DNA from: Yersinia massiliensis CCUG 53443
GTDB lineage: Bacteria > Pseudomonadota > Gammaproteobacteria > Enterobacterales > Enterobacteriaceae
NCBI RefSeq assembly: GCF_000312485.1
Contig: NZ_HE997647.1
Location: forward strand, 1 to 64,000
Length of the DNA stretch: 64,000 nt
Direction of reading: 5' to 3'
Below the pieces are notes generated by a model. It searched no databases. It had not been told where the DNA came from and saw only the letters and a program-made list of their open reading frames with translations. Below, piece after piece: positions 1-64,000 of the stretch. Position 1 is the first letter of the stretch. Each line of letters opens with the position of its first letter. Made by a program: the position numbers and the translations under genes.

Positions 1-8
1 AAACAAGC

Positions 9-40
9 AAAAGAGGCTACCCTAACGGGTGGCCTTTTTT
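9..40 (+). terminator. Rho-independent terminator at window start
   Basis: A 9-bp stem (14-22 with 27-35, one T-G wobble) closes a TAAC loop and runs directly into six T residues. It belongs to a transcript that starts to the left of the window, most likely the upstream rRNA operon given the 5S remnant at 246-257. Confidence 0.75.
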
Positions 41-85
41 GTTTATGGTTTTGGTAGAGTGCTATTCGAGCATGACATGCGACAA

Positions 86-238
86 ACTGCGCATGCAGTT
101 TGAACAGCGCTTGCGCTGGCCCCGTTAGGGGTGAGACTCATCCTAAAGATGAGACGAATACTACTGCGCATGCAGTTTGAACAGCGCTTGCGCTGGCCCC
201 GTTAGGGGTGAGACTCATCTTAAAGATGAGACGAGTAC
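86..238. repeat. 76-bp tandem duplication downstream of an rRNA operon
   Basis: Two copies, 86-161 and 163-238, lie 77 bp apart and differ at about two positions. Each copy holds the near-palindromic ACTGCGCATGCAGT and a second short hairpin (ACTCATC/GATGAG). The array sits between two terminator-like structures and directly before a 5S rRNA 3' end remnant. It looks like rRNA spacer sequence amplified by unequal recombination. No gene is visible in it. Confidence 0.85.
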
Positions 239-245
239 AGTGGAC

Positions 246-263
246 ACTGCCAGGCATCAAATA
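246..263 (+). rRNA. 3' end remnant of 5S rRNA
   Basis: The sequence ACTGCCAGGCAT at 246-257 equals the conserved last bases of enterobacterial 5S rRNA, and is followed by CAAATAA as after many rrn operons. The rest of the 5S gene is absent upstream, where the 76-bp duplication ends instead. It is therefore a broken fragment, not a functional gene. Confidence 0.6.
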
Positions 264-267
264 AGCC

Positions 268-297
268 GAGACCCCATGCCAAAAGCGTGGGGTTTTT
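268..297 (+). terminator. rrn-type terminator
   Basis: ACCCCATGC (271-279) pairs with GCGTGGGGT (285-293) and leads into a run of five T. It stands right after the 5S remnant, the usual place of an rRNA operon terminator. Confidence 0.8.
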
Positions 298-317
298 GCT
301 ATGGGTCAAAGTCAAAA

Positions 318-351
318 GAAAAGCCTTCTGCACAGCAGAGGGCTTTCTTAT
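318..351 (+). terminator. Second hairpin terminator after the rRNA tail
   Basis: AAAGCC (319-324) pairs with GGCTTT (340-345), extended by CTG/CAG, with T-rich sequence after it. Tandem terminators are usual behind rRNA operons. The rest of the gap up to metA (about 352-489) shows no gene. Confidence 0.6.
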
Positions 352-489
352 TTGTAGATTTTACTTTTCTAGCCATCGAATCAAATTAAGTTGGCTAATA
401 TATCGGCTACAGATAGTGCGGCCCCCGCAATGAAACATTTTCAGGTTGCTGCAGAATGCTCGACTTTTCATCTCAAACCCGCTATCTTC

Positions 490-521
490 AGGCATCTAGA
501 AGTCTAAACGTATAAACGGAT
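490..521 (+). promoter_or_regulatory. MetJ operator (four met boxes) of metA
   Basis: Four directly adjoining 8-mers at 490-497, 498-505, 506-513 and 514-521 match the met box AGACGTCT at 6, 7, 6 and 5 of 8 positions. MetJ with S-adenosylmethionine binds such phased arrays cooperatively. The array ends 17 bp before the metA start, so it would cover the promoter or early leader and repress metA when methionine is plentiful. Confidence 0.75.
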
Positions 522-538
522 ATATTGAGGATATAGGC

Positions 539-1468
539 ATGCCAATTCGGGTTCCTGATGAATTACCTGCGGTGAGTTTCTTGCGCAATGAGAATGTCTT
601 CGTCATGACCTCATCACGTGCGAAAACTCAGGAAATTCGTCCCCTGAAGGTGTTAGTTCTGAATCTGATGCCTAAGAAAATTGAGACGGAAAATCAATTC
701 CTACGTTTACTCTCCAACTCCCCCTTACAAGTCGATATTCAATTACTGCGAATTGATAGCCGTGAGTCAAAGAATACCCCAGCGGAGCATCTGAACAACT
801 TCTATTGCGACTTTGAGGATATCCAAGATCAAAATTTTGATGGACTGATAGTCACTGGCGCACCTCTAGGATTGGTTGATTTCTGTGATGTTGCGTACTG
901 GCCGCAAATTGAGCGTATTATCGCTTGGGCGAAGGATCACGTTACATCAACGCTGTTTGTGTGTTGGGCAGTGCAAGCTGCGTTAAATATCTTATATGGT
1001 ATTCCTAAGATGACTCGCGAGGTCAAACTCTCAGGTATCTATCAGCATCAAACACGAGAGCCTCTAGCACTACTTACTCGAGGTTTTGACGAGACGTTTC
1101 TCGCCCCTCATTCTCGCTATGCTGATTTTCCGCTTGAGGTGCTTCAGCAATATACCGATTTGGATATATTAGTCTCATCAGAAGAGGCTGGCGCTTATCT
1201 ATTTGCCAGTAAAGATAAGCGGATGGCTTTCGTCACGGGTCATCCCGAATACGATGTTGATACTCTCGCGGGAGAATATGAACGTGATGTCGTCGCAGGG
1301 CTTAATCCGAAAGTCCCCCTGAATTATTTCCCTGAGGATGATGCGACATTGCCACCAAAAGCGTCATGGCGCAGTCATGGGCATCTGCTGTTTGCTAATT
1401 GGCTTAACTACTATGTCTACCAAATCACGCCTTTTGATTTGCGCCATATGAATCCTACGCTCGATTAA
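539..1468 (+). CDS. metA: Homoserine O-succinyltransferase MetA
   Basis: Cytoplasmic enzyme that transfers succinate from succinyl-CoA to L-homoserine, the first committed step of methionine synthesis. At 309 aa it has the usual family length. The class I glutamine-amidotransferase-like fold is shown by the nucleophile Cys142 in [11 protein letters not shown] and by the His235/Glu237 pair in TGHPEY. The ATG at 539 has a TGAGGA ribosome binding site about 8 nt upstream and gives the family N-terminus [11 protein letters not shown]. It stands alone between the rRNA tail and aceB and is under the MetJ array. Substrate choice (succinyl rather than acetyl) is inferred from the enterobacterial family. 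Confidence 0.97.
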
Positions 1469-1492
1469 ATTCCCCTGTTAATCCTCAGTTAT

Positions 1493-1513
1493 GGCGGCTG
1501 AATCGAAGCCGCC
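1493..1513 (+). terminator. Probable metA terminator hairpin
   Basis: GGCGGCT (1493-1499) pairs with AGCCGCC (1507-1513), 25 bp after the metA stop. Only a loose T-rich stretch follows, so termination may be inefficient. Confidence 0.5.
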
Positions 1514-1693
1514 AGCCTATTATTCCCTCCTAATAAGTATCACTCTCCTCTCATTAACTGGTCTGATCTCTTTGAGAAACAATAACTTATCTCGCAAAAA
1601 TTGACTGAATGGAAGTTGATTCCTATCTGCACACCCATCACGGTAATGTTAACAATATGATAAATAAAGATTAAAAAAATATTTTATATAAAA

Positions 1694-1721
1694 ATGGAAA
1701 TCGTTTTTGATTTTCGAAATT
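1694..1721 (+). promoter_or_regulatory. IclR-type operator and promoter of aceBAK
   Basis: The segment beginning TGGAAATCGTTTTTGATTTT lines up closely with the E. coli aceB promoter, where IclR binds TGGAAAT-type half-sites over the -35 region. It lies about 150-180 bp upstream of aceB. The rest of the 403-bp metA-aceB gap is AT-rich and shows no gene. The match is by eye from memory of the E. coli site. Confidence 0.55.
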
Positions 1722-1871
1722 AATTGATTATTCTTAGTGCTGTCGGGATGAAAAATGACCATGAAATCTAGCCTTCAATTTTTAGCCGAAGCGTATTACC
1801 CGATAGGAATCCTATAGTGACGCTGTATTAGCGTTGATGTGAAAGTCGTGAGATGGGGAAGGGGAAGGGTA

Positions 1872-3470
1872 ATGACACAACAGATAGTCGGCACAGAGTT
1901 AGTTTTCACCCAGCATTTTAATACTGCGGAACAGCAGGTTTTACCTAATGACGCGATTGAGTTTTTGGCGGAATTGGTCGCGAAATTTGCCGCGCCACGT
2001 AGCAAACTCCTTGCTGCACGGGCCTCTTGGCAGCAGACCATCGATCAAGGCGCATTGCCTGACTTTATTTCGGAAACCACTTCCATTCGTAATGGTGACT
2101 GGGAAATTCAAGGTATTCCTGCAGATTTGCGTGATCGCAGAGTAGAAATTACAGGCCCAGTTGAACGCAAAATGGTGATTAATGCCCTCAATGCGAATGT
2201 AAAAGTCTTTATGGCCGACTTTGAGGATTCACTTGCACCGAGCTGGGATAAGGTTATCGAAGGACAGATTAATTTGCACGATGCGGTAAAAGGGACAATC
2301 TCTTATGCAAATGAATCAGGCAAAATTTATCAGTTAAAGCCGAATCCTGCGGTATTGATTGCCCGAGTTCGTGGTTTGCACTTACCGGAAAAACACGTTA
2401 AATGGCAAGGGGAAGATATCCCCGGCAACTTGTTCGATTTCGCTTTGTATTTCTATCATAACTATAAGTTATTGCTTGCGAACGGCAGCGGCCCCTATTT
2501 CTACTTACCGAAGATGCAGTCCTACCAAGAAGCGGCTTGGTGGAGTGAGGTCTTCAGTTTCACCGAGCAGCGTTTCGATTTACCGCAAGGCACCATCAAA
2601 GCCACGGTATTGATTGAGACATTGCCCGCGGTATTCCAGATGGACGAGATTCTCTACCATCTGCGCCATCATATTGTGGCTTTAAACTGTGGTCGTTGGG
2701 ATTACATCTTCAGCTATATCAAGACGCTGAAAAATCACAGCGATCGTGTACTGCCAGATCGTCAGTCAGTCACGATGACTAAACCATTCTTAAGTGCCTA
2801 CTCTCGTTTACTGATCAAAACCTGCCATAAGCGTGGTGCATTGGCGATGGGCGGGATGGCTGCCTTTATCCCGAACAAAGACCCAGAAAAAAATGCACTG
2901 GTTTTGGATAAAGTTCGTGCTGATAAAGAGTTAGAAGCCAGTAATGGTCATGATGGCACCTGGGTTGCTCACCCCGGTCTGGCCGATACCGTGATGGACG
3001 TCTTTAACAAGGTGTTGGGCGAACGACCAAACCAACTAGAGATGAGTCGTGAGCAAGACAAGCCCATCACTGCAGCAGAACTGTTGGAGCCTTGCACGGG
3101 TGATCGTACCGAAGAAGGCATGCGAGCCAATATCCGCGTGGCGGTGCAATACATTGAAGCATGGATATCCGGTAATGGATGTGTACCGATTTATGGCCTG
3201 ATGGAAGATGCCGCAACGGCTGAGATTTCTCGTACTTCTATCTGGCAATGGATACATCACCAAAAAAGCCTGAGCAATGGACAAACGGTGACGAAAGAGT
3301 TGTTCCGAAGCATGTTGAGTGAAGAAATGCAGGTAGTAAAGCTTGAACTTGGCGCAGAACGTTTTGATGGTGGGCGGTTTGAAGAAGCTGCACGTCTGAT
3401 GGAGCGTATTACAACACAAGACGAGCTTATCGACTTCCTGACGTTGCCGGGCTACGCATTACTCGCCTGA
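1872..3470 (+). CDS. aceB: Malate synthase A
   Basis: Condenses glyoxylate with acetyl-CoA to malate, second step of the glyoxylate shunt, in the cytoplasm. The 532-aa product matches E. coli AceB (533 aa) along its whole length, including the family block GNGCVPIYGLMEDAATAEIS and the N-terminal block ITGPVERKMVINALNANVKV. An in-frame GTG at 1839 would add 11 residues (MKVVRWGRGRV) that the family lacks; the ATG at 1872 has a purine-rich AAGGGGAAGGG binding site and is preferred. First gene of aceBAK; 172 bp with an ERIC element separate it from aceA. Expected to be repressed by IclR and induced on acetate or fatty acids. Confidence 0.96.
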   Translation: MTQQIVGTELVFTQHFNTAEQQVLPNDAIEFLAELVAKFAAPRSKLLAARASWQQTIDQGALPDFISETTSIRNGDWEIQGIPADLRDRRVEITGPVERKMVINALNANVKVFMADFEDSLAPSWDKVIEGQINLHDAVKGTISYANESGKIYQLKPNPAVLIARVRGLHLPEKHVKWQGEDIPGNLFDFALYFYHNYKLLLANGSGPYFYLPKMQSYQEAAWWSEVFSFTEQRFDLPQGTIKATVLIETLPAVFQMDEILYHLRHHIVALNCGRWDYIFSYIKTLKNHSDRVLPDRQSVTMTKPFLSAYSRLLIKTCHKRGALAMGGMAAFIPNKDPEKNALVLDKVRADKELEASNGHDGTWVAHPGLADTVMDVFNKVLGERPNQLEMSREQDKPITAAELLEPCTGDRTEEGMRANIRVAVQYIEAWISGNGCVPIYGLMEDAATAEISRTSIWQWIHHQKSLSNGQTVTKELFRSMLSEEMQVVKLELGAERFDGGRFEEAARLMERITTQDELIDFLTLPGYALLA

Positions 3471-3471
3471 G

Positions 3472-3596
3472 ATACCCTTCGTCCTTGAAGCCGCAGCGGT
3501 ATTAGCGACGTTCGCTCACCCGAATCACTGACTTGTGTCAGACCATCGGGATTCGTTCACTTGCTGCCTACCTGCAACTTCAATGACTTTGGGTAT
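3472..3596. repeat. ERIC element in the aceB-aceA spacer
   Basis: A 125-bp imperfect palindrome with ATACCC/GGGTAT ends. Its core has CGCTCACCC and GGGATTCG blocks matching the ERIC2 and ERIC1R consensus parts. It lies inside the aceBAK transcript and would fold into a long hairpin in the RNA, which may affect stability between aceB and aceA. The length fits the 126-127 bp ERIC unit. Confidence 0.85.
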
Positions 3597-3642
3597 AACG
3601 TTCTATTAAACCCTACAAAATTAGACAATAAGGAATATCGCC

Positions 3643-4950
3643 ATGACAACCTCTCGTACTCAACAAATTCAGCAATTGGAACAGGAATGGAAATCAGCGC
3701 GTTGGGAAGGCATCACCCGCCCCTATAGCGCTGAGGAAGTGATTAAGCTGCGTGGGTCCGTTAATCCAGAGTGCACATTAGCCCAGCACGGCGCGAAAAA
3801 ACTATGGACGCTGTTGCACGGCGAATCTCGCAAAGGTTACATCAACTGTTTGGGTGCGCTCACGGGGGGTCAGGCATTGCAACAAGCGAAGGCGGGTGTC
3901 GAGGCAATTTACTTATCAGGCTGGCAGGTTGCCGCTGATGCTAATACGGCGTCCAGCATGTACCCAGATCAGTCGCTATATCCGGTCGACTCAGTTCCTG
4001 CGGTGGTTAAGCGCATTAATAACAGCTTCCGTCGCGCGGATCAGATCCAATGGTCAAATAACATTGAACCGGGTAGCAAAGGTTATACCGACTATTTCCT
4101 GCCAATCGTGGCCGATGCCGAAGCCGGTTTTGGTGGCGTATTGAATGCGTTTGAATTGATGAAAGCTATGATTGAAGCCGGTGCTGCGGGTGTTCACTTC
4201 GAAGACCAATTAGCCGCAGTGAAAAAATGTGGTCATATGGGCGGCAAGGTCTTGGTGCCAACTCAGGAAGCCATTCAGAAACTGGTGGCCGCCCGTTTAG
4301 CAGCTGATGTTTTAGGTGTACCAACGTTACTGATTGCTCGTACCGATGCCGATGCTGCTGATTTACTGACCTCTGATTGCGATCCGTATGACGGTGAATT
4401 TATTACGGGTGAGCGCACCGCAGAAGGTTTCTTCCGTACCCACGCCGGCGTTGAGCAAGCTATCAGTCGTGGTTTGGCCTATGCCCCTTACGCTGATTTG
4501 GTTTGGTGCGAAACCTCTACGCCAGACTTGGCGCTAGCTAAACGTTTTGCTGATGCGATTCACGCTAAATTCCCAGGTAAATTGTTGGCTTACAACTGTT
4601 CGCCATCATTTAACTGGAAAAAGAATCTCACCGACCAACAAATCGCTAGCTTCCAAGATGACTTGTCTGCGATGGGTTACAAATACCAATTTATTACGCT
4701 GGCAGGCATCCACAGCATGTGGTTCAACATGTTCGATCTGGCCCATGCCTACGCGCAGGGCGAAGGCATGAAACATTACGTCGAGAAGGTACAGCAACCA
4801 GAATTTGCTTCCGTTGAGCGCGGCTATACCTTTGCCTCTCATCAGCAAGAAGTCGGTACGGGTTACTTCGATAAAGTCACCAATATCATTCAGGGCGGTG
4901 AGTCATCCGTGACAGCACTGACCGGCTCGACGGAAGAACAACAGTTCTAA
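3643..4950 (+). CDS. aceA: Isocitrate lyase
   Basis: Cleaves isocitrate to glyoxylate and succinate, the entry reaction of the glyoxylate shunt. The 435-aa protein is of normal enterobacterial length (434). The catalytic loop KKCGHMGG carries Cys196, and the metal-binding block [19 protein letters not shown] is intact. The start has a TAAGGAAT binding site 7 nt upstream. It is the middle gene of aceBAK; a stable hairpin in the 75-bp gap to aceK probably lowers aceK expression relative to aceA, as known in E. coli. Confidence 0.98.
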
Positions 4951-4981
4951 TCGAGCGTTTGATAAGCGTGCGTTTTATCAG

Positions 4982-5001
4982 GAGCCTGCTTTTGCAGGCT
5001 C
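4982..5001 (+). terminator. Attenuating hairpin between aceA and aceK
   Basis: A perfect 8-bp stem GAGCCTGC/GCAGGCTC with a TTTT loop, with no long T tract after it. It ends 24 bp before the aceK start. Structures here in E. coli cause the strong drop of AceK relative to AceA; the same role is inferred. Confidence 0.6.
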
Positions 5002-5025
5002 TGTTCCGTATGGTGGGAGGTGGGC

Positions 5026-6753
5026 ATGGCGGTAAAATTAGAACAATTAATCGCTCAGACAATTTTGCAGGGATTCGATGCACAATACGGCCGTTTTCTG
5101 GAAGTGACCGCCAGCGCCCAGCATCGTTTTGAACAAGCGGATTGGCACGCAGTACAGCAGGCCATGAAAAAGCGTATTCACCTCTATGACCACCACGTGG
5201 GATTAGTCGTTGAACAGCTAAAACACATTACTGACCAGCGCCATTTTGATGCCGTATTTTTGGCGCGAGTGAAAGAAATTTATACCGAGTTGTTACCGGA
5301 CTATCCGCGTTTTGAAATCGCTGAAAGTTTTTTTAATTCTGTTTACTGCCGCTTGTTTAAACACCGCGATTTAACCACGGATAAGCTGTTTGTCTTTAGC
5401 TCACAACCAGAACGGCGTTTTCGCGAGATCCCTCGGCCATTAGCGCGTGATTTTGCGCCAAAAGGCAATTTAAGTGGCATGTTACAGGTGGTTCTCAATG
5501 ACTTACCGTTGCGATTACCATGGGAAAATTTGCCTCGGGATATCGATTATATTGTGGCTTCTCTGCGCCAGACTTTTACGGAAGAGCAACTTACTGAGGC
5601 CCGCTTTCAAATCGCCAACGAGCTTTTTTACCGTAACAAAGCCGCGTGGTTGGTGGGCAAACTGCGCTTACCCGAGGGCGTTTTTCCCTTCCTGCTACCG
5701 ATTCATCACGATGAGTCCGGTGCGCTTTTCATCGATACCTGTTTGACCAGTAAGGCCGAAGCCAGCATCGTATTCGGCTTTGCTCGTTCATATTTTATGG
5801 TTTATGCGCCGCTACCGGCGGCAATGGTCGAATGGCTACGAGAAATACTACCGGGCAAATCGACAGCAGAGCTGTATATGGCGATTGGCTGTCAGAAGCA
5901 CGGTAAAACCGAAAGCTATCGTGAATACCTCACTTTCGTCCATCAATCGAGCGAGCAGTTTATCATTGCTCCCGGTGTAAAAGGCATGGTGATGTTGGTC
6001 TTTACCCTGCCATCATTTGATCGTGTATTTAAGGTCATTAAAGACCAGTTTGCGCCGCAAAAAGAGGTTACTCAGGCTCGGGTACTAGAATGCTATCAAT
6101 TGGTTAAGGAGCACGATCGCGTTGGGCGCATGGCCGATACTCAAGAGTACGAAAATTTTGTGATTGATAAGCACCGTATCAGCCCAGAGCTGTTGGCAGA
6201 ACTTCAGCTTGAAGTTCCTGAGAAACTGGAAGATTTAGGCGATCAAATCATCATTAAGCACCTGTATATGGAACGGCGCATGACACCGTTAAATCTCTAT
6301 ATGGAACAGGCGGATGATCAACAGTTGAAAGATGCCATTGAGGAATACGGCAATGCCATCAAACAGTTGGCGGCGGCTAATATCTTCCCCGGTGACATGC
6401 TATTTAAGAACTTCGGTGTGACTCGCCACGGACGGGTGGTGTTCTACGATTACGATGAAATTTGCTATATGACAGAGGTCAATTTCCGCGATATTCCCCC
6501 ACCGCGCTATCCGGAAGATGAGATGGCCAGCGAACCTTGGTACAGCGTGTCACCCAATGATGTGTTTCCTGAGGAATTCCGCCACTTTTTATGTAGCGAC
6601 CCGAAGGTCAGGCACTTCTTTGAGGAAGTGCACAGTGACTTGTTCCACGCCAGTTATTGGCGCGGGTTGCAGCAGCGTATTCGGGAGGGGCATGTGGAGG
6701 ATGTTTTTGCCTATCGCCGGAAACAACGTTTCTCCCAGCGAGTGATCTCTTGA
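5026..6753 (+). CDS. aceK: Isocitrate dehydrogenase kinase/phosphatase
   Basis: Bifunctional enzyme that phosphorylates and dephosphorylates isocitrate dehydrogenase, so setting the split between the TCA cycle and the glyoxylate shunt. The 575-aa product aligns with E. coli AceK from [20 protein letters not shown] onward; the ATP-binding region [20 protein letters not shown] and the downstream kinase block [14 protein letters not shown] are intact. A GTG at 5020 is in frame, but the GGGAGG motif at 5015-5020 overlaps it and is spaced correctly for the ATG at 5026. Last gene of aceBAK. Confidence 0.96.
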
Positions 6754-6849
6754 GGGTACGGGGTACGTACTCAGATTAATTTAGCCCGCGATACCTTGAT
6801 TAATCATGCATGAGTCATTTGATGCAGTGAGGTGAGGGCAGGCAGAAGA

Positions 6850-6913
6850 GTAAAGCGTCCGCGCCAGGACGGCGCGGCTCGAGCCTCCAAGGATGGATTT
6901 ACGGCGTCTTTAC
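6850..6913. repeat. GC-rich nested hairpin element
   Basis: Between aceK and the convergent iclR. Outer arms GTAAAGCG (6850-6857) and CGTCTTTAC (6905-6913) enclose a perfect CGCGCC/GGCGCG stem (6860-6865 with 6871-6876) and the block GAGCCTCCAAGGATGG. It looks like a dispersed intergenic element and could act as the convergent terminator region. Only one copy is seen in this window. Confidence 0.35.
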
Positions 6914-6956
6914 GATCCGCCTGTTCTCTCTGAACGATATGAGAACCTCCATTTTT

Positions 6957-7796
6957 CTAACTACGACTCCCACCCCCGTAGGATTGCGTGATCTCTTTCG
7001 CAGCATGGATAACTAACGCACCCAACTCCGTCACTCGATCGTCTGTAATACGAGATACCGGACCAGAGATCGAGATTGCGGCGAACGCCTCGTGGTGCTC
7101 ATCGAACAAACAGGCGGCGATACAACGCAAACCGAGCGCATGCTCTTCATCATCAAACGAATAACCTTGCTTGCGAATCAACGCCAAATTCTCTTTTAAA
7201 CTGGCTGGATTGGTGCGGGTATGCTGGGTATAGGCATGTAACCCTTTTTTATGTAACAGTTGCACCAATTGATCATCCGTTAGGGTGGAGAGAAAAGCTT
7301 TACCTGCCCCAGAGGCATGCATAGGCAGCTTACCGCCAATAGGCGCAGACATCCGCATCAAAGCTGTACATTGCACCTGATCGATAATGATGGCCTGATA
7401 ATCGCTGTGATCTAAAACGGCTAAATTCACCGTTTCGCCAGACTCATCCATCAAACGGCGTAACATCGGGTGTACCATGGCGAGCAGATTACGGCTTTGC
7501 AAAAAACTACTGCCGACGATAAAGGCGTGAGCCCCCATGGTCCAAAGCCCTAAATCCCCCACCTGACGCACAAAACCTTGCTGTTGCATCGTGGTCAGAA
7601 GGCGATGAGTTGTTGAGTTCGGTAAACCCGCCTGCTGCGCCAAATCCGTCAGAGCCACACTTCCCTGCGCTTCGGAAATATATTCCAATAATTTAAGTCC
7701 ACGTGTTAACGACTGAACCTGACCTGTTGCTGTGGGGGAGGTTTGCGCGGCAGTCTTAGGTTTTTTTCCCCGTTTTATTGAAATCGGTAATGCCAT
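6957..7796 (-). CDS. iclR: Transcriptional repressor IclR
   Basis: Repressor of aceBAK; effector binding (pyruvate, glyoxylate) by the C-terminal domain is known for the family. The 279-aa protein has an N-terminal winged helix-turn-helix (about residues 30-95, with LPNSTTHRLLTTMQQQGF) and an IclR effector domain with SAPIGGKLPMHASGAGKAFL and DDEEHALGLRC. The first 25 residues are basic (KRGKKPK), as in E. coli IclR. A GAGG binding site precedes the ATG. It is convergent with aceK, and 211 bp separate it from metH. Confidence 0.96.
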   Translation of the reverse strand: MALPISIKRGKKPKTAAQTSPTATGQVQSLTRGLKLLEYISEAQGSVALTDLAQQAGLPNSTTHRLLTTMQQQGFVRQVGDLGLWTMGAHAFIVGSSFLQSRNLLAMVHPMLRRLMDESGETVNLAVLDHSDYQAIIIDQVQCTALMRMSAPIGGKLPMHASGAGKAFLSTLTDDQLVQLLHKKGLHAYTQHTRTNPASLKENLALIRKQGYSFDDEEHALGLRCIAACLFDEHHEAFAAISISGPVSRITDDRVTELGALVIHAAKEITQSYGGGSRS

Positions 7797-7895
7797 AAGT
7801 CAGCCTCATCTTTATTTTTATGGAATTCATTTTCGTTTTTTAATTATGCATGCAAACCCGAAAAAATGCTCATCCGATGAGTGTGCTCTTCTACC

Positions 7896-7908
7896 TGAAA
7901 AAGTCTCA
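7896..7908 (+). promoter_or_regulatory. Possible MetR site upstream of metH
   Basis: TGAA-N5-CTCA at 7896-7908 matches seven of eight fixed positions of the MetR consensus TGAA-N5-TTCA, about 100 bp before metH. MetR with homocysteine activates metH in enterics. A single short motif is weak evidence. Confidence 0.35.
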
Positions 7909-8007
7909 ACTGTGAGCTGACTCATTACATGAGCAACTTGTGCTAGGATGACAGACGGGTATGTCGAATGGATTATTTTTGCAACAGGGTAAAGAGGCGA
8001 GGCGGCA

Positions 8008-11000
8008 GTGGTGGATACAGTCACAAATAATAAAATTAAGACGTTGCATCAGCAATTAACAAAGCGAATTTTGGTATTGGATGGTGGTATGGGTACCATG
8101 ATCCAGAGCTATCGGCTGGAAGAAGCAGATTATCGTGGCGCACGTTTTGCCGATTGGCCAAGTGACTTGAAAGGTAACAATGATTTATTGGTCCTTTCTA
8201 AGCCGGAAGTCATCACTGCCATACACAATGCCTACTTGGAAGCGGGCGCTGATATTCTCGAAACCAATACATTCAACTCGACCACCATCGCGATGGCAGA
8301 TTATCAGATGGAGTCACTGTCCGCTGAAATTAACTACGAAGCTGCCCGTTTGGCCCGCATCTGCGCTGATGAATGGACGGCTCGCACCCCTGAAAAACCG
8401 CGCTATGTCGCCGGGGTGCTTGGCCCGACCAACCGCACCGCGTCGATCTCCCCAAAAGTTAACGATCCTGCATTCCGAAATGTCAGTTTTGATCAATTAG
8501 TGGATGCCTATCGGGAATCAACCCGTGCGCTGATTGAGGGTGGCGTCGATCTGATTATGATTGAAACCGTCTTTGATACCCTGAATGCCAAAGCGGCCAC
8601 CTTCGCCGTCGAATCTGAATTTGAAGCGATGGGTGTACTGTTACCCGTCATGATTTCTGGCACGATCACTGATGCCTCGGGCCGAACATTATCGGGCCAA
8701 ACGACTGAAGCGTTTTATAACTCGCTACGTCACGTTAAGCCGATCTCCTTTGGCCTGAATTGTGCCTTGGGGCCAGATGAATTACGTCAATATGTCGCGG
8801 AGTTATCGCGCATCTCTGAATATTATGTCAGTGCTCACCCAAACGCTGGGTTGCCAAATGCCTTTGGTGAATACGATCTTGATGCCAAAGAAATGGCTGA
8901 ACATATTGGCGAGTGGGCGCAGGCTGGATTCCTGAATATTGTTGGTGGCTGCTGCGGCACCACGCCACAGCATATCGCAGCGATGGCGAAAGCGGTCGAA
9001 GGTGTGCCGCCGCGTCCTTTACCTGATATCCCCGTAGCTTGCCGTTTGGCGGGGCTGGAACCCCTGATTATCGACGCTAACACATTGTTTGTTAACGTCG
9101 GTGAACGTACCAACGTGACCGGTTCTGCTCGATTCAAACGGTTGATAAAAGAAGATAAATACGACGAAGCCTTGGAAGTTGCGCTCCAACAAGTGGAAAG
9201 CGGCGCGCAGATCATCGATATCAACATGGATGAGGGGATGCTGGACGCAGAAGCGGCCATGGTACGTTTTCTCAATCTGATTGCCGGTGAGCCTGATATC
9301 GCGCGTGTTCCAATCATGATCGACTCCTCCAAATGGGAGGTGATCGAGAAAGGGCTGAAATGCATTCAGGGCAAAGGCATTGTTAACTCAATTTCAATGA
9401 AAGAAGGCGAAGAAGCCTTTATTCACCATGCCAAATTGGTTCGCCGCTATGGTGCCGCCATGGTTGTGATGGCATTTGATGAGGTGGGACAGGCAGATAC
9501 CCGCGCCCGCAAAATCGAGATTTGTCGACGTGCCTACAAGATTTTGACTGAAACGGTGGGCTTCCCGCCGGAAGATATTATTTTCGACCCGAATATTTTT
9601 GCTGTGGCAACAGGGATCGAAGAGCACAATAACTACGCTGTTGATTTTATTGAGGCTTGCGCAGATATCAAAGCCGAGCTGCCTCATGCCATGATTTCCG
9701 GCGGCGTCTCCAACGTTTCCTTCTCCTTCCGGGGTAACGATCCGGTGCGTGAAGCGATCCACGCGGTGTTCTTGTATTACGCCATTCGTAACGGGATGGA
9801 CATGGGGATCGTGAACGCGGGTCAGTTGGCGATTTATGATGATTTATCCGATGAGCTGCGTGATGCCGTCGAGGATGTCATTCTCAACCGCCGCAGTGAC
9901 AGCACCGAGCGCTTACTGGATCTGGCCGAAAAATACCGTAGCAGTAAAAGTGATGAAGTGGCGATTCAACAAGCGGAATGGCGCGGCTGGCCAGTCGTGA
10001 AACGCTTGGAGTACTCATTGGTCAAAGGCATTACTGAGTTTATCGAAGCGGATACCGAAGAGGCCCGTCAGCAAGCTGATCGCCCCATTGAAGTGATTGA
10101 AGGGCCATTAATGGCTGGGATGAATGTGGTCGGCGACCTGTTTGGCGAAGGGAAGATGTTTCTGCCACAGGTGGTGAAATCCGCGAGGGTGATGAAACAG
10201 GCGGTGGCCTACCTCGAGCCTTATATTGAGGCCAGCAAACAGAAAGGAACAACGGCGGGTAAAATCCTGCTGGCGACGGTGAAAGGCGATGTTCATGACA
10301 TCGGTAAAAACATCGTTGGCGTAGTATTGCAGTGTAATAATTACGAAATTATCGATCTTGGCGTGATGGTGCCGACGGAGAAAATTCTGCGTACAGCACG
10401 AGAAGAGAACGTGGATATCATCGGCTTGTCTGGCCTGATAACGCCGTCGCTGGATGAAATGGTCAACGTAGCGAAAGAGATGGAGCGCCAAGGCTTTACC
10501 TTGCCGTTGCTGATTGGCGGTGCAACCACGTCCAAAGCGCATACCGCGGTTAAAATCGAGCAGAATTACAGCGGTTCGACCACCTACGTTTCAAATGCGT
10601 CGCGCAGTGTTGGTGTGGTTTCCGCGTTGTTATCGGATACCCAGCGCGATGATTTTGTTGCAAAAACCCGCAAAGAATATGAAACCGTCCGTATTCAACA
10701 TGCGCGTAAAAAACCTCGTACCCCACCTGTCAGCTTACAAGCTGCGCGGGATAACCAAACCGTCATTGATTGGGAAAACTACACGCCGCCCGTGGCACAC
10801 AAGTTAGGTGTACAAGCGGTGGAAGCGAGTATTGAAACTCTGCGTAATTACATCGACTGGACGCCATTCTTTATGACGTGGTCGTTGGCGGGCAAGTATC
10901 CGCGCATTCTGGAAGATGAAGTTGTCGGCGAAGAAGCCAAGCGCCTTTTTGCGGATGCTAATGACATGCTGGATAAACTGTCAGTAGAAGGATTGCTGCA

Positions 11001-11703
11001 TCCTAAAGGTGTCGTCGGCCTGTTCCCTGCCAACAGTGTAGGGGATGACATCGAAATCTACCGCGATGAGCGCCGTGATGACGTGCTGGTGGTCAGCCAT
11101 CATCTGCGCCAGCAAACGGAAAAAACCGACTTCCCGAACTATTGCTTGGCCGATTATGTCGCCCCGAAATCCAGCGGTAAAGCGGATTATTTTGGCGCAT
11201 TTGCCGTGACGGGTGGCTTGGAAGAAGACGCATTGGCGGACGCCTATGATGCGCAGCATGATGACTATAACAAAATCATGATTAAGGCATTGTCGGACCG
11301 TTTGGCGGAGGCTTTCGCTGAATATCTGCATGAGCAGGTGCGCAAAGTATATTGGGGTTTTGCACCCCATGAAAACCTGAGCAATGAAGAACTGGTGCGT
11401 GAAAACTATCAGGGGATTCGCCCTGCACCAGGCTATCCCGCTTGCCCAGAGCACACCGAAAAAGGCCAAATCTGGCAGTTGCTCGATGTGGAAACCCACA
11501 CGGGAATGAAGCTGACCGAGTCTTACGCCATGTGGCCAGGCGCATCGGTATCAGGTTGGTACTTCAGTCATCCAGATAGTAAATACTTTGCCGTCGCGCA
11601 GATTCAGCGGGATCAGGTCGAAGACTATGCCGCGCGCAAAGGGATGCCAGTGGCAGAAGTTGAACGCTGGTTAGCGCCCAATTTGGGCTATGACGCGGAC
11701 TAA
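8008..11703 (+). CDS. metH: Cobalamin-dependent methionine synthase
   Basis: Methylates homocysteine to methionine using methyltetrahydrofolate through methylcobalamin. The 1231-aa product has the four MetH modules in order: homocysteine domain with zinc ligands in GLNCALG (near 250) and GGCCGTT (near 314); pterin domain with [12 protein letters not shown] (near 360); B12 domain with the DVHDIGK signature (near 760) and SGLITPS; C-terminal AdoMet reactivation domain with [12 protein letters not shown]. The start is GTG at 8008 after AAAGAGGCGAGG; the next codon is also GTG. All domains are complete. Confidence 0.98.
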
Positions 11704-11818
11704 AAGGCAGATGACGAACCGCGAGTCGCCAAAACAGTGTGACTCGCGATTTATGAAAGAAAGACGAATGCCCATTCGCTACTCTGTTTTGCAACTAGGA
11801 AATGGAGATAACACGATA

Positions 11819-12181
11819 ATGAAACTCGGAATATTAAAAAAGTTCGCACCAGAGTGGTCATTTAAGGCGAAAACAAACCCGAAGGCGGAGGTGGTTTTTA
11901 ACCGCATCGCAGACCGGTTACAATCGACCAAAAATAAGAATATTTGTATGGGGCGTGCTGCTGGGCAAAACAACATACAGGACTATCAGCAGTATAAAAA
12001 ACTGACTCAGTCGTCGGAGCCGAAACAAGTTAGATTTAGCGATGAACAACCCAGTAAGATGGCAAAGTCTATCACCCACTTATCTTCGGTTGATTACAGC
12101 AATTCTTGCATTAGACGAGCTGCTGGAATAGAGATACTACGGAATTATTCACCGCAGTTTAACGCCCTTGCTCAGAAGTGA
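11819..12181 (+). CDS. Small protein of unknown function with a duplicated CxxRAAG motif
   Basis: I do not recognise this gene. From the ATG at 11819 (GGAGA binding site 10 nt upstream) it encodes 120 aa; in-frame starts at 11768 and 11690 would make it longer. The product is basic at the N-terminus (MKLGILKKFAPEW) and contains two similar segments: CMGRAAGQNNIQDYQQYKKL near residues 50-69 and CIRRAAGIEILRNYSPQFNA near 100-119, each preceded by an Asn/Ser-rich stretch. There is no signal peptide or membrane helix. It sits alone between metH and the lysC terminator. Because of the internal repeat it is more likely a real gene than chance, but expression is unproven. Confidence 0.5.
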   Translation: MKLGILKKFAPEWSFKAKTNPKAEVVFNRIADRLQSTKNKNICMGRAAGQNNIQDYQQYKKLTQSSEPKQVRFSDEQPSKMAKSITHLSSVDYSNSCIRRAAGIEILRNYSPQFNALAQK

Positions 12182-12228
12182 ATCCGAATAATAATATCAA
12201 AGACTTAAGGTTATCGTAGGTTTGGAAT

Positions 12229-12267
12229 CGCTTGCCATTAAATTGACCCGCTTGCCATTAAGTTGAC
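12229..12267. repeat. Direct repeat, 19 bp, two copies
   Basis: CGCTTGCCATTAA(A/G)TTGAC occurs at 12229-12247 and again at 12249-12267 with one mismatch. Adjoining about-20-bp repeats are typical of the end structure of some insertion sequences, but no transposase or second end is seen nearby. It may be a remnant. Confidence 0.7.
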
Positions 12268-12271
12268 AGTA

Positions 12272-12307
12272 AAAAACCGGCACTTCCTACAGGTTGCGCC
12301 GGTTTTT
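12272..12307. terminator. Bidirectional terminator at the end of lysC
   Basis: AAAAACCGGC (12272-12281) pairs perfectly with GCCGGTTTTT (12298-12307). Read on the minus strand it follows lysC and ends in T residues; on the plus strand it would also stop transcripts from the metH side. Confidence 0.85.
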
Positions 12308-12324
12308 ATTACTCGAATCAATCA

Positions 12325-13710
12325 TTATTCAAACAAATTATGATGCAGCGTTTGCACCACTTTCTCGGCATCGCTGCCCGGAATCAGGAAGCAAAGATTA
12401 TGGCTGCTGGCCCCGTAGCAAATCATGCGAATATTGAATGGGTCGAGTACGCCAAACACTTCTTTCCCCACACCGCAAGACTGAGACAGGTCGTTGCCGA
12501 TAATCGCCACCAGCGCCAGATTCTCTTCTACTTCCACGCGACACAGAGAAGAAAGCTCGGTCAGTAGTGACGTGGTCAGCAGGCTATCACCGATAGATGT
12601 TGAACCGGTGGTGTCCAGCGTCAGTGCGACACTTACTTCAGAGGTGGTAATCAAATCCACTGAAATATTGTGGCGCGCCAAAATGTTAAACACTTCTGCC
12701 AGAAAACCGCGTGCATGTAACATGTTTAGGCTGTGTAACGTGAGCAAGGTTTGTTTGCGGCGCAGTGCTAAGGCACGAAACAAGGGTGGATTTTCGGTTT
12801 TATTGCACACCAGTGTGCCACCTGCGGCGGGATCTTTGCTTGACCCAACAAATACCGGAATATCGCTACGAACGGCGGGTAATAGCGTGGCCGGATGCAG
12901 TACTTTGGCACCAAACGTCGCCATTTCAGCCGCTTCTTCAAATGCAATCTTATCGATGCGTTTTGCTGCGGGCACCACACGTGGATCGGTTGTGTAAATC
13001 CCCGGTACGTCGGTCCAGATATCAATGCGGCTGACGTTGAGTGCTTCACCCAATAAGGCCGCAGTATAATCACTGCCGCCACGGCCCAGCGTGGTTGTTC
13101 GGCCTTTGCTTTCGCTGCCAATAAACCCTTGAGTCACGATAATAGCGTGCTCAATACGGGGTGCCAATTGAGCTTGAGCCAATTCAGCTAACGCCACAGT
13201 ATCAGGTTCAGCACGGCCGAAACGGTCATTGGTGCGCATGATTTTACGCACATCAAACCATTCGACGGCGACTTGGCGCTGGCGTAGCAATTCGACAAAC
13301 AGCAGCGTCGACATTAATTCGCCGTGGCTGACTAACTCATCGGTCAAGGCCGCCGACGTCGCCAAGCTGGCGGCTTCCGACAGCATCGCAATATTTTCCA
13401 GCATGCGTTCAATTTCTTCACGGATCACGACGGGATTACCGAGTTTAACGAGAATCGCGTCTTGAATGCGGTGAATGTCATCTAAATGCTGTTCGCGCTG
13501 TCCAGGCTCGCAGCCATCGGCAAGAGCGACCAACAGATTGGTAATACCGGCAGAAGCCGACAAAATCACCAAACGAACGTCCGGGTTCGATAAAACCACA
13601 TCAGCGCTGCGGTTCATGGCATCAAAATCAGCCACACTGGTGCCACCAAATTTGGCTACCACGGCCTTAGAAGCAGTGCGGTTAGTCTGTTGTTGTGTTG
13701 CGCAATTCAT
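12325..13710 (-). CDS. lysC: Lysine-sensitive aspartokinase III
   Basis: Phosphorylates aspartate, first step of the lysine, threonine and methionine pathways, and is feedback-inhibited by lysine. The 461-aa protein has the kinase block VAKFGGTSVADFDAMN near the N-terminus, TTLGRGGSDYTAALL in the nucleotide site, and two C-terminal ACT domains with SVDLITTSEVSVALTLD. The N-terminus is about 12 residues longer than in E. coli (MNCATQQQTNRTASKAV), but the ATG at 13710 has a GAGG binding site at correct spacing. A long leader with a lysine riboswitch lies upstream. Confidence 0.97.
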   Translation of the reverse strand: MNCATQQQTNRTASKAVVAKFGGTSVADFDAMNRSADVVLSNPDVRLVILSASAGITNLLVALADGCEPGQREQHLDDIHRIQDAILVKLGNPVVIREEIERMLENIAMLSEAASLATSAALTDELVSHGELMSTLLFVELLRQRQVAVEWFDVRKIMRTNDRFGRAEPDTVALAELAQAQLAPRIEHAIIVTQGFIGSESKGRTTTLGRGGSDYTAALLGEALNVSRIDIWTDVPGIYTTDPRVVPAAKRIDKIAFEEAAEMATFGAKVLHPATLLPAVRSDIPVFVGSSKDPAAGGTLVCNKTENPPLFRALALRRKQTLLTLHSLNMLHARGFLAEVFNILARHNISVDLITTSEVSVALTLDTTGSTSIGDSLLTTSLLTELSSLCRVEVEENLALVAIIGNDLSQSCGVGKEVFGVLDPFNIRMICYGASSHNLCFLIPGSDAEKVVQTLHHNLFE

Positions 13711-13817
13711 TTAAAACCTCGTGTCAGGGATGCCATCTTGGGTGGTCATCTGTATTCGCCTTGGCACAAGGAAAGAGCGGTAAGTCAGGGGGCAGGCGTA
13801 GAAATAACACTACGTTA

Positions 13818-14005
13818 CACCCAGAAGCGCTCCACCTTGTTGACCGCCCGAAAGGAACGGCATGGGTGACAACCCAGGGGATTCAGCCCCTGCAGTCGAC
13901 ACGTTGATAGCCGAAGTCATCGTGTCTCGGCGTCGCTCCCCCTCGAATGTCTTCAGCGGATCACGGCTCCTCCGACATTTTACCTGGGCGACGCACCTCT
14001 TCTGG
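13818..14005 (-). ncRNA. Lysine riboswitch (L box) in the lysC leader
   Basis: On the minus strand the leader holds the conserved L-box parts in order: CCAGAAGAGGTGCG, TCGGAGGAGCCG, GAGGGGGAGCGACGCCGAG, CAGGGGCTGAATCCCCTG, GGTTGTCACCC and the closing GGTGGAGCGCTTCTGGG. The P1 helix forms from CCAGAAG and CTTCTGG. These blocks match the E. coli lysC riboswitch closely. Bound lysine is expected to lower lysC expression, through sequences between the aptamer and the start (13711-13817). Confidence 0.95.
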
Positions 14006-15970
<1,965 letters not shown>

Positions 15971-16004
15971 GCTTAGCGGCTTAAGCTCTTGATCCGTGCT
16001 TGTT

Positions 16005-16033
16005 AGCCCCTTACTGAGTAAGGGGCTTTTTTT
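16005..16033 (+). terminator. pgi terminator
   Basis: AGCCCCTT (16005-16012) pairs with AAGGGGCT (16020-16027), followed by a run of T, 34 bp after the pgi stop. Confidence 0.9.
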
Positions 16034-16070
16034 GGCTCGGATAATTTTCCAACTTTAACAGGGGGGATTT

Positions 16071-16478
16071 ATGGCCAAAAACTCGCGTTCTCAATGGGTC
16101 GCTAAAAATCTACAGCGCTTATTGAATGCAGGATTAATTGTTCTCGCGGCGATTTTGGTGGTTTTTTTAGTGAAAGAAACCATTCATCTGGGGCAGATGC
16201 TATTCATGAATAATCAGGAAACCTCGTCATATATGCTGATTGAAGGCATTGTGATTTATTTCCTGTATTTCGAGTTTATTGCCTTGATTGTTAAGTACTT
16301 TGAATCAGGCTATCACTTCCCACTACGCTACTTTATTTATATCGGTATCACGGCCATTATTCGGCTAATCATCGTTGATCATGAAAATCCGATTGATACG
16401 CTGATATATTCGGGTTCAATTTTGTTGTTGGTGGTGACGTTGTATTTGGCAAATACGGATCGTTTAAAACGAGAGTAA
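16071..16478 (+). CDS. psiE: Phosphate-starvation-inducible membrane protein PsiE
   Basis: Small inner-membrane protein of unknown biochemical role; the E. coli homologue is induced by phosphate starvation. The 135-aa product aligns with E. coli PsiE (136 aa), with four hydrophobic segments near residues 18-38, 58-78, 86-104 and 110-127 and the block [15 protein letters not shown]. The basic C-terminus RLKRE is conserved. GGGGGG 6 nt before the ATG serves as binding site. A Pho box was not identified. Confidence 0.93.
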
Positions 16479-16505
16479 CCTGCGGGTAGGCCGTGTTTGG
16501 GATAT

Positions 16506-16534
16506 AAAATAAAAATGGCGGCCATGAGGCCGCC
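16506..16534 (-). terminator. Terminator downstream of malG
   Basis: The stem GGCGGCC/GGCCGCC (16517-16534) with a 4-nt loop is followed, on the minus strand, by ATTTTTATTTT. It would end transcription coming from malEFG and may also stop psiE. Confidence 0.75.
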
Positions 16535-16558
16535 CTAAAGACACAGTACCAGAGGAAA

Positions 16559-16757
16559 ATACCCTTCTTACTTGAAGCTGTAGCGTTGTTAGCTGCTCTC
16601 TCTCACCCGAATCACTGACCTGAGTCAGCTCATCGGGATTAATGAGCCTCGTCCTTGAGGCTCACCCTACGGGCTAGCATAAACGCTGTTCAAATCGGTT
16701 CCTGACCGATTTGTCACTCGTTTGCCGCCTAGCTACAACTCCAATTACTTTGGGTAT
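16559..16757. repeat. ERIC element carrying a 74-bp insertion
   Basis: The ends ATACCCTTC and TTTGGGTAT and the core CTCTCACCCGAATCACTGAC match the ERIC copy at 3472-3596, but this copy is 199 bp long. About 74 bp (from 16641 on) interrupt the second half, and the ERIC sequence resumes at CACTCGTTTGCCGCC. The insert has its own short palindromes (AGCCTC/GAGGCT; AAATCGGT/ACCGATTT). Confidence 0.85.
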
Positions 16758-16772
16758 TGAATAATGAAATCT

Positions 16773-17663
16773 TTAACCTTTCACTCCACCGGCGGTTAGG
16801 CCACCCACCAACCAGCGTTGTGCCAGCAGGAAGACGGTGGTAATAGGGATGGCAGAAAGCACAGCGGCAGCGGCAAAGTCGCCCCACAGGTAGTTTTGTG
16901 GATTCAGATATTGCTGCATTCCCACCGCCAAGGTGTAACTCTCCACATCACGCAGTAACAATGAGGCGACTGGGACTTCGGTGATGGCGGCAATAAACGA
17001 CAGAATAAACACCACGGCCAAAATAGGAACCGACAGCGGTAACAGTACCAGCCGGAAGGCTTGCCATGGGGTCGCACCGTCTAAGGCCGCGGCTTCCTCC
17101 AGTGAGTTATCAATGGTTTCGAAGTAACCTTTGATCGTCCAAACGTGCAGCGCTATCCCCCCCATATAAGCAAATATCACGCCGCCGTGGGTATTCAGAC
17201 CGATAAACGGCATATATTGCCCGAGGCGGTCGAAGAGGGCATACAGCGCCACCAGTGACAGCACCGCAGGGAACATCTGGAAAATCAGCATACTTTTCAG
17301 CAGAGTGTTTTTACCGCGAAAACGCATACGGGCAAAAGCATAGGCACAGGTTGTCGACAGTGAAACAATGCCAATCGCGGTGATCACCGCAATTTTAACG
17401 GAGTTCCATAGCCACAACATGACGGGGAACGGTGGTGGCGTTACGCTACCGTCTGCATGGGTGATGCTAATACCCAAGGCCAGCTTCCAGTGCTCCCACG
17501 AAATTTGGTCGGGAATCAAACTGCCGGTCGCGAAGTTACCCGGCCGCAGTGAAATGGTAATGACCATCAGCAGTGGGAACATGATCAGCGCGATAAAGCA
17601 CAGCATGAGAAAATGGGTGCCTAATAGACGCAAACGTTGGGATTTAGGTTGAACCATAGCCAT
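16773..17663 (-). CDS. malG: Maltose/maltodextrin ABC transporter permease MalG
   Basis: Inner-membrane permease that pairs with MalF and the MalK dimer to import maltodextrins delivered by MalE. The 296-aa product has six predicted membrane segments and the cytoplasmic EAA loop [21 protein letters not shown] that docks to MalK. A start at 17684 would add seven residues, but AGGAGG is spaced for the ATG at 17663, and MAMVQPKSQ is the family N-terminus. It starts 13 bp after the malF stop; third gene of malEFG. Confidence 0.97.
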
Positions 17664-17676
17664 CTGCATCTCCTCC

Positions 17677-19254
17677 TTAGTCAAAATTCATTTTGCTGGC
17701 TTTCAAATTCAGTATCGCGAGCGCGCCTACCAGTATGAAAATCAACGTTGCGATAGCCGCTGCCAGCCCGAAGTCCTGCCCACCGCCACCCTCAAAGGCG
17801 ACACGATAGGTGTAGTTGACCAGCAAATCGGTATACCCCGCAGGGGTGCTGGTACCGATCATATCTGGGCCGCCTCGGGTTAATAATTGAATCAGCACGA
17901 AGTTATTAAAGTTAAAGGCAAAGCTGGCAATCATCAGCGGTGTTAACGGCTTAATCAGTAGCGGGAAAGTAATCCGGAAAAAGTTCTGGAATGGGCCCGC
18001 GCCATCCATTGCTGAGGCTTCATATAAATCATCAGGGATAGCTTTGAGTAACCCCATGCACAGAATCATCATGTAGGGATAACCGAGCCACGTATTCACA
18101 ATCACAATCATGCTCTTGGCGGTGAGTGGATCGCTAAACCATTCAGGCTTAATGCCAAACAGTTGGTTAAGCATCAGGTTAATTTCCCCGAAACTTTGGT
18201 TAAATAACCCTTTGAAAATCAAAATAGAAATAAATGAAGGTACGGCATAGGGCAATATCAAGAGCACCCTATAGATGGCTTTACCTTTTAGGGCATCCCA
18301 TTGCACCACGCAGGCCAGTATCATGCCAACGGCAACAGTGAGGACGACACTGATAACGGAAAACAGGATGGTCCAGATGAAAATAGAGATAAAGGGTTTC
18401 TGGATACCTTCATCGTGCAGTACTCGCAGGAAGTTTTTCCAGCCAATGGTGACAGTAAAGCCGGGGCTGAGTTTTTCATTTTCCCACTGCCCATCAGCGT
18501 TCACGGCTTGATAGAAACCGATATCCGTATTAGGCCGATAGACGACCCCTGTCTGTTTATTGATCAGCTCTTGGCCATCATCACCCAGTTTGTAAAGTGG
18601 GCTGGTTCCAGAGAATTGGCGCAGTGAACTCATGCGCAGTTCGCCCCCATCAGGCAAGGTAGCCACTAAGCTGCTTAATGCTTGGCGATTCTGGGTAATG
18701 ATCCGTAGTGACGCGCGTTCGCCGGTTTGTTCAGCGCTAGCCGGGGTGACTTTTAATTTATGCTCACCGACAGTATCGAAGCGAAAAGGCTCGGAAATCA
18801 GGACGGTATTATCGTCTGGGTTGGTCAGTTGCAAGCGCCATTGGTCATCACTCGGATACAGGCCAAAGGCAAAGGTTTTACCGGTTTGGAACTGCCGATC
18901 CATCAAAACGGATTGGGCGCGCTCGAAGGTTAATTGGTTGGTGCTGCTATAGTTGGTAAACGCGATGGCGATGGTACAAATCAAGGGGAACAGGACAAAC
19001 AGCCCCATCCCAGCCACGCCAGGATAAACATAACGCCATGCGTAAGCGCGGCGATTAGCGAAAACATAGAGTCCCAAACTCACCAGAATCAGCGTGACAA
19101 TGGCAAAAAGATATTCACCTTGAGAATACATCAACACGATCAAATAGCAGGTGAAGAGACTTAATGCGCCGATAACCAGCCATTTAAGGGCATCACTTTG
19201 CCACCAGGCAACTCTCTTTTTACGGCTTTCATATTCGGTGTGGGATAACTGCAT
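17677..19254 (-). CDS. malF: Maltose/maltodextrin ABC transporter permease MalF
   Basis: Larger permease partner of MalG. The 525-aa protein (E. coli 514) has N-terminal membrane segments, a large periplasmic P2 loop (about residues 95-280) that contacts MalE, and C-terminal segments with the EAA loop [21 protein letters not shown]. The tail [20 protein letters not shown] is strongly conserved. A 111-bp spacer with hairpins separates it from malE and may lower its expression relative to the binding protein. Confidence 0.97.
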
Positions 19255-19264
19255 AATATTCCCT

Positions 19265-19348
19265 TTCTACTCTTCGTACTTGAAGTTGCTGCGGTGTTAG
19301 CGGTTAACACTACCGCAAACCGTGTTGGGGCATAGCGAACTATGCCCC
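19265..19348 (-). repeat. ERIC fragment and hairpin in the malE-malF spacer
   Basis: CTTCGTACTTGAAGTTGCTG (from about 19271) matches one ERIC arm, but the element is truncated. Next to it is a perfect 9-bp hairpin GGGGCATAG/CTATGCCCC (19327-19335 with 19340-19348) just after malE. In E. coli, REP hairpins at this site stabilise malE mRNA; a similar role is inferred. Confidence 0.65.
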
Positions 19349-19365
19349 TTTTGCAGGTGAAGCTG

Positions 19366-20577
19366 TTATTTGGTGATACGCGCCGCTGCGTCGTTCAGTG
19401 CAGCTTCCACGGTTTGACGCCCAGTAATGGCGTTCAAGACCGCACTACGGGTGGCATACCAGAAGGCGGCCATTTGCGGAATATTCGGCATGATTTCGCC
19501 TTTGGTGGCGTTGTCCATGGTGGCCGCAATACGGGGATCTTTCGCCAATTGTTCTTGGAATGACTTCAGTGCCACCGCGCCAAGAGGCTTGTCTTTGTTG
19601 ACTTCAGCCAGACCTTGGTCAGTAATCAGGTAGTTTTCCAAGAATTCAGTGGCGAGTTCTTTATTCGGGCTGGCGGCATTAATCCCTGCCGTCAGAACAC
19701 CGACGAACGGCTTAGAGGGTTGGCCATGGAAGGTTGGCAGTAAGGTCACACCATAATTAATTTTGCTCTTATCAATGTTGGACCATGCCCATGGGCCATT
19801 GATGGTCATCGCCGTTTCACCTTTATTAAAGGCTGCTTCTGCGATGGAGTAATCGGTATCCGCATTGATGTGCTTATTTTTCACCAGATCGACAATAAAT
19901 TGCAGACCTGCTTTCGCACCGGCATTGTTCACGCCCACGTTTTTCACGTCGTAAACACCGTTTTCAGATTTGAAGGCGTAACCACCGTCGGCTGCAATAA
20001 GTGGCCAAGTGAAGTAGGGTTCTTGCAGGTTCCACATGATGGCGCTTTTGCCATTGGCACGCAGTGTTTTATCCAGCGCAGGGATCTCTTCCCATGTTTT
20101 AGGCGCTTCTTTGACCAGATCTTTATTGTAAATCAGTGACAGCGCTTCGACTGCCACAGGGTAACCAATCAACTTGCCATTAAAGCGAACGGCATCCCAA
20201 GTGAACGGGAACAGTTTTTCTTGGAAGGCTTTTGATGGCGTCAATTCAGCCAGTAAGCCAGACTGCGCGTAGCCGCCAAAACGGTCATGCGCCCAGAAGA
20301 TGATATCTGGGCCATCACCTGTTGCGGCGACTTGCGGGAATTTCTCTTCTAATTTATCTGGGTGCTCGACGGTGACTTTGATGCCGGTGTCTTTCTCAAA
20401 TTTCTTACCGACTTCTGCCAGACCGTTATAGCCTTTATCGCCATTGATCCAGATAACCAGTTTACCTTCTTCAATTTTGGCAAAAGCAGAGGAAGAGAGC
20501 ACCAGCGTCGTTAACGCTGAAAGGGCCAAAACACGTGCGGTCTTACTTATGCCGGATTTTGTGAAGCTGCGAGTCAT
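19366..20577 (-). CDS. malE: Periplasmic maltose-binding protein
   Basis: Periplasmic receptor that delivers maltose and maltodextrins to MalFGK2. The 403-aa precursor has an extended signal peptide ([19 protein letters not shown] then [13 protein letters not shown]) cleaved before [17 protein letters not shown]. That is about seven residues more N-terminal sequence than in E. coli (396 aa). The ligand-site block [20 protein letters not shown] and the C-terminal [16 protein letters not shown] are intact. First gene of malEFG; its promoter lies in the 751-bp region shared with malK. Confidence 0.98.
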
Positions 20578-20683
20578 AATCCAATCCTTTTATCCAATTT
20601 TGTGGGTACTCACTTTTTGGTGAACCATTATTGGCAATTAAGTTTGCCTGCTGTTTTCAGGCCGCTGTTGCCTTGAATCACTC

Positions 20684-20693
20684 AGTGAGGAGG
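20684..20693 (+). promoter_or_regulatory. Candidate MalT box
   Basis: AGTGAGGAGG matches 8 of 10 positions of the MalT box GGGGA(T/G)GAGG. It lies about 106 bp from the malE start. Confidence 0.4.
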
Positions 20694-20823
20694 GTGTGGC
20701 AGCGTTGCAAAAATGTTGAGCTGCAAACAAGTTATTACACTGACTAATACATTACGCTGACATATTGAGTCACAACCGGATACAGCATCATCCTCCCCCC
20801 CTCTACGCCCCCCAGCGAGTAAA

Positions 20824-20839
20824 TGTGAGCCAGTTAACA
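20824..20839. promoter_or_regulatory. CRP-cAMP site
   Basis: TGTGA-N6-TAACA matches 9 of 10 fixed positions of TGTGA-N6-TCACA. Its place between MalT-like boxes fits the known joint control of malEFG and malK-lamB by CRP and MalT. Confidence 0.6.
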
Positions 20840-20945
20840 TTGCTGCCTATTCTGTGGTGTTAGGCACAATAATGTAGGTCGAAATTTGCAAGAGAGATCA
20901 CGTATTTGTATTTACAGTGGAACTTCTACCCCACCTATTCGTTCC

Positions 20946-20968
20946 CTCATCCTCCCATCTCCTCCCCC
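20946..20968 (-). promoter_or_regulatory. Pair of MalT boxes
   Basis: On the minus strand GGGGAGGAGA and GAGGATGAGG each match 9 of 10 positions of the MalT box and lie next to each other. A weaker copy, GAGGATGATG, lies near 20787-20797. MalT with maltotriose would activate both divergent operons from these. Confidence 0.65.
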
Positions 20969-21328
20969 ATGAAAAACTTTGTTACGGATGATTACCAAAC
21001 AGTAGCACTGCCGCATTATCGGCAACATTGAAAAAACAGTCCCTCATTGAAAAGCAGCGCCAGCACAGCACAGTGGCCCACTTAATGAGGTTGTTTGGTT
21101 AGTTTTTACCCAGCCAGATCAAGACGTTGAAGCGTTAACTAACGTGCAGCCCTATACTCAGGCCGCGACGTCGTCCGGGGCAACCGGCTCAACGCTTGGC
21201 GGAACGACGCGTAGCAAGAGAGTCATCAGGGCTGGGAGTTATCGACGGGCTATGCCGGGATTTGCTTCCGCCATTTTTCTTCATTCAAGTTTTTTGAAAA
21301 GTTGTTTGCGTAAGCAAAGGAGTAACAG

Positions 21329-22444
21329 ATGGCTAATGTAACGCTGAGCGGCGTTTATAAGGCCTTTGGTGAGGCTGTGATTTCCAGAGATATCAATTTG
21401 GAAATCGATGACGGTGAATTTGTGGTGTTTGTTGGCCCATCCGGATGTGGAAAGTCAACGCTGCTGCGGATGATTGCCGGTCTTGAGGACATTACCTCGG
21501 GTGAGCTGTTGATTGGTGGTAAGCGCATGAACGATGTACCGCCTTCTGAGCGCGGCATCGGCATGGTGTTTCAGTCCTATGCACTTTATCCCCATCTGTC
21601 TGTGGCCGAAAACATGTCGTTTGGCCTGAAATTGGCGGGCGCGAAGAAAGCCGAAATAAACCAACGGGTGAATCAGGTAGCAGAAGTGCTGCAACTGGCT
21701 CACCTGTTGGACCGTCGGCCAAAAGCGTTATCAGGCGGGCAGCGTCAGCGTGTGGCGATTGGTCGTACCTTGGTCGCGGAGCCCGATGTTTTCTTGCTCG
21801 ATGAACCGTTATCTAACTTGGATGCCGCACTGCGAGTGCAGATGCGCATTGAGATATCGCGCCTCCATAAACGCCTGCAACGCACCATGATTTACGTCAC
21901 CCATGATCAGGTCGAAGCCATGACATTGGCCGACAAAATTGTGGTACTCGATGCGGGCAATGTCGCGCAGGTAGGTAAGCCACTCGAGCTGTACCACTAC
22001 CCAGCCAATCGCTTTGTCGCGGGCTTTATCGGCTCGCCAAAAATGAATTTTTTACCGGTTAAAGTGACCGCCGTTGAACCAAACCAAGTGCAAATAGAAC
22101 TTCCCAATCCAAATGGCCAATTAGTGTGGCTACCGGTAGAGGGCACTCGGGTTCATGTCGGCGCAAATATGTCTTTGGGGATCCGCCCGGAACATTTGCT
22201 GCCAAGCAGCGCCTCTGAAGTCACGCTGGAAGGCGAGATTCAAGTGGTCGAGCAACTGGGTAACGAGACTCAAATTCATATCCAAATCCCGGCAATACGT
22301 CAGAACCTGGTTTACCGCCAGAACGACGTGGTGCTGGTAGAAGAAGGTGCAACATTCGCCATCGGTTTGCCTCCACAACGTTGTCATCTATTCCGTGAAG
22401 ATGGCACTGCGTGTAAACGGCTTTACCAAGAGCTGGGTGTCTAG
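21329..22444 (+). CDS. malK: Maltose/maltodextrin ABC transporter ATPase MalK
   Basis: ATPase of the maltose importer, which also holds MalT inactive and binds enzyme IIA-Glc for inducer exclusion. The 371-aa length equals E. coli MalK. Walker [10 protein letters not shown] (residues 36-44), the signature [13 protein letters not shown], Walker [13 protein letters not shown] and the switch THDQVEA are intact. The C-terminal regulatory domain (about 240-371, with [10 protein letters not shown]) is complete. AAAGGAG lies 7 nt before the ATG. First gene of malK-lamB-malM. Confidence 0.98.
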
Positions 22445-22476
22445 TGATAGCAGCGCCCTGCGACGGAAAATGTTAA

Positions 22477-23802
<1,326 letters not shown>

Positions 23803-23812
23803 CAGTCGTGTT

Positions 23813-23836
23813 GCAGCCGTCCTTAGGGGCGGCTGT
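23813..23836 (+). terminator. Hairpin after lamB
   Basis: CAGCCG (23814-23819) pairs with CGGCTG (23830-23835), extended by CC/GG, then CCTGTTTTG. A weak terminator here would give partial read-through into malM. Confidence 0.5.
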
Positions 23837-24013
23837 CCTGTTTTGATGAGGTGGGTTACGGCCCGTTTCCAATAATATAAAGCGAGACACCCGCCATCAT
23901 TCAAGTGGTCGCCAAGGTGCAGGCAACTTGAAGTTTGACGGGAATCATTGGTTAACTCTGCCGACCTTGCCTGTGCACAGTTAGCGCTGACGCTCAATGT
24001 ATAAGGTATAACA

Positions 24014-24928
24014 ATGAAAAAGAATCTGCTGACACTCTGTTTGGCATTGGCTCTAGGGGTCACCGCACCTCTGGCAGTGCAGGCCGAATCAACGATATCT
24101 CCGGCGAATGTCTCTATCGCGCCGACAATCAGTACTGCCACGCTACAGCAGTTACCGTGGCAACCCTTAGTGCCACCCGTAACGCAAGACGTCAAACTCA
24201 CGTCTGTTAGCCCACAAATCTCGCAAGGGAACATTGAAGGTGCGGTTGCCGCCTTTGCATTGCCCGCAGATCGTGGCTCGATGGAAATCACGCTCAGCAG
24301 TTTAGTGACAGATAACCAATTGTACTCGCCAAGCGTCTTGGTGCTCGATGAACAAATGCGCCCAGCAGCTTATTATCCTGCCAGCTATTTCACCTACGAA
24401 AAAGCCGGCATCATGACCAGCGACCGTCTGCAAGGGGTGATGAAACTGACACCTGCGTTGGGCCAGAAACAGATTTATCTGTTGGTCTATACCACGCGTG
24501 AAGATTTGGCTAAAACCACTAAGTTGCTCGATCCGGCTAAGGCTTATGCCATGGGCGTGGGTAACGCAGTACCGGATATCCCTGATCCGATTGCCAAGCA
24601 TACGCCTACAGGCAACCTGAAAATCAAGGCCACTGCCGAGCAAGGCATGGGTAACGTGATGATAGGCTTAATTCAGTCAGCACCGGCTTCACCTCCTGTC
24701 GTGGTAGGCAGCACACAAACTGCGGCGGTTGCAGCACCAGCACCTGCGCCTGTGAAACCGGCAGAACCGATGCTGAGCGAGACTGAAAACTACTTCAACC
24801 AAGCGATTAAAGACGCGGTGAAATCCGGTGATGTCGATAAGGCGCTGAAATTGTTGAACGAGGCGGAACATTTGGGCTCAACTTCAGCCCGAAAAACCTT
24901 TATTGGCAGTGTAAAAGGCAAGGGTTAA
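24014..24928 (+). CDS. malM: Maltose operon periplasmic protein MalM
   Basis: Periplasmic protein of the maltose regulon with no fixed biochemical role. The 304-aa precursor (E. coli 306) has a clear signal peptide MKKNLLTLCLALALGVTAPL then AVQA. An Ala/Pro-rich linker (AAVAAPAPAPVKPAEP, near 229-244) precedes a C-terminal helical module SETENYFNQAIKDAVKSGDV. It lies 211 bp after lamB, in the same direction, and ends before a strong terminator. Confidence 0.95.
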   Translation: MKKNLLTLCLALALGVTAPLAVQAESTISPANVSIAPTISTATLQQLPWQPLVPPVTQDVKLTSVSPQISQGNIEGAVAAFALPADRGSMEITLSSLVTDNQLYSPSVLVLDEQMRPAAYYPASYFTYEKAGIMTSDRLQGVMKLTPALGQKQIYLLVYTTREDLAKTTKLLDPAKAYAMGVGNAVPDIPDPIAKHTPTGNLKIKATAEQGMGNVMIGLIQSAPASPPVVVGSTQTAAVAAPAPAPVKPAEPMLSETENYFNQAIKDAVKSGDVDKALKLLNEAEHLGSTSARKTFIGSVKGKG

Positions 24929-24958
24929 TCCCGGCACTGCCGAATATGGCTAGATGAT

Positions 24959-24984
24959 TGGTGCGCTTTGGCGCACCTTTTTTT
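24959..24984 (+). terminator. Terminator of malK-lamB-malM
   Basis: GGTGCGC (24960-24966) pairs with GCGCACC (24971-24977), followed by seven T, 31 bp after the malM stop. Confidence 0.92.
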
Positions 24985-25206
24985 ATGGGGCGGTATGTGC
25001 AGCGACTGCGCCTTATCTTGTTTTATGCAATATCTTCTTTACCTGATGAACTCTCTAGAACATCGATACTGCACATCCGTCTGCTGAATTTATCGGCGTT
25101 AATTGGTTGTTGTGGTTATGATAATCAGATGCCGCCCTTGGCTCATTCTGCGCTACAATAGCGCTCTCTTTCGTCATTGTTAAATCCCCTGCAGGGAGCA
25201 AGTCGC

Positions 25207-25722
25207 ATGTCTACCGGCGATGCATCAATTTTAAAGCCTATCGAATGGTGTGCCATTGAACAGCCCGATATTCCCGCCAATATTGCTGATTGGTTGATGG
25301 AATTAGGCTCAATGACTCGGCGCTTTGAGCAGCATTGCCAGCGAGTCCATGTCGAACCACAACGTGAATGCTTCGTGACACGTAACGAATTAGGTGAAGA
25401 TGCGGCACATTTACCGGTAAGCGAACGCTATTGGCTGCGGGAAATCATCTTATGTGGTGATAATGAACCTTGGCTACTGGGGCGCACGGTTATTCCCGAA
25501 GAAACCTTGTCAGGCCCAGATCGTGCGCTGGTGGATTTAGGGACGATACCGCTGGGGCGCTATTTATTTGGTGGCGATAATTTAACGCGGGATTATATTC
25601 AGGTAGGGCGGCAGAATGCGCTATGGGCGCGCCGCTCATTGCTACGCCTATCAGGCAAACCCTTGTTACTGACAGAAGTTTTTTTACCGGCCTCGCCGCT
25701 TTATTCGGTTTTTGCAGGTTGA
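25207..25722 (+). CDS. ubiC: Chorismate pyruvate-lyase UbiC
   Basis: Converts chorismate to 4-hydroxybenzoate plus pyruvate, first step of ubiquinone synthesis. The 171-aa product has the family blocks [31 protein letters not shown] and [20 protein letters not shown]. The ATG at 25207 follows CAGGGAGC; a longer reading from 25177 adds ten residues not expected in the family. The C-terminus is slightly longer than in E. coli (165 aa). ubiA follows after 21 bp, so the two form an operon. Confidence 0.94.
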
Positions 25723-25743
25723 GTTGGCTGTGAGATTTAGGAG

Positions 25744-26619
25744 ATGGATAAATTGAAGGGAAGTATTGACCAAAGCAAATGGCGGGCTTATTGCCGTTTG
25801 ATGCGCATCGATAAGCCGATTGGTTCCTTATTATTGTTGTGGCCGACATTTTGGGCGCTATGGTTGGCGGGGCAAGGCATTCCTGAGGTTCAGATACTGA
25901 TTGTTTTTGTCTTAGGGGTCTTCTTCATGCGCGCGGCAGGCTGCGTCGTCAATGATTATGCTGACAGGAATATTGATGGCTATGTGAAACGCACCGCCTC
26001 TCGGCCGCTGCCCAGCGGTGCCATTAGTGAAAAAGAGAGCAAAATCCTGTTCGTCACCTTGGTACTGCTTTCGTTTGGCTTAGTCTTAACCTTGAATCGC
26101 ATGACCATCGGGTTATCACTGGCGGCACTGGCGCTGGCTTGGGTGTACCCGTTTATGAAAAGGGTTACCCACCTACCTCAGGTGGTTTTGGGCGCCGCTT
26201 TTGGTTGGTCAATCCCGATGGGATTCGCGGCAGTCAGTGAAAGTTTGCCCTTGGTTTGTTGGCTACTATTCTTGGCCAATATCTGCTGGACAGTCGCTTA
26301 CGATACGCAATATGCGATGGTTGATCGTGATGATGACCTCAAAATTGGGGTTAAATCTACCGCTATTCTCTTTGGTCAACATGACAAACTGATCATTGGA
26401 TTGTTGCAATTAGCGACGTTGGTACTGATGGTCGCGGTCGGCTGGCTGATGAATCTGGGCGGGGCATTTTATTGGTCATTACTGCTCGCAGGGGCGCTGT
26501 TCGTTCATCAGCAGAAGTTGATTGCTCAACGTGAGCGTGATGCCTGCTTCCGAGCATTTCTAAACAATAACTATGTGGGATTGGTATTGTTTTTAGGCAT
26601 TCTAGTGAGCTACTTATAA
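25744..26619 (+). CDS. ubiA: 4-hydroxybenzoate octaprenyltransferase UbiA
   Basis: Integral membrane enzyme that attaches the polyprenyl tail to 4-hydroxybenzoate. The 291-aa protein has about eight membrane segments and both Asp-rich metal/diphosphate motifs, [10 protein letters not shown] (near 75) and [13 protein letters not shown] (near 190), with [11 protein letters not shown] at the N-terminus. The start follows TTAGGAG. Second gene of ubiCA, convergent with plsB across a shared terminator. Confidence 0.96.
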
Positions 26620-26623
26620 AAAA

Positions 26624-26650
26624 TGGCCAGAGGGTCAGTCTGGCCACTTT
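26624..26650. terminator. Bidirectional terminator between ubiA and plsB
   Basis: TGGCCAGA (26624-26631) and TCTGGCCA (26639-26646) form a perfect stem. T-rich sequence follows on the plus strand and TTTTTT on the minus strand, so it can serve both convergent genes. Confidence 0.85.
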
Positions 26651-26659
26651 TATTGTTTA

Positions 26660-26736
26660 CTAATCGATACTGTTTGCTAACCGATACTGTTTGCTAACCG
26701 ATACTGTTTGCTAACCGATACTGTTTACTAATCGAT
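26660..26736. repeat. 17-bp tandem repeat, four and a half copies
   Basis: Units of CTAA(C/T)CGATACTGTTT(G/A) start at 26660, 26677, 26694 and 26711, with a partial fifth at 26728. The array fills the space between the terminator and the plsB stop codon and just enters that codon. It may vary in copy number between strains. Confidence 0.92.
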
Positions 26737-29210
26737 TAATTTTCCGATTTATCTTCTTCTTCATCATCAGGTTCTGGCAACTGTTCGCTGGTTTCCGCTG
26801 GCATACTGACACTCTCAATCGTCAGCTTCACTTCCGGCGTCATCAAGGCACTCAACATATTATAAACTTCCAATGTCTGTGCCTGAACAGCATCACCGGT
26901 ATCACTGATATAACCTTCTTCACGCAGTGTGCCCACCAACGTTGAGAAGACCGCTTTATCAAAGAATTCCGGTGCGTTAATGCCATGCAGAACCGACAAA
27001 CGTTGCGCCATGATACGGCTCTCTTTCTCCAGAGCCCCACGATTGATGCTTGGGTTTGCACTGAGTAACGACAGCGTAATCGCGTAACGTTGCAGTGTTT
27101 CTCGGACACCTGCCGCCAATAATTGCAGTGGACGAATACGGGCTGGATTCAGCACCAATTCATTCCCTTTGTCGCAAATAAGCTGCTGACGCGCCAGTTC
27201 ATCAATTAAGGTATCCAGCGTATGCGGTAACTGCTCTTTGCTGTAATGCAGGAACAATTCGGCTTTTAGCATCGGATAAATCATGCCAATCTGACGCAGC
27301 AACTCAGCGCGAGTAATGCGGCGGTGGTACATCACCATGCTGGCAATCAGCGACGGTAACATCAGCAAGTGCTGGATATTGTTGCGGTAATAAGTCATCA
27401 GCACGGCTTGTTCCCGTGGCAGGATGATGATGTCACCGATATTGTCTTTCTCCACCTCGAACTTATTCATATTCAAGGCGTGATTCAGTAACTCTTCCGG
27501 TGTTTTATCCGGAACAGTGACGTCTTTCGCGTAAGGCACGTTGCGCATCAGTTGCAAGTAGCAATCGAGTTGCTCAAGTAACTGCTCGCGAGTCAGTGAG
27601 CGCTGGCGTGAGGCCAATAATGCGGTCGAACAGAGGTTCATGGCGTTTGCCGCTGCCGCATTGTTGATTCTAACCATGATCTTGCCAGCCAAATCATTCA
27701 CTGCCGGTGTCAGCCATGTTGGGCGCTGTGCTTCAATCGGATCAATAGCATCCCGCCATTGCGGCACATTAGTGTTCAGATAGGTGGTCAGCGGAATAGG
27801 TTCACCAAAGTTAACATAGCCCTGACCGAGATTACGTAACTTGCGCAAGCCACGTAGCATTTGCAGCAAGTTCTCTTTCTCTTTGGTCGCACCACGTAAT
27901 TCTTTAGCGTAAGTACCCACTTCCATGACATGCTCGTAGCCAATATAAATTGGCACCAAGGTAATGGGGCGTGACCCGCCACGAAGCATGGCCTGAATGG
28001 TCATCGACAGCGTGCCGGTTTTAGGCTCTAACAAACGCCCCGTGCGTGAACGGCCGCCTTCAACAAAGTATTCTACTGAATAGCCACGCGTAAACAGCTC
28101 ACCCAGATATTCACGGAATACCGTTGAATAGAGTTTATTGCCCTTAAAAGTACGGCGGATAAAGAACGCACCCAAACGGCGGAAAATCGGGCCAGCAGGC
28201 CAGAAGTTAAGGTTTATACCGGCTGCAATATGAGGCGGTACTAGCCCTTGATGATAGAGCACGTAGGAGAGCAGCAAATAATCCATATGGCTGCGATGGC
28301 AAGGCACATAAACAATCTCATGACCATCTTGTGCCAACTGCCGTACTCGCTCAGCGTTATGGACGTTGATGCCTTGATACAGGCGGTTCCATGTCCAGCT
28401 CAATACCCTGTCAGATAGACGTACGGCTTCATAAGAGAAGTTTGCCGCAATCTCTTCCATCAACGTAATGGCGTTTTGCTGTGCTTTCTCGTGGGAGATT
28501 TTTTTGGTCCGCGCTTCATCGGCAACGGCTTTTTCAATCGCTTTAGAGGCCAGCAGCTTATTGAACAGGTCCTGACGGGCTGGCAAACTTGGGCCGACTG
28601 CCGCCAAACGCTGACGAGAGAAGTGCATCCGCGCTACGCGAGCCAGTTTATGAGCGATGGTTTTATCTGTGCCATGCTCACTGGCCATCCGGCGCAGTGA
28701 CACTGTGGTTGAGAACCGGACAAAACTATCGCGGCCTAGCCACAAGACAGCAAAGAACTTCTCAACGCCGTTCAATACCCGCAGATGAGGTGTGCCGTGC
28801 CCTTCGCGCCCAGGTGAGCGACCAAACATCACGGAAACCGGCAGCATCTGAATATCTAATTCCGGATTATTACGATGTAAATCCAAATAATCGTGGAACA
28901 GCTTGACTGACTCTTGTTTTGGCGCGTAATAGCGAAAGACCCTTGGGCCATTATCGATAAAGACATGGCTTGGGAGTTGTACGCCATCAATTTCCAATGG
29001 AATCAAAGGATCAGGCAGATCTTGTGCCTGACACTGCGCTCGCAAAGTCAGTAAATCAGCCTTGGAATTATAAGGTAAAACGTACAGAATTGGACGAGAC
29101 GGGTCTAACCCTAACTCAGTCACAGGATCTGCCGGAATAACCTTGCTTTTTACCAACAATTTAAGTGGTAAATTCAATAACTTATAATATATTTTACGCC
29201 AACCTGACAT
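26736..29210 (-). CDS. plsB: Glycerol-3-phosphate acyltransferase PlsB
   Basis: Membrane-bound enzyme that acylates sn-glycerol 3-phosphate at position 1, first step of phospholipid synthesis. The 824-aa product has the catalytic HX4D motif HRSHMD (His305-Asp310), the glycerol-phosphate site [11 protein letters not shown] and the block [10 protein letters not shown]. The C-terminus carries an acidic tail ([12 protein letters not shown]), making it about 17 residues longer than E. coli PlsB (807). It is divergent from dgkA, and the two share lipid metabolism. Confidence 0.97.
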
Positions 29211-29336
29211 GACAACGTGAAGCCTCTTGTTAGCAATTCATCGCAAGGATACCAGAAACTGGTTTTTAGATCTGTGGTGATGAGACAATAGAAAACGGTA
29301 AAAATCATCATCTCCTTAAGATAAAGGCAATAAAAC

Positions 29337-29705
29337 ATGGCGAATCAGTTAACGGGGCTAACCCGAATCTACAAAGCGGCGGGTTATTCTGCGAAAGGCT
29401 TAATCGCAACTTGGCACAATGAAGCGGCTTTTCGCCAAGAGGCTGTCGTTGCGCTTGTGGCTATCATACTGGCGTTCTGGCTAGATTTAGATGCTGTAGC
29501 CCGCATTTTATTGATTGGTAGCGTTGTTCTAGTGATTATTATTGAAGTTATCAATAGTGCAATTGAAGCGGTAGTCGACCGCATTGGCAGTGAGTTCCAC
29601 GAGCTATCTGGTCGGGCTAAAGATATGGGGTCTGCCGCTGTATTTTTGGCTGTCTTGTTGGCTGTTTTTGTCTGGATATCTGTACTTTGGCACTATTTTG
29701 GCTGA
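29337..29705 (+). CDS. dgkA: Diacylglycerol kinase DgkA
   Basis: Small trimeric inner-membrane kinase that recycles diacylglycerol to phosphatidic acid. The 122-aa protein has three membrane segments and the catalytic signature EVINSAIEAVVDRIG with the conserved Glu and Asn. AAAGGC lies upstream of the ATG. 126 bp separate it from plsB on the other strand; lexA follows with its own promoter. Confidence 0.97.
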   Translation: MANQLTGLTRIYKAAGYSAKGLIATWHNEAAFRQEAVVALVAIILAFWLDLDAVARILLIGSVVLVIIIEVINSAIEAVVDRIGSEFHELSGRAKDMGSAAVFLAVLLAVFVWISVLWHYFG

Positions 29706-29806
29706 TGTCATCGTGCATAAAGCGACGGTGAGTTCACAACAGGACACAATTAAGCTGTGATTAATCCCTGTTTTTATTCACTCTTTGGTTCCCAATATCC
29801 ACTCAC

Positions 29807-29843
29807 CTGTATATACTCACAGCAAAACTGTATAAACAAACAG
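29807..29843 (+). promoter_or_regulatory. Two LexA (SOS) boxes of lexA
   Basis: CTGT-N8-ACAG occurs at 29807-29822 and 29828-29843, 21 bp apart, the same arrangement as in E. coli lexA. Both match the palindrome fully and lie just before the lexA start, so LexA would repress its own gene. Confidence 0.95.
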
Positions 29844-29851
29844 GGGGCGGA

Positions 29852-30460
29852 ATGAAAGCACTTACGACCAGACAGCAAGAGGTTTATGACCTAGTGCGCG
29901 ATCACTTGGCGCAAACTGGTATGCCACCGACCCGGGCCGAAATTGCGCAGCGTCTGGGGTTTCGCTCTCCTAACGCTGCTGAAGAGCATTTAAAAGCATT
30001 GGCCCGTAAAGGCGTGATTGAGATTGTCTCTGGCGCTTCGCGCGGCATTCGTTTGCTGATGGAAGAAGAAGAGGGCCTGCCACTGATTGGGCGGGTTGCT
30101 GCAGGTGAACCACTGCTGGCGCAGCAACACATCGAAGGGCACTATAAAGTTGATCCTTCCATGTTTAAGCCGAGCGCAGATTTTTTGCTGCGGGTTAATG
30201 GGATGTCGATGAGAGATATCGGTATTCTGGATGGCGACTTACTCGCAGTACATAAAACGCAGGATGTGCGGAACGGGCAAGTGGTTGTGGCACGCATCGA
30301 TGATGAAGTGACAGTCAAACGCCTTAAAAAGCAGGGCAGCATCGTACAGCTTCTGCCAGAAAACAGCGAGTTTGAGCCGATCGTCGTTGATCTGCGCGAA
30401 CAAAGCTTCACCATTGAGGGATTGGCCGTTGGCGTCATCCGTAATGGGGACTGGATCTGA
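29852..30460 (+). CDS. lexA: SOS repressor LexA
   Basis: Repressor of the SOS regulon, inactivated by RecA-stimulated self-cleavage. The 202-aa length equals E. coli. The winged HTH (about 28-65, with [20 protein letters not shown]), the cleavage bond Ala84-Gly85 in VAAGEP, and the Ser119/Lys156 dyad are all present. GGGGGCGG lies before the ATG. The gene that follows lexA in E. coli, dinF, is absent here; a hairpin and yjbJ follow instead. Confidence 0.98.
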
Positions 30461-30476
30461 TTTAATTGCCCGCAAT

Positions 30477-30505
30477 ATACCCTTCCTATCAGAAGGGTAT
30501 ATTAT
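30477..30505 (+). terminator. Hairpin after lexA
   Basis: ATACCCTTC (30477-30485) pairs perfectly with GAAGGGTAT (30492-30500) across a 6-nt loop, 17 bp after the lexA stop. The T tract is weak. ERIC-end-like ATACCC sequence suggests it could be a repeat remnant. Confidence 0.6.
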
Positions 30506-30827
30506 CCATTTCCCTACAATCTTTCTTATCATATTTAAATTGAGAGCATTCCGACAATACATTATTACCTGCTGTTTTAACTGAATATTATCAGTCATTA
30601 TTTTTACTTTCCTGATCTAAATCCAGTCATTAATATCAATCAGCCTTTAATTATCAGTCTCCTCTGCTATAGTTATTCCTACGATAAATATTTCTACTGA
30701 TGCTTAAATAAATTAATAACTACAAATTATTAGTTTATATAGATGGCGTTAGATGCTTAGTAATAATGGAAAATATTTATCGTATCAAATTAAGTAAACT
30801 GACTAATCCAAAGATTACGGAGATATC
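30506..30827. other. AT-rich gap before yjbJ
   Basis: About 320 bp of AT-rich sequence. It must hold the yjbJ promoter; a TAAAG-like element or sigma factor type cannot be assigned. I see no gene. Confidence 0.4.
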
Positions 30828-31037
30828 ATGAACAAAGATCAAGCTGACGGTAACTGGAAGCAGTTTAAGGGTAAAGTGAAAGAGAAATGGGGCAAGCTGA
30901 CTGACGATGATCTGACGGTTATTGAAGGTAAGCGCGACCAACTGGTCGGTAAAATCCAGGAAAAATACGGCTACCAGAAAGAGCAGGCTGAGAAAGAAGT
31001 GAAGGCCTGGGAAGATCATAGCAAATATCGCTGGTAG
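30828..31037 (+). CDS. yjbJ: CsbD-family stress protein YjbJ
   Basis: Small, abundant, highly charged cytoplasmic protein of the CsbD family, of unknown function; homologues are induced in stationary phase or by stress. The 69-aa sequence aligns along its length with E. coli YjbJ, including GNWKQFKGKVKEKWGKLTDD and IQEKYGYQKEQAEKEV. GGAGAT lies before the ATG. It stands alone between lexA and the oppositely oriented zur. Confidence 0.93.
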   Translation: MNKDQADGNWKQFKGKVKEKWGKLTDDDLTVIEGKRDQLVGKIQEKYGYQKEQAEKEVKAWEDHSKYRW

Positions 31038-31347
31038 TCACGTCACTAAATGGAATTAATCTGATACCGATACAAACAATTCGAATTCCTGCATGATAGA
31101 ATAATCACTATTAATTAAATAAACCTCATATCGGTTGTTTAACTGTCTTTATTATTCAATCATCTTTGATGAGGCATGTTAATAATAGATTCTATATCAG
31201 GATTTTCATTAGCGTTATTTTTTTGTATCGACGCGACACAAGGACGTGTCTCATATTTTCTGATCATCGCTAATATTAAAATTTATGCTGCCGTGATATC
31301 GACGACAGCTCAAACGAGATTCTTGGGCGTTATTCTCTTTGCCTCAA
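31038..31347. other. Gap between yjbJ and zur
   Basis: 310 bp, AT-rich in its first half. A short open frame (31176-31361) encodes a hydrophobic stretch but lacks a good binding site and overlaps zur. I see no terminator with a strong T tract and no gene. Confidence 0.4.
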
Positions 31348-31860
31348 TCACTTCTTTTTAGCCACAATCGAGTGGTCATGATCGCAATGATCATGGCTTT
31401 CACATGCTTCAATCACTCCGCATTCAGCACATAAACCATGCGCTTCAACCACGCTATGACGAAGTGCAAAACCAGACTGTTTTGCTAATTGTGCCAATGC
31501 TTCTTCGATACCCACCGTAGTACGTTCAGTCACTATTTTGCATCTATCGCAGATAAAGAGCGCTGAGGTGTGGGTCGGTTCTTCAAAATGATGGCATAAC
31601 ACATAACTGTTCGCAGACTCCACACGGTGGATAAATCCTTGTTCCAGCAAGAAATCTAACGCGCGATAAACAGTCGGTGGTTTAGCCTGAGGTTCAGAGA
31701 TACGCAGTAAATCCAATAAATCGTAGGCACTGATTGCGCCAGGCTGTTGTGCCATTAGACGCAAAACTTCAAGACGTTGCGGTGTCAGCCGGACGTTACG
31801 TTGTTGGCACAAACTTTCAGCTTGAGCCAGCAGTTTTTCCTGATTGATAGGGTTCATCAT
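31348..31860 (-). CDS. zur: Zinc uptake regulator Zur
   Basis: Fur-family repressor that blocks zinc uptake genes when zinc is sufficient. From the Met at 31860 the product is 170 aa (E. coli 171). It has the winged HTH (NVRLTPQRLEVLRLM, PPTVYRALDFLLEQGF), the structural zinc pairs CDRC and CAEC, and a His-rich C-terminus CESHDHCDHDHS. An in-frame ATG at 31899 would add 13 residues with two extra Cys, less like the family. GGGATG precedes the chosen start. Confidence 0.95.
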   Translation of the reverse strand: MMNPINQEKLLAQAESLCQQRNVRLTPQRLEVLRLMAQQPGAISAYDLLDLLRISEPQAKPPTVYRALDFLLEQGFIHRVESANSYVLCHHFEEPTHTSALFICDRCKIVTERTTVGIEEALAQLAKQSGFALRHSVVEAHGLCAECGVIEACESHDHCDHDHSIVAKKK

Positions 31861-32104
31861 ATACATCCCGCAGCAGTCGAATTGAAGGAATTTTACCATA
31901 TTTACAGCTAATCACCGATAGATGAAAAGGCTCAGGGTTGGCGGGCATCGCAATTTTGTCTTTTTAATCTCAATACTGGCCTGATATCAAGTTTTTCGTT
32001 TGACTAACCTACTTAACCATCATGGCGAGATTTTACGGTGTGAGCGCTAAATTAAAGCGAACAAACCGAGCTTAATGGCTCGATTTGTTCACCTTTAGTT
32101 AGGA

Positions 32105-34396
32105 TTAGAAACTATATTTAACGCCTAACATTACCGACGTATCGCTGTAATTATTATTACCGATTTGCTGGCCAACATTACTCCATAGATTAACGTTTTT
32201 ATTTACCTTTCCTTCTACGCCTAGCTTCAGTTCCGCAATATTTGCTGCCCCTTCTTGCTTAACAGTTGCCGTGTCCAGTCTTGTTCCGAAGTCTTTCGTA
32301 TTATGAATCCAGCTAGCTTCAACGAAAGGTTGGATGGCGTGTTCTTTATTCTGGTCACTGTATCGGTTCATAAATGCTTTAGCTCCTAAGCGGGTTTGGA
32401 TATTCCCCTCACCTTCGCTAGAAATACGGGTGCCATTGGCTTCTTTGTGGTCATCAGCTTTTACCCCCATCCAAGTCACCTGTGCCTTCGGCTGGATGAA
32501 GTAACGCGTATTTTTCGCTGCATTTTCGCCAACATTGAAGGTATAACCACTTTCAATTGAAGCGGTAACGCCCTTAGATTTATACTCTTCGGCCGCTAGG
32601 TCTTGGCCATTCACCGTATTATTAAACCAACTGTATTGTGCCCAGCTGTCCACATACAGACCGGTTTTATCGGTATCATTGGCAAACCAAGTTCCGTATA
32701 AGCCTGTGCTGTAACCGTCGATGGAACCTTTTGCGCTATAGCCAGTAATACGTGAGTCTGTAGTACTACTGCTATTGCCATAACCGGCCATGATGCCTAG
32801 ATGGAAACGATCTTTCTCGTTATTGCTCCACTGCGCAATATCACCACCAATTTGAAGCACATAACGATTCATTCGGGTGTCGAGTTGGCCGTTAGAATCA
32901 CGGGAACGATTATGCCCACCTTCGTTGCGCATCCACATACTGGTGACTTTTTGCTCGCCAGTGAATGCATCAATGTAGTGATTTTCCCCTAACCGATCAT
33001 GCAGGCGAGTAGAAAACATATTGTTGGCCGCGGCTAAGTTAGCACTATAGGCTCCCGCTTCTGGGCGTTCAATTCTTGGTCCAGGAGCGGTACCCTCATC
33101 CGGCGTTTCAGGCGTTAAGCCGCCACCACCACCAGGACCTGGATTGACTGAAGCTAGTGTGCTGTTTAGATACCAATTATTGGCATTGGCATCCAGACCA
33201 CGGTTTAAATAATAGTCATAGGCGCCAGCAACAATGCGGCCGCTTTGAATAAATTCACCATCAGATGAGCCTGCAACACTGATTAACTCAATACCATTGA
33301 GCGTTTGCGCTCCGCTTCCACCCAGATTGTTAACCTGAACATAAGTTGTTCCTGATGTATTACCCTGAACATTGAGTTTGTCTGTCACTGAAACATCAGC
33401 AGCTAATATACTATTCATATTCAGCAATCCATTGTTGCCGATATAATCTCCGATGATGTTCAAGGTATTTCCACCACTACCGCCAAAATTAACAATTCCT
33501 GCATGGTTGAGTGACTTTAGTGTTTGGCTGTAACCATTCAAATCCAGAGAACCCGCAGATTGAGTGATGAAATCTGAGAGGCTGCTGAAAATATTATTCG
33601 CAGTGGCTCTAATGGCACCACCATTGACAGAGGTTGTCCCGCTGTAATTGCTTGTATCAGACAAAATCAGAGTCCCAGCGCCGTCTTTATTTAGGGTCGT
33701 GGTACTGTCTGCTGTTAGGTTATTTAAGGTAAGATTTATGCCAGCATCGGTATTGATCGTACCTGTCAATCCAGATGCAATATTAAGGTTAACATTCTCA
33801 GTATCGGCAACAGCCCACAAAGTATTATTTGCTCCACTGAGCATATCAAAAGCATGGTCTGTACCCAATATACCGGATGTTAATCTAACAGTGCCTCCGT
33901 TCATCTTAAGATGAGCATTAAAAGTGCCACCTCCTGACGCTATTGTCATAAAGCCATTATCCGAGAGTGTTAAGTCGGCGTTATTGTTAACGTGACCCAC
34001 AAGTGTTCCACCACTCAGACTGGTAGCATCTCCGGCAAAAGTTAATAAGTTATTAGCACCACTGATATTACCAATTCTCCCGCCAGATATATTAAGGATA
34101 TTACTATTACCAAACATGCCAGCAATGAAGCCATTGGACATATTATTTATTTGAGCATTGCCATCCATAACGCTAATGGTTCCACCCAATAAATTACCGA
34201 TTTGAGCATTATTACTCATCATGAAAATCGAACCACCAGACATGTTAGCAACGGTATGAGATACATTAAAGTTGCTGAAATCATCTCCTTCTACAATATT
34301 GGTGATTGTTGAGTCTACATCAATTGCATTCGCAGAAGACGCCGATAGTATGCCGAAGAGTGCTACTGCTATCGGCGTAAAGGAAGGTGTTTTCAT
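32105..34396 (-). CDS. Type V autotransporter, adhesin-like
   Basis: Probable surface-exposed or secreted protein using its own outer-membrane barrel. From Met at 34396 the product is 763 aa with signal peptide MKTPSFTPIAVALFGILSAS then SANA. Residues about 40-130 hold short degenerate repeats of the N-SGG-I type; an autotransporter-associated beta-strand repeat follows (GAGTLILSDTSNYSGTTSVN, near 240). A Gly/Pro hinge (NPGPGGGGG, near 415) precedes the barrel domain of about 280 residues, ending in LGVKYSF. No protease triad or RGD is seen. It lies in an AT-rich island between zur and dusA with no partner gene. It resembles the Yersinia Yap group, but I cannot name a member. Confidence 0.88.
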   Translation of the reverse strand: MKTPSFTPIAVALFGILSASSANAIDVDSTITNIVEGDDFSNFNVSHTVANMSGGSIFMMSNNAQIGNLLGGTISVMDGNAQINNMSNGFIAGMFGNSNILNISGGRIGNISGANNLLTFAGDATSLSGGTLVGHVNNNADLTLSDNGFMTIASGGGTFNAHLKMNGGTVRLTSGILGTDHAFDMLSGANNTLWAVADTENVNLNIASGLTGTINTDAGINLTLNNLTADSTTTLNKDGAGTLILSDTSNYSGTTSVNGGAIRATANNIFSSLSDFITQSAGSLDLNGYSQTLKSLNHAGIVNFGGSGGNTLNIIGDYIGNNGLLNMNSILAADVSVTDKLNVQGNTSGTTYVQVNNLGGSGAQTLNGIELISVAGSSDGEFIQSGRIVAGAYDYYLNRGLDANANNWYLNSTLASVNPGPGGGGGLTPETPDEGTAPGPRIERPEAGAYSANLAAANNMFSTRLHDRLGENHYIDAFTGEQKVTSMWMRNEGGHNRSRDSNGQLDTRMNRYVLQIGGDIAQWSNNEKDRFHLGIMAGYGNSSSTTDSRITGYSAKGSIDGYSTGLYGTWFANDTDKTGLYVDSWAQYSWFNNTVNGQDLAAEEYKSKGVTASIESGYTFNVGENAAKNTRYFIQPKAQVTWMGVKADDHKEANGTRISSEGEGNIQTRLGAKAFMNRYSDQNKEHAIQPFVEASWIHNTKDFGTRLDTATVKQEGAANIAELKLGVEGKVNKNVNLWSNVGQQIGNNNYSDTSVMLGVKYSF

Positions 34397-34950
34397 AAAT
34401 AATACCCACATTAGTTAATATTAGTTTCGATATTAATCCGTACTAATTTGTTTTAAATAGGACGGGAAACTAAAATTTGTGGGAATTTTCCGACATTCAT
34501 TTCTTTATTGAAAATGATGTTCTTTCAGTGTTAATTAAGTTAATTCATTAGCGTTGATTAAAGTTAATTGTATGGGATTATAGATAAATATGTGGTCACT
34601 GATGTGGTTTTAAATAAATTTGGTTGACTGTATTATTTAAATGTTTTTATTTTGTGAGTATCTAAAGAAGATTTATTGAAATTCTACTGGATAATTGGAA
34701 TTAATGGAATATACATTATTTATTCTTTTGAAATATTTTTGGATATTTTCTTTTTATTGAAAGAGATAGAGTCGAGAGAAAATACTCTAGTTATTCAAAA
34801 CTTTAAATTTACTAATGTGACATACCCTTTAGTCATCGGCGCGAAGGTTTTTTTCTGTGTTATAGTAGGCGATGCTTTTACCTTATCACTATTCCAGTGG
34901 CCTCTAATTGAGGTGTGCTGAGAAGAAATAACACGACAAAATGACCCAGA
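34397..34950. promoter_or_regulatory. AT-rich region between the autotransporter and dusA
   Basis: 554 bp of very AT-rich sequence containing both divergent promoters. Long A/T runs suggest bending and possible silencing by H-NS. An open frame at 34676-34921 would encode 81 hydrophobic residues, but composition and start context give no support. Confidence 0.4.
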
Positions 34951-36009
34951 ATGCACGAAAATAACACACTGATAAATTCAGCTATAACAAGCGATCATAC
35001 TGATTTAAAAGGCAGTTTTCCGCTACAGCGTTTTTCCGTCGCGCCGATGCTCGATTGGACTGACCGCCATTGCCGCTATTTCCATCGCTTACTCACTAAG
35101 CAGACATTGCTCTATACCGAAATGGTCACCACCGGTGCCATTATTCATGGTAAAGGCGATTATCTGGCTTACAGCGAACAGGACCATCCTGTTGCGCTAC
35201 AACTGGGGGGCAGTGACCCACAGGCTTTAGCATTGTGCGCCAAACAGGCTGAGCTTCGCGGGTATAACGAAATCAATTTGAATGTAGGCTGCCCTTCCGA
35301 TCGCGTACAAAATGGTCGCTTTGGTGCTTGCTTAATGGCAGAAGCGAGTCTGGTGGCTGACTGCATTAAAGCTATGCGTGATGTGGTGTCTATTCCCGTT
35401 ACTGTGAAAACCCGTATTGGGATTGACGACTTGGATAGCTACGCATTTTTGTGTGAGTTTGTGCAAACTGTTGCTGAGCAGGGCGGGTGCGATATCTTCA
35501 CCATACATGCTCGAAAAGCTTGGTTATCAGGGCTGAGTCCGAAAGAAAACCGTGAAATACCGCCGTTGGATTACGAGCGTGTTTATCAGCTCAAACGTGA
35601 TTTCCCCGCACTGACCATCGCCATTAATGGTGGGGTGAAAACATTGGCTGAAGCCAAAGAACACCTGAAATACCTTGATGGTGTGATGATGGGGCGTGAG
35701 GCTTATCAAAACCCCAGTATTCTAACGCAAGTAGATCGTGAGCTGTTTGATCCTAATGCTGAGGTGGTCGATAGCGTAAAAGCTATTGAGGCGCTCTATC
35801 CTTACATCGAGCAGGAACTGTCTCGAGGTGCCTATCTTGGCCACATCACCCGCCATATTTTAGGTATTTTCCAAGGCGTACCCGGTGCACGTCAGTGGCG
35901 TCGCCATCTCAGTGAGAATGCGCATAAGCCCGGTGCGGATGTCTCCGTCGTCGAGCAGGCGTTGGCCCTAGTCACTCGCCCGCAGTCTAATTCACTATCC
36001 GCAGTCTAA
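34951..36009 (+). CDS. dusA: tRNA-dihydrouridine(20/20a) synthase DusA
   Basis: FMN enzyme that reduces U20/U20a in the tRNA D loop. The 352-aa product has [20 protein letters not shown], the catalytic Cys in [12 protein letters not shown] (near 113), and the C-terminal block [20 protein letters not shown]. The upstream Met at 34951 lacks a strong binding site, but later Met residues would remove conserved sequence. The C-terminus NSLSAV is encoded partly by a 19-bp tandem duplication (see repeat at 35980). Confidence 0.95.
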
Positions 36010-36016
36010 TTCACTA
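35980..36016. repeat. 19-bp duplication over the dusA stop codon
   Basis: CCGCAGTCTAATTCACTA is present at 35980-35997 and again at 35999-36016. Because the period is 19 bp, the second copy is read in another frame and supplies the present stop codon. Confidence 0.9.
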
Positions 36017-36113
36017 CAAATTAGTTAATTTGACCAAGCCTATTCGTTTGTTCGGATAGGCTGCACCTAAATCATTACTATTAAATTCAATGCCTTAAAT
36101 TGAAGCATTAGAT

Positions 36114-36128
36114 TGGCACGTTTCTTGT
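36114..36128 (+). promoter_or_regulatory. Sigma54 promoter of pspG
   Basis: TGGCAC-N5-TTGT matches the -24/-12 sigma54 element with the GG and TT-type core. It lies about 85 bp before pspG, which in E. coli is sigma54-dependent and activated by PspF. PspF sites would be expected in the AT-rich sequence upstream (36010-36110). Confidence 0.85.
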
Positions 36129-36211
36129 AATACTCAAGATAAAACCCCCGTTTGTGTCGTGATATTCGCCGCACGGCGCAAGGGAAATAAACAATGAGTA
36201 AGGAGCTCGCC

Positions 36212-36430
36212 ATGTTCGAAATTCTATTTGTTATCGGCTTTTTCATCATGCTCATGGTGACCGGCATTTCCTTATTGGGAATATTTGCGGCTTTGCTGGT
36301 TGCCGCGGCTTTTATGATGGTCGGCGGGTTATTTGTCATGATGATTAAGTTGTTGCCATGGTTGGTTCTAGCGATCGTTGTTGTTTGGTTATGGCGTTCG
36401 ATGCAGAAACCGACAGTCAGGCGTTATTGA
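36212..36430 (+). CDS. pspG: Phage shock protein G
   Basis: Small inner-membrane protein of the phage-shock regulon, which responds to secretin mislocalisation and membrane stress. From the ATG at 36212 it encodes 72 aa, nearly all hydrophobic, with FEILFVIGFFIMLMVTGISL and MIKLLPWLVLAIVVVWLW matching E. coli PspG. TAAGGAG is at ideal distance from this ATG; an ATG at 36194 is in frame but has no binding site. In Yersinia the Psp response matters for tolerance of the type III secretin, which gives this gene added interest. Confidence 0.92.
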   Translation: MFEILFVIGFFIMLMVTGISLLGIFAALLVAAAFMMVGGLFVMMIKLLPWLVLAIVVVWLWRSMQKPTVRRY

Positions 36431-36666
36431 TTATTTTGCTTTCTTGCGTGAGCGATCACAGCCTGAAAGTTTAGTGATACAAATTGTCGTGAAAGCGTAT
36501 TTTTTCTCTGGCGTGCTTGCTAGGATGCTACCCGATACGATTCGGTATCACATTTTCATCTCTGCTAGAGGCAAGAAATAGCCGTATAAACGGCACTGTT
36601 ACCAAAACAGATCGGCTTCTGACAGAATACTCTGCTGTACCCCTACATATGCATCAAAGAAAGCAA

Positions 36667-36700
36667 GGGCTCCTAATCAGGAGCCCTTTATTTTTTATGG
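36667..36700 (+). terminator. Terminator downstream of pspG
   Basis: GGGCTCCT (36667-36674) pairs with AGGAGCCC (36679-36686), followed by TTTATTTTTT. It is about 240 bp after pspG; the space between has a small GATAC/GTATC hairpin near 36535-36552 but no gene. Confidence 0.85.
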
Positions 36701-36728
36701 CGAGATTAACTCAATGCGGCTCAGAAAA

Positions 36729-37712
36729 TTAAGGAATAAGCAGGCTAGACCCTGTTGTCTGGCGGCTTTCTAATATTTCATGAGCACGATGAGCATCCCG
36801 CAGCGGGAATTGCTGGTTTTTAGCCACATCAACATTAATGGCTCCGCTCGCGATAAGTGAGAACAGTTCATGACTGGCGGTTTCCAGCTCTTGTCGATTG
36901 GTCACATAAGCATTGAGTGATGGGCGGGTCAAATACAGCGCACCTTTCTGATTCAGCGTAGCGAGGTCAACACCGGTCACTGGACCCGAGGCATTCCCGA
37001 AGCTGACCATTAACCCCCTGCGTTTGAGGCTGTTGAGTGAGTCCTGCCACGTACTTTTCCCAACCGAATCATAGACAACGCCCACCTTCTCACCATGAGT
37101 CAGTTCGGCTACCCGCTCAGCGATATTCTCCGTGCGATAGTTAATGGTGGCCCAAGCGCCAGCCGCTTTGGCTAACTCTGCTTTTTCATCCGACCCCACG
37201 CTACCAATCAGTTTTGCACCGAGTGCTTTTGCCCATTGGCAGGCAATTAACCCAACCCCCCCTGCGGCTGCGTGGAACAAGAACACCTCACCGGGTTTGA
37301 TTTCATGGGTTTGGCGCAATAAGTATTGAACTGTCAGCCCCTTAAGGAAGGACGCAGCTGCCTGTTCGAAAGAAATCTGCTCGGGAAGCAACGCTATTTT
37401 TTCTGCGCTAACATTATGCACTTCGCTATAAGCGCCAAGCGCTGATTGAGCATAAACAACGCGATCACCCACTTTAAGGGCTTTCACCGATGAACCTACT
37501 TTCACCACGACGCCAGCCGCCTCCGTTCCCAAGGCGCTAGGTAAGTGAGGAGGCGGATAAAGCCCGCTGCGAATATAGGTATCAATATAGTTAATGCCGA
37601 TTGCTTTGTTTTCAACCTGCACTTCACCGGCTGCGGGATCTGCCGGTGAAAAATCAAGGTATTGCAATACTTCTGGCCCACCAGTGGTGTTAAATTGAAT
37701 ACGCTTTGCCAT
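36729..37712 (-). CDS. qorA: NADPH:quinone oxidoreductase QorA
   Basis: Zinc-independent medium-chain reductase of the zeta-crystallin group that reduces quinones with NADPH. From the ATG at 37712 (GAGGAG 6 nt upstream) it is 327 aa, the same length as E. coli QorA. An in-frame upstream Met at 37769 would add a basic 19-residue leader absent from the family. It has the dinucleotide motif HAAAGGVGLIACQWAKALGA, GLGTEAAGVV and the end HEILESRQTTGSSLLIP. Divergent from dnaB. Confidence 0.95.
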   Translation of the reverse strand: MAKRIQFNTTGGPEVLQYLDFSPADPAAGEVQVENKAIGINYIDTYIRSGLYPPPHLPSALGTEAAGVVVKVGSSVKALKVGDRVVYAQSALGAYSEVHNVSAEKIALLPEQISFEQAAASFLKGLTVQYLLRQTHEIKPGEVFLFHAAAGGVGLIACQWAKALGAKLIGSVGSDEKAELAKAAGAWATINYRTENIAERVAELTHGEKVGVVYDSVGKSTWQDSLNSLKRRGLMVSFGNASGPVTGVDLATLNQKGALYLTRPSLNAYVTNRQELETASHELFSLIASGAINVDVAKNQQFPLRDAHRAHEILESRQTTGSSLLIP

Positions 37713-37808
37713 ATTAGCTCCTCGACGTAGATGTATTTTCACCCTACAGGGTTCTGCGAAGGTAGCCAAGATCTTGCGTGTGCAGATTCGTGATTGATTT
37801 ATCGGTTA

Positions 37809-37840
37809 CCTGCAACTCCAATTACTTTGGGTATATACTA
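37809..37840. repeat. ERIC end fragment between qorA and dnaB
   Basis: CCTGCAACTCCAATTACTTTGGGTATA matches the right end of the ERIC copies at 3570-3596 and 16733-16757; the rest of the element is missing. Confidence 0.65.
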
Positions 37841-37900
37841 GGCCGCTATAATTTCTATTCGTCATTTTTCTATTCGCAACAAAGGTAAAGAACACTCTTC

Positions 37901-39307
37901 ATGGCCGCAAAAAAACCAACCAACAATACGACAGAGCCACGAGACCGCCAGATGGAAGGGCTGAAGCTCCCGCCGCATTCGCTGGAGGCAGAGCAGTCCG
38001 TGTTGGGCGGTTTGATGCTGGATAACGAACGTTGGGACAACGTGTCAGAACGTGTTGCCAGTAATGACTTTTTCAGCCGTCCGCATCGCCGAATCTTTAC
38101 CGAAATGCAGCGCTTACTGGAAAACAGCAAGCCAATCGACCTGATCACGCTGTCTGAATCATTGGAACAAAAAGGTGATTTAGACTCGGTAGGGGGCTTT
38201 GCCTATCTAGCGGAGTTATCCAAAAACACACCAAGTGCGGCGAATATCGGTGCCTATGCGGATATCGTGCGAGAACGTGCCGTGGTGCGTGAAATGATCT
38301 CTGTGGCGAATGAAATTGCTGACGCGGGTTACGATCCCCAAGGGCGTAGCAGTGAAGATTTGCTGGATTTGGCAGAGTCGAAAGTTTTCCAAATTGCAGA
38401 GAGCCGAGCCAATAAGGATGAAGGTCCAAAAAGCGTCGATCAGATTCTAGAAGCGACGGTGGCACGTATCGAGCAGCTCTATCAGCGGCCCCATGATGGT
38501 GTCACCGGTGTATCGACTGGCTTTTCTGATTTAGATAAAAAGACGGCGGGTTTGCAGAAATCGGATTTGATCATTGTGGCGGCTCGTCCATCGATGGGGA
38601 AAACGACGTTTGCGATGAACTTGTGCGAAAATGCCGCGATGATGCAGGAAAAACCGGTATTAATCTTCAGTTTGGAGATGCCCGGCGATCAGATCATGAT
38701 GCGTATGTTAGCGTCACTGTCACATGTCGATCAGACCCGAATTCGTACCGGCCAACTCGATGATGAAGATTGGGCGCGTATCTCCAGTACCATGGGGATA
38801 TTGATGGAAAAGCGCAATATGTACATCGATGACTCTTCTGGCCTAACGCCGACGGAAGTGCGCTCTCGTGCGCGGCGTATTTTCCGTGAACACGGTGGCT
38901 TGAGCCTGATCATGATCGACTATCTGCAATTGATGCGGGTACCATCGCTTTCCGATAACCGCACCTTGGAAATTGCGGAAATCTCACGCTCTCTCAAGGC
39001 GCTCGCGAAAGAGCTACAAGTTCCTGTGGTTGCGCTGTCGCAGCTTAACCGTAGCTTGGAGCAACGCGCCGATAAACGCCCAGTCAACTCCGACTTACGT
39101 GAATCTGGCTCAATTGAGCAGGACGCCGACTTAATCATGTTTATTTACCGTGATGAGGTTTATCACGAGAACAGTGATGAGAAAGGGATCGCCCAAATTA
39201 TTTTGGGTAAACAGCGTAACGGTCCGATCGGTTCTGTTCGATTGAAATTTAATGGTCAGTGGTCACGTTTCGATAACTACGCAGGTCCACAATACGACGA
39301 CGAATAG
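37901..39307 (+). CDS. dnaB: Replicative DNA helicase DnaB
   Basis: Hexameric helicase that unwinds DNA at the replication fork and recruits primase. The 468-aa product (E. coli 471) has the N-terminal domain (PPHSLEAEQSVLGGLMLD), Walker A ARPSMGKTTF (near 227), Walker B region LIMIDYLQLM and the H4 element SRSLKALAKELQVPVVALSQ. No intein is present. It is divergent from qorA, and alr follows after 105 bp, as in E. coli. Confidence 0.98.
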   Translation: MAAKKPTNNTTEPRDRQMEGLKLPPHSLEAEQSVLGGLMLDNERWDNVSERVASNDFFSRPHRRIFTEMQRLLENSKPIDLITLSESLEQKGDLDSVGGFAYLAELSKNTPSAANIGAYADIVRERAVVREMISVANEIADAGYDPQGRSSEDLLDLAESKVFQIAESRANKDEGPKSVDQILEATVARIEQLYQRPHDGVTGVSTGFSDLDKKTAGLQKSDLIIVAARPSMGKTTFAMNLCENAAMMQEKPVLIFSLEMPGDQIMMRMLASLSHVDQTRIRTGQLDDEDWARISSTMGILMEKRNMYIDDSSGLTPTEVRSRARRIFREHGGLSLIMIDYLQLMRVPSLSDNRTLEIAEISRSLKALAKELQVPVVALSQLNRSLEQRADKRPVNSDLRESGSIEQDADLIMFIYRDEVYHENSDEKGIAQIILGKQRNGPIGSVRLKFNGQWSRFDNYAGPQYDDE

Positions 39308-39412
39308 TCATCCCCTCTCTTTCGTGAATCCGCAGGGGTTAACTGCGTCCACTTGCTGTGAGCCAACAACACTAATTTCTTTACATATATAATTGATAAT
39401 TAAGGATAAGAA

Positions 39413-40492
39413 ATGAAAGCGGCAACTGCAGTGATTGACCGCCGCGCTCTGCGACATAACTTGCAACAGGTGCGGCGTATGGCGCCGCAAAGCCGCCTGA
39501 TTGCCGTTGTGAAAGCAAACGCTTATGGCCACGGGTTATTAGAAATTGCGCATACGTTGCAGGATGCCGATTGCTATGGTGTAGCGCGCATTAGCGAAGC
39601 GCTGATGCTGCGTTCTGGTGGCATTGTCAAACCTATCCTACTGCTGGAAGGTTTTTTTGCCGCAGAAGACCTACCCATTCTGGTGGCGAATCGCATTGAA
39701 ACAGCGGTGCACAGTATTGAGCAGTTGGAAGCGCTGGAAGCCGCGAGCCTACCTGCCCCCATCAATGTTTGGATGAAACTGGATACTGGCATGCATCGTT
39801 TGGGCGTTCGTCCTGAACACGCAAATGCTTTTTATCAGCGTTTAAGCGCCTGTCGTAATGTGGTCCAGCCGGTCAATATCATGAGCCACTTTAGTCGCGC
39901 GGATGAGCCAGAAGTCGATACCACCCGCCAACAACTCCGCTGTTTTGATGCCTTTGTCGCCGATAAGCCCGGTAAACAGTCGATTGCCGCCTCTGGCGGT
40001 ATTTTGCTGTGGCCAGAAGCGCATCGTGATTGGGTTCGCCCTGGGATTATTCTCTACGGTGTTTCGCCGTTGGATCAACCCCATGCCAGCCATTTTGGCT
40101 TGCAGCCTGCGATGGCATTGAAATCCAGTTTGATTGCGGTACGTGAACATAAAGCCGGTGAACCTGTGGGTTATGGTGGCACTTGGGTCAGTGAACGAGA
40201 TACGCGGCTAGGTGTGGTGGCGATTGGTTATGGTGACGGCTATCCTCGTAGCGCACCATCGGGTACACCGATGTGGATCAATGGGCGTGAGGTTGGCATT
40301 GCTGGCCGAGTGTCGATGGACATGATTTCAGTCGATCTTGGGCCGGATGCGAACGACAAAGTCGGGGATGAAGTGTTGCTCTGGGGAGTAGAATTGCCCG
40401 TTGAGAAAATTGCCGCTTGTACCGGTATCAGTGCCTATGAATTGATCACTAAGCTGACCTCCCGCGTAACGATGGAATATTTAGGGGAATAA
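39413..40492 (+). CDS. alr: Alanine racemase, biosynthetic
   Basis: PLP enzyme that makes D-alanine for peptidoglycan. The 359-aa length equals E. coli Alr. The PLP lysine is Lys34 in [10 protein letters not shown], the second catalytic region is GYGDGYPRS, and substrate residues lie in [12 protein letters not shown]. Start context AAGGATAAGAAATG is usable. It follows dnaB in the same direction. Confidence 0.97.
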
Positions 40493-40596
40493 GGTAAGCT
40501 GCATAAATATATGCGGTATAGGCTAAATCGTTGGCAGGCGGCAACGCGAATGATTTAGCGTATTGACGACGATTATCGATAAAGGAGTGCAGCACC

Positions 40597-41790
40597 GTGT
40601 TCCAACATGTTGACGCCTACGCAGGTGACCCAATCCTTTCACTGATGGAAAGTTTTAAAGCTGACGGCCGAGCAGATAAGGTCAATTTGAGCATTGGGCT
40701 TTATTACAACGAATTGGGTGAAATCCCGCAAATGCAGGCGGTAGACATCGCTGAAGCACAATTGAACGCTCAGCCCCATGGAACGCCGGTCTATTTGCCG
40801 ATGGAGGGTTTGCAATCTTACCGTACTGCGATTCAGCAGTTACTGTTTGGTCGCGAACATCCGATACTGAATCAACAACGGGTTGCGACGATCCAAACGG
40901 TGGGCGGTTCTGGTGCTTTAAAAGTCGGCGCTGACTTCCTTCATACTTATTTCCCTGATTCACAAGTCTGGGTGAGCGACCCTACTTGGGAAAACCATGT
41001 CGCGATTTTCGGTGGCGCAGGTTTCAAGGTGAATACCTACCCTTATTTTGATGACGAAAAGCTGGGCGTCAAATTCGATCAAATGTTGGCCGCATTGCAG
41101 CAATTATCCGCCAGAAGTATTGTTTTGCTGCATCCTTGCTGTCATAACCCCACAGGCTCTGATCTGACGAATGCACAATGGGATCAGGTGATTGAAGTGG
41201 CTAAAGCGCGGGATCTGATCCCATTCCTGGATATTGCTTATCAGGGATTTGGTGCTGGGTTGAATGAAGATGCTTATGCCATTCGCGAGATGGCGGCGGC
41301 GGGATTGCCGTGTTTAATCAGTAACTCCTTCTCTAAAATCTTCTCTCTCTATAACGAGCGGGTGGGTGGCCTGTCTGTGGTGTGTGAAAGCGCAGACGTG
41401 GCAGGGCGCATATTGGGGCAGTTGAAAGCGACGGTGCGCCGTAATTACTCCAGCCCACCAAACTTTGGCGCGCAGGTTGTTGCCAAAGTACTGAATGACA
41501 ACGCGTTACGCGCCCAATGGGAAGCGGAAGTCGAACAGATGCGTTTGCGGATTATTGAAATGCGCAGCACACTGGTACAAGCCTTGAAAGCATCGCTGCC
41601 AAATCGCAATTTCGACTATTTGCTGCAACAGCGCGGTATGTTCAGCTATACCGGTTTTAGCGCAGCGCAGGTTGATCGCTTGCGGGAAGAGTTTGGTGTG
41701 TATCTGATTGCCAGTGGCAGGATGTGCATGGCTGGCGTTAACCACGGTAATGTTCAGCGGGTTGCTGCGGCTTTTGCTGCCGTACAGTAA
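40597..41790 (+). CDS. tyrB: Aromatic amino acid aminotransferase TyrB
   Basis: PLP transaminase for tyrosine, phenylalanine and also leucine and aspartate. The 397-aa length equals E. coli TyrB. The start is GTG at 40597 after AAAGGAG, giving the family N-terminus [13 protein letters not shown]. The PLP lysine is Lys247 in [17 protein letters not shown]. AspC is the closest alternative, but gene order after alr supports TyrB. A TyrR box was not identified with confidence. Confidence 0.95.
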
Positions 41791-41801
41791 CTGAGTGATC
41801 G

Positions 41802-41826
41802 AGGCGCAGATACTGCGCCTTTTTCC
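41802..41826 (+). terminator. tyrB terminator
   Basis: AGGCGCA (41802-41808) pairs with TGCGCCT (41814-41820), followed by TTTTT, 11 bp after the tyrB stop. Confidence 0.9.
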
Positions 41827-42117
41827 TATCTATCTCTCCCGTCTTTTTTCTTCCACCTTTCCGCGACTTACCCTCATCTCTTGTCTATTTTACCGCGAGT
41901 TCATGGCTGTAAATCGATTAAAGAATATACTCATTAGTGTTGGCTAACTTATGCCAAATGATCATTCATCGCTCACATTAAACCTTCCGCAATAGGTGCA
42001 AGCTATCACTTCAGCATGTTGCTGCATCAATGGAATGAGTCATTGAAAGCGTATGGAATGAATCGCTTATGAGGCCTTTTCGCCAGTCGGTATAGGCCCA
42101 TTACAGGAGATAACCCA
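41827..42117. other. Gap between tyrB and yjbR
   Basis: About 290 bp without a gene. It must hold the yjbR promoter; nothing more specific can be named. Confidence 0.4.
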
Positions 42118-42471
42118 ATGAATAATTCCGCACTATTGGAGTACTGCATGTCTAAGCCCGGCGCTGAGCAGAGCGATCATGAGGCATGGCAGGTCAATCA
42201 AATTAAAGTTGCAGATGTGATGTTTGCCATGATGGGGGAAACCAAGGGCCGCCCGTCAATTTCATTGAAAACCAGCCCAGAACTGGCGGAGAGCTTACGG
42301 GAGAAACATCCGGATATCGTGCCGAGTGAACACTTGAATAAAGCGCACTGGAACACGGTGTTTCTGGATGGGGAATTGCCGAATTCGCAGTTTTATTCGT
42401 TAGTCGATTGCTCTTATCAGTTGGTATTGCAGGGACTACCGGAACAGAGACGCCAAGCGTTGGCGGTTTGA
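42118..42471 (+). CDS. yjbR: MmcQ/YjbR family protein
   Basis: Cytoplasmic protein of the MmcQ/YjbR family, with a fold related to double-wing DNA-binding proteins but no settled function. The 117-aa product aligns with E. coli YjbR (118 aa): LLEYCMSKPGAEQSDHEAWQ, SLKTSPELAE and HLNKAHWNTVFLDG. ACAGGAGA lies before the ATG. It is convergent with uvrA. Confidence 0.92.
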   Translation: MNNSALLEYCMSKPGAEQSDHEAWQVNQIKVADVMFAMMGETKGRPSISLKTSPELAESLREKHPDIVPSEHLNKAHWNTVFLDGELPNSQFYSLVDCSYQLVLQGLPEQRRQALAV

Positions 42472-42609
42472 GTTTAGCCCTCCGCCCTTATTGTGATGTC
42501 ATCGGTGCTATGCCATGAAGACTATATGGGGTTGTTGCCTAGCGCGCCGTCAGCGTCGCGTGGAACTAATGGGGCGCGAGGAATAAACCGTATGACGAGC
42601 AAAAAACAC

Positions 42610-42637
42610 CAGAGGCAATGAATTGCCCCTGAGTGCT
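42610..42637 (-). terminator. uvrA terminator
   Basis: On the minus strand CAGGGGCAAT pairs with ATTGCCTCTG (one mismatch), followed by GTGTTTTTTGC. It lies 17 bp after the uvrA stop. Confidence 0.75.
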
Positions 42638-42647
42638 TTTTTGCGTT

Positions 42648-45479
42648 TTACTTCGGTTGCAGCATCGGCTTGAGGAAACGAGCCGTATGGGATGCGGCGC
42701 ATTGTGCGACGGTTTCTGGCGTGCCTGAGACTAAAATCTCGCCGCCGCCACTGCCACCTTCTGGCCCTAAATCGACAATCCAGTCTGCTGTCTTAATCAC
42801 ATCCAGATTATGCTCAATGACCACAATGGTATTGCCCTGATCCCGTAACTGATGCAGCACCGCCAGTAGTTGCTGGATATCAGCAAAATGCAGGCCAGTC
42901 GTCGGTTCATCCAGAATATATAAGGTCTGGCCGGTGCCGCGTTTTGATAGCTCACGGGACAGTTTAACTCGTTGGGCTTCCCCACCAGACAAGGTGGTCG
43001 CCGATTGCCCCAGACAAATATACGACAGGCCAACATCCATCAACGTTTGCAGCTTACGCGCCAGTGCTGGCACGGCGTCAAAGAAATCACGCGCCTCTTC
43101 GATAGTCATCGCCAAGACTTCGTGGATGCTCTTGCCTTTGTACTTCACTTCCAGCGTTTCACGGTTATAACGCTTCCCTTTACACTGGTCACAAGGCACA
43201 TAGATATCAGGCAGGAAGTGCATTTCGACTTTAATCACCCCATCACCCTGACAAGCCTCGCAGCGACCCCCTTTGACGTTAAAGCTGAAACGGCCCGGTG
43301 TGTAACCGCGGGCGCGTGATTCAGGTACACCGGCGAATAATTCCCGGATAGGCGTAAAGATACCGGTATAGGTCGCTGGGTTTGAACGCGGTGTACGACC
43401 AATGGGGCTTTGGTCGATATCGATAACTTTATCGAAATGCTCCAACCCTTGAATTTCGCGGTAAGGCGCGGGCTCATTGTTGGTCGCGCCATTTAATCGG
43501 CTCTGTGCGATGGGGTAGAGTGTATCGTTGATCAACGTCGACTTGCCGGAACCAGAAACACCGGTAATGCAGCTAAATAGCCCCACCGGCAGGGTGAGGG
43601 TGACATCTTTCAGGTTATTGCCGCTCGCCCCAATCAGTTTTAATACTTTACTGGGATCGCCGGCTACGCGTTTAGCTGGGATCTCGATTTCCCGCTTGCC
43701 ACTCAGGAACTGGCCGGTCAATGAGTTTGGCGCAGCCATAATGTCATCAACGGTGCCTTCTGCCACCACTTCACCCCCGTGTACACCGGCTCCAGGGCCG
43801 ATATCAATCACATGGTCTGCGGCGCGGATCGCATCTTCATCATGCTCTACCACAATGACGGTATTACCCAGATTACGCAGGTGAATCAGTGTTTCCAGCA
43901 AACGTTCGTTATCACGTTGGTGCAAGCCAATGGATGGCTCATCCAGCACATACATGACGCCAACTAAACCTGCGCCAATCTGGCTCGCTAATCGTATACG
44001 CTGTGCTTCACCCCCTGACAGGGTTTCGGCCGAGCGTGACAATGACAGATAATTTAGCCCGACGTTCACCAAGAATTTGAGGCGGTCACCGATTTCTTTC
44101 AGGATTTTCTCGGCAATCTGCGCTCGTTGGCCACTCAGTTTCATATCTTGGAAGAAAGTCAGTGCATGACCGATGCTCAGTTCGGAAATCTCGGGCAACG
44201 TGGTGTTTTGTACGAAGACGTAACGTGCTTCTCTGCGCAGACGTGTACCGCTGCAAGAAGCACAGGAACGATTGCTGATGAATTTTGCCAACTCTTCACG
44301 CACCGCACTGGATTCCGTCTCTTTATAACGGCGTTCCATGTTGTGCAGCACCCCTTCAAAAGGATGACGGCGGACGGTGGTATCACCCCGATCGTTTATG
44401 TATTTGAACTCAATGGTATCTTTGCCCGAGCCATACAGTACCGCTTTTTGAATGGTGGTACTTAACGAGTTAAAGGGCGCTTCGATATCAAATTTATAAT
44501 GATCCGCCAGTGAGCGTAGCATCTGGAAATAATAGAAGTTACGGCGATCCCAGCCGCGAATCGCGCCACCGGCTAGTGATAACTCAGGATTTTGCAGCAC
44601 GCGATCAGGGTCGAAGAATTGTTGTACGCCGAGACCATCACAAGTCGGGCAGGCACCTGCGGGGTTGTTGAAGGAGAACAGGCGCGGTTCCAACTCGCTC
44701 ATGCTATAGCCGCAAATTGGGCAGGCAAAGTTGGCGGAGAATAATAATTCTTCGGCCTGAGGATCGTCCATATCGGTGACGACAGCCGTGCCGCCAGATA
44801 ATTCGAGTGCGGTTTCAAATGATTCAGCAAGGCGCTGCGCCATATCTTCACGCACTTTAAAGCGGTCGATAACCACTTCAATGGTGTGTTTCTTTTGCAG
44901 CTCTAACTTGGGTGGATCTGATAGGTCGCAAACCTCTCCGTCGATTCGTGCTCGGATATAGCCCTGCATCGCCAGATTTTCCAGCATTTTGGTATGTTCG
45001 CCTTTGCGATCTTGTACCACGGGCGCGAGTAGCATCAGGCGGCGGCCTTCAGGCTGACTTAAAACATTATCGACCATCTGACTGACGGTCTGTGCCGCCA
45101 ACGGGACATCGTGATCAGGGCAACGTGGTTCACCGACTCGGGCAAACAACAAACGCAGGTAGTCATGAATTTCAGTGATGGTCCCCACGGTGGAGCGCGG
45201 GTTATGGGAGGTTGATTTTTGCTCAATGGAAATGGCCGGTGACAGACCTTCAATATGGTCGACATCTGGTTTTTCCATCAGCGATAGAAATTGGCGCGCA
45301 TAGGCAGAGAGAGACTCAACATAACGGCGTTGCCCCTCGGCATACAGGGTATCAAAAGCCAACGAGGACTTGCCTGAACCCGATAGGCCGGTGACAACAA
45401 TCAGTTTGTCGCGCGGGATGATCAGGTTGATATTCTTAAGATTATGGGTGCGAGCGCCCCGAACTTCGATATTATCCAT
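42648..45479 (-). CDS. uvrA: Excinuclease ABC subunit A
   Basis: Damage-recognition ATPase of nucleotide excision repair. The 943-aa protein has two ABC modules: Walker [10 protein letters not shown] (31-39) and GVSGSGKST (near 640), signatures [14 protein letters not shown] and [14 protein letters not shown], and zinc-finger Cys pairs (CPIC/CPTC near 253-280; CEAC/CDQC near 740-766). It is divergent from ssb with an SOS box between them, as in E. coli. Confidence 0.98.
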
Positions 45480-45715
45480 TCAAACACTTCCCGGATGTAG
45501 ACTGAGCCTCTCACCGTGCCATTTTCGCGTTTACTCCCACGAGCTTTGTAACCGCAGGGTATTGACATCGTGCCTGTAACAACAATGAGTTAGGCGTGAG
45601 GGAGTTGCCCATTTGCCGTAAAAATCACTGTGTTAAGTTGCCAGCAGGCACATGTTTGCAACGCCGAAAAAAGGGCACAGCCAGTACGAAACGGATAATT
45701 ATGACACAAAAAAAC

Positions 45716-45731
45716 CTGAATGGATATCCAG
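45716..45731 (-). promoter_or_regulatory. LexA box of uvrA
   Basis: On the minus strand CTGG-ATATCCAT-TCAG lies where E. coli uvrA has CTGT-ATATTCAT-TCAG. The first half-site has CTGG instead of CTGT, so binding may be weaker. It also lies about 140 bp from ssb. Confidence 0.7.
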
Positions 45732-45871
45732 TATCCGAGTGCAATTAAGACAGATAACCCGATAAATCTGTAATGCATTACGCAGTTATGATCAGTTGTG
45801 CCGTTTGGTGGTTCGCGTGTTAAACTGACTCGTTTATACTGTACAAAATTTACTTCATCAGGAGAGTTCAC

Positions 45872-46417
45872 ATGGCCAGCAGAGGCGTAAACAAAGTGAT
45901 TTTGGTCGGGAATTTGGGCCAAGACCCGGAAGTCCGCTACATGCCTAACGGCGGGGCTGTTGCCAATATCACCCTGGCCACTTCCGAAAGCTGGCGTGAT
46001 AAAGCAACCGGCGAGCAAAAAGAGAAAACGGAATGGCACCGTGTGGTGTTGTTCGGCAAGCTGGCTGAAGTCGCGGGTGAATATCTGCGTAAAGGTTCTC
46101 AGGTATATATCGAAGGCGCATTGCAAACCCGCAAATGGCAGGACCAAAGTGGCCAAGAGCGTTACACCACTGAAGTCGTGGTTAACGTTGGTGGGACTAT
46201 GCAAATGTTGGGTGGCCGTCAAGGCGGTGGCGCACCAGCAGGTGGTTCACAGCAAGACGGCGGCGCGCAAGGCGGTTGGGGTCAGCCTCAGCAGCCACAA
46301 GGTGGTAATCAGTTCAGCGGTGGTCAAACTTCACGCCCTGCTCAGTCTGCCCCAGCAGCTCAGCCACAAGGCGGCAACGAGCCGCCAATGGATTTTGACG
46401 ACGATATTCCGTTCTAA
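45872..46417 (+). CDS. ssb: Single-stranded DNA-binding protein
   Basis: Essential tetrameric protein that coats single-stranded DNA. The 181-aa product has the OB fold (about 1-115: [40 protein letters not shown]), a Gly/Gln-rich linker and the acidic tip MDFDDDIPF that recruits partner proteins. The ATG follows CAGGAGAG. Single gene with its own terminator. Confidence 0.98.
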
Positions 46418-46442
46418 CAATTTTTGTGAGATTTTATCGCTA

Positions 46443-46466
46443 AGCCCCGAATACGGGGCTTTTTGT
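46443..46466 (+). terminator. ssb terminator
   Basis: AGCCCCG (46443-46449) pairs with CGGGGCT (46454-46460) and leads into TTTTTG, 26 bp after the ssb stop. It marks the end of the conserved block before the accessory region. Confidence 0.92.
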
Positions 46467-46502
46467 TTTCTATTTAGTGGGTAATTAGGTGTGTGTGACC
46501 TG

Positions 46503-47264
46503 TCATAGTGGCAGACCAAAACCTGTTCTGATTCGGTTGTTTACATCATCTATTGAGCCGCGGACACCCAGTAATTTAAGGTCCATTTTTTCGCCACGCA
46601 GTTGTGTGAGAAAGCGCTCCATATCAACACGAATGCTATCGGGAATGGTCACTGCCTCTTCCGTCAATTGGCCGGATAACCGAATAACATCATTTCGATG
46701 CTTATTTACAACCCTAGAATCTATAGGTTCTCCTGCTGCCTTGCGGGCAGATAGGTCTAGCCATGCATTCATTTTAAAGGGAATTAATCGATCTGCTCCG
46801 ATATAGGAGAGAGATTCTGTACGCTGAAGGCCTTCCTTGAGAAAGAAATAATAGTCGTCATCAAGAATAATGGCTGAGAGACAAGAAATATCTTCATCGG
46901 TTGGAATGGACGTGATTTGAGCATCTTCCGGTTGTTCCATCCCCGCGGGAGAACGAGAGAAAAGTTCAATTTGAGCGGGGAAGCTGACATCTCTTGGCTT
47001 TTGAAACCGGTAGAAAATGGGTTTATCTCCCCCTGTTTGTCGAATCTCGTAGTTGCCTAACTGTATGAAAGCCCAAAATTGTTGCACGAATGCGGGGCTG
47101 AGAACTTCTAGGATGAGCACGATATCGAGGTCTTTGGTCGCTCGGAATTTTTCACCTGCCTCATCCATCGTAATCCAAGATGCAACACCTCCGATAAGTA
47201 CATACTGATCCTGGTGGTTTTTGAAATGCTCACCAAATAGTTTTAATCCTCGAATTTCATCCAT
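46503..47264 (-). CDS. AbiEii-like nucleotidyltransferase, probable toxin component
   Basis: The 253-aa product has the nucleotidyltransferase signature of AbiEii/DUF1814-type proteins: YVLIGGVASW (GG at 25-26) followed by RATKDLDIVL with the D-x-D pair Asp45/Asp47. Such proteins are toxins in AbiE-type type IV toxin-antitoxin and phage-defence modules. It starts 22 bp inside the end of the upstream gene, with an ideal AAGGAGG binding site, so the two are translationally linked. The rest (about 100-253) is not recognised. Function as toxin is inference from motif and pairing; a metabolic nucleotidyltransferase remains possible. Confidence 0.7.
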   Translation of the reverse strand: MDEIRGLKLFGEHFKNHQDQYVLIGGVASWITMDEAGEKFRATKDLDIVLILEVLSPAFVQQFWAFIQLGNYEIRQTGGDKPIFYRFQKPRDVSFPAQIELFSRSPAGMEQPEDAQITSIPTDEDISCLSAIILDDDYYFFLKEGLQRTESLSYIGADRLIPFKMNAWLDLSARKAAGEPIDSRVVNKHRNDVIRLSGQLTEEAVTIPDSIRVDMERFLTQLRGEKMDLKLLGVRGSIDDVNNRIRTGFGLPL

Positions 47265-48277
47265 GGGTAATCCTCCTTGAGTTCACTGAGTGCTAACTGA
47301 ACACGTTCGTCCTTATCATCTTTTAGGGTCAAATATAATGATATCTCGTCGACGATATGTCTCGTGACTTTGGGGCTTCTATAACTCCAGATTTCCACCG
47401 TCGCCTTAGCCCAGTCGATATGTGTCATTTCATCAAATATTCCGCTATTCACTAGCGAGCTGAAAACCTTTTGGGTCATTGCAAATACGGGTTTAGGGCT
47501 GGGAGCAAGCATAGTGTACTCGCCTAATGCAGTGTCCCCAGCATAATAAATGCCATCACCTAAAGGCGGAATTTTGTTAATCCAGACTGTTTTTTTGACA
47601 GGGCTGCGCATCAGTTGCAGCGCTATTTCGAAGGTCTTTGAACGCGAATATTTGAGCGCGTAATGTCTAGTCGAAAAACTTTTATCAGACGTTAAAATAA
47701 GAAGCTTGGACTTCCTCAGTTCAGATATTGCTTTGGATAGCGTCACTCGACTGTACTTGTATGAACCCATCAACTTCTCTGCGGTATAGAGAACGTCGGG
47801 TCTAGAGGCTGACTCATCAAATAGTAGTTGGATTAGCATGGCTTGAGTCGCCGGGGAAAAATAGCACTCCTCGTGAATATTATTCTTCCTGATTCTGAAA
47901 GCTTCGCGCAAATCCATTGCTAATTCTGGGATAAAAAACTGCTTTCTAACGGCAATGAAATTTATATGGTGGTTAATTAGACTTCGGCGTTCGACGGAGG
48001 AGATACCATTACTAACGTAAACGACAACCAAATCAGTGGTCTTTTCAATAGCAGACAGACGTTTTCTCAACGTGACTATGCCTGGATAGTCGTCATCATT
48101 CTGTAAGGCAGCCAGCAGCGTGATGGGGGAATCACCCGGAATATCGATTTCTAATTTATAAAAACGAAAGACTTCCTGCACGCTGAACGGAACATTGAGT
48201 TTTACCTTTGTTAGCTTAGTGCGAAAACCCAATATGGATTCAATATACTCGCCTAGTTCAGATGTCTTGACTGTCAT
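47243..48277 (-). CDS. Winged-helix protein paired with the nucleotidyltransferase, probable antitoxin/regulator
   Basis: A 344-aa protein I do not recognise by name. Residues about 145-215 look like a winged helix of MarR type (TAEKLMGSYKYSRVTLSKAI, SELRKSKLLIL). The N-terminal part (1-140) is mixed alpha/beta with VVVYVSNGIS, and the C-terminal part (250-344) may be the partner-binding domain. It precedes and overlaps the nucleotidyltransferase gene by 22 bp, the order of antitoxin then toxin in AbiE-type pairs. An inverted repeat upstream may be its operator. Confidence 0.6.
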   Translation of the reverse strand: MTVKTSELGEYIESILGFRTKLTKVKLNVPFSVQEVFRFYKLEIDIPGDSPITLLAALQNDDDYPGIVTLRKRLSAIEKTTDLVVVYVSNGISSVERRSLINHHINFIAVRKQFFIPELAMDLREAFRIRKNNIHEECYFSPATQAMLIQLLFDESASRPDVLYTAEKLMGSYKYSRVTLSKAISELRKSKLLILTSDKSFSTRHYALKYSRSKTFEIALQLMRSPVKKTVWINKIPPLGDGIYYAGDTALGEYTMLAPSPKPVFAMTQKVFSSLVNSGIFDEMTHIDWAKATVEIWSYRSPKVTRHIVDEISLYLTLKDDKDERVQLALSELKEDYPWMKFED

Positions 48278-48309
48278 TATTCATTCCGCGTAAAGCGATT
48301 TTTTGTAGT

Positions 48310-48348
48310 GTAAAGTATGCATGTTTTCTTGTCAAAAAATGACTTTAC
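48310..48348. promoter_or_regulatory. Inverted repeat upstream of the toxin-antitoxin-like pair
   Basis: GTAAAGT (48310-48316) and ACTTTAC (48342-48348) form a perfect inverted repeat with 25 bp between, 33 bp before the 48277 start. In AbiE-type modules the antitoxin binds inverted repeats in its promoter, so this is a candidate autoregulatory site. The remaining sequence to 48617 shows no other gene. Confidence 0.45.
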
Positions 48349-48617
48349 GTTATGACAGTCAGCCCTTGCCATAACGTGGTTAACGGCGTGAAAGGAAACG
48401 TCTAAATGTTTAGTCATTGCTTCGACAAATGCCTCAATGCACTACTCTCATCGGGCGAATAAGTAGCTAAGTTGATGTTAGGAAAAAGTAAAAAATCTAA
48501 AGTGCGGTACCGAGTTGCCGATAGAAGGAACTTAACCCGTTATCAGGGGTAGTGGTTGGCTAAGGCGCGCCGCGCAATACGTTTGCGGCGGATGACAAAA
48601 TGCGTAAGGGAATAGAC

Positions 48618-49232
48618 ATGTCTGTAGCAAAAATCATATTTATCACATCAGTTTTGGGTGCGTCGATGGGCAGTAGTGTTGCTGCAACGACGCTAACCGC
48701 TAGCCTTATTGAGTGTAATCCACAGTTTTTCCAAGTGCTTTATCAGCATCGTGCTGAGTTGAAAAAAGTTGTCCGTGTGGAAGATGATAAAAAGGCAAAT
48801 GCATGGGTGCCAGTGAAGGATAAAGACGGCAGGATTGCTTATTTTACTCAGACCATGCGCGATGGTGCTTTCACGCTATCTGGCTATTACGAGCAGAGTA
48901 ATGACCTCGGTGAATTAGGGAAATACTACTTCTGGGGTCTACTGATCAACGAACCCGTTGAGAAAGTGATCGCCTTAACACCAGAACTTAAGTGGCAAAA
49001 GAACAGTGACACCTATATCACGCATGCACAGATAAAGATCAACCCGTCCCAACCTTGGCAGCCTAATCCTTCTGCTGTCGATGGTATTGCTCCTGCTAAA
49101 GATAGCGCTGAAAAAATCGTCATGCTCGACAGCAAAAAGGGTAAATCTTTACTGAGTTGCTCCATTCAGGGCAACATTAGCAGGGCGCTGCTTCTCCAAG
49201 AGCGACCAGATATCGCTGCAGGGAATGAATAA
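48618..49232 (+). CDS. Exported protein of unknown function
   Basis: I do not recognise this gene. From the ATG at 48618 it encodes 204 aa with a signal peptide MSVAKIIFITSVLGASMG then SSVAA, so the mature protein is likely periplasmic. It contains two Cys, in LIECNPQF and LLSCSIQG, that could form a disulfide. The middle is rich in charged and aromatic residues (YYEQSNDLGELGKYYFWG). An in-frame ATG at 48600 is possible. It stands alone between the toxin-antitoxin-like pair and a LysR gene; a 44-bp hairpin follows. Confidence 0.6.
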   Translation: MSVAKIIFITSVLGASMGSSVAATTLTASLIECNPQFFQVLYQHRAELKKVVRVEDDKKANAWVPVKDKDGRIAYFTQTMRDGAFTLSGYYEQSNDLGELGKYYFWGLLINEPVEKVIALTPELKWQKNSDTYITHAQIKINPSQPWQPNPSAVDGIAPAKDSAEKIVMLDSKKGKSLLSCSIQGNISRALLLQERPDIAAGNE

Positions 49233-49240
49233 TGAAACCT

Positions 49241-49284
49241 CACCGGCGCAATTTTACCTAATCAATCATGATAAGCCGCCGGTG
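49241..49284. terminator. Long-loop hairpin between two convergent genes
   Basis: CACCGGCG (49241-49248) pairs with CGCCGGTG (49277-49284) across a 28-nt loop. There is no T tract. It lies between the exported protein gene and the convergent LysR gene and could act on both. Confidence 0.4.
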
Positions 49285-49301
49285 GCTATCTATCCGCTCG
49301 C

Positions 49302-50216
49302 TTAAGGCTCTAAAGATAAAATCCTTTGTATCGCGTTCAGTGCACTGATTTTTTTTAAATCTTTTCGCCAAGAGAGATAAATATTAATACTGAATTTCTC
49401 TTCGTAGTAAGGCGTCATACGCTTATAGGTAATGCCTGCTCTGCTCACCATACACATTGAATATGGGATAAAGGCCATCCCGCGCCCTAATGCAATTTCA
49501 GACAACATTCGTAGTGGATCACCTGGCTCTGGTTTTCGGGTCAGATGAAAAGGTAAAGTATTAAAAATCTTCTCACATTTATCAAAATAGTCATTGTTAG
49601 CTAGACGATTAAACCAATATAACGGAAGGTCGCTAACATCTTTTAAATCAATAAATTCTTTTTGGCTCGCGGGATGACTCGTTGGTATGGTGATCAGATT
49701 TATTTCTTTATGGATAAATTTAAATTCCAACAATTCATTTTGATAAGGCTTTTCTGCGACAATTGAAAAATCTAAATGGCCGTTAAGCATCTCCATCAAG
49801 AGTTGTTTAGAAGTATAGGTGTCTTTATAGATTTTATTCGTAATAGAAAGTTCATCAAGTGTATCTTGAATCTTAGGCATTAAATTAAAATCTAACGTTT
49901 TAGTGGTTCCTGCAAGAAAACCTTGTTCATCAGTACTGTGCTTTTTAATTTCCACCAAACTATCAACCATCGTATTCAAAAGATGCCGACTTTGTAACTC
50001 AAATAACTTACCTGCCTCGGTTAGAGATACTTGATGTGTATCGCGAAGGAAAAGAGTGGTGCCAAGATTCTCTTCAAGATGACGAATTTGAATTGATAAC
50101 GGCGGTTGTGAAACGCCTAATCGTTCAGCCGCCCGCCTAAAACTCATATCTTCACATACCGCAAGAAAGAACTGCAATTGTTTGATAGTAGGTAGCCTTT
50201 TACTAAATATCTTCAT
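49302..50216 (-). CDS. LysR-family regulator, divergent from the AfsA-type cluster
   Basis: A 304-aa LysR-type regulator with N-terminal winged HTH (TIKQLQFFLAVCEDMSFRRA, RLGVSQPPLSIQIRHLEENL) and a periplasmic-binding-protein-like effector domain (about 95-300). The ATG at 50216 has GGAGAG upstream; a Met at 50231 adds five residues. It is divergent from the cluster that starts at 50400, with 183 bp of AT-rich DNA between, the usual arrangement for a LysR protein and its target. The inducer may be a product or precursor of the cluster; this is inference. Confidence 0.88.
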   Translation of the reverse strand: MKIFSKRLPTIKQLQFFLAVCEDMSFRRAAERLGVSQPPLSIQIRHLEENLGTTLFLRDTHQVSLTEAGKLFELQSRHLLNTMVDSLVEIKKHSTDEQGFLAGTTKTLDFNLMPKIQDTLDELSITNKIYKDTYTSKQLLMEMLNGHLDFSIVAEKPYQNELLEFKFIHKEINLITIPTSHPASQKEFIDLKDVSDLPLYWFNRLANNDYFDKCEKIFNTLPFHLTRKPEPGDPLRMLSEIALGRGMAFIPYSMCMVSRAGITYKRMTPYYEEKFSINIYLSWRKDLKKISALNAIQRILSLEP

Positions 50217-50399
50217 CACTCTCTCCAACATCCATGTTTATGCTTAAGCGATAGAGCTGCAACGAACACCTTGATTTTCATACCCGCTGATATCTTTATC
50301 CTATCACAAAATAAATACTTCGAAACATCGTTTTAAAAACGTAAGCTCTTTTCATCGAAATAATGATTAACCTTCAACTGATTGAAAAGGAAATAAACA
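50217..50399. promoter_or_regulatory. Divergent promoter region of LysR gene and cluster
   Basis: 183 bp of AT-rich DNA. LysR proteins bind T-N11-A sites in such regions; several fit by chance in AT-rich DNA, so none is named. Confidence 0.4.
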
Positions 50400-51014
50400 A
50401 TGTCTTCTAACTATCTAATGATCTCTCGCTACCCATTAAAGAAAGGAATGGAGTCTAAACTCGCAATATTGCTGCAACCTTCTGAAATGAAAAACTATTA
50501 TCTTTCTACACAAGGTGAAGATAAAGAATTGCTGGAATTCAACAGCTATACAGAACTCAGTGCAATTCAGAATGATGAGAATAATCTCGACTGCATTCTT
50601 GATAGCCTTAAAACAATACTATCTGGTGATGTCAAACGTGAGTTAGTTAAGTTTGTTGAAAGTCCTATTGCATCAGAAAAACCTATTCCGGATTCTGAAT
50701 ATGTACAGTTACGGCATGTCGAAGTCGTTCCAGAGTTCCACTCACAATATCGTAATTGGCGGGAAGAAACTATTTTCAATGTTGTTCGCAGTAATAAAGA
50801 CAAAATTGAATCCTTTGAAGCATATCATTCACTATTTAGTACTCAACCTGGTGTTATGTTCGTTTCGTCTTTTTCGGTATCACCTAATGAATATATTAAA
50901 TCATTCACTGATGAAAACTATCAGAGGATTATTCAACAAGCGGGTGATAAGTATATCACGGGCGGCAATGACGGTTTGTATACAAAAATATATCAGAAAA
51001 TTTCATTTCATTAA
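50400..51014 (+). CDS. Unknown protein, two similar halves, first gene of the AfsA-type cluster
   Basis: I do not recognise this 204-aa protein. It seems to have two halves of about 100 residues, each starting with a strand and a helix (YLMISRYPLKKGMESKLAIL; YVQLRHVEVVPEFHSQYRNW) and ending with strand-like segments. This would fit a tandem ferredoxin-like alpha/beta-barrel as in antibiotic biosynthesis monooxygenase-type proteins, but no catalytic motif is visible. No signal peptide. The next gene follows after 15 bp, so it is co-transcribed with the AfsA-like gene. AT-rich codon use. Confidence 0.6.
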   Translation: MSSNYLMISRYPLKKGMESKLAILLQPSEMKNYYLSTQGEDKELLEFNSYTELSAIQNDENNLDCILDSLKTILSGDVKRELVKFVESPIASEKPIPDSEYVQLRHVEVVPEFHSQYRNWREETIFNVVRSNKDKIESFEAYHSLFSTQPGVMFVSSFSVSPNEYIKSFTDENYQRIIQQAGDKYITGGNDGLYTKIYQKISFH

Positions 51015-51029
51015 TGACAAGTGAGAGAG

Positions 51030-51815
51030 ATGAATATGTTAACAAAGCAAAGTACAGATCTCTTGGTGGTTGGTGATAAATTTCATGACTTCGCCTTGGG
51101 TAATGATATTGTTACATTAAGTCAGCTAGACTTAATGACAAAAATACCATCTAAAGTATTAGCTAGAAATAATTCATTGGTCGTCGGGCAAGGTGTTAGA
51201 AAAGACACTGTAAATAATATATTAAAAAACTATCATGAATATAACCAACAAGTAAGTAATGTTGATTTGCAAATCTTGCTAGAAGATCAACATTCGCAAG
51301 GAATTAACAATTACACCCATAAGAAAGAAGAACATAATATTCTGATCGGAAAAACGACGAAAGTTGAAGAAAACATTTATACACTGCCGCTAATCATTGA
51401 TGAACGGTGTGAGCTGATGGGCGATCACCAATCAGGTAAACACTTACAGGGTATGCTATTAGTTGAGGCATTTAGACAAACATTTATTGCTGTTACTGAA
51501 GAGTTTTACCCGTTCCTTGGGGATATAAAAAAATACTTTGTCATCAATTCACTAAATACTCAGTTTCATAATTTCATTTTTCCAATTGCAGCCAATATTG
51601 TATATAAAGTTAATGATATTGATATTAATGAGCGGAGAGAAAAAGTAAGTTCAAGAATTGAAGCATGGCAGAATGATATATTATGTGCTTCTATGGAAGC
51701 AAATTTCACAGTTTATCCACTTGATATAATTAGTGAGAAAGAGAGTGAACTTGCAGAGAAGGCGATCAGTGATCATTTTATTAAAATAAATTCAAATAAA
51801 ATAGTCTCAGAGTAA
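51030..51815 (+). CDS. AfsA-type hotdog protein (A-factor synthase family)
   Basis: The 261-aa product carries the AfsA hotdog signature GDHQSGKHLQGMLLVEAFRQ (residues 131-150): in the family a conserved D-H-x(n)-H is followed by GM-LLEA-RQ. After it come the strands of a hotdog fold (INSLNTQFHNFIFP, 172-185; RIEAWQNDILCASMEANFTV, 209-228). AfsA joins a beta-ketoacyl chain to dihydroxyacetone phosphate in A-factor synthesis. Only one full hotdog core is visible, whereas Streptomyces AfsA has two; the N-terminal 110 residues are divergent. GTG at 51021 and ATG at 51036 are alternative starts. Neighbours (HAD phosphatase, thiolase, reductases) support a role in small-molecule synthesis. No enzymatic proof. 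Confidence 0.75.
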   Translation: MNMLTKQSTDLLVVGDKFHDFALGNDIVTLSQLDLMTKIPSKVLARNNSLVVGQGVRKDTVNNILKNYHEYNQQVSNVDLQILLEDQHSQGINNYTHKKEEHNILIGKTTKVEENIYTLPLIIDERCELMGDHQSGKHLQGMLLVEAFRQTFIAVTEEFYPFLGDIKKYFVINSLNTQFHNFIFPIAANIVYKVNDIDINERREKVSSRIEAWQNDILCASMEANFTVYPLDIISEKESELAEKAISDHFIKINSNKIVSE

Positions 51816-51820
51816 ATATA

Positions 51821-52657
51821 ATGAAAGGTAACAAAAGTTATACCTACGAATTATCAATTACCACACAAGGGCCACTTTATCCACCTAGTGAGGTCATCGA
51901 TAAAGACGGGGATTATGTTGTTATTGGTAATTTACTGCAGGAAGGGAAAATGATTTGGGGAGCGGCAATTGTTGATACAAAAACCCCAGTTCCCTCATTT
52001 GGCAATATTGAGGATTATCTAATTAAGAAGGATTTATCTAAAGCTTCAACAGATGAATTAAAAGATATAGAGCTTTTTACTTTGCCACTACCGTTGCCTT
52101 CTAATAATTATCCAATGGTATTTGCACCGGAGCAGTGTCCGAATGCTAATGAAGTCATACGGAATAGTCATCCTCTTAATCAGGCATATATTTCTGACTA
52201 TCGAGAGAGTGATGGGCGGAGAAAAATAGAAAAAATAACGTTGGCAGATTGGGCAAAGGCGCAGGGTGCTCTTACTGTGACTGTTTCGGATAACAGTCGT
52301 TCAGCTCGGTTTGATTTTAATTTTAGTCATCTTGTACCTAACAGCTTATATACTGTTATGAGCTTAAGAGAAAATGACTTAAATCCTGATGTATTAAGCA
52401 GGCCAGGACCTTTGGGCATACCGAATGTATTTATCACTGATGAACATGGATGTGCATCGTATTGGGCAATATTAGATAATCCGTTTCCATCGAGTGTGAA
52501 TAAAAGTGCTAATCGTATCATCAATGTGGTTGTGCTTTTTATGAGTTCACAGCAAAGCTATGGTGGAGCAATAGGGTTCTATGGTCTAGGTGGCGATATT
52601 CATGCCCACCTTAAATTAAAAAATTCAAGTTTTCACGATATTACAACACTAGGGTAA
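51821..52657 (+). CDS. Unknown beta-rich protein
   Basis: I do not recognise this 278-aa protein. The C-terminal half (about 140-270) looks like a beta-sandwich: TLADWAKAQGALTVTVSDNS, RFDFNFSHLVPNSLYTVMSL, GIPNVFITDEHGCASYWAIL and a His-containing end GGDIHAHLKL. The N-terminal half has a YVVIGNLLQEGKMIWGAAIV segment. No signal peptide is present. It starts 5 bp after the AfsA-like gene and 6 bp before the tautomerase gene, so it is part of the operon. It could be a binding or carrier protein, or a lyase without known motif. Confidence 0.6.
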   Translation: MKGNKSYTYELSITTQGPLYPPSEVIDKDGDYVVIGNLLQEGKMIWGAAIVDTKTPVPSFGNIEDYLIKKDLSKASTDELKDIELFTLPLPLPSNNYPMVFAPEQCPNANEVIRNSHPLNQAYISDYRESDGRRKIEKITLADWAKAQGALTVTVSDNSRSARFDFNFSHLVPNSLYTVMSLRENDLNPDVLSRPGPLGIPNVFITDEHGCASYWAILDNPFPSSVNKSANRIINVVVLFMSSQQSYGGAIGFYGLGGDIHAHLKLKNSSFHDITTLG

Positions 52658-52663
52658 AGCATT

Positions 52664-52894
52664 ATGCCAATTATAAGAATATCAGCATGGCCATTTGCGA
52701 ATGAGAATTCAGCCAGATTACTTATCGCTGATATTACTCGAGTCGTACATAATCAGCTAGGCTGTCCATTAGATAAGATTACGGTTTATATCGAAGAGAT
52801 TTTACCTTCTCGATGGGGGGATGCCGGTATTGCTGGTGACAATCCCGATTTCAAAACGAAAAGCCGAAGAATGTATTATGACGATGGGGAATGA
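52664..52894 (+). CDS. 4-oxalocrotonate tautomerase-family protein
   Basis: The 76-aa product begins MPIIRISAWP, leaving Pro as residue 1 after Met removal, the catalytic base of tautomerase-superfamily enzymes. The block LGCPLDKITVYIEEILPSRWGDAG fits the family. These enzymes interconvert keto and enol forms of 2-oxo acids or related compounds. It lies 6 bp after the unknown beta-rich gene, and its stop overlaps the next start (ATGA), so it is translationally coupled to the phosphatase. Substrate unknown. Confidence 0.85.
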   Translation: MPIIRISAWPFANENSARLLIADITRVVHNQLGCPLDKITVYIEEILPSRWGDAGIAGDNPDFKTKSRRMYYDDGE

Positions 52895-53553
52895 AGATGC
52901 GACAGACTGCATTTTATGATGTGGATGATACGTTAATCAATATTAAAAGTATGTTTCATTTCTACCAGTTCTGGGCAGAAGAGAATAATCTTGTTAACCA
53001 GAAGGAACTGTTTGATTCGCAGTTCTCTGTTGTTGCTAGAAAGCTGGTTAGTCGGGAGGAATTAAATCGTTCATATTATCGATTTTTCAAGGGCGTTCCA
53101 TTATTAAGTATAGAGCAGAGTGCAGAACGTTGGTTTAAAAAAACGTTTTCAGATACTGAAATATTTATTGGTTACACATTAAGAAGTGTCTTAGCACATC
53201 GAGCGTTAGGTAATAATGTGGTTTTTGTCTCTGGTTCAATGGTTCCACTCTTAAAACCTATCGCTCAGTTATTAGGTATTACCGATATACTCTGTACAAA
53301 ATTAGTGACTGATAGATCAGGAGTGGTTACCGGTGAAATTACAGATACACAAACAATCGGTGAAGGTAAAGCAATCGCAATTAGGCAGTTTTCTTTAGAA
53401 AAGAATATTAATTTATCAACGAGTTTTGCCTATGGCGATGATGTTTCTGATATTCCTATGCTTGCTTCTGTTGGTCATCCCGTATGTATTGGTGAGGGAA
53501 CAGCACTCAGCCATTATGCGTTAGAAAATAGCTGGGAGATTATACGTATTTAA
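52891..53553 (+). CDS. HAD-superfamily (subfamily IB) phosphatase
   Basis: A 220-aa hydrolase with motif I FYDVDDTLI (nucleophile Asp10, Asp12), motif II VFVSGSM, motif III Lys in IGEGKAIAIRQF and motif IV YGDDVSDIPML. Related to SerB-type phosphatases. In AfsA-type pathways a phosphatase removes the phosphate of the dihydroxyacetone moiety (for example MmfP in methylenomycin furan synthesis is a HAD protein), so its place here is telling. Its ATG overlaps the tautomerase stop; a second ATG at 52897 is possible. 86 bp separate it from the thiolase gene. Confidence 0.88.
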   Translation: MKMRQTAFYDVDDTLINIKSMFHFYQFWAEENNLVNQKELFDSQFSVVARKLVSREELNRSYYRFFKGVPLLSIEQSAERWFKKTFSDTEIFIGYTLRSVLAHRALGNNVVFVSGSMVPLLKPIAQLLGITDILCTKLVTDRSGVVTGEITDTQTIGEGKAIAIRQFSLEKNINLSTSFAYGDDVSDIPMLASVGHPVCIGEGTALSHYALENSWEIIRI

Positions 53554-53639
53554 CGAGCAAAACTGCTAAATATATAGATTTAAATACAATTCTATTTTTA
53601 ATAATAATGACGTCATTGACCGTTTATGAGGGAGGGTGC

Positions 53640-54815
53640 ATGGAAGATATTGTTATTGTAGGGGCGAAGAGAACAGCCATTGGTTCATTTCAGGGAGGGT
53701 TATCTACAGTACCGGCCACTGAATTAGGTGCCATCGTGATAAAGGATTTATTGCAGACATATCATATTAATCCTGAAAATATTGATCAGGTCATTATGGG
53801 GCAAGTGTTAACCGCGGGTTGTGGTCAGAACCCTGCGCGTCAGGCTGCATTAAATGCTGGATTGCCTAATAGTGTTTGTGCATTAACGATTAACAAAGTT
53901 TGTGGCTCAGGAATGATAGCCATTCAATTGGCTGCTCAGGCGATTCGTAATGGTGATGCGAATATGATTATTGCCGGCGGACAAGAGAACATGTCTTTAT
54001 CACCCCATATTCTATTGTCTTCACGTCAAGGCATCCGTGTCGGGAATAGTAATATTGTTGATTCGATGGTAAATGATGGATTAACAGATGCCTATAAGGG
54101 CTACCACATGGGGATTACTGCGGAAAATGTAGCTGCTCAATATAATATTTCGCGTGAGGATCAAGATGCATATTCAATGCAGTCCCATCAAAAAGCACTA
54201 GCAGCAATTGACGAGGGGAAATTTAAGGCGGAGATCTCCCCAGTTACCGTGATGCATAAAAAAGGCTCACAGATTGTTGATACTGATGAAGGACCAAGAG
54301 TGACTGAGGCTACTAAGCTAGCCAAGTTAAGACCCGCATTTGATTCTCAAGGTACCGTCACCGCAGGCAATGCATCTTCCTTAAATGATGGAGCAGCGGC
54401 CGTTATTGTCTGTAGTGCGAGCAAGGCGAAAGAGTTAGGGTTGACGCCACTAGTGAAAATATCTGCATTTGCCAATACCGGTATTTGCCCCTCAATAATG
54501 GGTGTTGCTCCCATTTCAGCAATTACTGAATGTCTGGAAAAGATTGATAGTGATATTTCTCAAATTGACCTTTTTGAATGTAATGAAGCTTTTGCAGCAC
54601 AATCGTTAGCCATTAAAAGGGCCCTCGTTATCCCGAAAGAGAAGATTAATATTCATGGCGGAGCGATCGCTTTAGGGCATCCAATTGGTGCATCAGGTTG
54701 CCGGATTTTGGTTTCACTCATTCATCAATTAGGTGCTCGGAATCTTAAAAATGGAGTCGCGGCATTGTGCGTTGGTGGTGGTGAAGGTTTAGCGATGGCA
54801 GTGGCACGAGTATAA
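53640..54815 (+). CDS. Thiolase (acetyl-CoA C-acetyltransferase type)
   Basis: A 391-aa thiolase II with nucleophile Cys88 in NKVCGSGM, the His motif GGAIALGHPIGASG and the second Cys in LCVGGGEG. It condenses two acyl-CoA to a beta-ketoacyl-CoA or does the reverse. The ATG at 53640 follows GGGAGGG; an upstream ATG at 53607 adds 11 residues outside the family. In this cluster it could supply the beta-ketoacyl unit for the AfsA-type enzyme. A degradative role cannot be excluded, but no beta-oxidation partner genes are nearby. Confidence 0.92.
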   Translation: MEDIVIVGAKRTAIGSFQGGLSTVPATELGAIVIKDLLQTYHINPENIDQVIMGQVLTAGCGQNPARQAALNAGLPNSVCALTINKVCGSGMIAIQLAAQAIRNGDANMIIAGGQENMSLSPHILLSSRQGIRVGNSNIVDSMVNDGLTDAYKGYHMGITAENVAAQYNISREDQDAYSMQSHQKALAAIDEGKFKAEISPVTVMHKKGSQIVDTDEGPRVTEATKLAKLRPAFDSQGTVTAGNASSLNDGAAAVIVCSASKAKELGLTPLVKISAFANTGICPSIMGVAPISAITECLEKIDSDISQIDLFECNEAFAAQSLAIKRALVIPKEKINIHGGAIALGHPIGASGCRILVSLIHQLGARNLKNGVAALCVGGGEGLAMAVARV

Positions 54816-55001
54816 CGCCATATTTAATGCCTTTCCGTCTTGGATTTATATTATCTATTAATAGTAAAGTGAATTTCTGAAGAGAATTTTGATTATTTAT
54901 TATCCAATGATGTCAATCTATTTTTGGCATCATTGATGATATTTCTTTCAGAAGTAACAACGAAAGGAATGAAATTACTATGAATAAAAATAGGTGCTAC
55001 T

Positions 55002-56237
55002 ATGTATTCAAATAAAACACTAGGGAAACCTGCTTCAGGTGGTGAGCTATCAAGTTTAATTATCTCAGTTATTGGTATTGTTTTATCTGTTGGCGCTGTT
55101 TATATTACACAGTTGATTTTCCAAGAGATATCAGAAAGTTTTGTTGTTGGCTTATTGGACGCTCGCTACTCATTTAGCGTATCATGCTTTGTTTATGCCA
55201 TTTCATTTTTTATATTCGGACCTTTGTCTGACCGAGTCTCTGCTAAGTCTTTGAGTTTATTTGGATGCGCTGGTGTTATTATTTGCTTGGTTCTCTGCCT
55301 TTATATTATCCAATATAATACTTTTCTTCTGGTCATGGCCTTGCTCGGTTTTTTTGCTGCGGCGGTCCCTGCTGCATTATTTTCGTATACGGCTAAAAAT
55401 ACAGAGGAGTATAAGCTTCCTCGTGCAATGGGGCTAATGATATCAGCCTCAATTGTTGGTATCATATTTAGTCGTAGTATCATTGGTATCTTATCGGACT
55501 ATTTTTCTTGGCGTACTGCATTCTTCATATATGCTGTGTTTGTGATGATTTCTGCACTACTTATTATCGTTGGTCTCAAAGAAAAAATGGCCATGAAGCA
55601 GAATCAAATGAAATTAGCAGATGTCTATATTAATGCGGTTAAAATCCTTGCCGACAAAAGAATCATTTTGTTTTTATCTTTGGGGTTCCTACTTTTCTTC
55701 AGCTACTTAGGATTATCTTCATTTCTAACCTATTACCTTAAAGGGGGAGCTTTTAACCTATCGTCAACAGCGTTAGGCTGGCTGAATTTTGTCGGGGTAA
55801 GCGCAGTTGGCGGTGCTTTTATTAGTGCGAAACTAGCAATGACAATCGATAAGAGAAAGATTTTAATGACATTCTTATGCGGTGTCGTTGCTTCTATATT
55901 AGTTATTTCCTTCTCTAATAATATTTATATTGTAGCATTTGGTATTTTTTCATTATTTATCTTTGTTTTTGGTATACAGCCTATTGTGATGTCCATACTG
56001 ACTCAACTGGTGGATGTTTCATCTAAAGGAACGATCTCATCATTATATCTCTTATCCTGTTTAGCGGGAGGGAGCTTTGGTACCTTTATCCTTGGCCTTG
56101 TCTGGAATTCGATGAATTGGAATGGCGTGGTGCTCACTTGTATTTTTGTATCTGTGATTAACATTGTATTAGCTATTCGCTATATGGGGGAATCTAAAGT
56201 TACCCATGTTATTAACCCTGTTGAGAGTTCAAAATAA
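55002..56237 (+). CDS. MFS transporter
   Basis: A 411-aa protein with about 12 membrane segments and the loop 2-3 motif FGPLSDRVSAKSL typical of the major facilitator superfamily, drug/proton antiporter type. It is the likely exporter of the cluster product, though import is possible. It lies 186 bp after thiolase, so a second promoter may exist there. It is followed after 3 bp by an SDR gene, so those two are co-translated. Confidence 0.9.
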   Translation: MYSNKTLGKPASGGELSSLIISVIGIVLSVGAVYITQLIFQEISESFVVGLLDARYSFSVSCFVYAISFFIFGPLSDRVSAKSLSLFGCAGVIICLVLCLYIIQYNTFLLVMALLGFFAAAVPAALFSYTAKNTEEYKLPRAMGLMISASIVGIIFSRSIIGILSDYFSWRTAFFIYAVFVMISALLIIVGLKEKMAMKQNQMKLADVYINAVKILADKRIILFLSLGFLLFFSYLGLSSFLTYYLKGGAFNLSSTALGWLNFVGVSAVGGAFISAKLAMTIDKRKILMTFLCGVVASILVISFSNNIYIVAFGIFSLFIFVFGIQPIVMSILTQLVDVSSKGTISSLYLLSCLAGGSFGTFILGLVWNSMNWNGVVLTCIFVSVINIVLAIRYMGESKVTHVINPVESSK

Positions 56238-56240
56238 ATT

Positions 56241-57023
56241 ATGTTGAATAAATTAGCGATAGTGACTGGTGCGACAGGTTCAATTGGTAAGGAAATAGCC
56301 AAATGCTTAGTAGAGAGCAATTATAAGGTTATTTTAGTCGGGCGTAGCGACAGCAAATTGACGCAAGTTAAAAATGAAATAGCTAACTTGACGGGGCAGC
56401 ATGATTTAGTGATTACACATAAGATAGACATTTCGGAACCGCTATCAGTGGATCAAGGGGTTGCTTATATTGATGAGTATTACGGTCCAATTGATGTATT
56501 GATAAATGCCGCTGGAAATGGTGAACCTACCGACTTTTTCTCTACTACAGAGGATGACTGGCAGGTCACTATGCAAGCAAAATTATTGGGCACAATACGA
56601 ATGACGCAAGCAGTAACTCGAACAATGTCAAAGTATAAGAGTGGAAAGGTCATTATTATTAATGGTACGTTCTGCTATGACCCTGACCCTCTTTTTATTA
56701 TTAACAGCACTGTTAATGCAGCATTAGCAGGGTTTACTAAGGCATGCTCAAAGTATTTGGCTACGAAGAATATTAATTTAAATGTGATCAATCCTTGGAT
56801 TACTGAAACAGAGTCTTGGAGTGAGACGTGTGAGAAATTAGCAGAATTCAAAGGAATTGATAAAGAGGTATTAGATAAAAATTTACGTTCAATAAACCCC
56901 TCTAATAGATACGCCTGTACTGAAGACATTAACAATGCAATATTGTTTTTATTAAGTGAAAAGTCATCATTTATTAATGGTGCTTCCCTGAATATTGATG
57001 GTGGAGCGACCGTTGGTTTTTAA
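56241..57023 (+). CDS. SDR-fold protein lacking the catalytic Ser-Tyr-Lys set
   Basis: A 260-aa short-chain dehydrogenase/reductase fold with the cofactor motif TGATGSIG (residues 9-16) and INAAGNG (89-94). Where SDRs have the catalytic Ser, this protein has NGTFC (141-145). Where YxxxK is expected it has NSTVN (155-159), so both Tyr and Lys appear to be Asn. The C-terminal INGASLNIDGG is normal. It may be a reductase with an unusual site, a dehydratase-like enzyme, or a regulatory or binding protein. It starts 3 bp after the MFS gene. Confidence 0.8.
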   Translation: MLNKLAIVTGATGSIGKEIAKCLVESNYKVILVGRSDSKLTQVKNEIANLTGQHDLVITHKIDISEPLSVDQGVAYIDEYYGPIDVLINAAGNGEPTDFFSTTEDDWQVTMQAKLLGTIRMTQAVTRTMSKYKSGKVIIINGTFCYDPDPLFIINSTVNAALAGFTKACSKYLATKNINLNVINPWITETESWSETCEKLAEFKGIDKEVLDKNLRSINPSNRYACTEDINNAILFLLSEKSSFINGASLNIDGGATVGF

Positions 57024-57157
57024 AACAGTTGATAGCATTAATGTCTTTCAACTAGCAGGGGTACTATTTTTATCTATTAAGTAAAATTATCGGATGTTGT
57101 GGTGGGGGGCTTATCGCCCTTACTACAACTTGACGTTATAGTTCAAAGGAATAATTT

Positions 57158-57940
57158 ATGAAGAGCTTAAATATAGTATTACTGTTACTCACTACGATTT
57201 TTTTTAACGAGAAAATAATGGCAGACTCATCAATCGTCTACAGGGGCTTTAATGCACCGACAGGAATTGCTGTCGACCAACAAGGCGCTGTTTATGTGAC
57301 TAACTGGTCGGGAGATTCCATTGAAAAAATAATGGCTAATGGTGAAAAAGAAGTTTTAGCAAGAGATATAGCATCTCCAGCTGGAATTGCAGTTAATCGC
57401 AATGGCGATGTATATGTATCTTCTTACTCTGATAATTATATTCTTAAAATTAGCCCTGAGGGTGTCCAGAGTAAAATATCAACGGGTTATCACACGCCTA
57501 CAGGTATTGCATTCTCCAATAATGGAAATTTGTTAATTGCTAATCGCTCATCAGGCGAGATATCGTCTCTTGACCTTGAAAGCGGTAGTGCAATAACGGT
57601 CGTCAAAGGATTAAGTCTTCCTGTTGGTGTTGCTGAACTCAATGACGGGAGCTTAGTTGTCACCCAATATAGCGGCAGGTTAACACATATTAGCCCATCA
57701 GGAGAAAAAACAGAGCTAGGCCATAATTTTTCCCGCCCTGGTGTAGGAATTGTTGTTGAGTCAGATGACGTGATTGTTGCTGTAGATAATGGGGCCAATG
57801 CGGTTAAGCGTGTCAATGTCAAATCAGGTAAAACTGAATTATTGGCTGATAATTTTAGTGGTGCGGTTGCATTAGCTAAACAAGGAAATAACTACCTCGT
57901 CGGAACTTGGAACGATGGAAGTATTCATTTAATAAAATAA
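57158..57940 (+). CDS. Secreted beta-propeller (SMP-30/NHL/Vgb-like) protein
   Basis: A 260-aa protein with signal peptide MKSLNIVLLLLTTIFFNEKI then MADSS, likely periplasmic. It is built of about six repeats of the pattern PTGIAVDQQGAVYVTNWSGD, PAGIAVNRNGDVYVSSYSDN, PTGIAFSNNGNLLIANRSSG, typical of the SMP-30 lactonase, NHL and virginiamycin B lyase propellers. A lactonase or lyase activity on the cluster product is possible but not shown. AAAGGAAT precedes the ATG; 134 bp separate it from the SDR gene. Confidence 0.82.
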   Translation: MKSLNIVLLLLTTIFFNEKIMADSSIVYRGFNAPTGIAVDQQGAVYVTNWSGDSIEKIMANGEKEVLARDIASPAGIAVNRNGDVYVSSYSDNYILKISPEGVQSKISTGYHTPTGIAFSNNGNLLIANRSSGEISSLDLESGSAITVVKGLSLPVGVAELNDGSLVVTQYSGRLTHISPSGEKTELGHNFSRPGVGIVVESDDVIVAVDNGANAVKRVNVKSGKTELLADNFSGAVALAKQGNNYLVGTWNDGSIHLIK

Positions 57941-58010
57941 TTTATAATCACTTAAAGTGTCAGTAAATAATATTTAGCAGGAATTCATTGCTTAATGATA
58001 AAGGAATAAA

Positions 58011-59024
58011 ATGAATAACAATAAGCTACCACAACGAATTTTAGGTTCAAGTTTACAGGTATCCTCAATTGGGTATGGCGCTATGGGGTTGAGTGAGTTC
58101 TATGGCCCTAGCGATGAAGTTGATTCTCTGAATATTTTGCATTCCGCTATCAATCAAGGGGTAACATTCTTTGATACGGCAGATATGTATGGCCGTGGGC
58201 ATAATGAATCATTGATTGGCCGATGCTTGTCTACCTTAACCGCTAGCGACCGTGCAAATTTAACCATCGCAACTAAGTGCGGCATCGATCGTGGTGATAG
58301 CACGGGTTATGAGCGGAAAATTAATAACTCCCCTGATTATATAAAGCAAAGTTGCGAATCATCCTTAAAACGACTAGGGGTGGAGAAGATCGATCTCTAT
58401 TATATGCATAGACTTGATGATTCAATACCTATTGAAGAAACTATGAATACTCTAGCTCACTTAGTGAGAGAAGGGAAAATCTTACATATTGGATTATGTG
58501 AAGTTTCTGTGGATATTCTTCAGCGCGCTCTATCGGTGTTCCCAATTGATGCGGTGCAAACAGAGTATTCCCTCTGGACACGGGATATTGAAGATGAAAT
58601 ATTACCATTCCTGATCAAGGAGAATATTGGGTTAGTACCCTATTCACCGCTTGGCCGAGGTTTTTTGACCGGAAAATATACTTCAGCAAATGACTTTGCA
58701 ACAGATGATTTTCGTCGTTTCAATCCGCGTTTTTCTGAAGAGAACATGACTAAAAATCTTGCTATTCTAGAAACAATTACACCTTTGAGCCATAAATATA
58801 ACTGTACTCTTGGCCAGATTGCGTTGGCATGGTTATTAGCGCAAAGTAGTAATATTGTTCCTATTCCAGGCACGAAAAAAGAGAAATACTTAACGGAGAA
58901 TATAGCCTCATGTCATATTAGCTTGGATGATTGTGATGTTATGCTCTTAAATAACATTAAGCACAAACTTAGTGTTTATGGCGAGCGATACACCCAAGAA
59001 GGAATGAAAGGTATTACTTACTAA
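58011..59024 (+). CDS. Aldo/keto reductase
   Basis: A 337-aa NADPH-dependent reductase with the catalytic tetrad Asp55, Tyr60, Lys89 and His133 in FFDTADMYG, IATKCG and DLYYMHRLD. The closest type seems to be the AKR13/YakC-like group (GYGAMGLSEFYG). It would reduce an aldehyde or ketone group, perhaps of a cluster intermediate. AAAGGAAT precedes the ATG; a terminator follows, marking the end of the cluster. Confidence 0.92.
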   Translation: MNNNKLPQRILGSSLQVSSIGYGAMGLSEFYGPSDEVDSLNILHSAINQGVTFFDTADMYGRGHNESLIGRCLSTLTASDRANLTIATKCGIDRGDSTGYERKINNSPDYIKQSCESSLKRLGVEKIDLYYMHRLDDSIPIEETMNTLAHLVREGKILHIGLCEVSVDILQRALSVFPIDAVQTEYSLWTRDIEDEILPFLIKENIGLVPYSPLGRGFLTGKYTSANDFATDDFRRFNPRFSEENMTKNLAILETITPLSHKYNCTLGQIALAWLLAQSSNIVPIPGTKKEKYLTENIASCHISLDDCDVMLLNNIKHKLSVYGERYTQEGMKGITY

Positions 59025-59055
59025 TGATATAGGACTTTCCTCGTTATTATTATTT

Positions 59056-59095
59056 GAGAAGAGTGGTTGCATACAATACTCTTCTCATTTTTTTG
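59056..59095 (+). terminator. Terminator ending the AfsA-type cluster
   Basis: GAGAAGAGT (59056-59064) pairs perfectly with ACTCTTCTC (59078-59086), followed by ATTTTTTT, 32 bp after the aldo/keto reductase stop. It marks the end of the long same-strand gene run. Confidence 0.88.
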
Positions 59096-59111
59096 ATTAA
59101 CGCAAAGTACT

Positions 59112-60011
59112 TTAACTATCGATGATTTCATATTTTTCTACATGACTAATAAAGGCACGCAAGCGTGCAGGGACATAATCTCTATCTCTAAACATGATAT
59201 ACGTTGGTCTAATCCCACCATGCCATTCGGGTAGTATGTGTACCAGTTCCCCGCGCTCAATAAGTGATTTAACAAATTGAAAAGGAGCCAAACAAATTCC
59301 AAGATTATTTTTTGCTGCTCGGATAATCAACTCGGTATCATCTACCACCATATAGGGAGCCGCTGAAATGACATACTCGCTATTTGAAGATCTATTGGTA
59401 ATCTGCCATTCAGTGTCAGATCTCGGCATAATCAACTTATGCTGGTTTACCAAATCACTTGGTACTAATGGAACGGAATTTTTAGAAAGGTATTCTATGG
59501 AAGCACAAAAAACATAATGTGAGCTCATGATTTTCTTGGCGATCCAATTACTGTCTTTCAACTTACCGACTCTAATAGCAGCATCAATGTTGAGAGATTC
59601 GAGATCTATCACTCGGTTGGTCACCATTAAGTCAATGCTGATCTCTGGGTACTTTTTCATAAAATTAAAAATACAATCACCAACCCATTGATGGGTAAGA
59701 TTTATTGGGGCGGTAATGACAAGTTTCCCCGTTAAGCTATGGTGATAGTCATCAAGTAATGTGGTAGCGGATAAACATTCAGATAAGGGGCCGACACAAC
59801 TGTCGTAATACATGCGTCCTAACGGTGTGAGTGTGATTGTTCGGGTTGAACGATTAAGAAGACGGCCGCCAATGCATTGCTCCAATTTTGTTAGTCGACG
59901 ACTGAGAGTTGGTAAGGGGATATCAGCGGTTTCAGAGACTTTTGTCAAACTCCCAGCGCCAACAACGCTGACAAATAAATTAAGATCGTCCAGAGAAATT
60001 TTATCTTTCAT
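59112..60011 (-). CDS. LysR-family regulator, divergent from SDR-EamA pair
   Basis: A 299-aa LysR-type regulator of the CrgA/DsdC-like subgroup, with N-terminal HTH (LNLFVSVVGAGSLTKVSETA, PLPTLSRRLTKLEQCIGGRL) and a C-terminal effector domain. The basic RLLNRSTRTITLTPLG block is typical. It is divergent from the SDR gene at 60127 with 115 bp between, so control of the SDR-EamA pair is likely. It is the second LysR gene within 10 kb and clearly different in sequence from the first. Confidence 0.9.
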   Translation of the reverse strand: MKDKISLDDLNLFVSVVGAGSLTKVSETADIPLPTLSRRLTKLEQCIGGRLLNRSTRTITLTPLGRMYYDSCVGPLSECLSATTLLDDYHHSLTGKLVITAPINLTHQWVGDCIFNFMKKYPEISIDLMVTNRVIDLESLNIDAAIRVGKLKDSNWIAKKIMSSHYVFCASIEYLSKNSVPLVPSDLVNQHKLIMPRSDTEWQITNRSSNSEYVISAAPYMVVDDTELIIRAAKNNLGICLAPFQFVKSLIERGELVHILPEWHGGIRPTYIMFRDRDYVPARLRAFISHVEKYEIIDS

Positions 60012-60126
60012 TTATGAAATTCACCTATTCAATTTCAACTCTTATGCTCAATAGATGAATATTATAGTATTTAACCAGGGATATAAACATGACTAAATAT
60101 TTTTTGAACAAATAAAGGAACGTCTT

Positions 60127-60840
60127 ATGAATGTATTTATCACTGGTTGTGAGAGTGGAATTGGTCAGAGCTTAACAAAGCGTATTCTAAAGGATGGACA
60201 TTCGGTTTTTGCTTGTCATTTCAAAAACATTCCAGAAAAGGAAACGATGCTATTAAAGAGAAAATACCAAGATAAAATCCATTTCACTCAATTAGATGTT
60301 ACACAGCGGGATGAAGTTGACCAAGCAGTATTGAATGCTTTAGATGTGATGAATTCGATTGATGTACTTATCAATGTTGCAGGTATTTCATATTTCAGCA
60401 GCCCGTTAACAACCACGGATATCGAGTGGAAAAATACATTTGATGTTAATGTGAATGGTTATTTTTATCTTACCCGCTCGTTGCTACCGGTGCTCATCAA
60501 TAGCCCTTCAGCACAAATAATAAATATGTCCTCTATTTGGGGAACGAAAGGAAATAAAGACATGTATGCATATTCTGTTTCTAAGTATGCCGTTCAAGGT
60601 ATGACTGATGGGTTGAGAGAATATTGCAAACCGTTAGGGATTAAAGTGACAAGTCTTATTCTTGATAAGGTTGATACGTCATTTAGAGAACTGATGGAAG
60701 AGCATATCAATATATCAAACGAGCAAAAGAAAAGAATGCTTGCTGCCTCTGATGTTGCTGACACAGTCAGTTATTTATTGAAAACATCTAGAAATGCACT
60801 TGCTTCTTCTATTGTCCTAGATGCAGCACTTTGGAGATAG
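60127..60840 (+). CDS. Short-chain dehydrogenase/reductase
   Basis: A 237-aa classical SDR with TGCESGIG (residues 6-13), INVAGISYF, active Ser in IINMSSIWG and the intact YAYSVSKYA (YxxxK) motif. Substrate unknown. Unlike the SDR at 56241 it has a complete catalytic set. AAAGGAAC precedes the ATG. The EamA gene starts 4 bp after its stop, so the two form an operon. Confidence 0.9.
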   Translation: MNVFITGCESGIGQSLTKRILKDGHSVFACHFKNIPEKETMLLKRKYQDKIHFTQLDVTQRDEVDQAVLNALDVMNSIDVLINVAGISYFSSPLTTTDIEWKNTFDVNVNGYFYLTRSLLPVLINSPSAQIINMSSIWGTKGNKDMYAYSVSKYAVQGMTDGLREYCKPLGIKVTSLILDKVDTSFRELMEEHINISNEQKKRMLAASDVADTVSYLLKTSRNALASSIVLDAALWR

Positions 60841-60844
60841 TCAC

Positions 60845-61801
60845 ATGAATAAAAGTCTTGTTTTGCTTTGCGTCGTTCTCTCCACATTTTTCTGGGGATC
60901 GAATTTCAATGTTGCAGCGTTAATCGTCAATCATGTTTCTCCTATGATGGCGGCAACTGAGAGGTTTGTCATTGCGAGCATCGCGATATTAGCGATACTT
61001 TTCTTACGAGAAAGAAATAACTGGGTTGTTCTGAAAAGGAATTATCTGGCATTTATTCTGCTCGGCCTTTGTGGTATCACCGGTTTTAATTTGGCATTCT
61101 TTATTGGATTGCAAACAACCACCCCCATAAATGGTGCCCTTATTATGGCAACCTCGCCAATTACAACGGCACTACTTTTCACTCTCAGTGAACGGCAGAA
61201 AATATCACGTATCCAGTGTGTTGGCATGTTGGTCAGTTTATTAGGGGTTTTACTGGTTATCAGCAAAGGCTCTATCGGTAATTTATTGAATATGCAATTT
61301 AATCAAGGTGATATGATTATTTTGCTCGGTAATATTGCATGGGCGGCCTATACGGTTGGCTGCCGAAAATACAGTATTGGCGCTACCCCATTGCAGATAA
61401 CCAGTTTTACCATGCTGTTTGGAACGTTAGGTATCGTGCTATTTGCTTATTACACAGAAGGGACATTCAGCGGCTTATCGAATATTTCTGCCTTTAACCA
61501 TGCCGCACTTATCTACATGGGAATTGCAGGGTCGGTATTAGCTTATTTATTCTGGAATGTGGGGATTAAGAATTTAGGTGCAGCGAATACGGCTGTTTTC
61601 TTCAACCTTGTCCCCGTCTTTACCATGATATTAGCCATGTTGAATAATATTTTACCCACGGGTTTACAGATTTCAGGGGCTGTTTTAGTTATCGCTGGGG
61701 TTATCTTTGCAACACAGTCTTATAAGCTGTTTTATCGTTCTAAACCGCTCATCACTCCACCTGCAACATCAACACCACCGAGTACGGGGCCGGTTCGATA
61801 A
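60845..61801 (+). CDS. EamA/DMT-family transporter
   Basis: A 318-aa protein with ten membrane segments and two EamA repeats (STFFWGSNFNVAALIVNHV at the N-terminus, GNIAWAAYTVGCRKYS starting the second). The family exports amino acids and small metabolites. The ATG at 60845 follows GGAGATAG; the frame is open further upstream but overlaps the SDR gene. The C-terminus is a Pro/Thr-rich tail (TPPATSTPPSTGP). Coupled to the SDR gene. Confidence 0.9.
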   Translation: MNKSLVLLCVVLSTFFWGSNFNVAALIVNHVSPMMAATERFVIASIAILAILFLRERNNWVVLKRNYLAFILLGLCGITGFNLAFFIGLQTTTPINGALIMATSPITTALLFTLSERQKISRIQCVGMLVSLLGVLLVISKGSIGNLLNMQFNQGDMIILLGNIAWAAYTVGCRKYSIGATPLQITSFTMLFGTLGIVLFAYYTEGTFSGLSNISAFNHAALIYMGIAGSVLAYLFWNVGIKNLGAANTAVFFNLVPVFTMILAMLNNILPTGLQISGAVLVIAGVIFATQSYKLFYRSKPLITPPATSTPPSTGPVR

Positions 61802-61888
61802 GAGAGAAGGTTAATCAAGGGTTCGAGGTTACCGTGATTTGTGTTTGAAAAAGCCGTTCCCCAGATTATCAACCCATTTTGACTGCAT

Positions 61889-61927
61889 GCCCTACACTCT
61901 ATTTCGTAGCACTAGCGGTGTTAGGGC
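61889..61927. repeat. Inverted repeat at the right edge of the accessory block
   Basis: GCCCTACAC (61889-61897) and GTGTTAGGGC (61918-61927) form an imperfect inverted repeat in the 256-bp gap between the EamA and GST genes. It could be a weak terminator or remnant. No T tract follows and no gene is seen in the gap. Confidence 0.35.
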
Positions 61928-62057
61928 TCATTTTGGGATGATTGAAGTACGCCTTGAGTCGTGGCCTGCGGTTTTTATTAACCCGTTTCATTGCTTCAGT
62001 CGCAAAGTTTGTCTGTCGTGACTAGGTTTTATTTTCATATGCGGAGTGATACTGATT

Positions 62058-62726
62058 ATGGTCATTGTTCACCATTTAAATAATTCGCGTTCACAGCGTA
62101 TTTTGTGGATGTTGGAGGAGTTACAAGTCCCCTATGAACTAAAGCGCTATCAGCGCGATCCTGGTAGTTTGTTGGCTCCGCCTGAATTGAAAAAAGTGCA
62201 CCCGCTGGGTAAATCACCGGTGATCACTGATGGCGATCTGACCCTAGCGGAATCGGGGGCAATCCTCGAATATTTGCAGGAAGCCTATGATGCTCAGGGG
62301 TTGTTTAAGCCAACGGGGCATTATGATCGCCAGCAATTCCGTTACTGGATGCACTATGCCGAAGGTTCTTTGATGCCCCTGTTGGTGATGAAACTTATCT
62401 TTAGTCGATTAGGTGGGCCACCCGTACCCTGGATTATTCGCCCTGTCGCCAAAGCGCTGGGGGATGGGGTACAGAAAAATTACCTGAATAAGCAAATTGC
62501 CACACACCGCGATTATCTGGAGCAGCATCTCACTCAACATAAGTGGTTTGCTGGCAGCGATTTCAGTGCCGCAGATATCCAAATGAGTTTCCCTATCGAA
62601 GCCATCAACAGCCGTGGCGGCCTTGAGGGTTTCCCCAAACTGCAAAATTTCTTAGCGCAAATTCATGAGCGCCCTGCTTATAAACAGGCGATTGCGAAGG
62701 GCGGTGCCTACACTTTGGAACGCTGA
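62058..62726 (+). CDS. Glutathione S-transferase
   Basis: A 222-aa cytosolic GST with N-terminal thioredoxin-fold domain (HHLNNSRSQRILWMLEELQV, PVITDGDLTLAESGAILEYL with the glutathione-binding ES pair) and an all-helical C-terminal domain (SDFSAADIQMSFPIEA). It conjugates glutathione to electrophiles or acts as a peroxidase; substrate unknown. The ATG at 62058 is preferred over GTG at 62046, which overlaps the GGAG binding site. Base composition returns to that of the core genome here. Confidence 0.93.
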   Translation: MVIVHHLNNSRSQRILWMLEELQVPYELKRYQRDPGSLLAPPELKKVHPLGKSPVITDGDLTLAESGAILEYLQEAYDAQGLFKPTGHYDRQQFRYWMHYAEGSLMPLLVMKLIFSRLGGPPVPWIIRPVAKALGDGVQKNYLNKQIATHRDYLEQHLTQHKWFAGSDFSAADIQMSFPIEAINSRGGLEGFPKLQNFLAQIHERPAYKQAIAKGGAYTLER

Positions 62727-63089
62727 TCCCCTGTGATTTGGCACCAACGGTCGCGGAGAGTTAACGGGTGTGAGGCTGCTCACACTTCCGTTCGACCTCA
62801 AATTCATGTCTCTGGACAAATTAATGTTAAAAAAGGCATTAAATGTCGCGATCTGATGTTGATTAGTCGCCGCAAATAGCTGGATAATCGTTTGCCTTAA
62901 ATGACATCTGCCTTAAATCTCGATTTTATTTCAGTCATGCGTACTTCCAGCTAATCGTTTGCTATTTTCCCCGCCATCTTGGCGTTGGGTGAGTTGACGA
63001 GTTAATCGGCAGGGACGGAAACGATTACGTATGGAATGGACGCTTGGCTTGCTGACTATTTTAAAATGACACACACAGGGGACATCACC
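62727..63089. promoter_or_regulatory. Leader region of the purine permease gene
   Basis: 363 bp without a gene. It holds a PurR-like box at 63015-63030; a GTGTGAGG/CTCACAC hairpin lies near 62769-62786. Confidence 0.45.
63015..63030. promoter_or_regulatory. PurR box
   Basis: ACGGAAACGATTACGT matches 13 of 16 positions of the PurR palindrome ACGCAAACGTTTGCGT, 60 bp before the permease start. Purine transporters are known PurR targets, so repression by hypoxanthine or guanine is plausible. Confidence 0.7.
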
Positions 63090-64000
63090 ATGTCTAGCAC
63101 CAATCCTCAAGCGAACTCGGCAGCAAAGCCAAAAAGTTCACTTGATGCATTTTTCAAGATGAGTGAACGTGGCAGTAATGTACGCCAGGAAGTGCTGGCC
63201 GGTCTGACGACCTTTTTGGCCATGGTCTACTCGGTTATCGTGGTGCCGAGCATGTTGGGCAAAGCAGGTTTCCCGCCAACCGCCGTGTTTGTGGCGACCT
63301 GTTTGGTCGCAGGCTTAGGTTCTCTGTTGATGGGGTTGTGGGCCAATTTACCTATGGCCATTGGTTGCGCCATCTCATTGACCGCGTTTACTGCATTTAG
63401 CTTGGTATTGGGCCAACAAATTAGTATTCCTGTGGCATTGGGCGCGGTATTCCTGATGGGGGTACTGTTCACCATTATCTCCGTCACCGGTATCCGTTCG
63501 TGGATATTACGTAACTTGCCCATGGGCGTGGCGCACGGTACCGGTATCGGTATCGGCTTGTTCTTGCTGCTGATTGCAGCCAATGGTGTCGGTCTGGTCA
63601 TCAAAAACCCTATCGAAGGTTTGCCAGTGGCGCTGGGTGCATTTACCTCTTTCCCTGTGATCATGACGTTATTGGGTCTGGCGGTGATTTTTGGTTTGGA
63701 AAAACTGCGAGTCCCAGGTGGCATTTTGCTGGTGATTATCGGTATTTCGATTATCGCCCTGATCTTTGACCCAAGTGTGACGTATCAAGGGCTGTTTGCG
63801 ATGCCAAGCTTGGCGGATGCTAACGGCAACTCTTTGATTTTCAGCCTCGACATTATGGGTGCCTTGAAACCTGTGGTACTGCCAAGTGTTTTGGCCTTGG
63901 TGATGACGGCGGTGTTTGATGCAACGGGTACGATTCGTGCGGTTGCGGGTCAGGCTAACTTGCTGGACAAAGACGGCCAGATTATCAGTGGCGGTAAAGC
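63090..64000 (+). CDS. ghxP: Guanine/hypoxanthine permease GhxP, partial (3' end outside window)
   Basis: The first about 303 residues of an AzgA-type (NCS2-related) proton-linked purine permease; the gene continues past the window edge. Sequence blocks [60 protein letters not shown] and [20 protein letters not shown] match E. coli GhxP (YjcD) closely, rather than AdeP/AdeQ. Many membrane segments are visible. ACAGGGGA lies before the ATG. Confidence 0.93.

What the first reader, a model, noticed from the sequence alone, without database searches (positions are those of the whole stretch)
50400..59024. Possible butenolide/butyrolactone/furan-type small-molecule cluster in an enterobacterium
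Seen: one strand carries, with short gaps, an AfsA-signature hotdog protein, a Pro1 tautomerase, a HAD-IB phosphatase, a thiolase, an MFS transporter, an SDR-like protein, a secreted beta-propeller and an aldo/keto reductase, with a divergent LysR gene. Established: in Streptomyces, AfsA-type enzymes join beta-ketoacyl units to dihydroxyacetone phosphate, and a phosphatase and reductases complete A-factor or furan autoregulators (MmfL/MmfH/MmfP). Inference: thiolase supplies the beta-ketoacyl chain, AfsA-like condenses, HAD dephosphorylates, reductases finish, MFS exports, LysR senses. Such a set would be a new signalling or virulence-related metabolite pathway for Yersinia-like bacteria.
Basis: partly seen in the sequence, partly recalled or inferred. 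Interest (0 to 1): 0.88.

Follow-up and report, generated by a model that had tools for sequence, protein, structure and literature searches.

The report
Probable AfsA-type antibacterial metabolite operon
A block of about fourteen genes that this enterobacterium seems to have picked up from elsewhere looks like a kit for making, exporting and surviving a small antibacterial molecule, and its core matches a gene set that a marine bacterium needs to kill its competitors.

Summary
In detail: 51021-51815 is an AfsA-domain protein (59.5 bits, cut-off 24) in an intact operon with tautomerase, HAD-IB phosphatase, thiolase, MFS, SDR-fold protein, propeller and AKR. The conserved unit is larger, 49302-61801, and includes an ABM-fold protein (50400-51014) and a 278-aa protein without a Pfam family (51821-52657).

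Of 84 AfsA-centred loci, 52 carry the 278-aa gene; all 52 also carry ABM-like and HAD genes. The Ruegeria pomeroyi DSS-3 version is published: required for diffusible killing and self-immunity, with afsA needed for the cluster's own transcription. Best reading: an autoinduced antibacterial butenolide/furan-type metabolite rather than primarily a signal or virulence factor; the product is unknown. Within the 52, thiolase (20) and KAS III (13, all Actinobacteria) co-occur once, which fits a shared role as beta-keto acyl donor.

The cluster lies on a low-GC island; the 278-aa gene is absent from the 24 other genomes of the genus searched. One genome has 278-aa/tautomerase/CMD/MFS/AKR genes but no AfsA: a candidate orphan immunity cassette. 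The canonical butyrolactone-synthase test is not met. New variant of a known kind.

The parts
49302..50231 (-). LysR1, divergent regulator of the operon
   Evidence: PF00126/PF03466; LysR1-profile gene divergent from abm in many Enterobacterales loci
50232..50399 (.). LysR1-operon intergenic region with a putative operator word TATCACAA at 50302
   Evidence: TATYACAW in 11 of 17 LysR-abm intergenic regions, mean 1.03 in mononucleotide shuffles; regions are related, so counts are not independent; binding not shown
50400..51014 (+). ABM-like protein (tandem ferredoxin-like repeats); orthologue of the R. pomeroyi gene inferred to be SPOA0343
51021..51815 (+). AfsA-like condensing enzyme, one hotdog domain plus about 95 N-terminal residues without an assigned family
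   Evidence: PF03756 59.5 bits over residues 100-230; 40% to the R. pomeroyi AfsA
51821..52657 (+). 278-aa core protein of unknown family (unk278)
   Evidence: no Pfam family over threshold; 53% to R. pomeroyi; 65 invariant columns in 43 sequences; weak SOD-like barrel only
52664..52894 (+). Pro1 tautomerase
   Evidence: PF01361 22.7 bits, cut-off 22; Pro after Met retained; 42% to R. pomeroyi
52891..53553 (+). HAD-IB phosphatase
   Evidence: TIGR01490; DVDDT motif; 42% to R. pomeroyi
53607..54815 (+). biosynthetic thiolase (acetoacetyl-CoA forming, inferred)
   Evidence: PRK05656 acetyl-CoA C-acetyltransferase model 555 bits, under its own cut-off of 688; TIGR01930 458.6 bits, cut-off 240.55; Cys/His/Cys motifs intact
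55002..56237 (+). MFS transporter, export inferred
   Evidence: PF07690 130.5 bits
56241..57023 (+). SDR-fold protein without the catalytic Tyr and Lys
   Evidence: PF00106; Asn in both places in this protein and 10 homologues
57158..57940 (+). probably secreted beta-propeller (NHL / Vgb-lyase / ScyE-like)
   Evidence: PF24684 55.0 bits, cut-off 50; ScyD/ScyE 72.9 bits, under cut-off 80; hydrophobic N-terminus by eye
58011..59024 (+). aldo/keto reductase
   Evidence: PF00248 262 bits; 51% to the R. pomeroyi cluster AKR
59112..60011 (-). LysR2, second regulator
   Evidence: PF03466/PF00126
60127..60840 (+). SDR2, catalytic Ser, Tyr and Lys present
   Evidence: PF00106; motif
60821..61801 (+). 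EamA-type transporter, overlapping SDR2
   Evidence: PF00892; SDR2+EamA pair recurs beside the core
49242..62052 (.). island holding the cluster; the left edge is approximate (49242 to about 49281)
   Evidence: 1-kb GC 0.33-0.43 against about 0.50 in flanks; sister genome G306, about 95% identical in the flanks, lacks it; a 48-base match at the left edge, 79%, E 0.001

Best explanation
The operon makes, exports and protects against a small diffusible antibacterial metabolite built on an AfsA-type scaffold. Proposed route: the thiolase makes acetoacetyl-CoA from acetyl-CoA; the AfsA-like enzyme joins the beta-keto acyl group to a phosphorylated C3 unit (most likely DHAP), giving a phospho-butenolide; the HAD phosphatase removes phosphate; the ABM-like protein, tautomerase, AKR and SDR2 rearrange, oxidise or reduce it to a butenolide or furan product; MFS and EamA export it; the 278-aa protein, with some of these genes, also gives immunity; LysR regulators couple expression to the product. 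Shown here: gene content, families, linkage, island. Shown elsewhere (R. pomeroyi): need for killing and immunity, and afsA-dependent transcription. Inferred: every chemical step, the substrates, the division between making and immunity, and that the window's operon has the same activity.
For: The five core proteins and the AKR match the R. pomeroyi DSS-3 killing cluster at 40-55% identity. There, transposons in afsA, the 278-aa gene or the LysR gene abolish killing; afsA mutants showed no significant loss of immunity, the 278-aa and LysR mutants became sensitive; afsA is needed for transcription of 10 cluster genes; the five core proteins are 1-6% of the proteome (PMC7426152). In 52 of 52 loci with the 278-aa gene, ABM, AfsA and HAD lie within 9 kb; thiolase in 20, KAS III in 13, both in 1. 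KAS III, ACP, AfsA, HAD, ABM, 278-aa and AKR genes on a Streptomyces plasmid. A genome with 278-aa, tautomerase, CMD, MFS and AKR genes but no AfsA match. AfsA, HAD and DHAP precedent in gladiofungin.
Against: No product is known here, and none was seen for R. pomeroyi in the listings searched. The R. pomeroyi authors leave open a signal that switches on another antimicrobial. Its regulator is not an orthologue of LysR1 or LysR2, its cluster has no thiolase, and its MFS is not alike. Outside the core type, thiolase and KAS III do occur together: 4 of 32 loci without the 278-aa gene. 20 of the 52 core loci have neither, and the window's genome has three other strong thiolases, so the cluster thiolase may be dispensable. 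Transposon insertions may be polar. afsA mutants kept immunity although cluster transcripts were 4- to 60-fold lower in the one tested, so immunity needs only basal expression or lies partly elsewhere. A phosphatase does not prove DHAP as substrate.
Confidence: 0.66

Rival explanations
1. The product is an autoregulator (butyrolactone/furan-type signal) sensed by LysR1 or LysR2, and any antibiotic is made elsewhere.
For: AfsA proteins are known for signals; in R. pomeroyi afsA is required for cluster transcription, and its authors keep this model open; LysR genes flank both transcription units.
Against: Only 21 of 4,252 genes changed in the R. pomeroyi afsA mutant, 10 of them in the cluster itself (the other 11 were not looked up); tailoring, transport and immunity functions are more than a signal needs; no ScbR-type receptor over cut-off; the GBL-synthase model is not met.
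Confidence: 0.21
2. A catabolic or detoxification operon (tautomerase, CMD relatives, thiolase, AKR as in aromatic breakdown).
For: Tautomerase, thiolase and AKR are common in degradation pathways (recalled); the CMD gene of a related locus is a carboxymuconolactone-decarboxylase relative; an AfsA-free version exists.
Against: AfsA and HAD recur with KAS III and once with an annotated phosphopantetheine-binding (ACP-like) gene, which are biosynthetic; R. pomeroyi genetics link the core to killing; no ring-cleavage enzyme among the family hits of the window genes.
Confidence: 0.07
3. The window's operon is inactive cargo: acquired but not expressed or not functional in this species.
For: The 278-aa gene is in 1 of 25 genomes of the genus; Photorhabdus khanii holds a broken copy.
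Against: All 14 genes are open frames; thiolase, HAD, tautomerase and SDR2 motifs are kept; tight operon spacing. Expression was not tested.
Confidence: 0.06

Closest known systems
Ruegeria pomeroyi DSS-3 megaplasmid 'GBL' killing cluster (genes inferred as SPOA0339-0344; PMC7426152)
   Same: ABM-like, AfsA-like, 278-aa protein, tautomerase, HAD in the same order at 40-55% identity; related AKR; LysR, AKR and MFS genes next to the core
   Different: No thiolase, no SDR/propeller, no SDR2-EamA beside the core; has a CMD gene; different LysR and MFS
   Same: The same 14 gene families at 43-64% identity: LysR1, LysR2, SDR2, EamA, core five, thiolase, MFS, SDR-like, propeller, AKR
   Different: SDR2-EamA and both LysR genes lie upstream of the core; in the window LysR2, SDR2 and EamA lie downstream. 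No paper on it was sought by name beyond.
Streptomyces mmfL-mmfP-mmfH and ScbA/AfsA butyrolactone systems
   Different: Single hotdog stretch and ScbA/BarX model not met; no MmfH-like family hit, no ScbR receptor over cut-off
Methylenomycin (MmyD/AvrD butenolide synthases)
   Same: [quoted passage not shown])
   Different: MmyD is described as AvrD-like; the window protein is PF03756; no flavin enzyme among the window's family hits. Proteins were not compared.
Gladiofungin AfsA off-loading domain with GlaP (HAD) and GlaG in Burkholderia gladioli (PMC10574677, passages)
   Same: AfsA domain, HAD phosphatase and oxidoreductase, DHAP as acceptor
   Different: AfsA is a domain of a trans-AT polyketide synthase; here it is a free enzyme in an operon with a thiolase

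Membership tests
AfsA hotdog domain family (PF03756) | score over the curated cut-off of 24 bits | tested here: met
   59.5 bits, E 4.6e-16, profile 3-132 of 133
ScbA/BarX-type gamma-butyrolactone synthase (NF041195) | score over the equivalog cut-off of 200 bits | tested here: not met
   17.2 bits; the two-stretch AfsA of L012 scores 187.5, itself just under the cut-off
ScbA/BarX-type gamma-butyrolactone synthase (NF041195) | two AfsA hotdog stretches (recalled as typical) | tested here: not met
   one stretch in the window protein; two in L012
Butyrolactone signalling system | ScbR-type receptor (NF041196) | tested here: not met
   best of 9 hits in the genome 71.1 bits, cut-off 150; 13 of 14 control genomes also give sub-cut-off hits
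R. pomeroyi-type killing cluster | contiguous ABM-like, AfsA-like, 278-aa protein, tautomerase, HAD | tested here: met
   same order and strand, 40-55% identity
R. pomeroyi-type killing cluster | orthologous LysR regulator beside ABM | tested here: not met
   short HTH similarity for LysR1, 21% over 168 aa for LysR2
R. pomeroyi-type killing cluster | diffusible killing and self-immunity | not testable with these tools
   needs culture; shown for R. pomeroyi only
MMF (mmfLHP) furan system | MmfH-type oxidoreductase beside AfsA and phosphatase | tested here: inconclusive
   no flavin oxidoreductase family among Pfam hits of the 14 genes; MmfH itself was not compared
Classical SDR oxidoreductase (56241-57023) | catalytic Tyr and Lys | tested here: not met
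   both are Asn in the window protein and in 10 others of 16 SDR hits; the remaining 5 look like unrelated neighbours

The most novel reading that the evidence does not exclude
A widespread, uncharacterised class of AfsA-derived antibacterial metabolites with a near-fixed core (ABM-like, AfsA-like, 278-aa, HAD, mostly tautomerase), interchangeable acyl donors (thiolase or KAS III) and two interchangeable tailoring/export modules (tautomerase-CMD-AKR-MFS or SDR2-EamA), in which the 278-aa protein is a new kind of immunity or processing enzyme that can spread without AfsA as an orphan resistance cassette. The window and Gilliamella carry both modules and may make two related products or a doubly tailored one.
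Probability: 0.35. Interest if true: 0.86.

Novelty: new variant of a known kind. Interest (0 to 1): 0.72.

Why it matters
A diffusible killing mechanism whose molecule was unknown was reported in one marine bacterium in 2020. The same core is here found, in named genomes, in Erwinia, Enterobacter, Serratia, Photorhabdus, Gilliamella, Bartonella, Vibrio, Alphaproteobacteria, Betaproteobacteria and Actinobacteria. The swap of thiolase for KAS III points to a beta-keto acyl starter, probably acetoacetyl, and the AfsA-free genome splits the genes into a making set and a candidate immunity set; both make the open question (what is the molecule, and what protects against it) directly testable. It also suggests that a 'butyrolactone' label on such clusters can mislead.
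Full report
CHECK OF THE OBSERVATION. Pfam and NCBIfam confirm AfsA PF03756 for 51021-51815 at 59.5 bits (cut-off 24), the tautomerase (22.7 bits, barely over cut-off 22), HAD-IB, a thiolase closest to acetyl-CoA C-acetyltransferase models, MFS, SDR fold, a propeller with NHL/Vgb-lyase similarity, AKR and two LysR genes. The genome has a single AfsA match and three further strong thiolases elsewhere. Two operon proteins have no Pfam family over threshold: 50400-51014 and 51821-52657. Scanning 43 and 42 family members one by one gave only scattered hits at E above 0.005, PF03992 (ABM) for one member at 0.031 among them.

DISTRIBUTION. With the AfsA-like protein as query, 6 of 295 sampled genomes of the family match, own included. 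A profile of four AfsA-like proteins brought 80 loci from a one-genome-per-species collection (81 passed, 80 kept). I added the window, the R. pomeroyi record (L099), a Streptomyces plasmid (L100) and L011: 84 loci, all with AfsA by construction. Profiles and tblastn for each window gene and six partner genes were run over the 84. 52 of 84 hold the 278-aa gene, and 52 of these 52 hold ABM-like, AfsA and HAD genes within 9 kb. Of the 32 loci without it, 3 hold ABM and 29 HAD. In the 52: tautomerase 40, CMD 40, an MFS of either profile 40, AKR 33, thiolase 20, KAS III 13, thiolase with KAS III 1; the 13 with KAS III are all Actinobacteria. In the 32 others the two donors are not exclusive: thiolase 5, KAS III 9, both 4. 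Some loci are cut by contig ends and several are near-copies, so these are counts of loci, not independent events. The two MFS profiles overlap and are not a reliable split.

TWO MODULES. Among the 52, one search gave 39 with tautomerase and without SDR2+EamA, 11 the reverse, 1 both, 1 neither. The 9-kb limit missed the window's own SDR2 (60127) and EamA (60821); corrected by hand the split is 38, 11, 2, 1 (Fisher p 1.5e-8, not corrected for relatedness). The two with both are the window and Gilliamella L038, whose gene set matches the window's.

TREE. 76 of the 84 AfsA-like sequences (eight left out for short or split matches: L037, L046, L062, L064, L066, L076, L089, L096) put the window in an 18-row set of Enterobacterales, Vibrio and Gilliamella rows (98/96), inside a 32-row group (99/93) that holds the R. 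pomeroyi protein; 31 of these 32 rows have the 278-aa gene, the exception being a long-branch sequence, L052. All 17 thiolase-bearing rows of the 32 fall in the 18-row set. The programme warns that long branches make some joins unsure.

INDEPENDENT CONTROL. Because the 84 loci were picked by AfsA, I searched with the 278-aa protein instead. Own genus: 1 of 25 genomes, own. Phylum sample: 2 of 398, own and one partial distant match. Order sample: 9 of 394; six strong, three weak. The sixth, G783, has tautomerase, 278-aa, CMD, MFS and AKR but no AfsA, ABM or HAD hit in 18.9 kb and no AfsA match in the genome, with a MarR gene nearby. In its family it is the only one of 152 with the 278-aa gene. 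Of the distant matches, L117, L123 and L124 are longer relatives with signal-like N-termini by eye, not near AfsA in the 3-kb loci, and for L123 not in 16 kb.

KNOWN BIOLOGY. The R. pomeroyi DSS-3 cluster is published (PMC7426152; I read the abstract, part 2 of 3 of the Results, two further Results sub-sections and the Discussion). SPOA0342 is AfsA (stated); from gene order and the regulator at SPOA0344 I infer SPOA0341 = 278-aa, SPOA0343 = ABM, SPOA0340/0339 = tautomerase/HAD. Six transposon mutants in the cluster do not kill; the three afsA mutants show no significant loss of immunity; the two 278-aa mutants and the LysR mutant become sensitive; [quoted passage not shown] The authors found 35 organisms with an SPOA0342 homologue, 29 with all three middle genes, so the spread of the middle of this core was already noticed. 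Added here: the larger core, donor swap, module split, AfsA-free cassette and the window's variant.

ISLAND. GC is 0.33-0.43 over 47-62 kb against about 0.50 outside. The nearest sister found, G306, matches the window at 94.6% up to 46419, 94.7% at 48466-49241 and 95.6% from 62053, with 0.6 kb of other sequence where the cluster sits; the window's cluster proteins gave no hit at E below 0.01 in L112. In three further genus members the two flanks lie about 0.2, 1.4 and 2.2 kb apart (L113, L114, L115). Serratia nevei L019 carries its own version between the same uvrA-ssb and GST genes, the only one of the 80 loci so placed: one site, two different versions.

VERDICT. Observation confirmed; interpretation partly supported. 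It works like a small AfsA-type antibiotic pathway with autoinduction; it belongs to the R. pomeroyi-type cluster by its core, not to the canonical butyrolactone systems. Product and the roles of the ABM-like and 278-aa proteins remain to be shown.

Noticed in passing
46503-48277 (-): A nucleotidyltransferase-like protein and a partner (AbiEii/AbiEi-like by eye) between 46419 and 48466, a stretch absent from the sister genome G306; no Pfam or PADLOC hit.
   Followed up: partly
56241-57023 and homologues in L034, L038, L061, L065, L071, L073, L086, L088, L091, L094: SDR subfamily with Asn in place of the catalytic Tyr and Lys in Proteobacteria and Actinobacteria, mostly next to an MFS gene: a possible non-redox SDR enzyme or binding protein.
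   Followed up: partly
L127 (G783:C100), 8628-12542: 278-aa, tautomerase, CMD, MFS and AKR genes with a MarR gene nearby but no AfsA match in the genome: candidate orphan immunity cassette.
   Followed up: partly
L123, L117, L124: Distant relatives of the 278-aa protein, probably secreted, not near AfsA; no Pfam hit for L123, so the family is wider than the cluster.
   Followed up: partly
L012 8980-13370 (G065): A different Enterobacterial cluster: two-stretch AfsA, then HAD-like, P450-like and MFS-like genes (by eye).
   Followed up: no
L011 8857-17355 (G153); L062 and L080 similar: FAD monooxygenase, thiolase, AfsA-like, HAD and AKR genes without ABM and 278-aa: another AfsA pathway type (no thiolase found at L080).
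   Followed up: no
L047, L049-L054, L057-L060, L063, L067-L070, L072: AfsA-like plus HAD pairs without the other core genes (Gilvimarinus, Kiloniella, Rhodospirillales and others); only a few have LysR, MFS or SDR hits within 9 kb.
   Followed up: no
L009 / L046 (Photorhabdus khanii): Remnant of the cluster: partial ABM, interrupted afsA, LysR; intact copies exist in other Photorhabdus species.
   Followed up: no
50302 and LysR-abm intergenic regions of 10 relatives: Shared word TATYACAW, possible LysR operator.
   Followed up: partly
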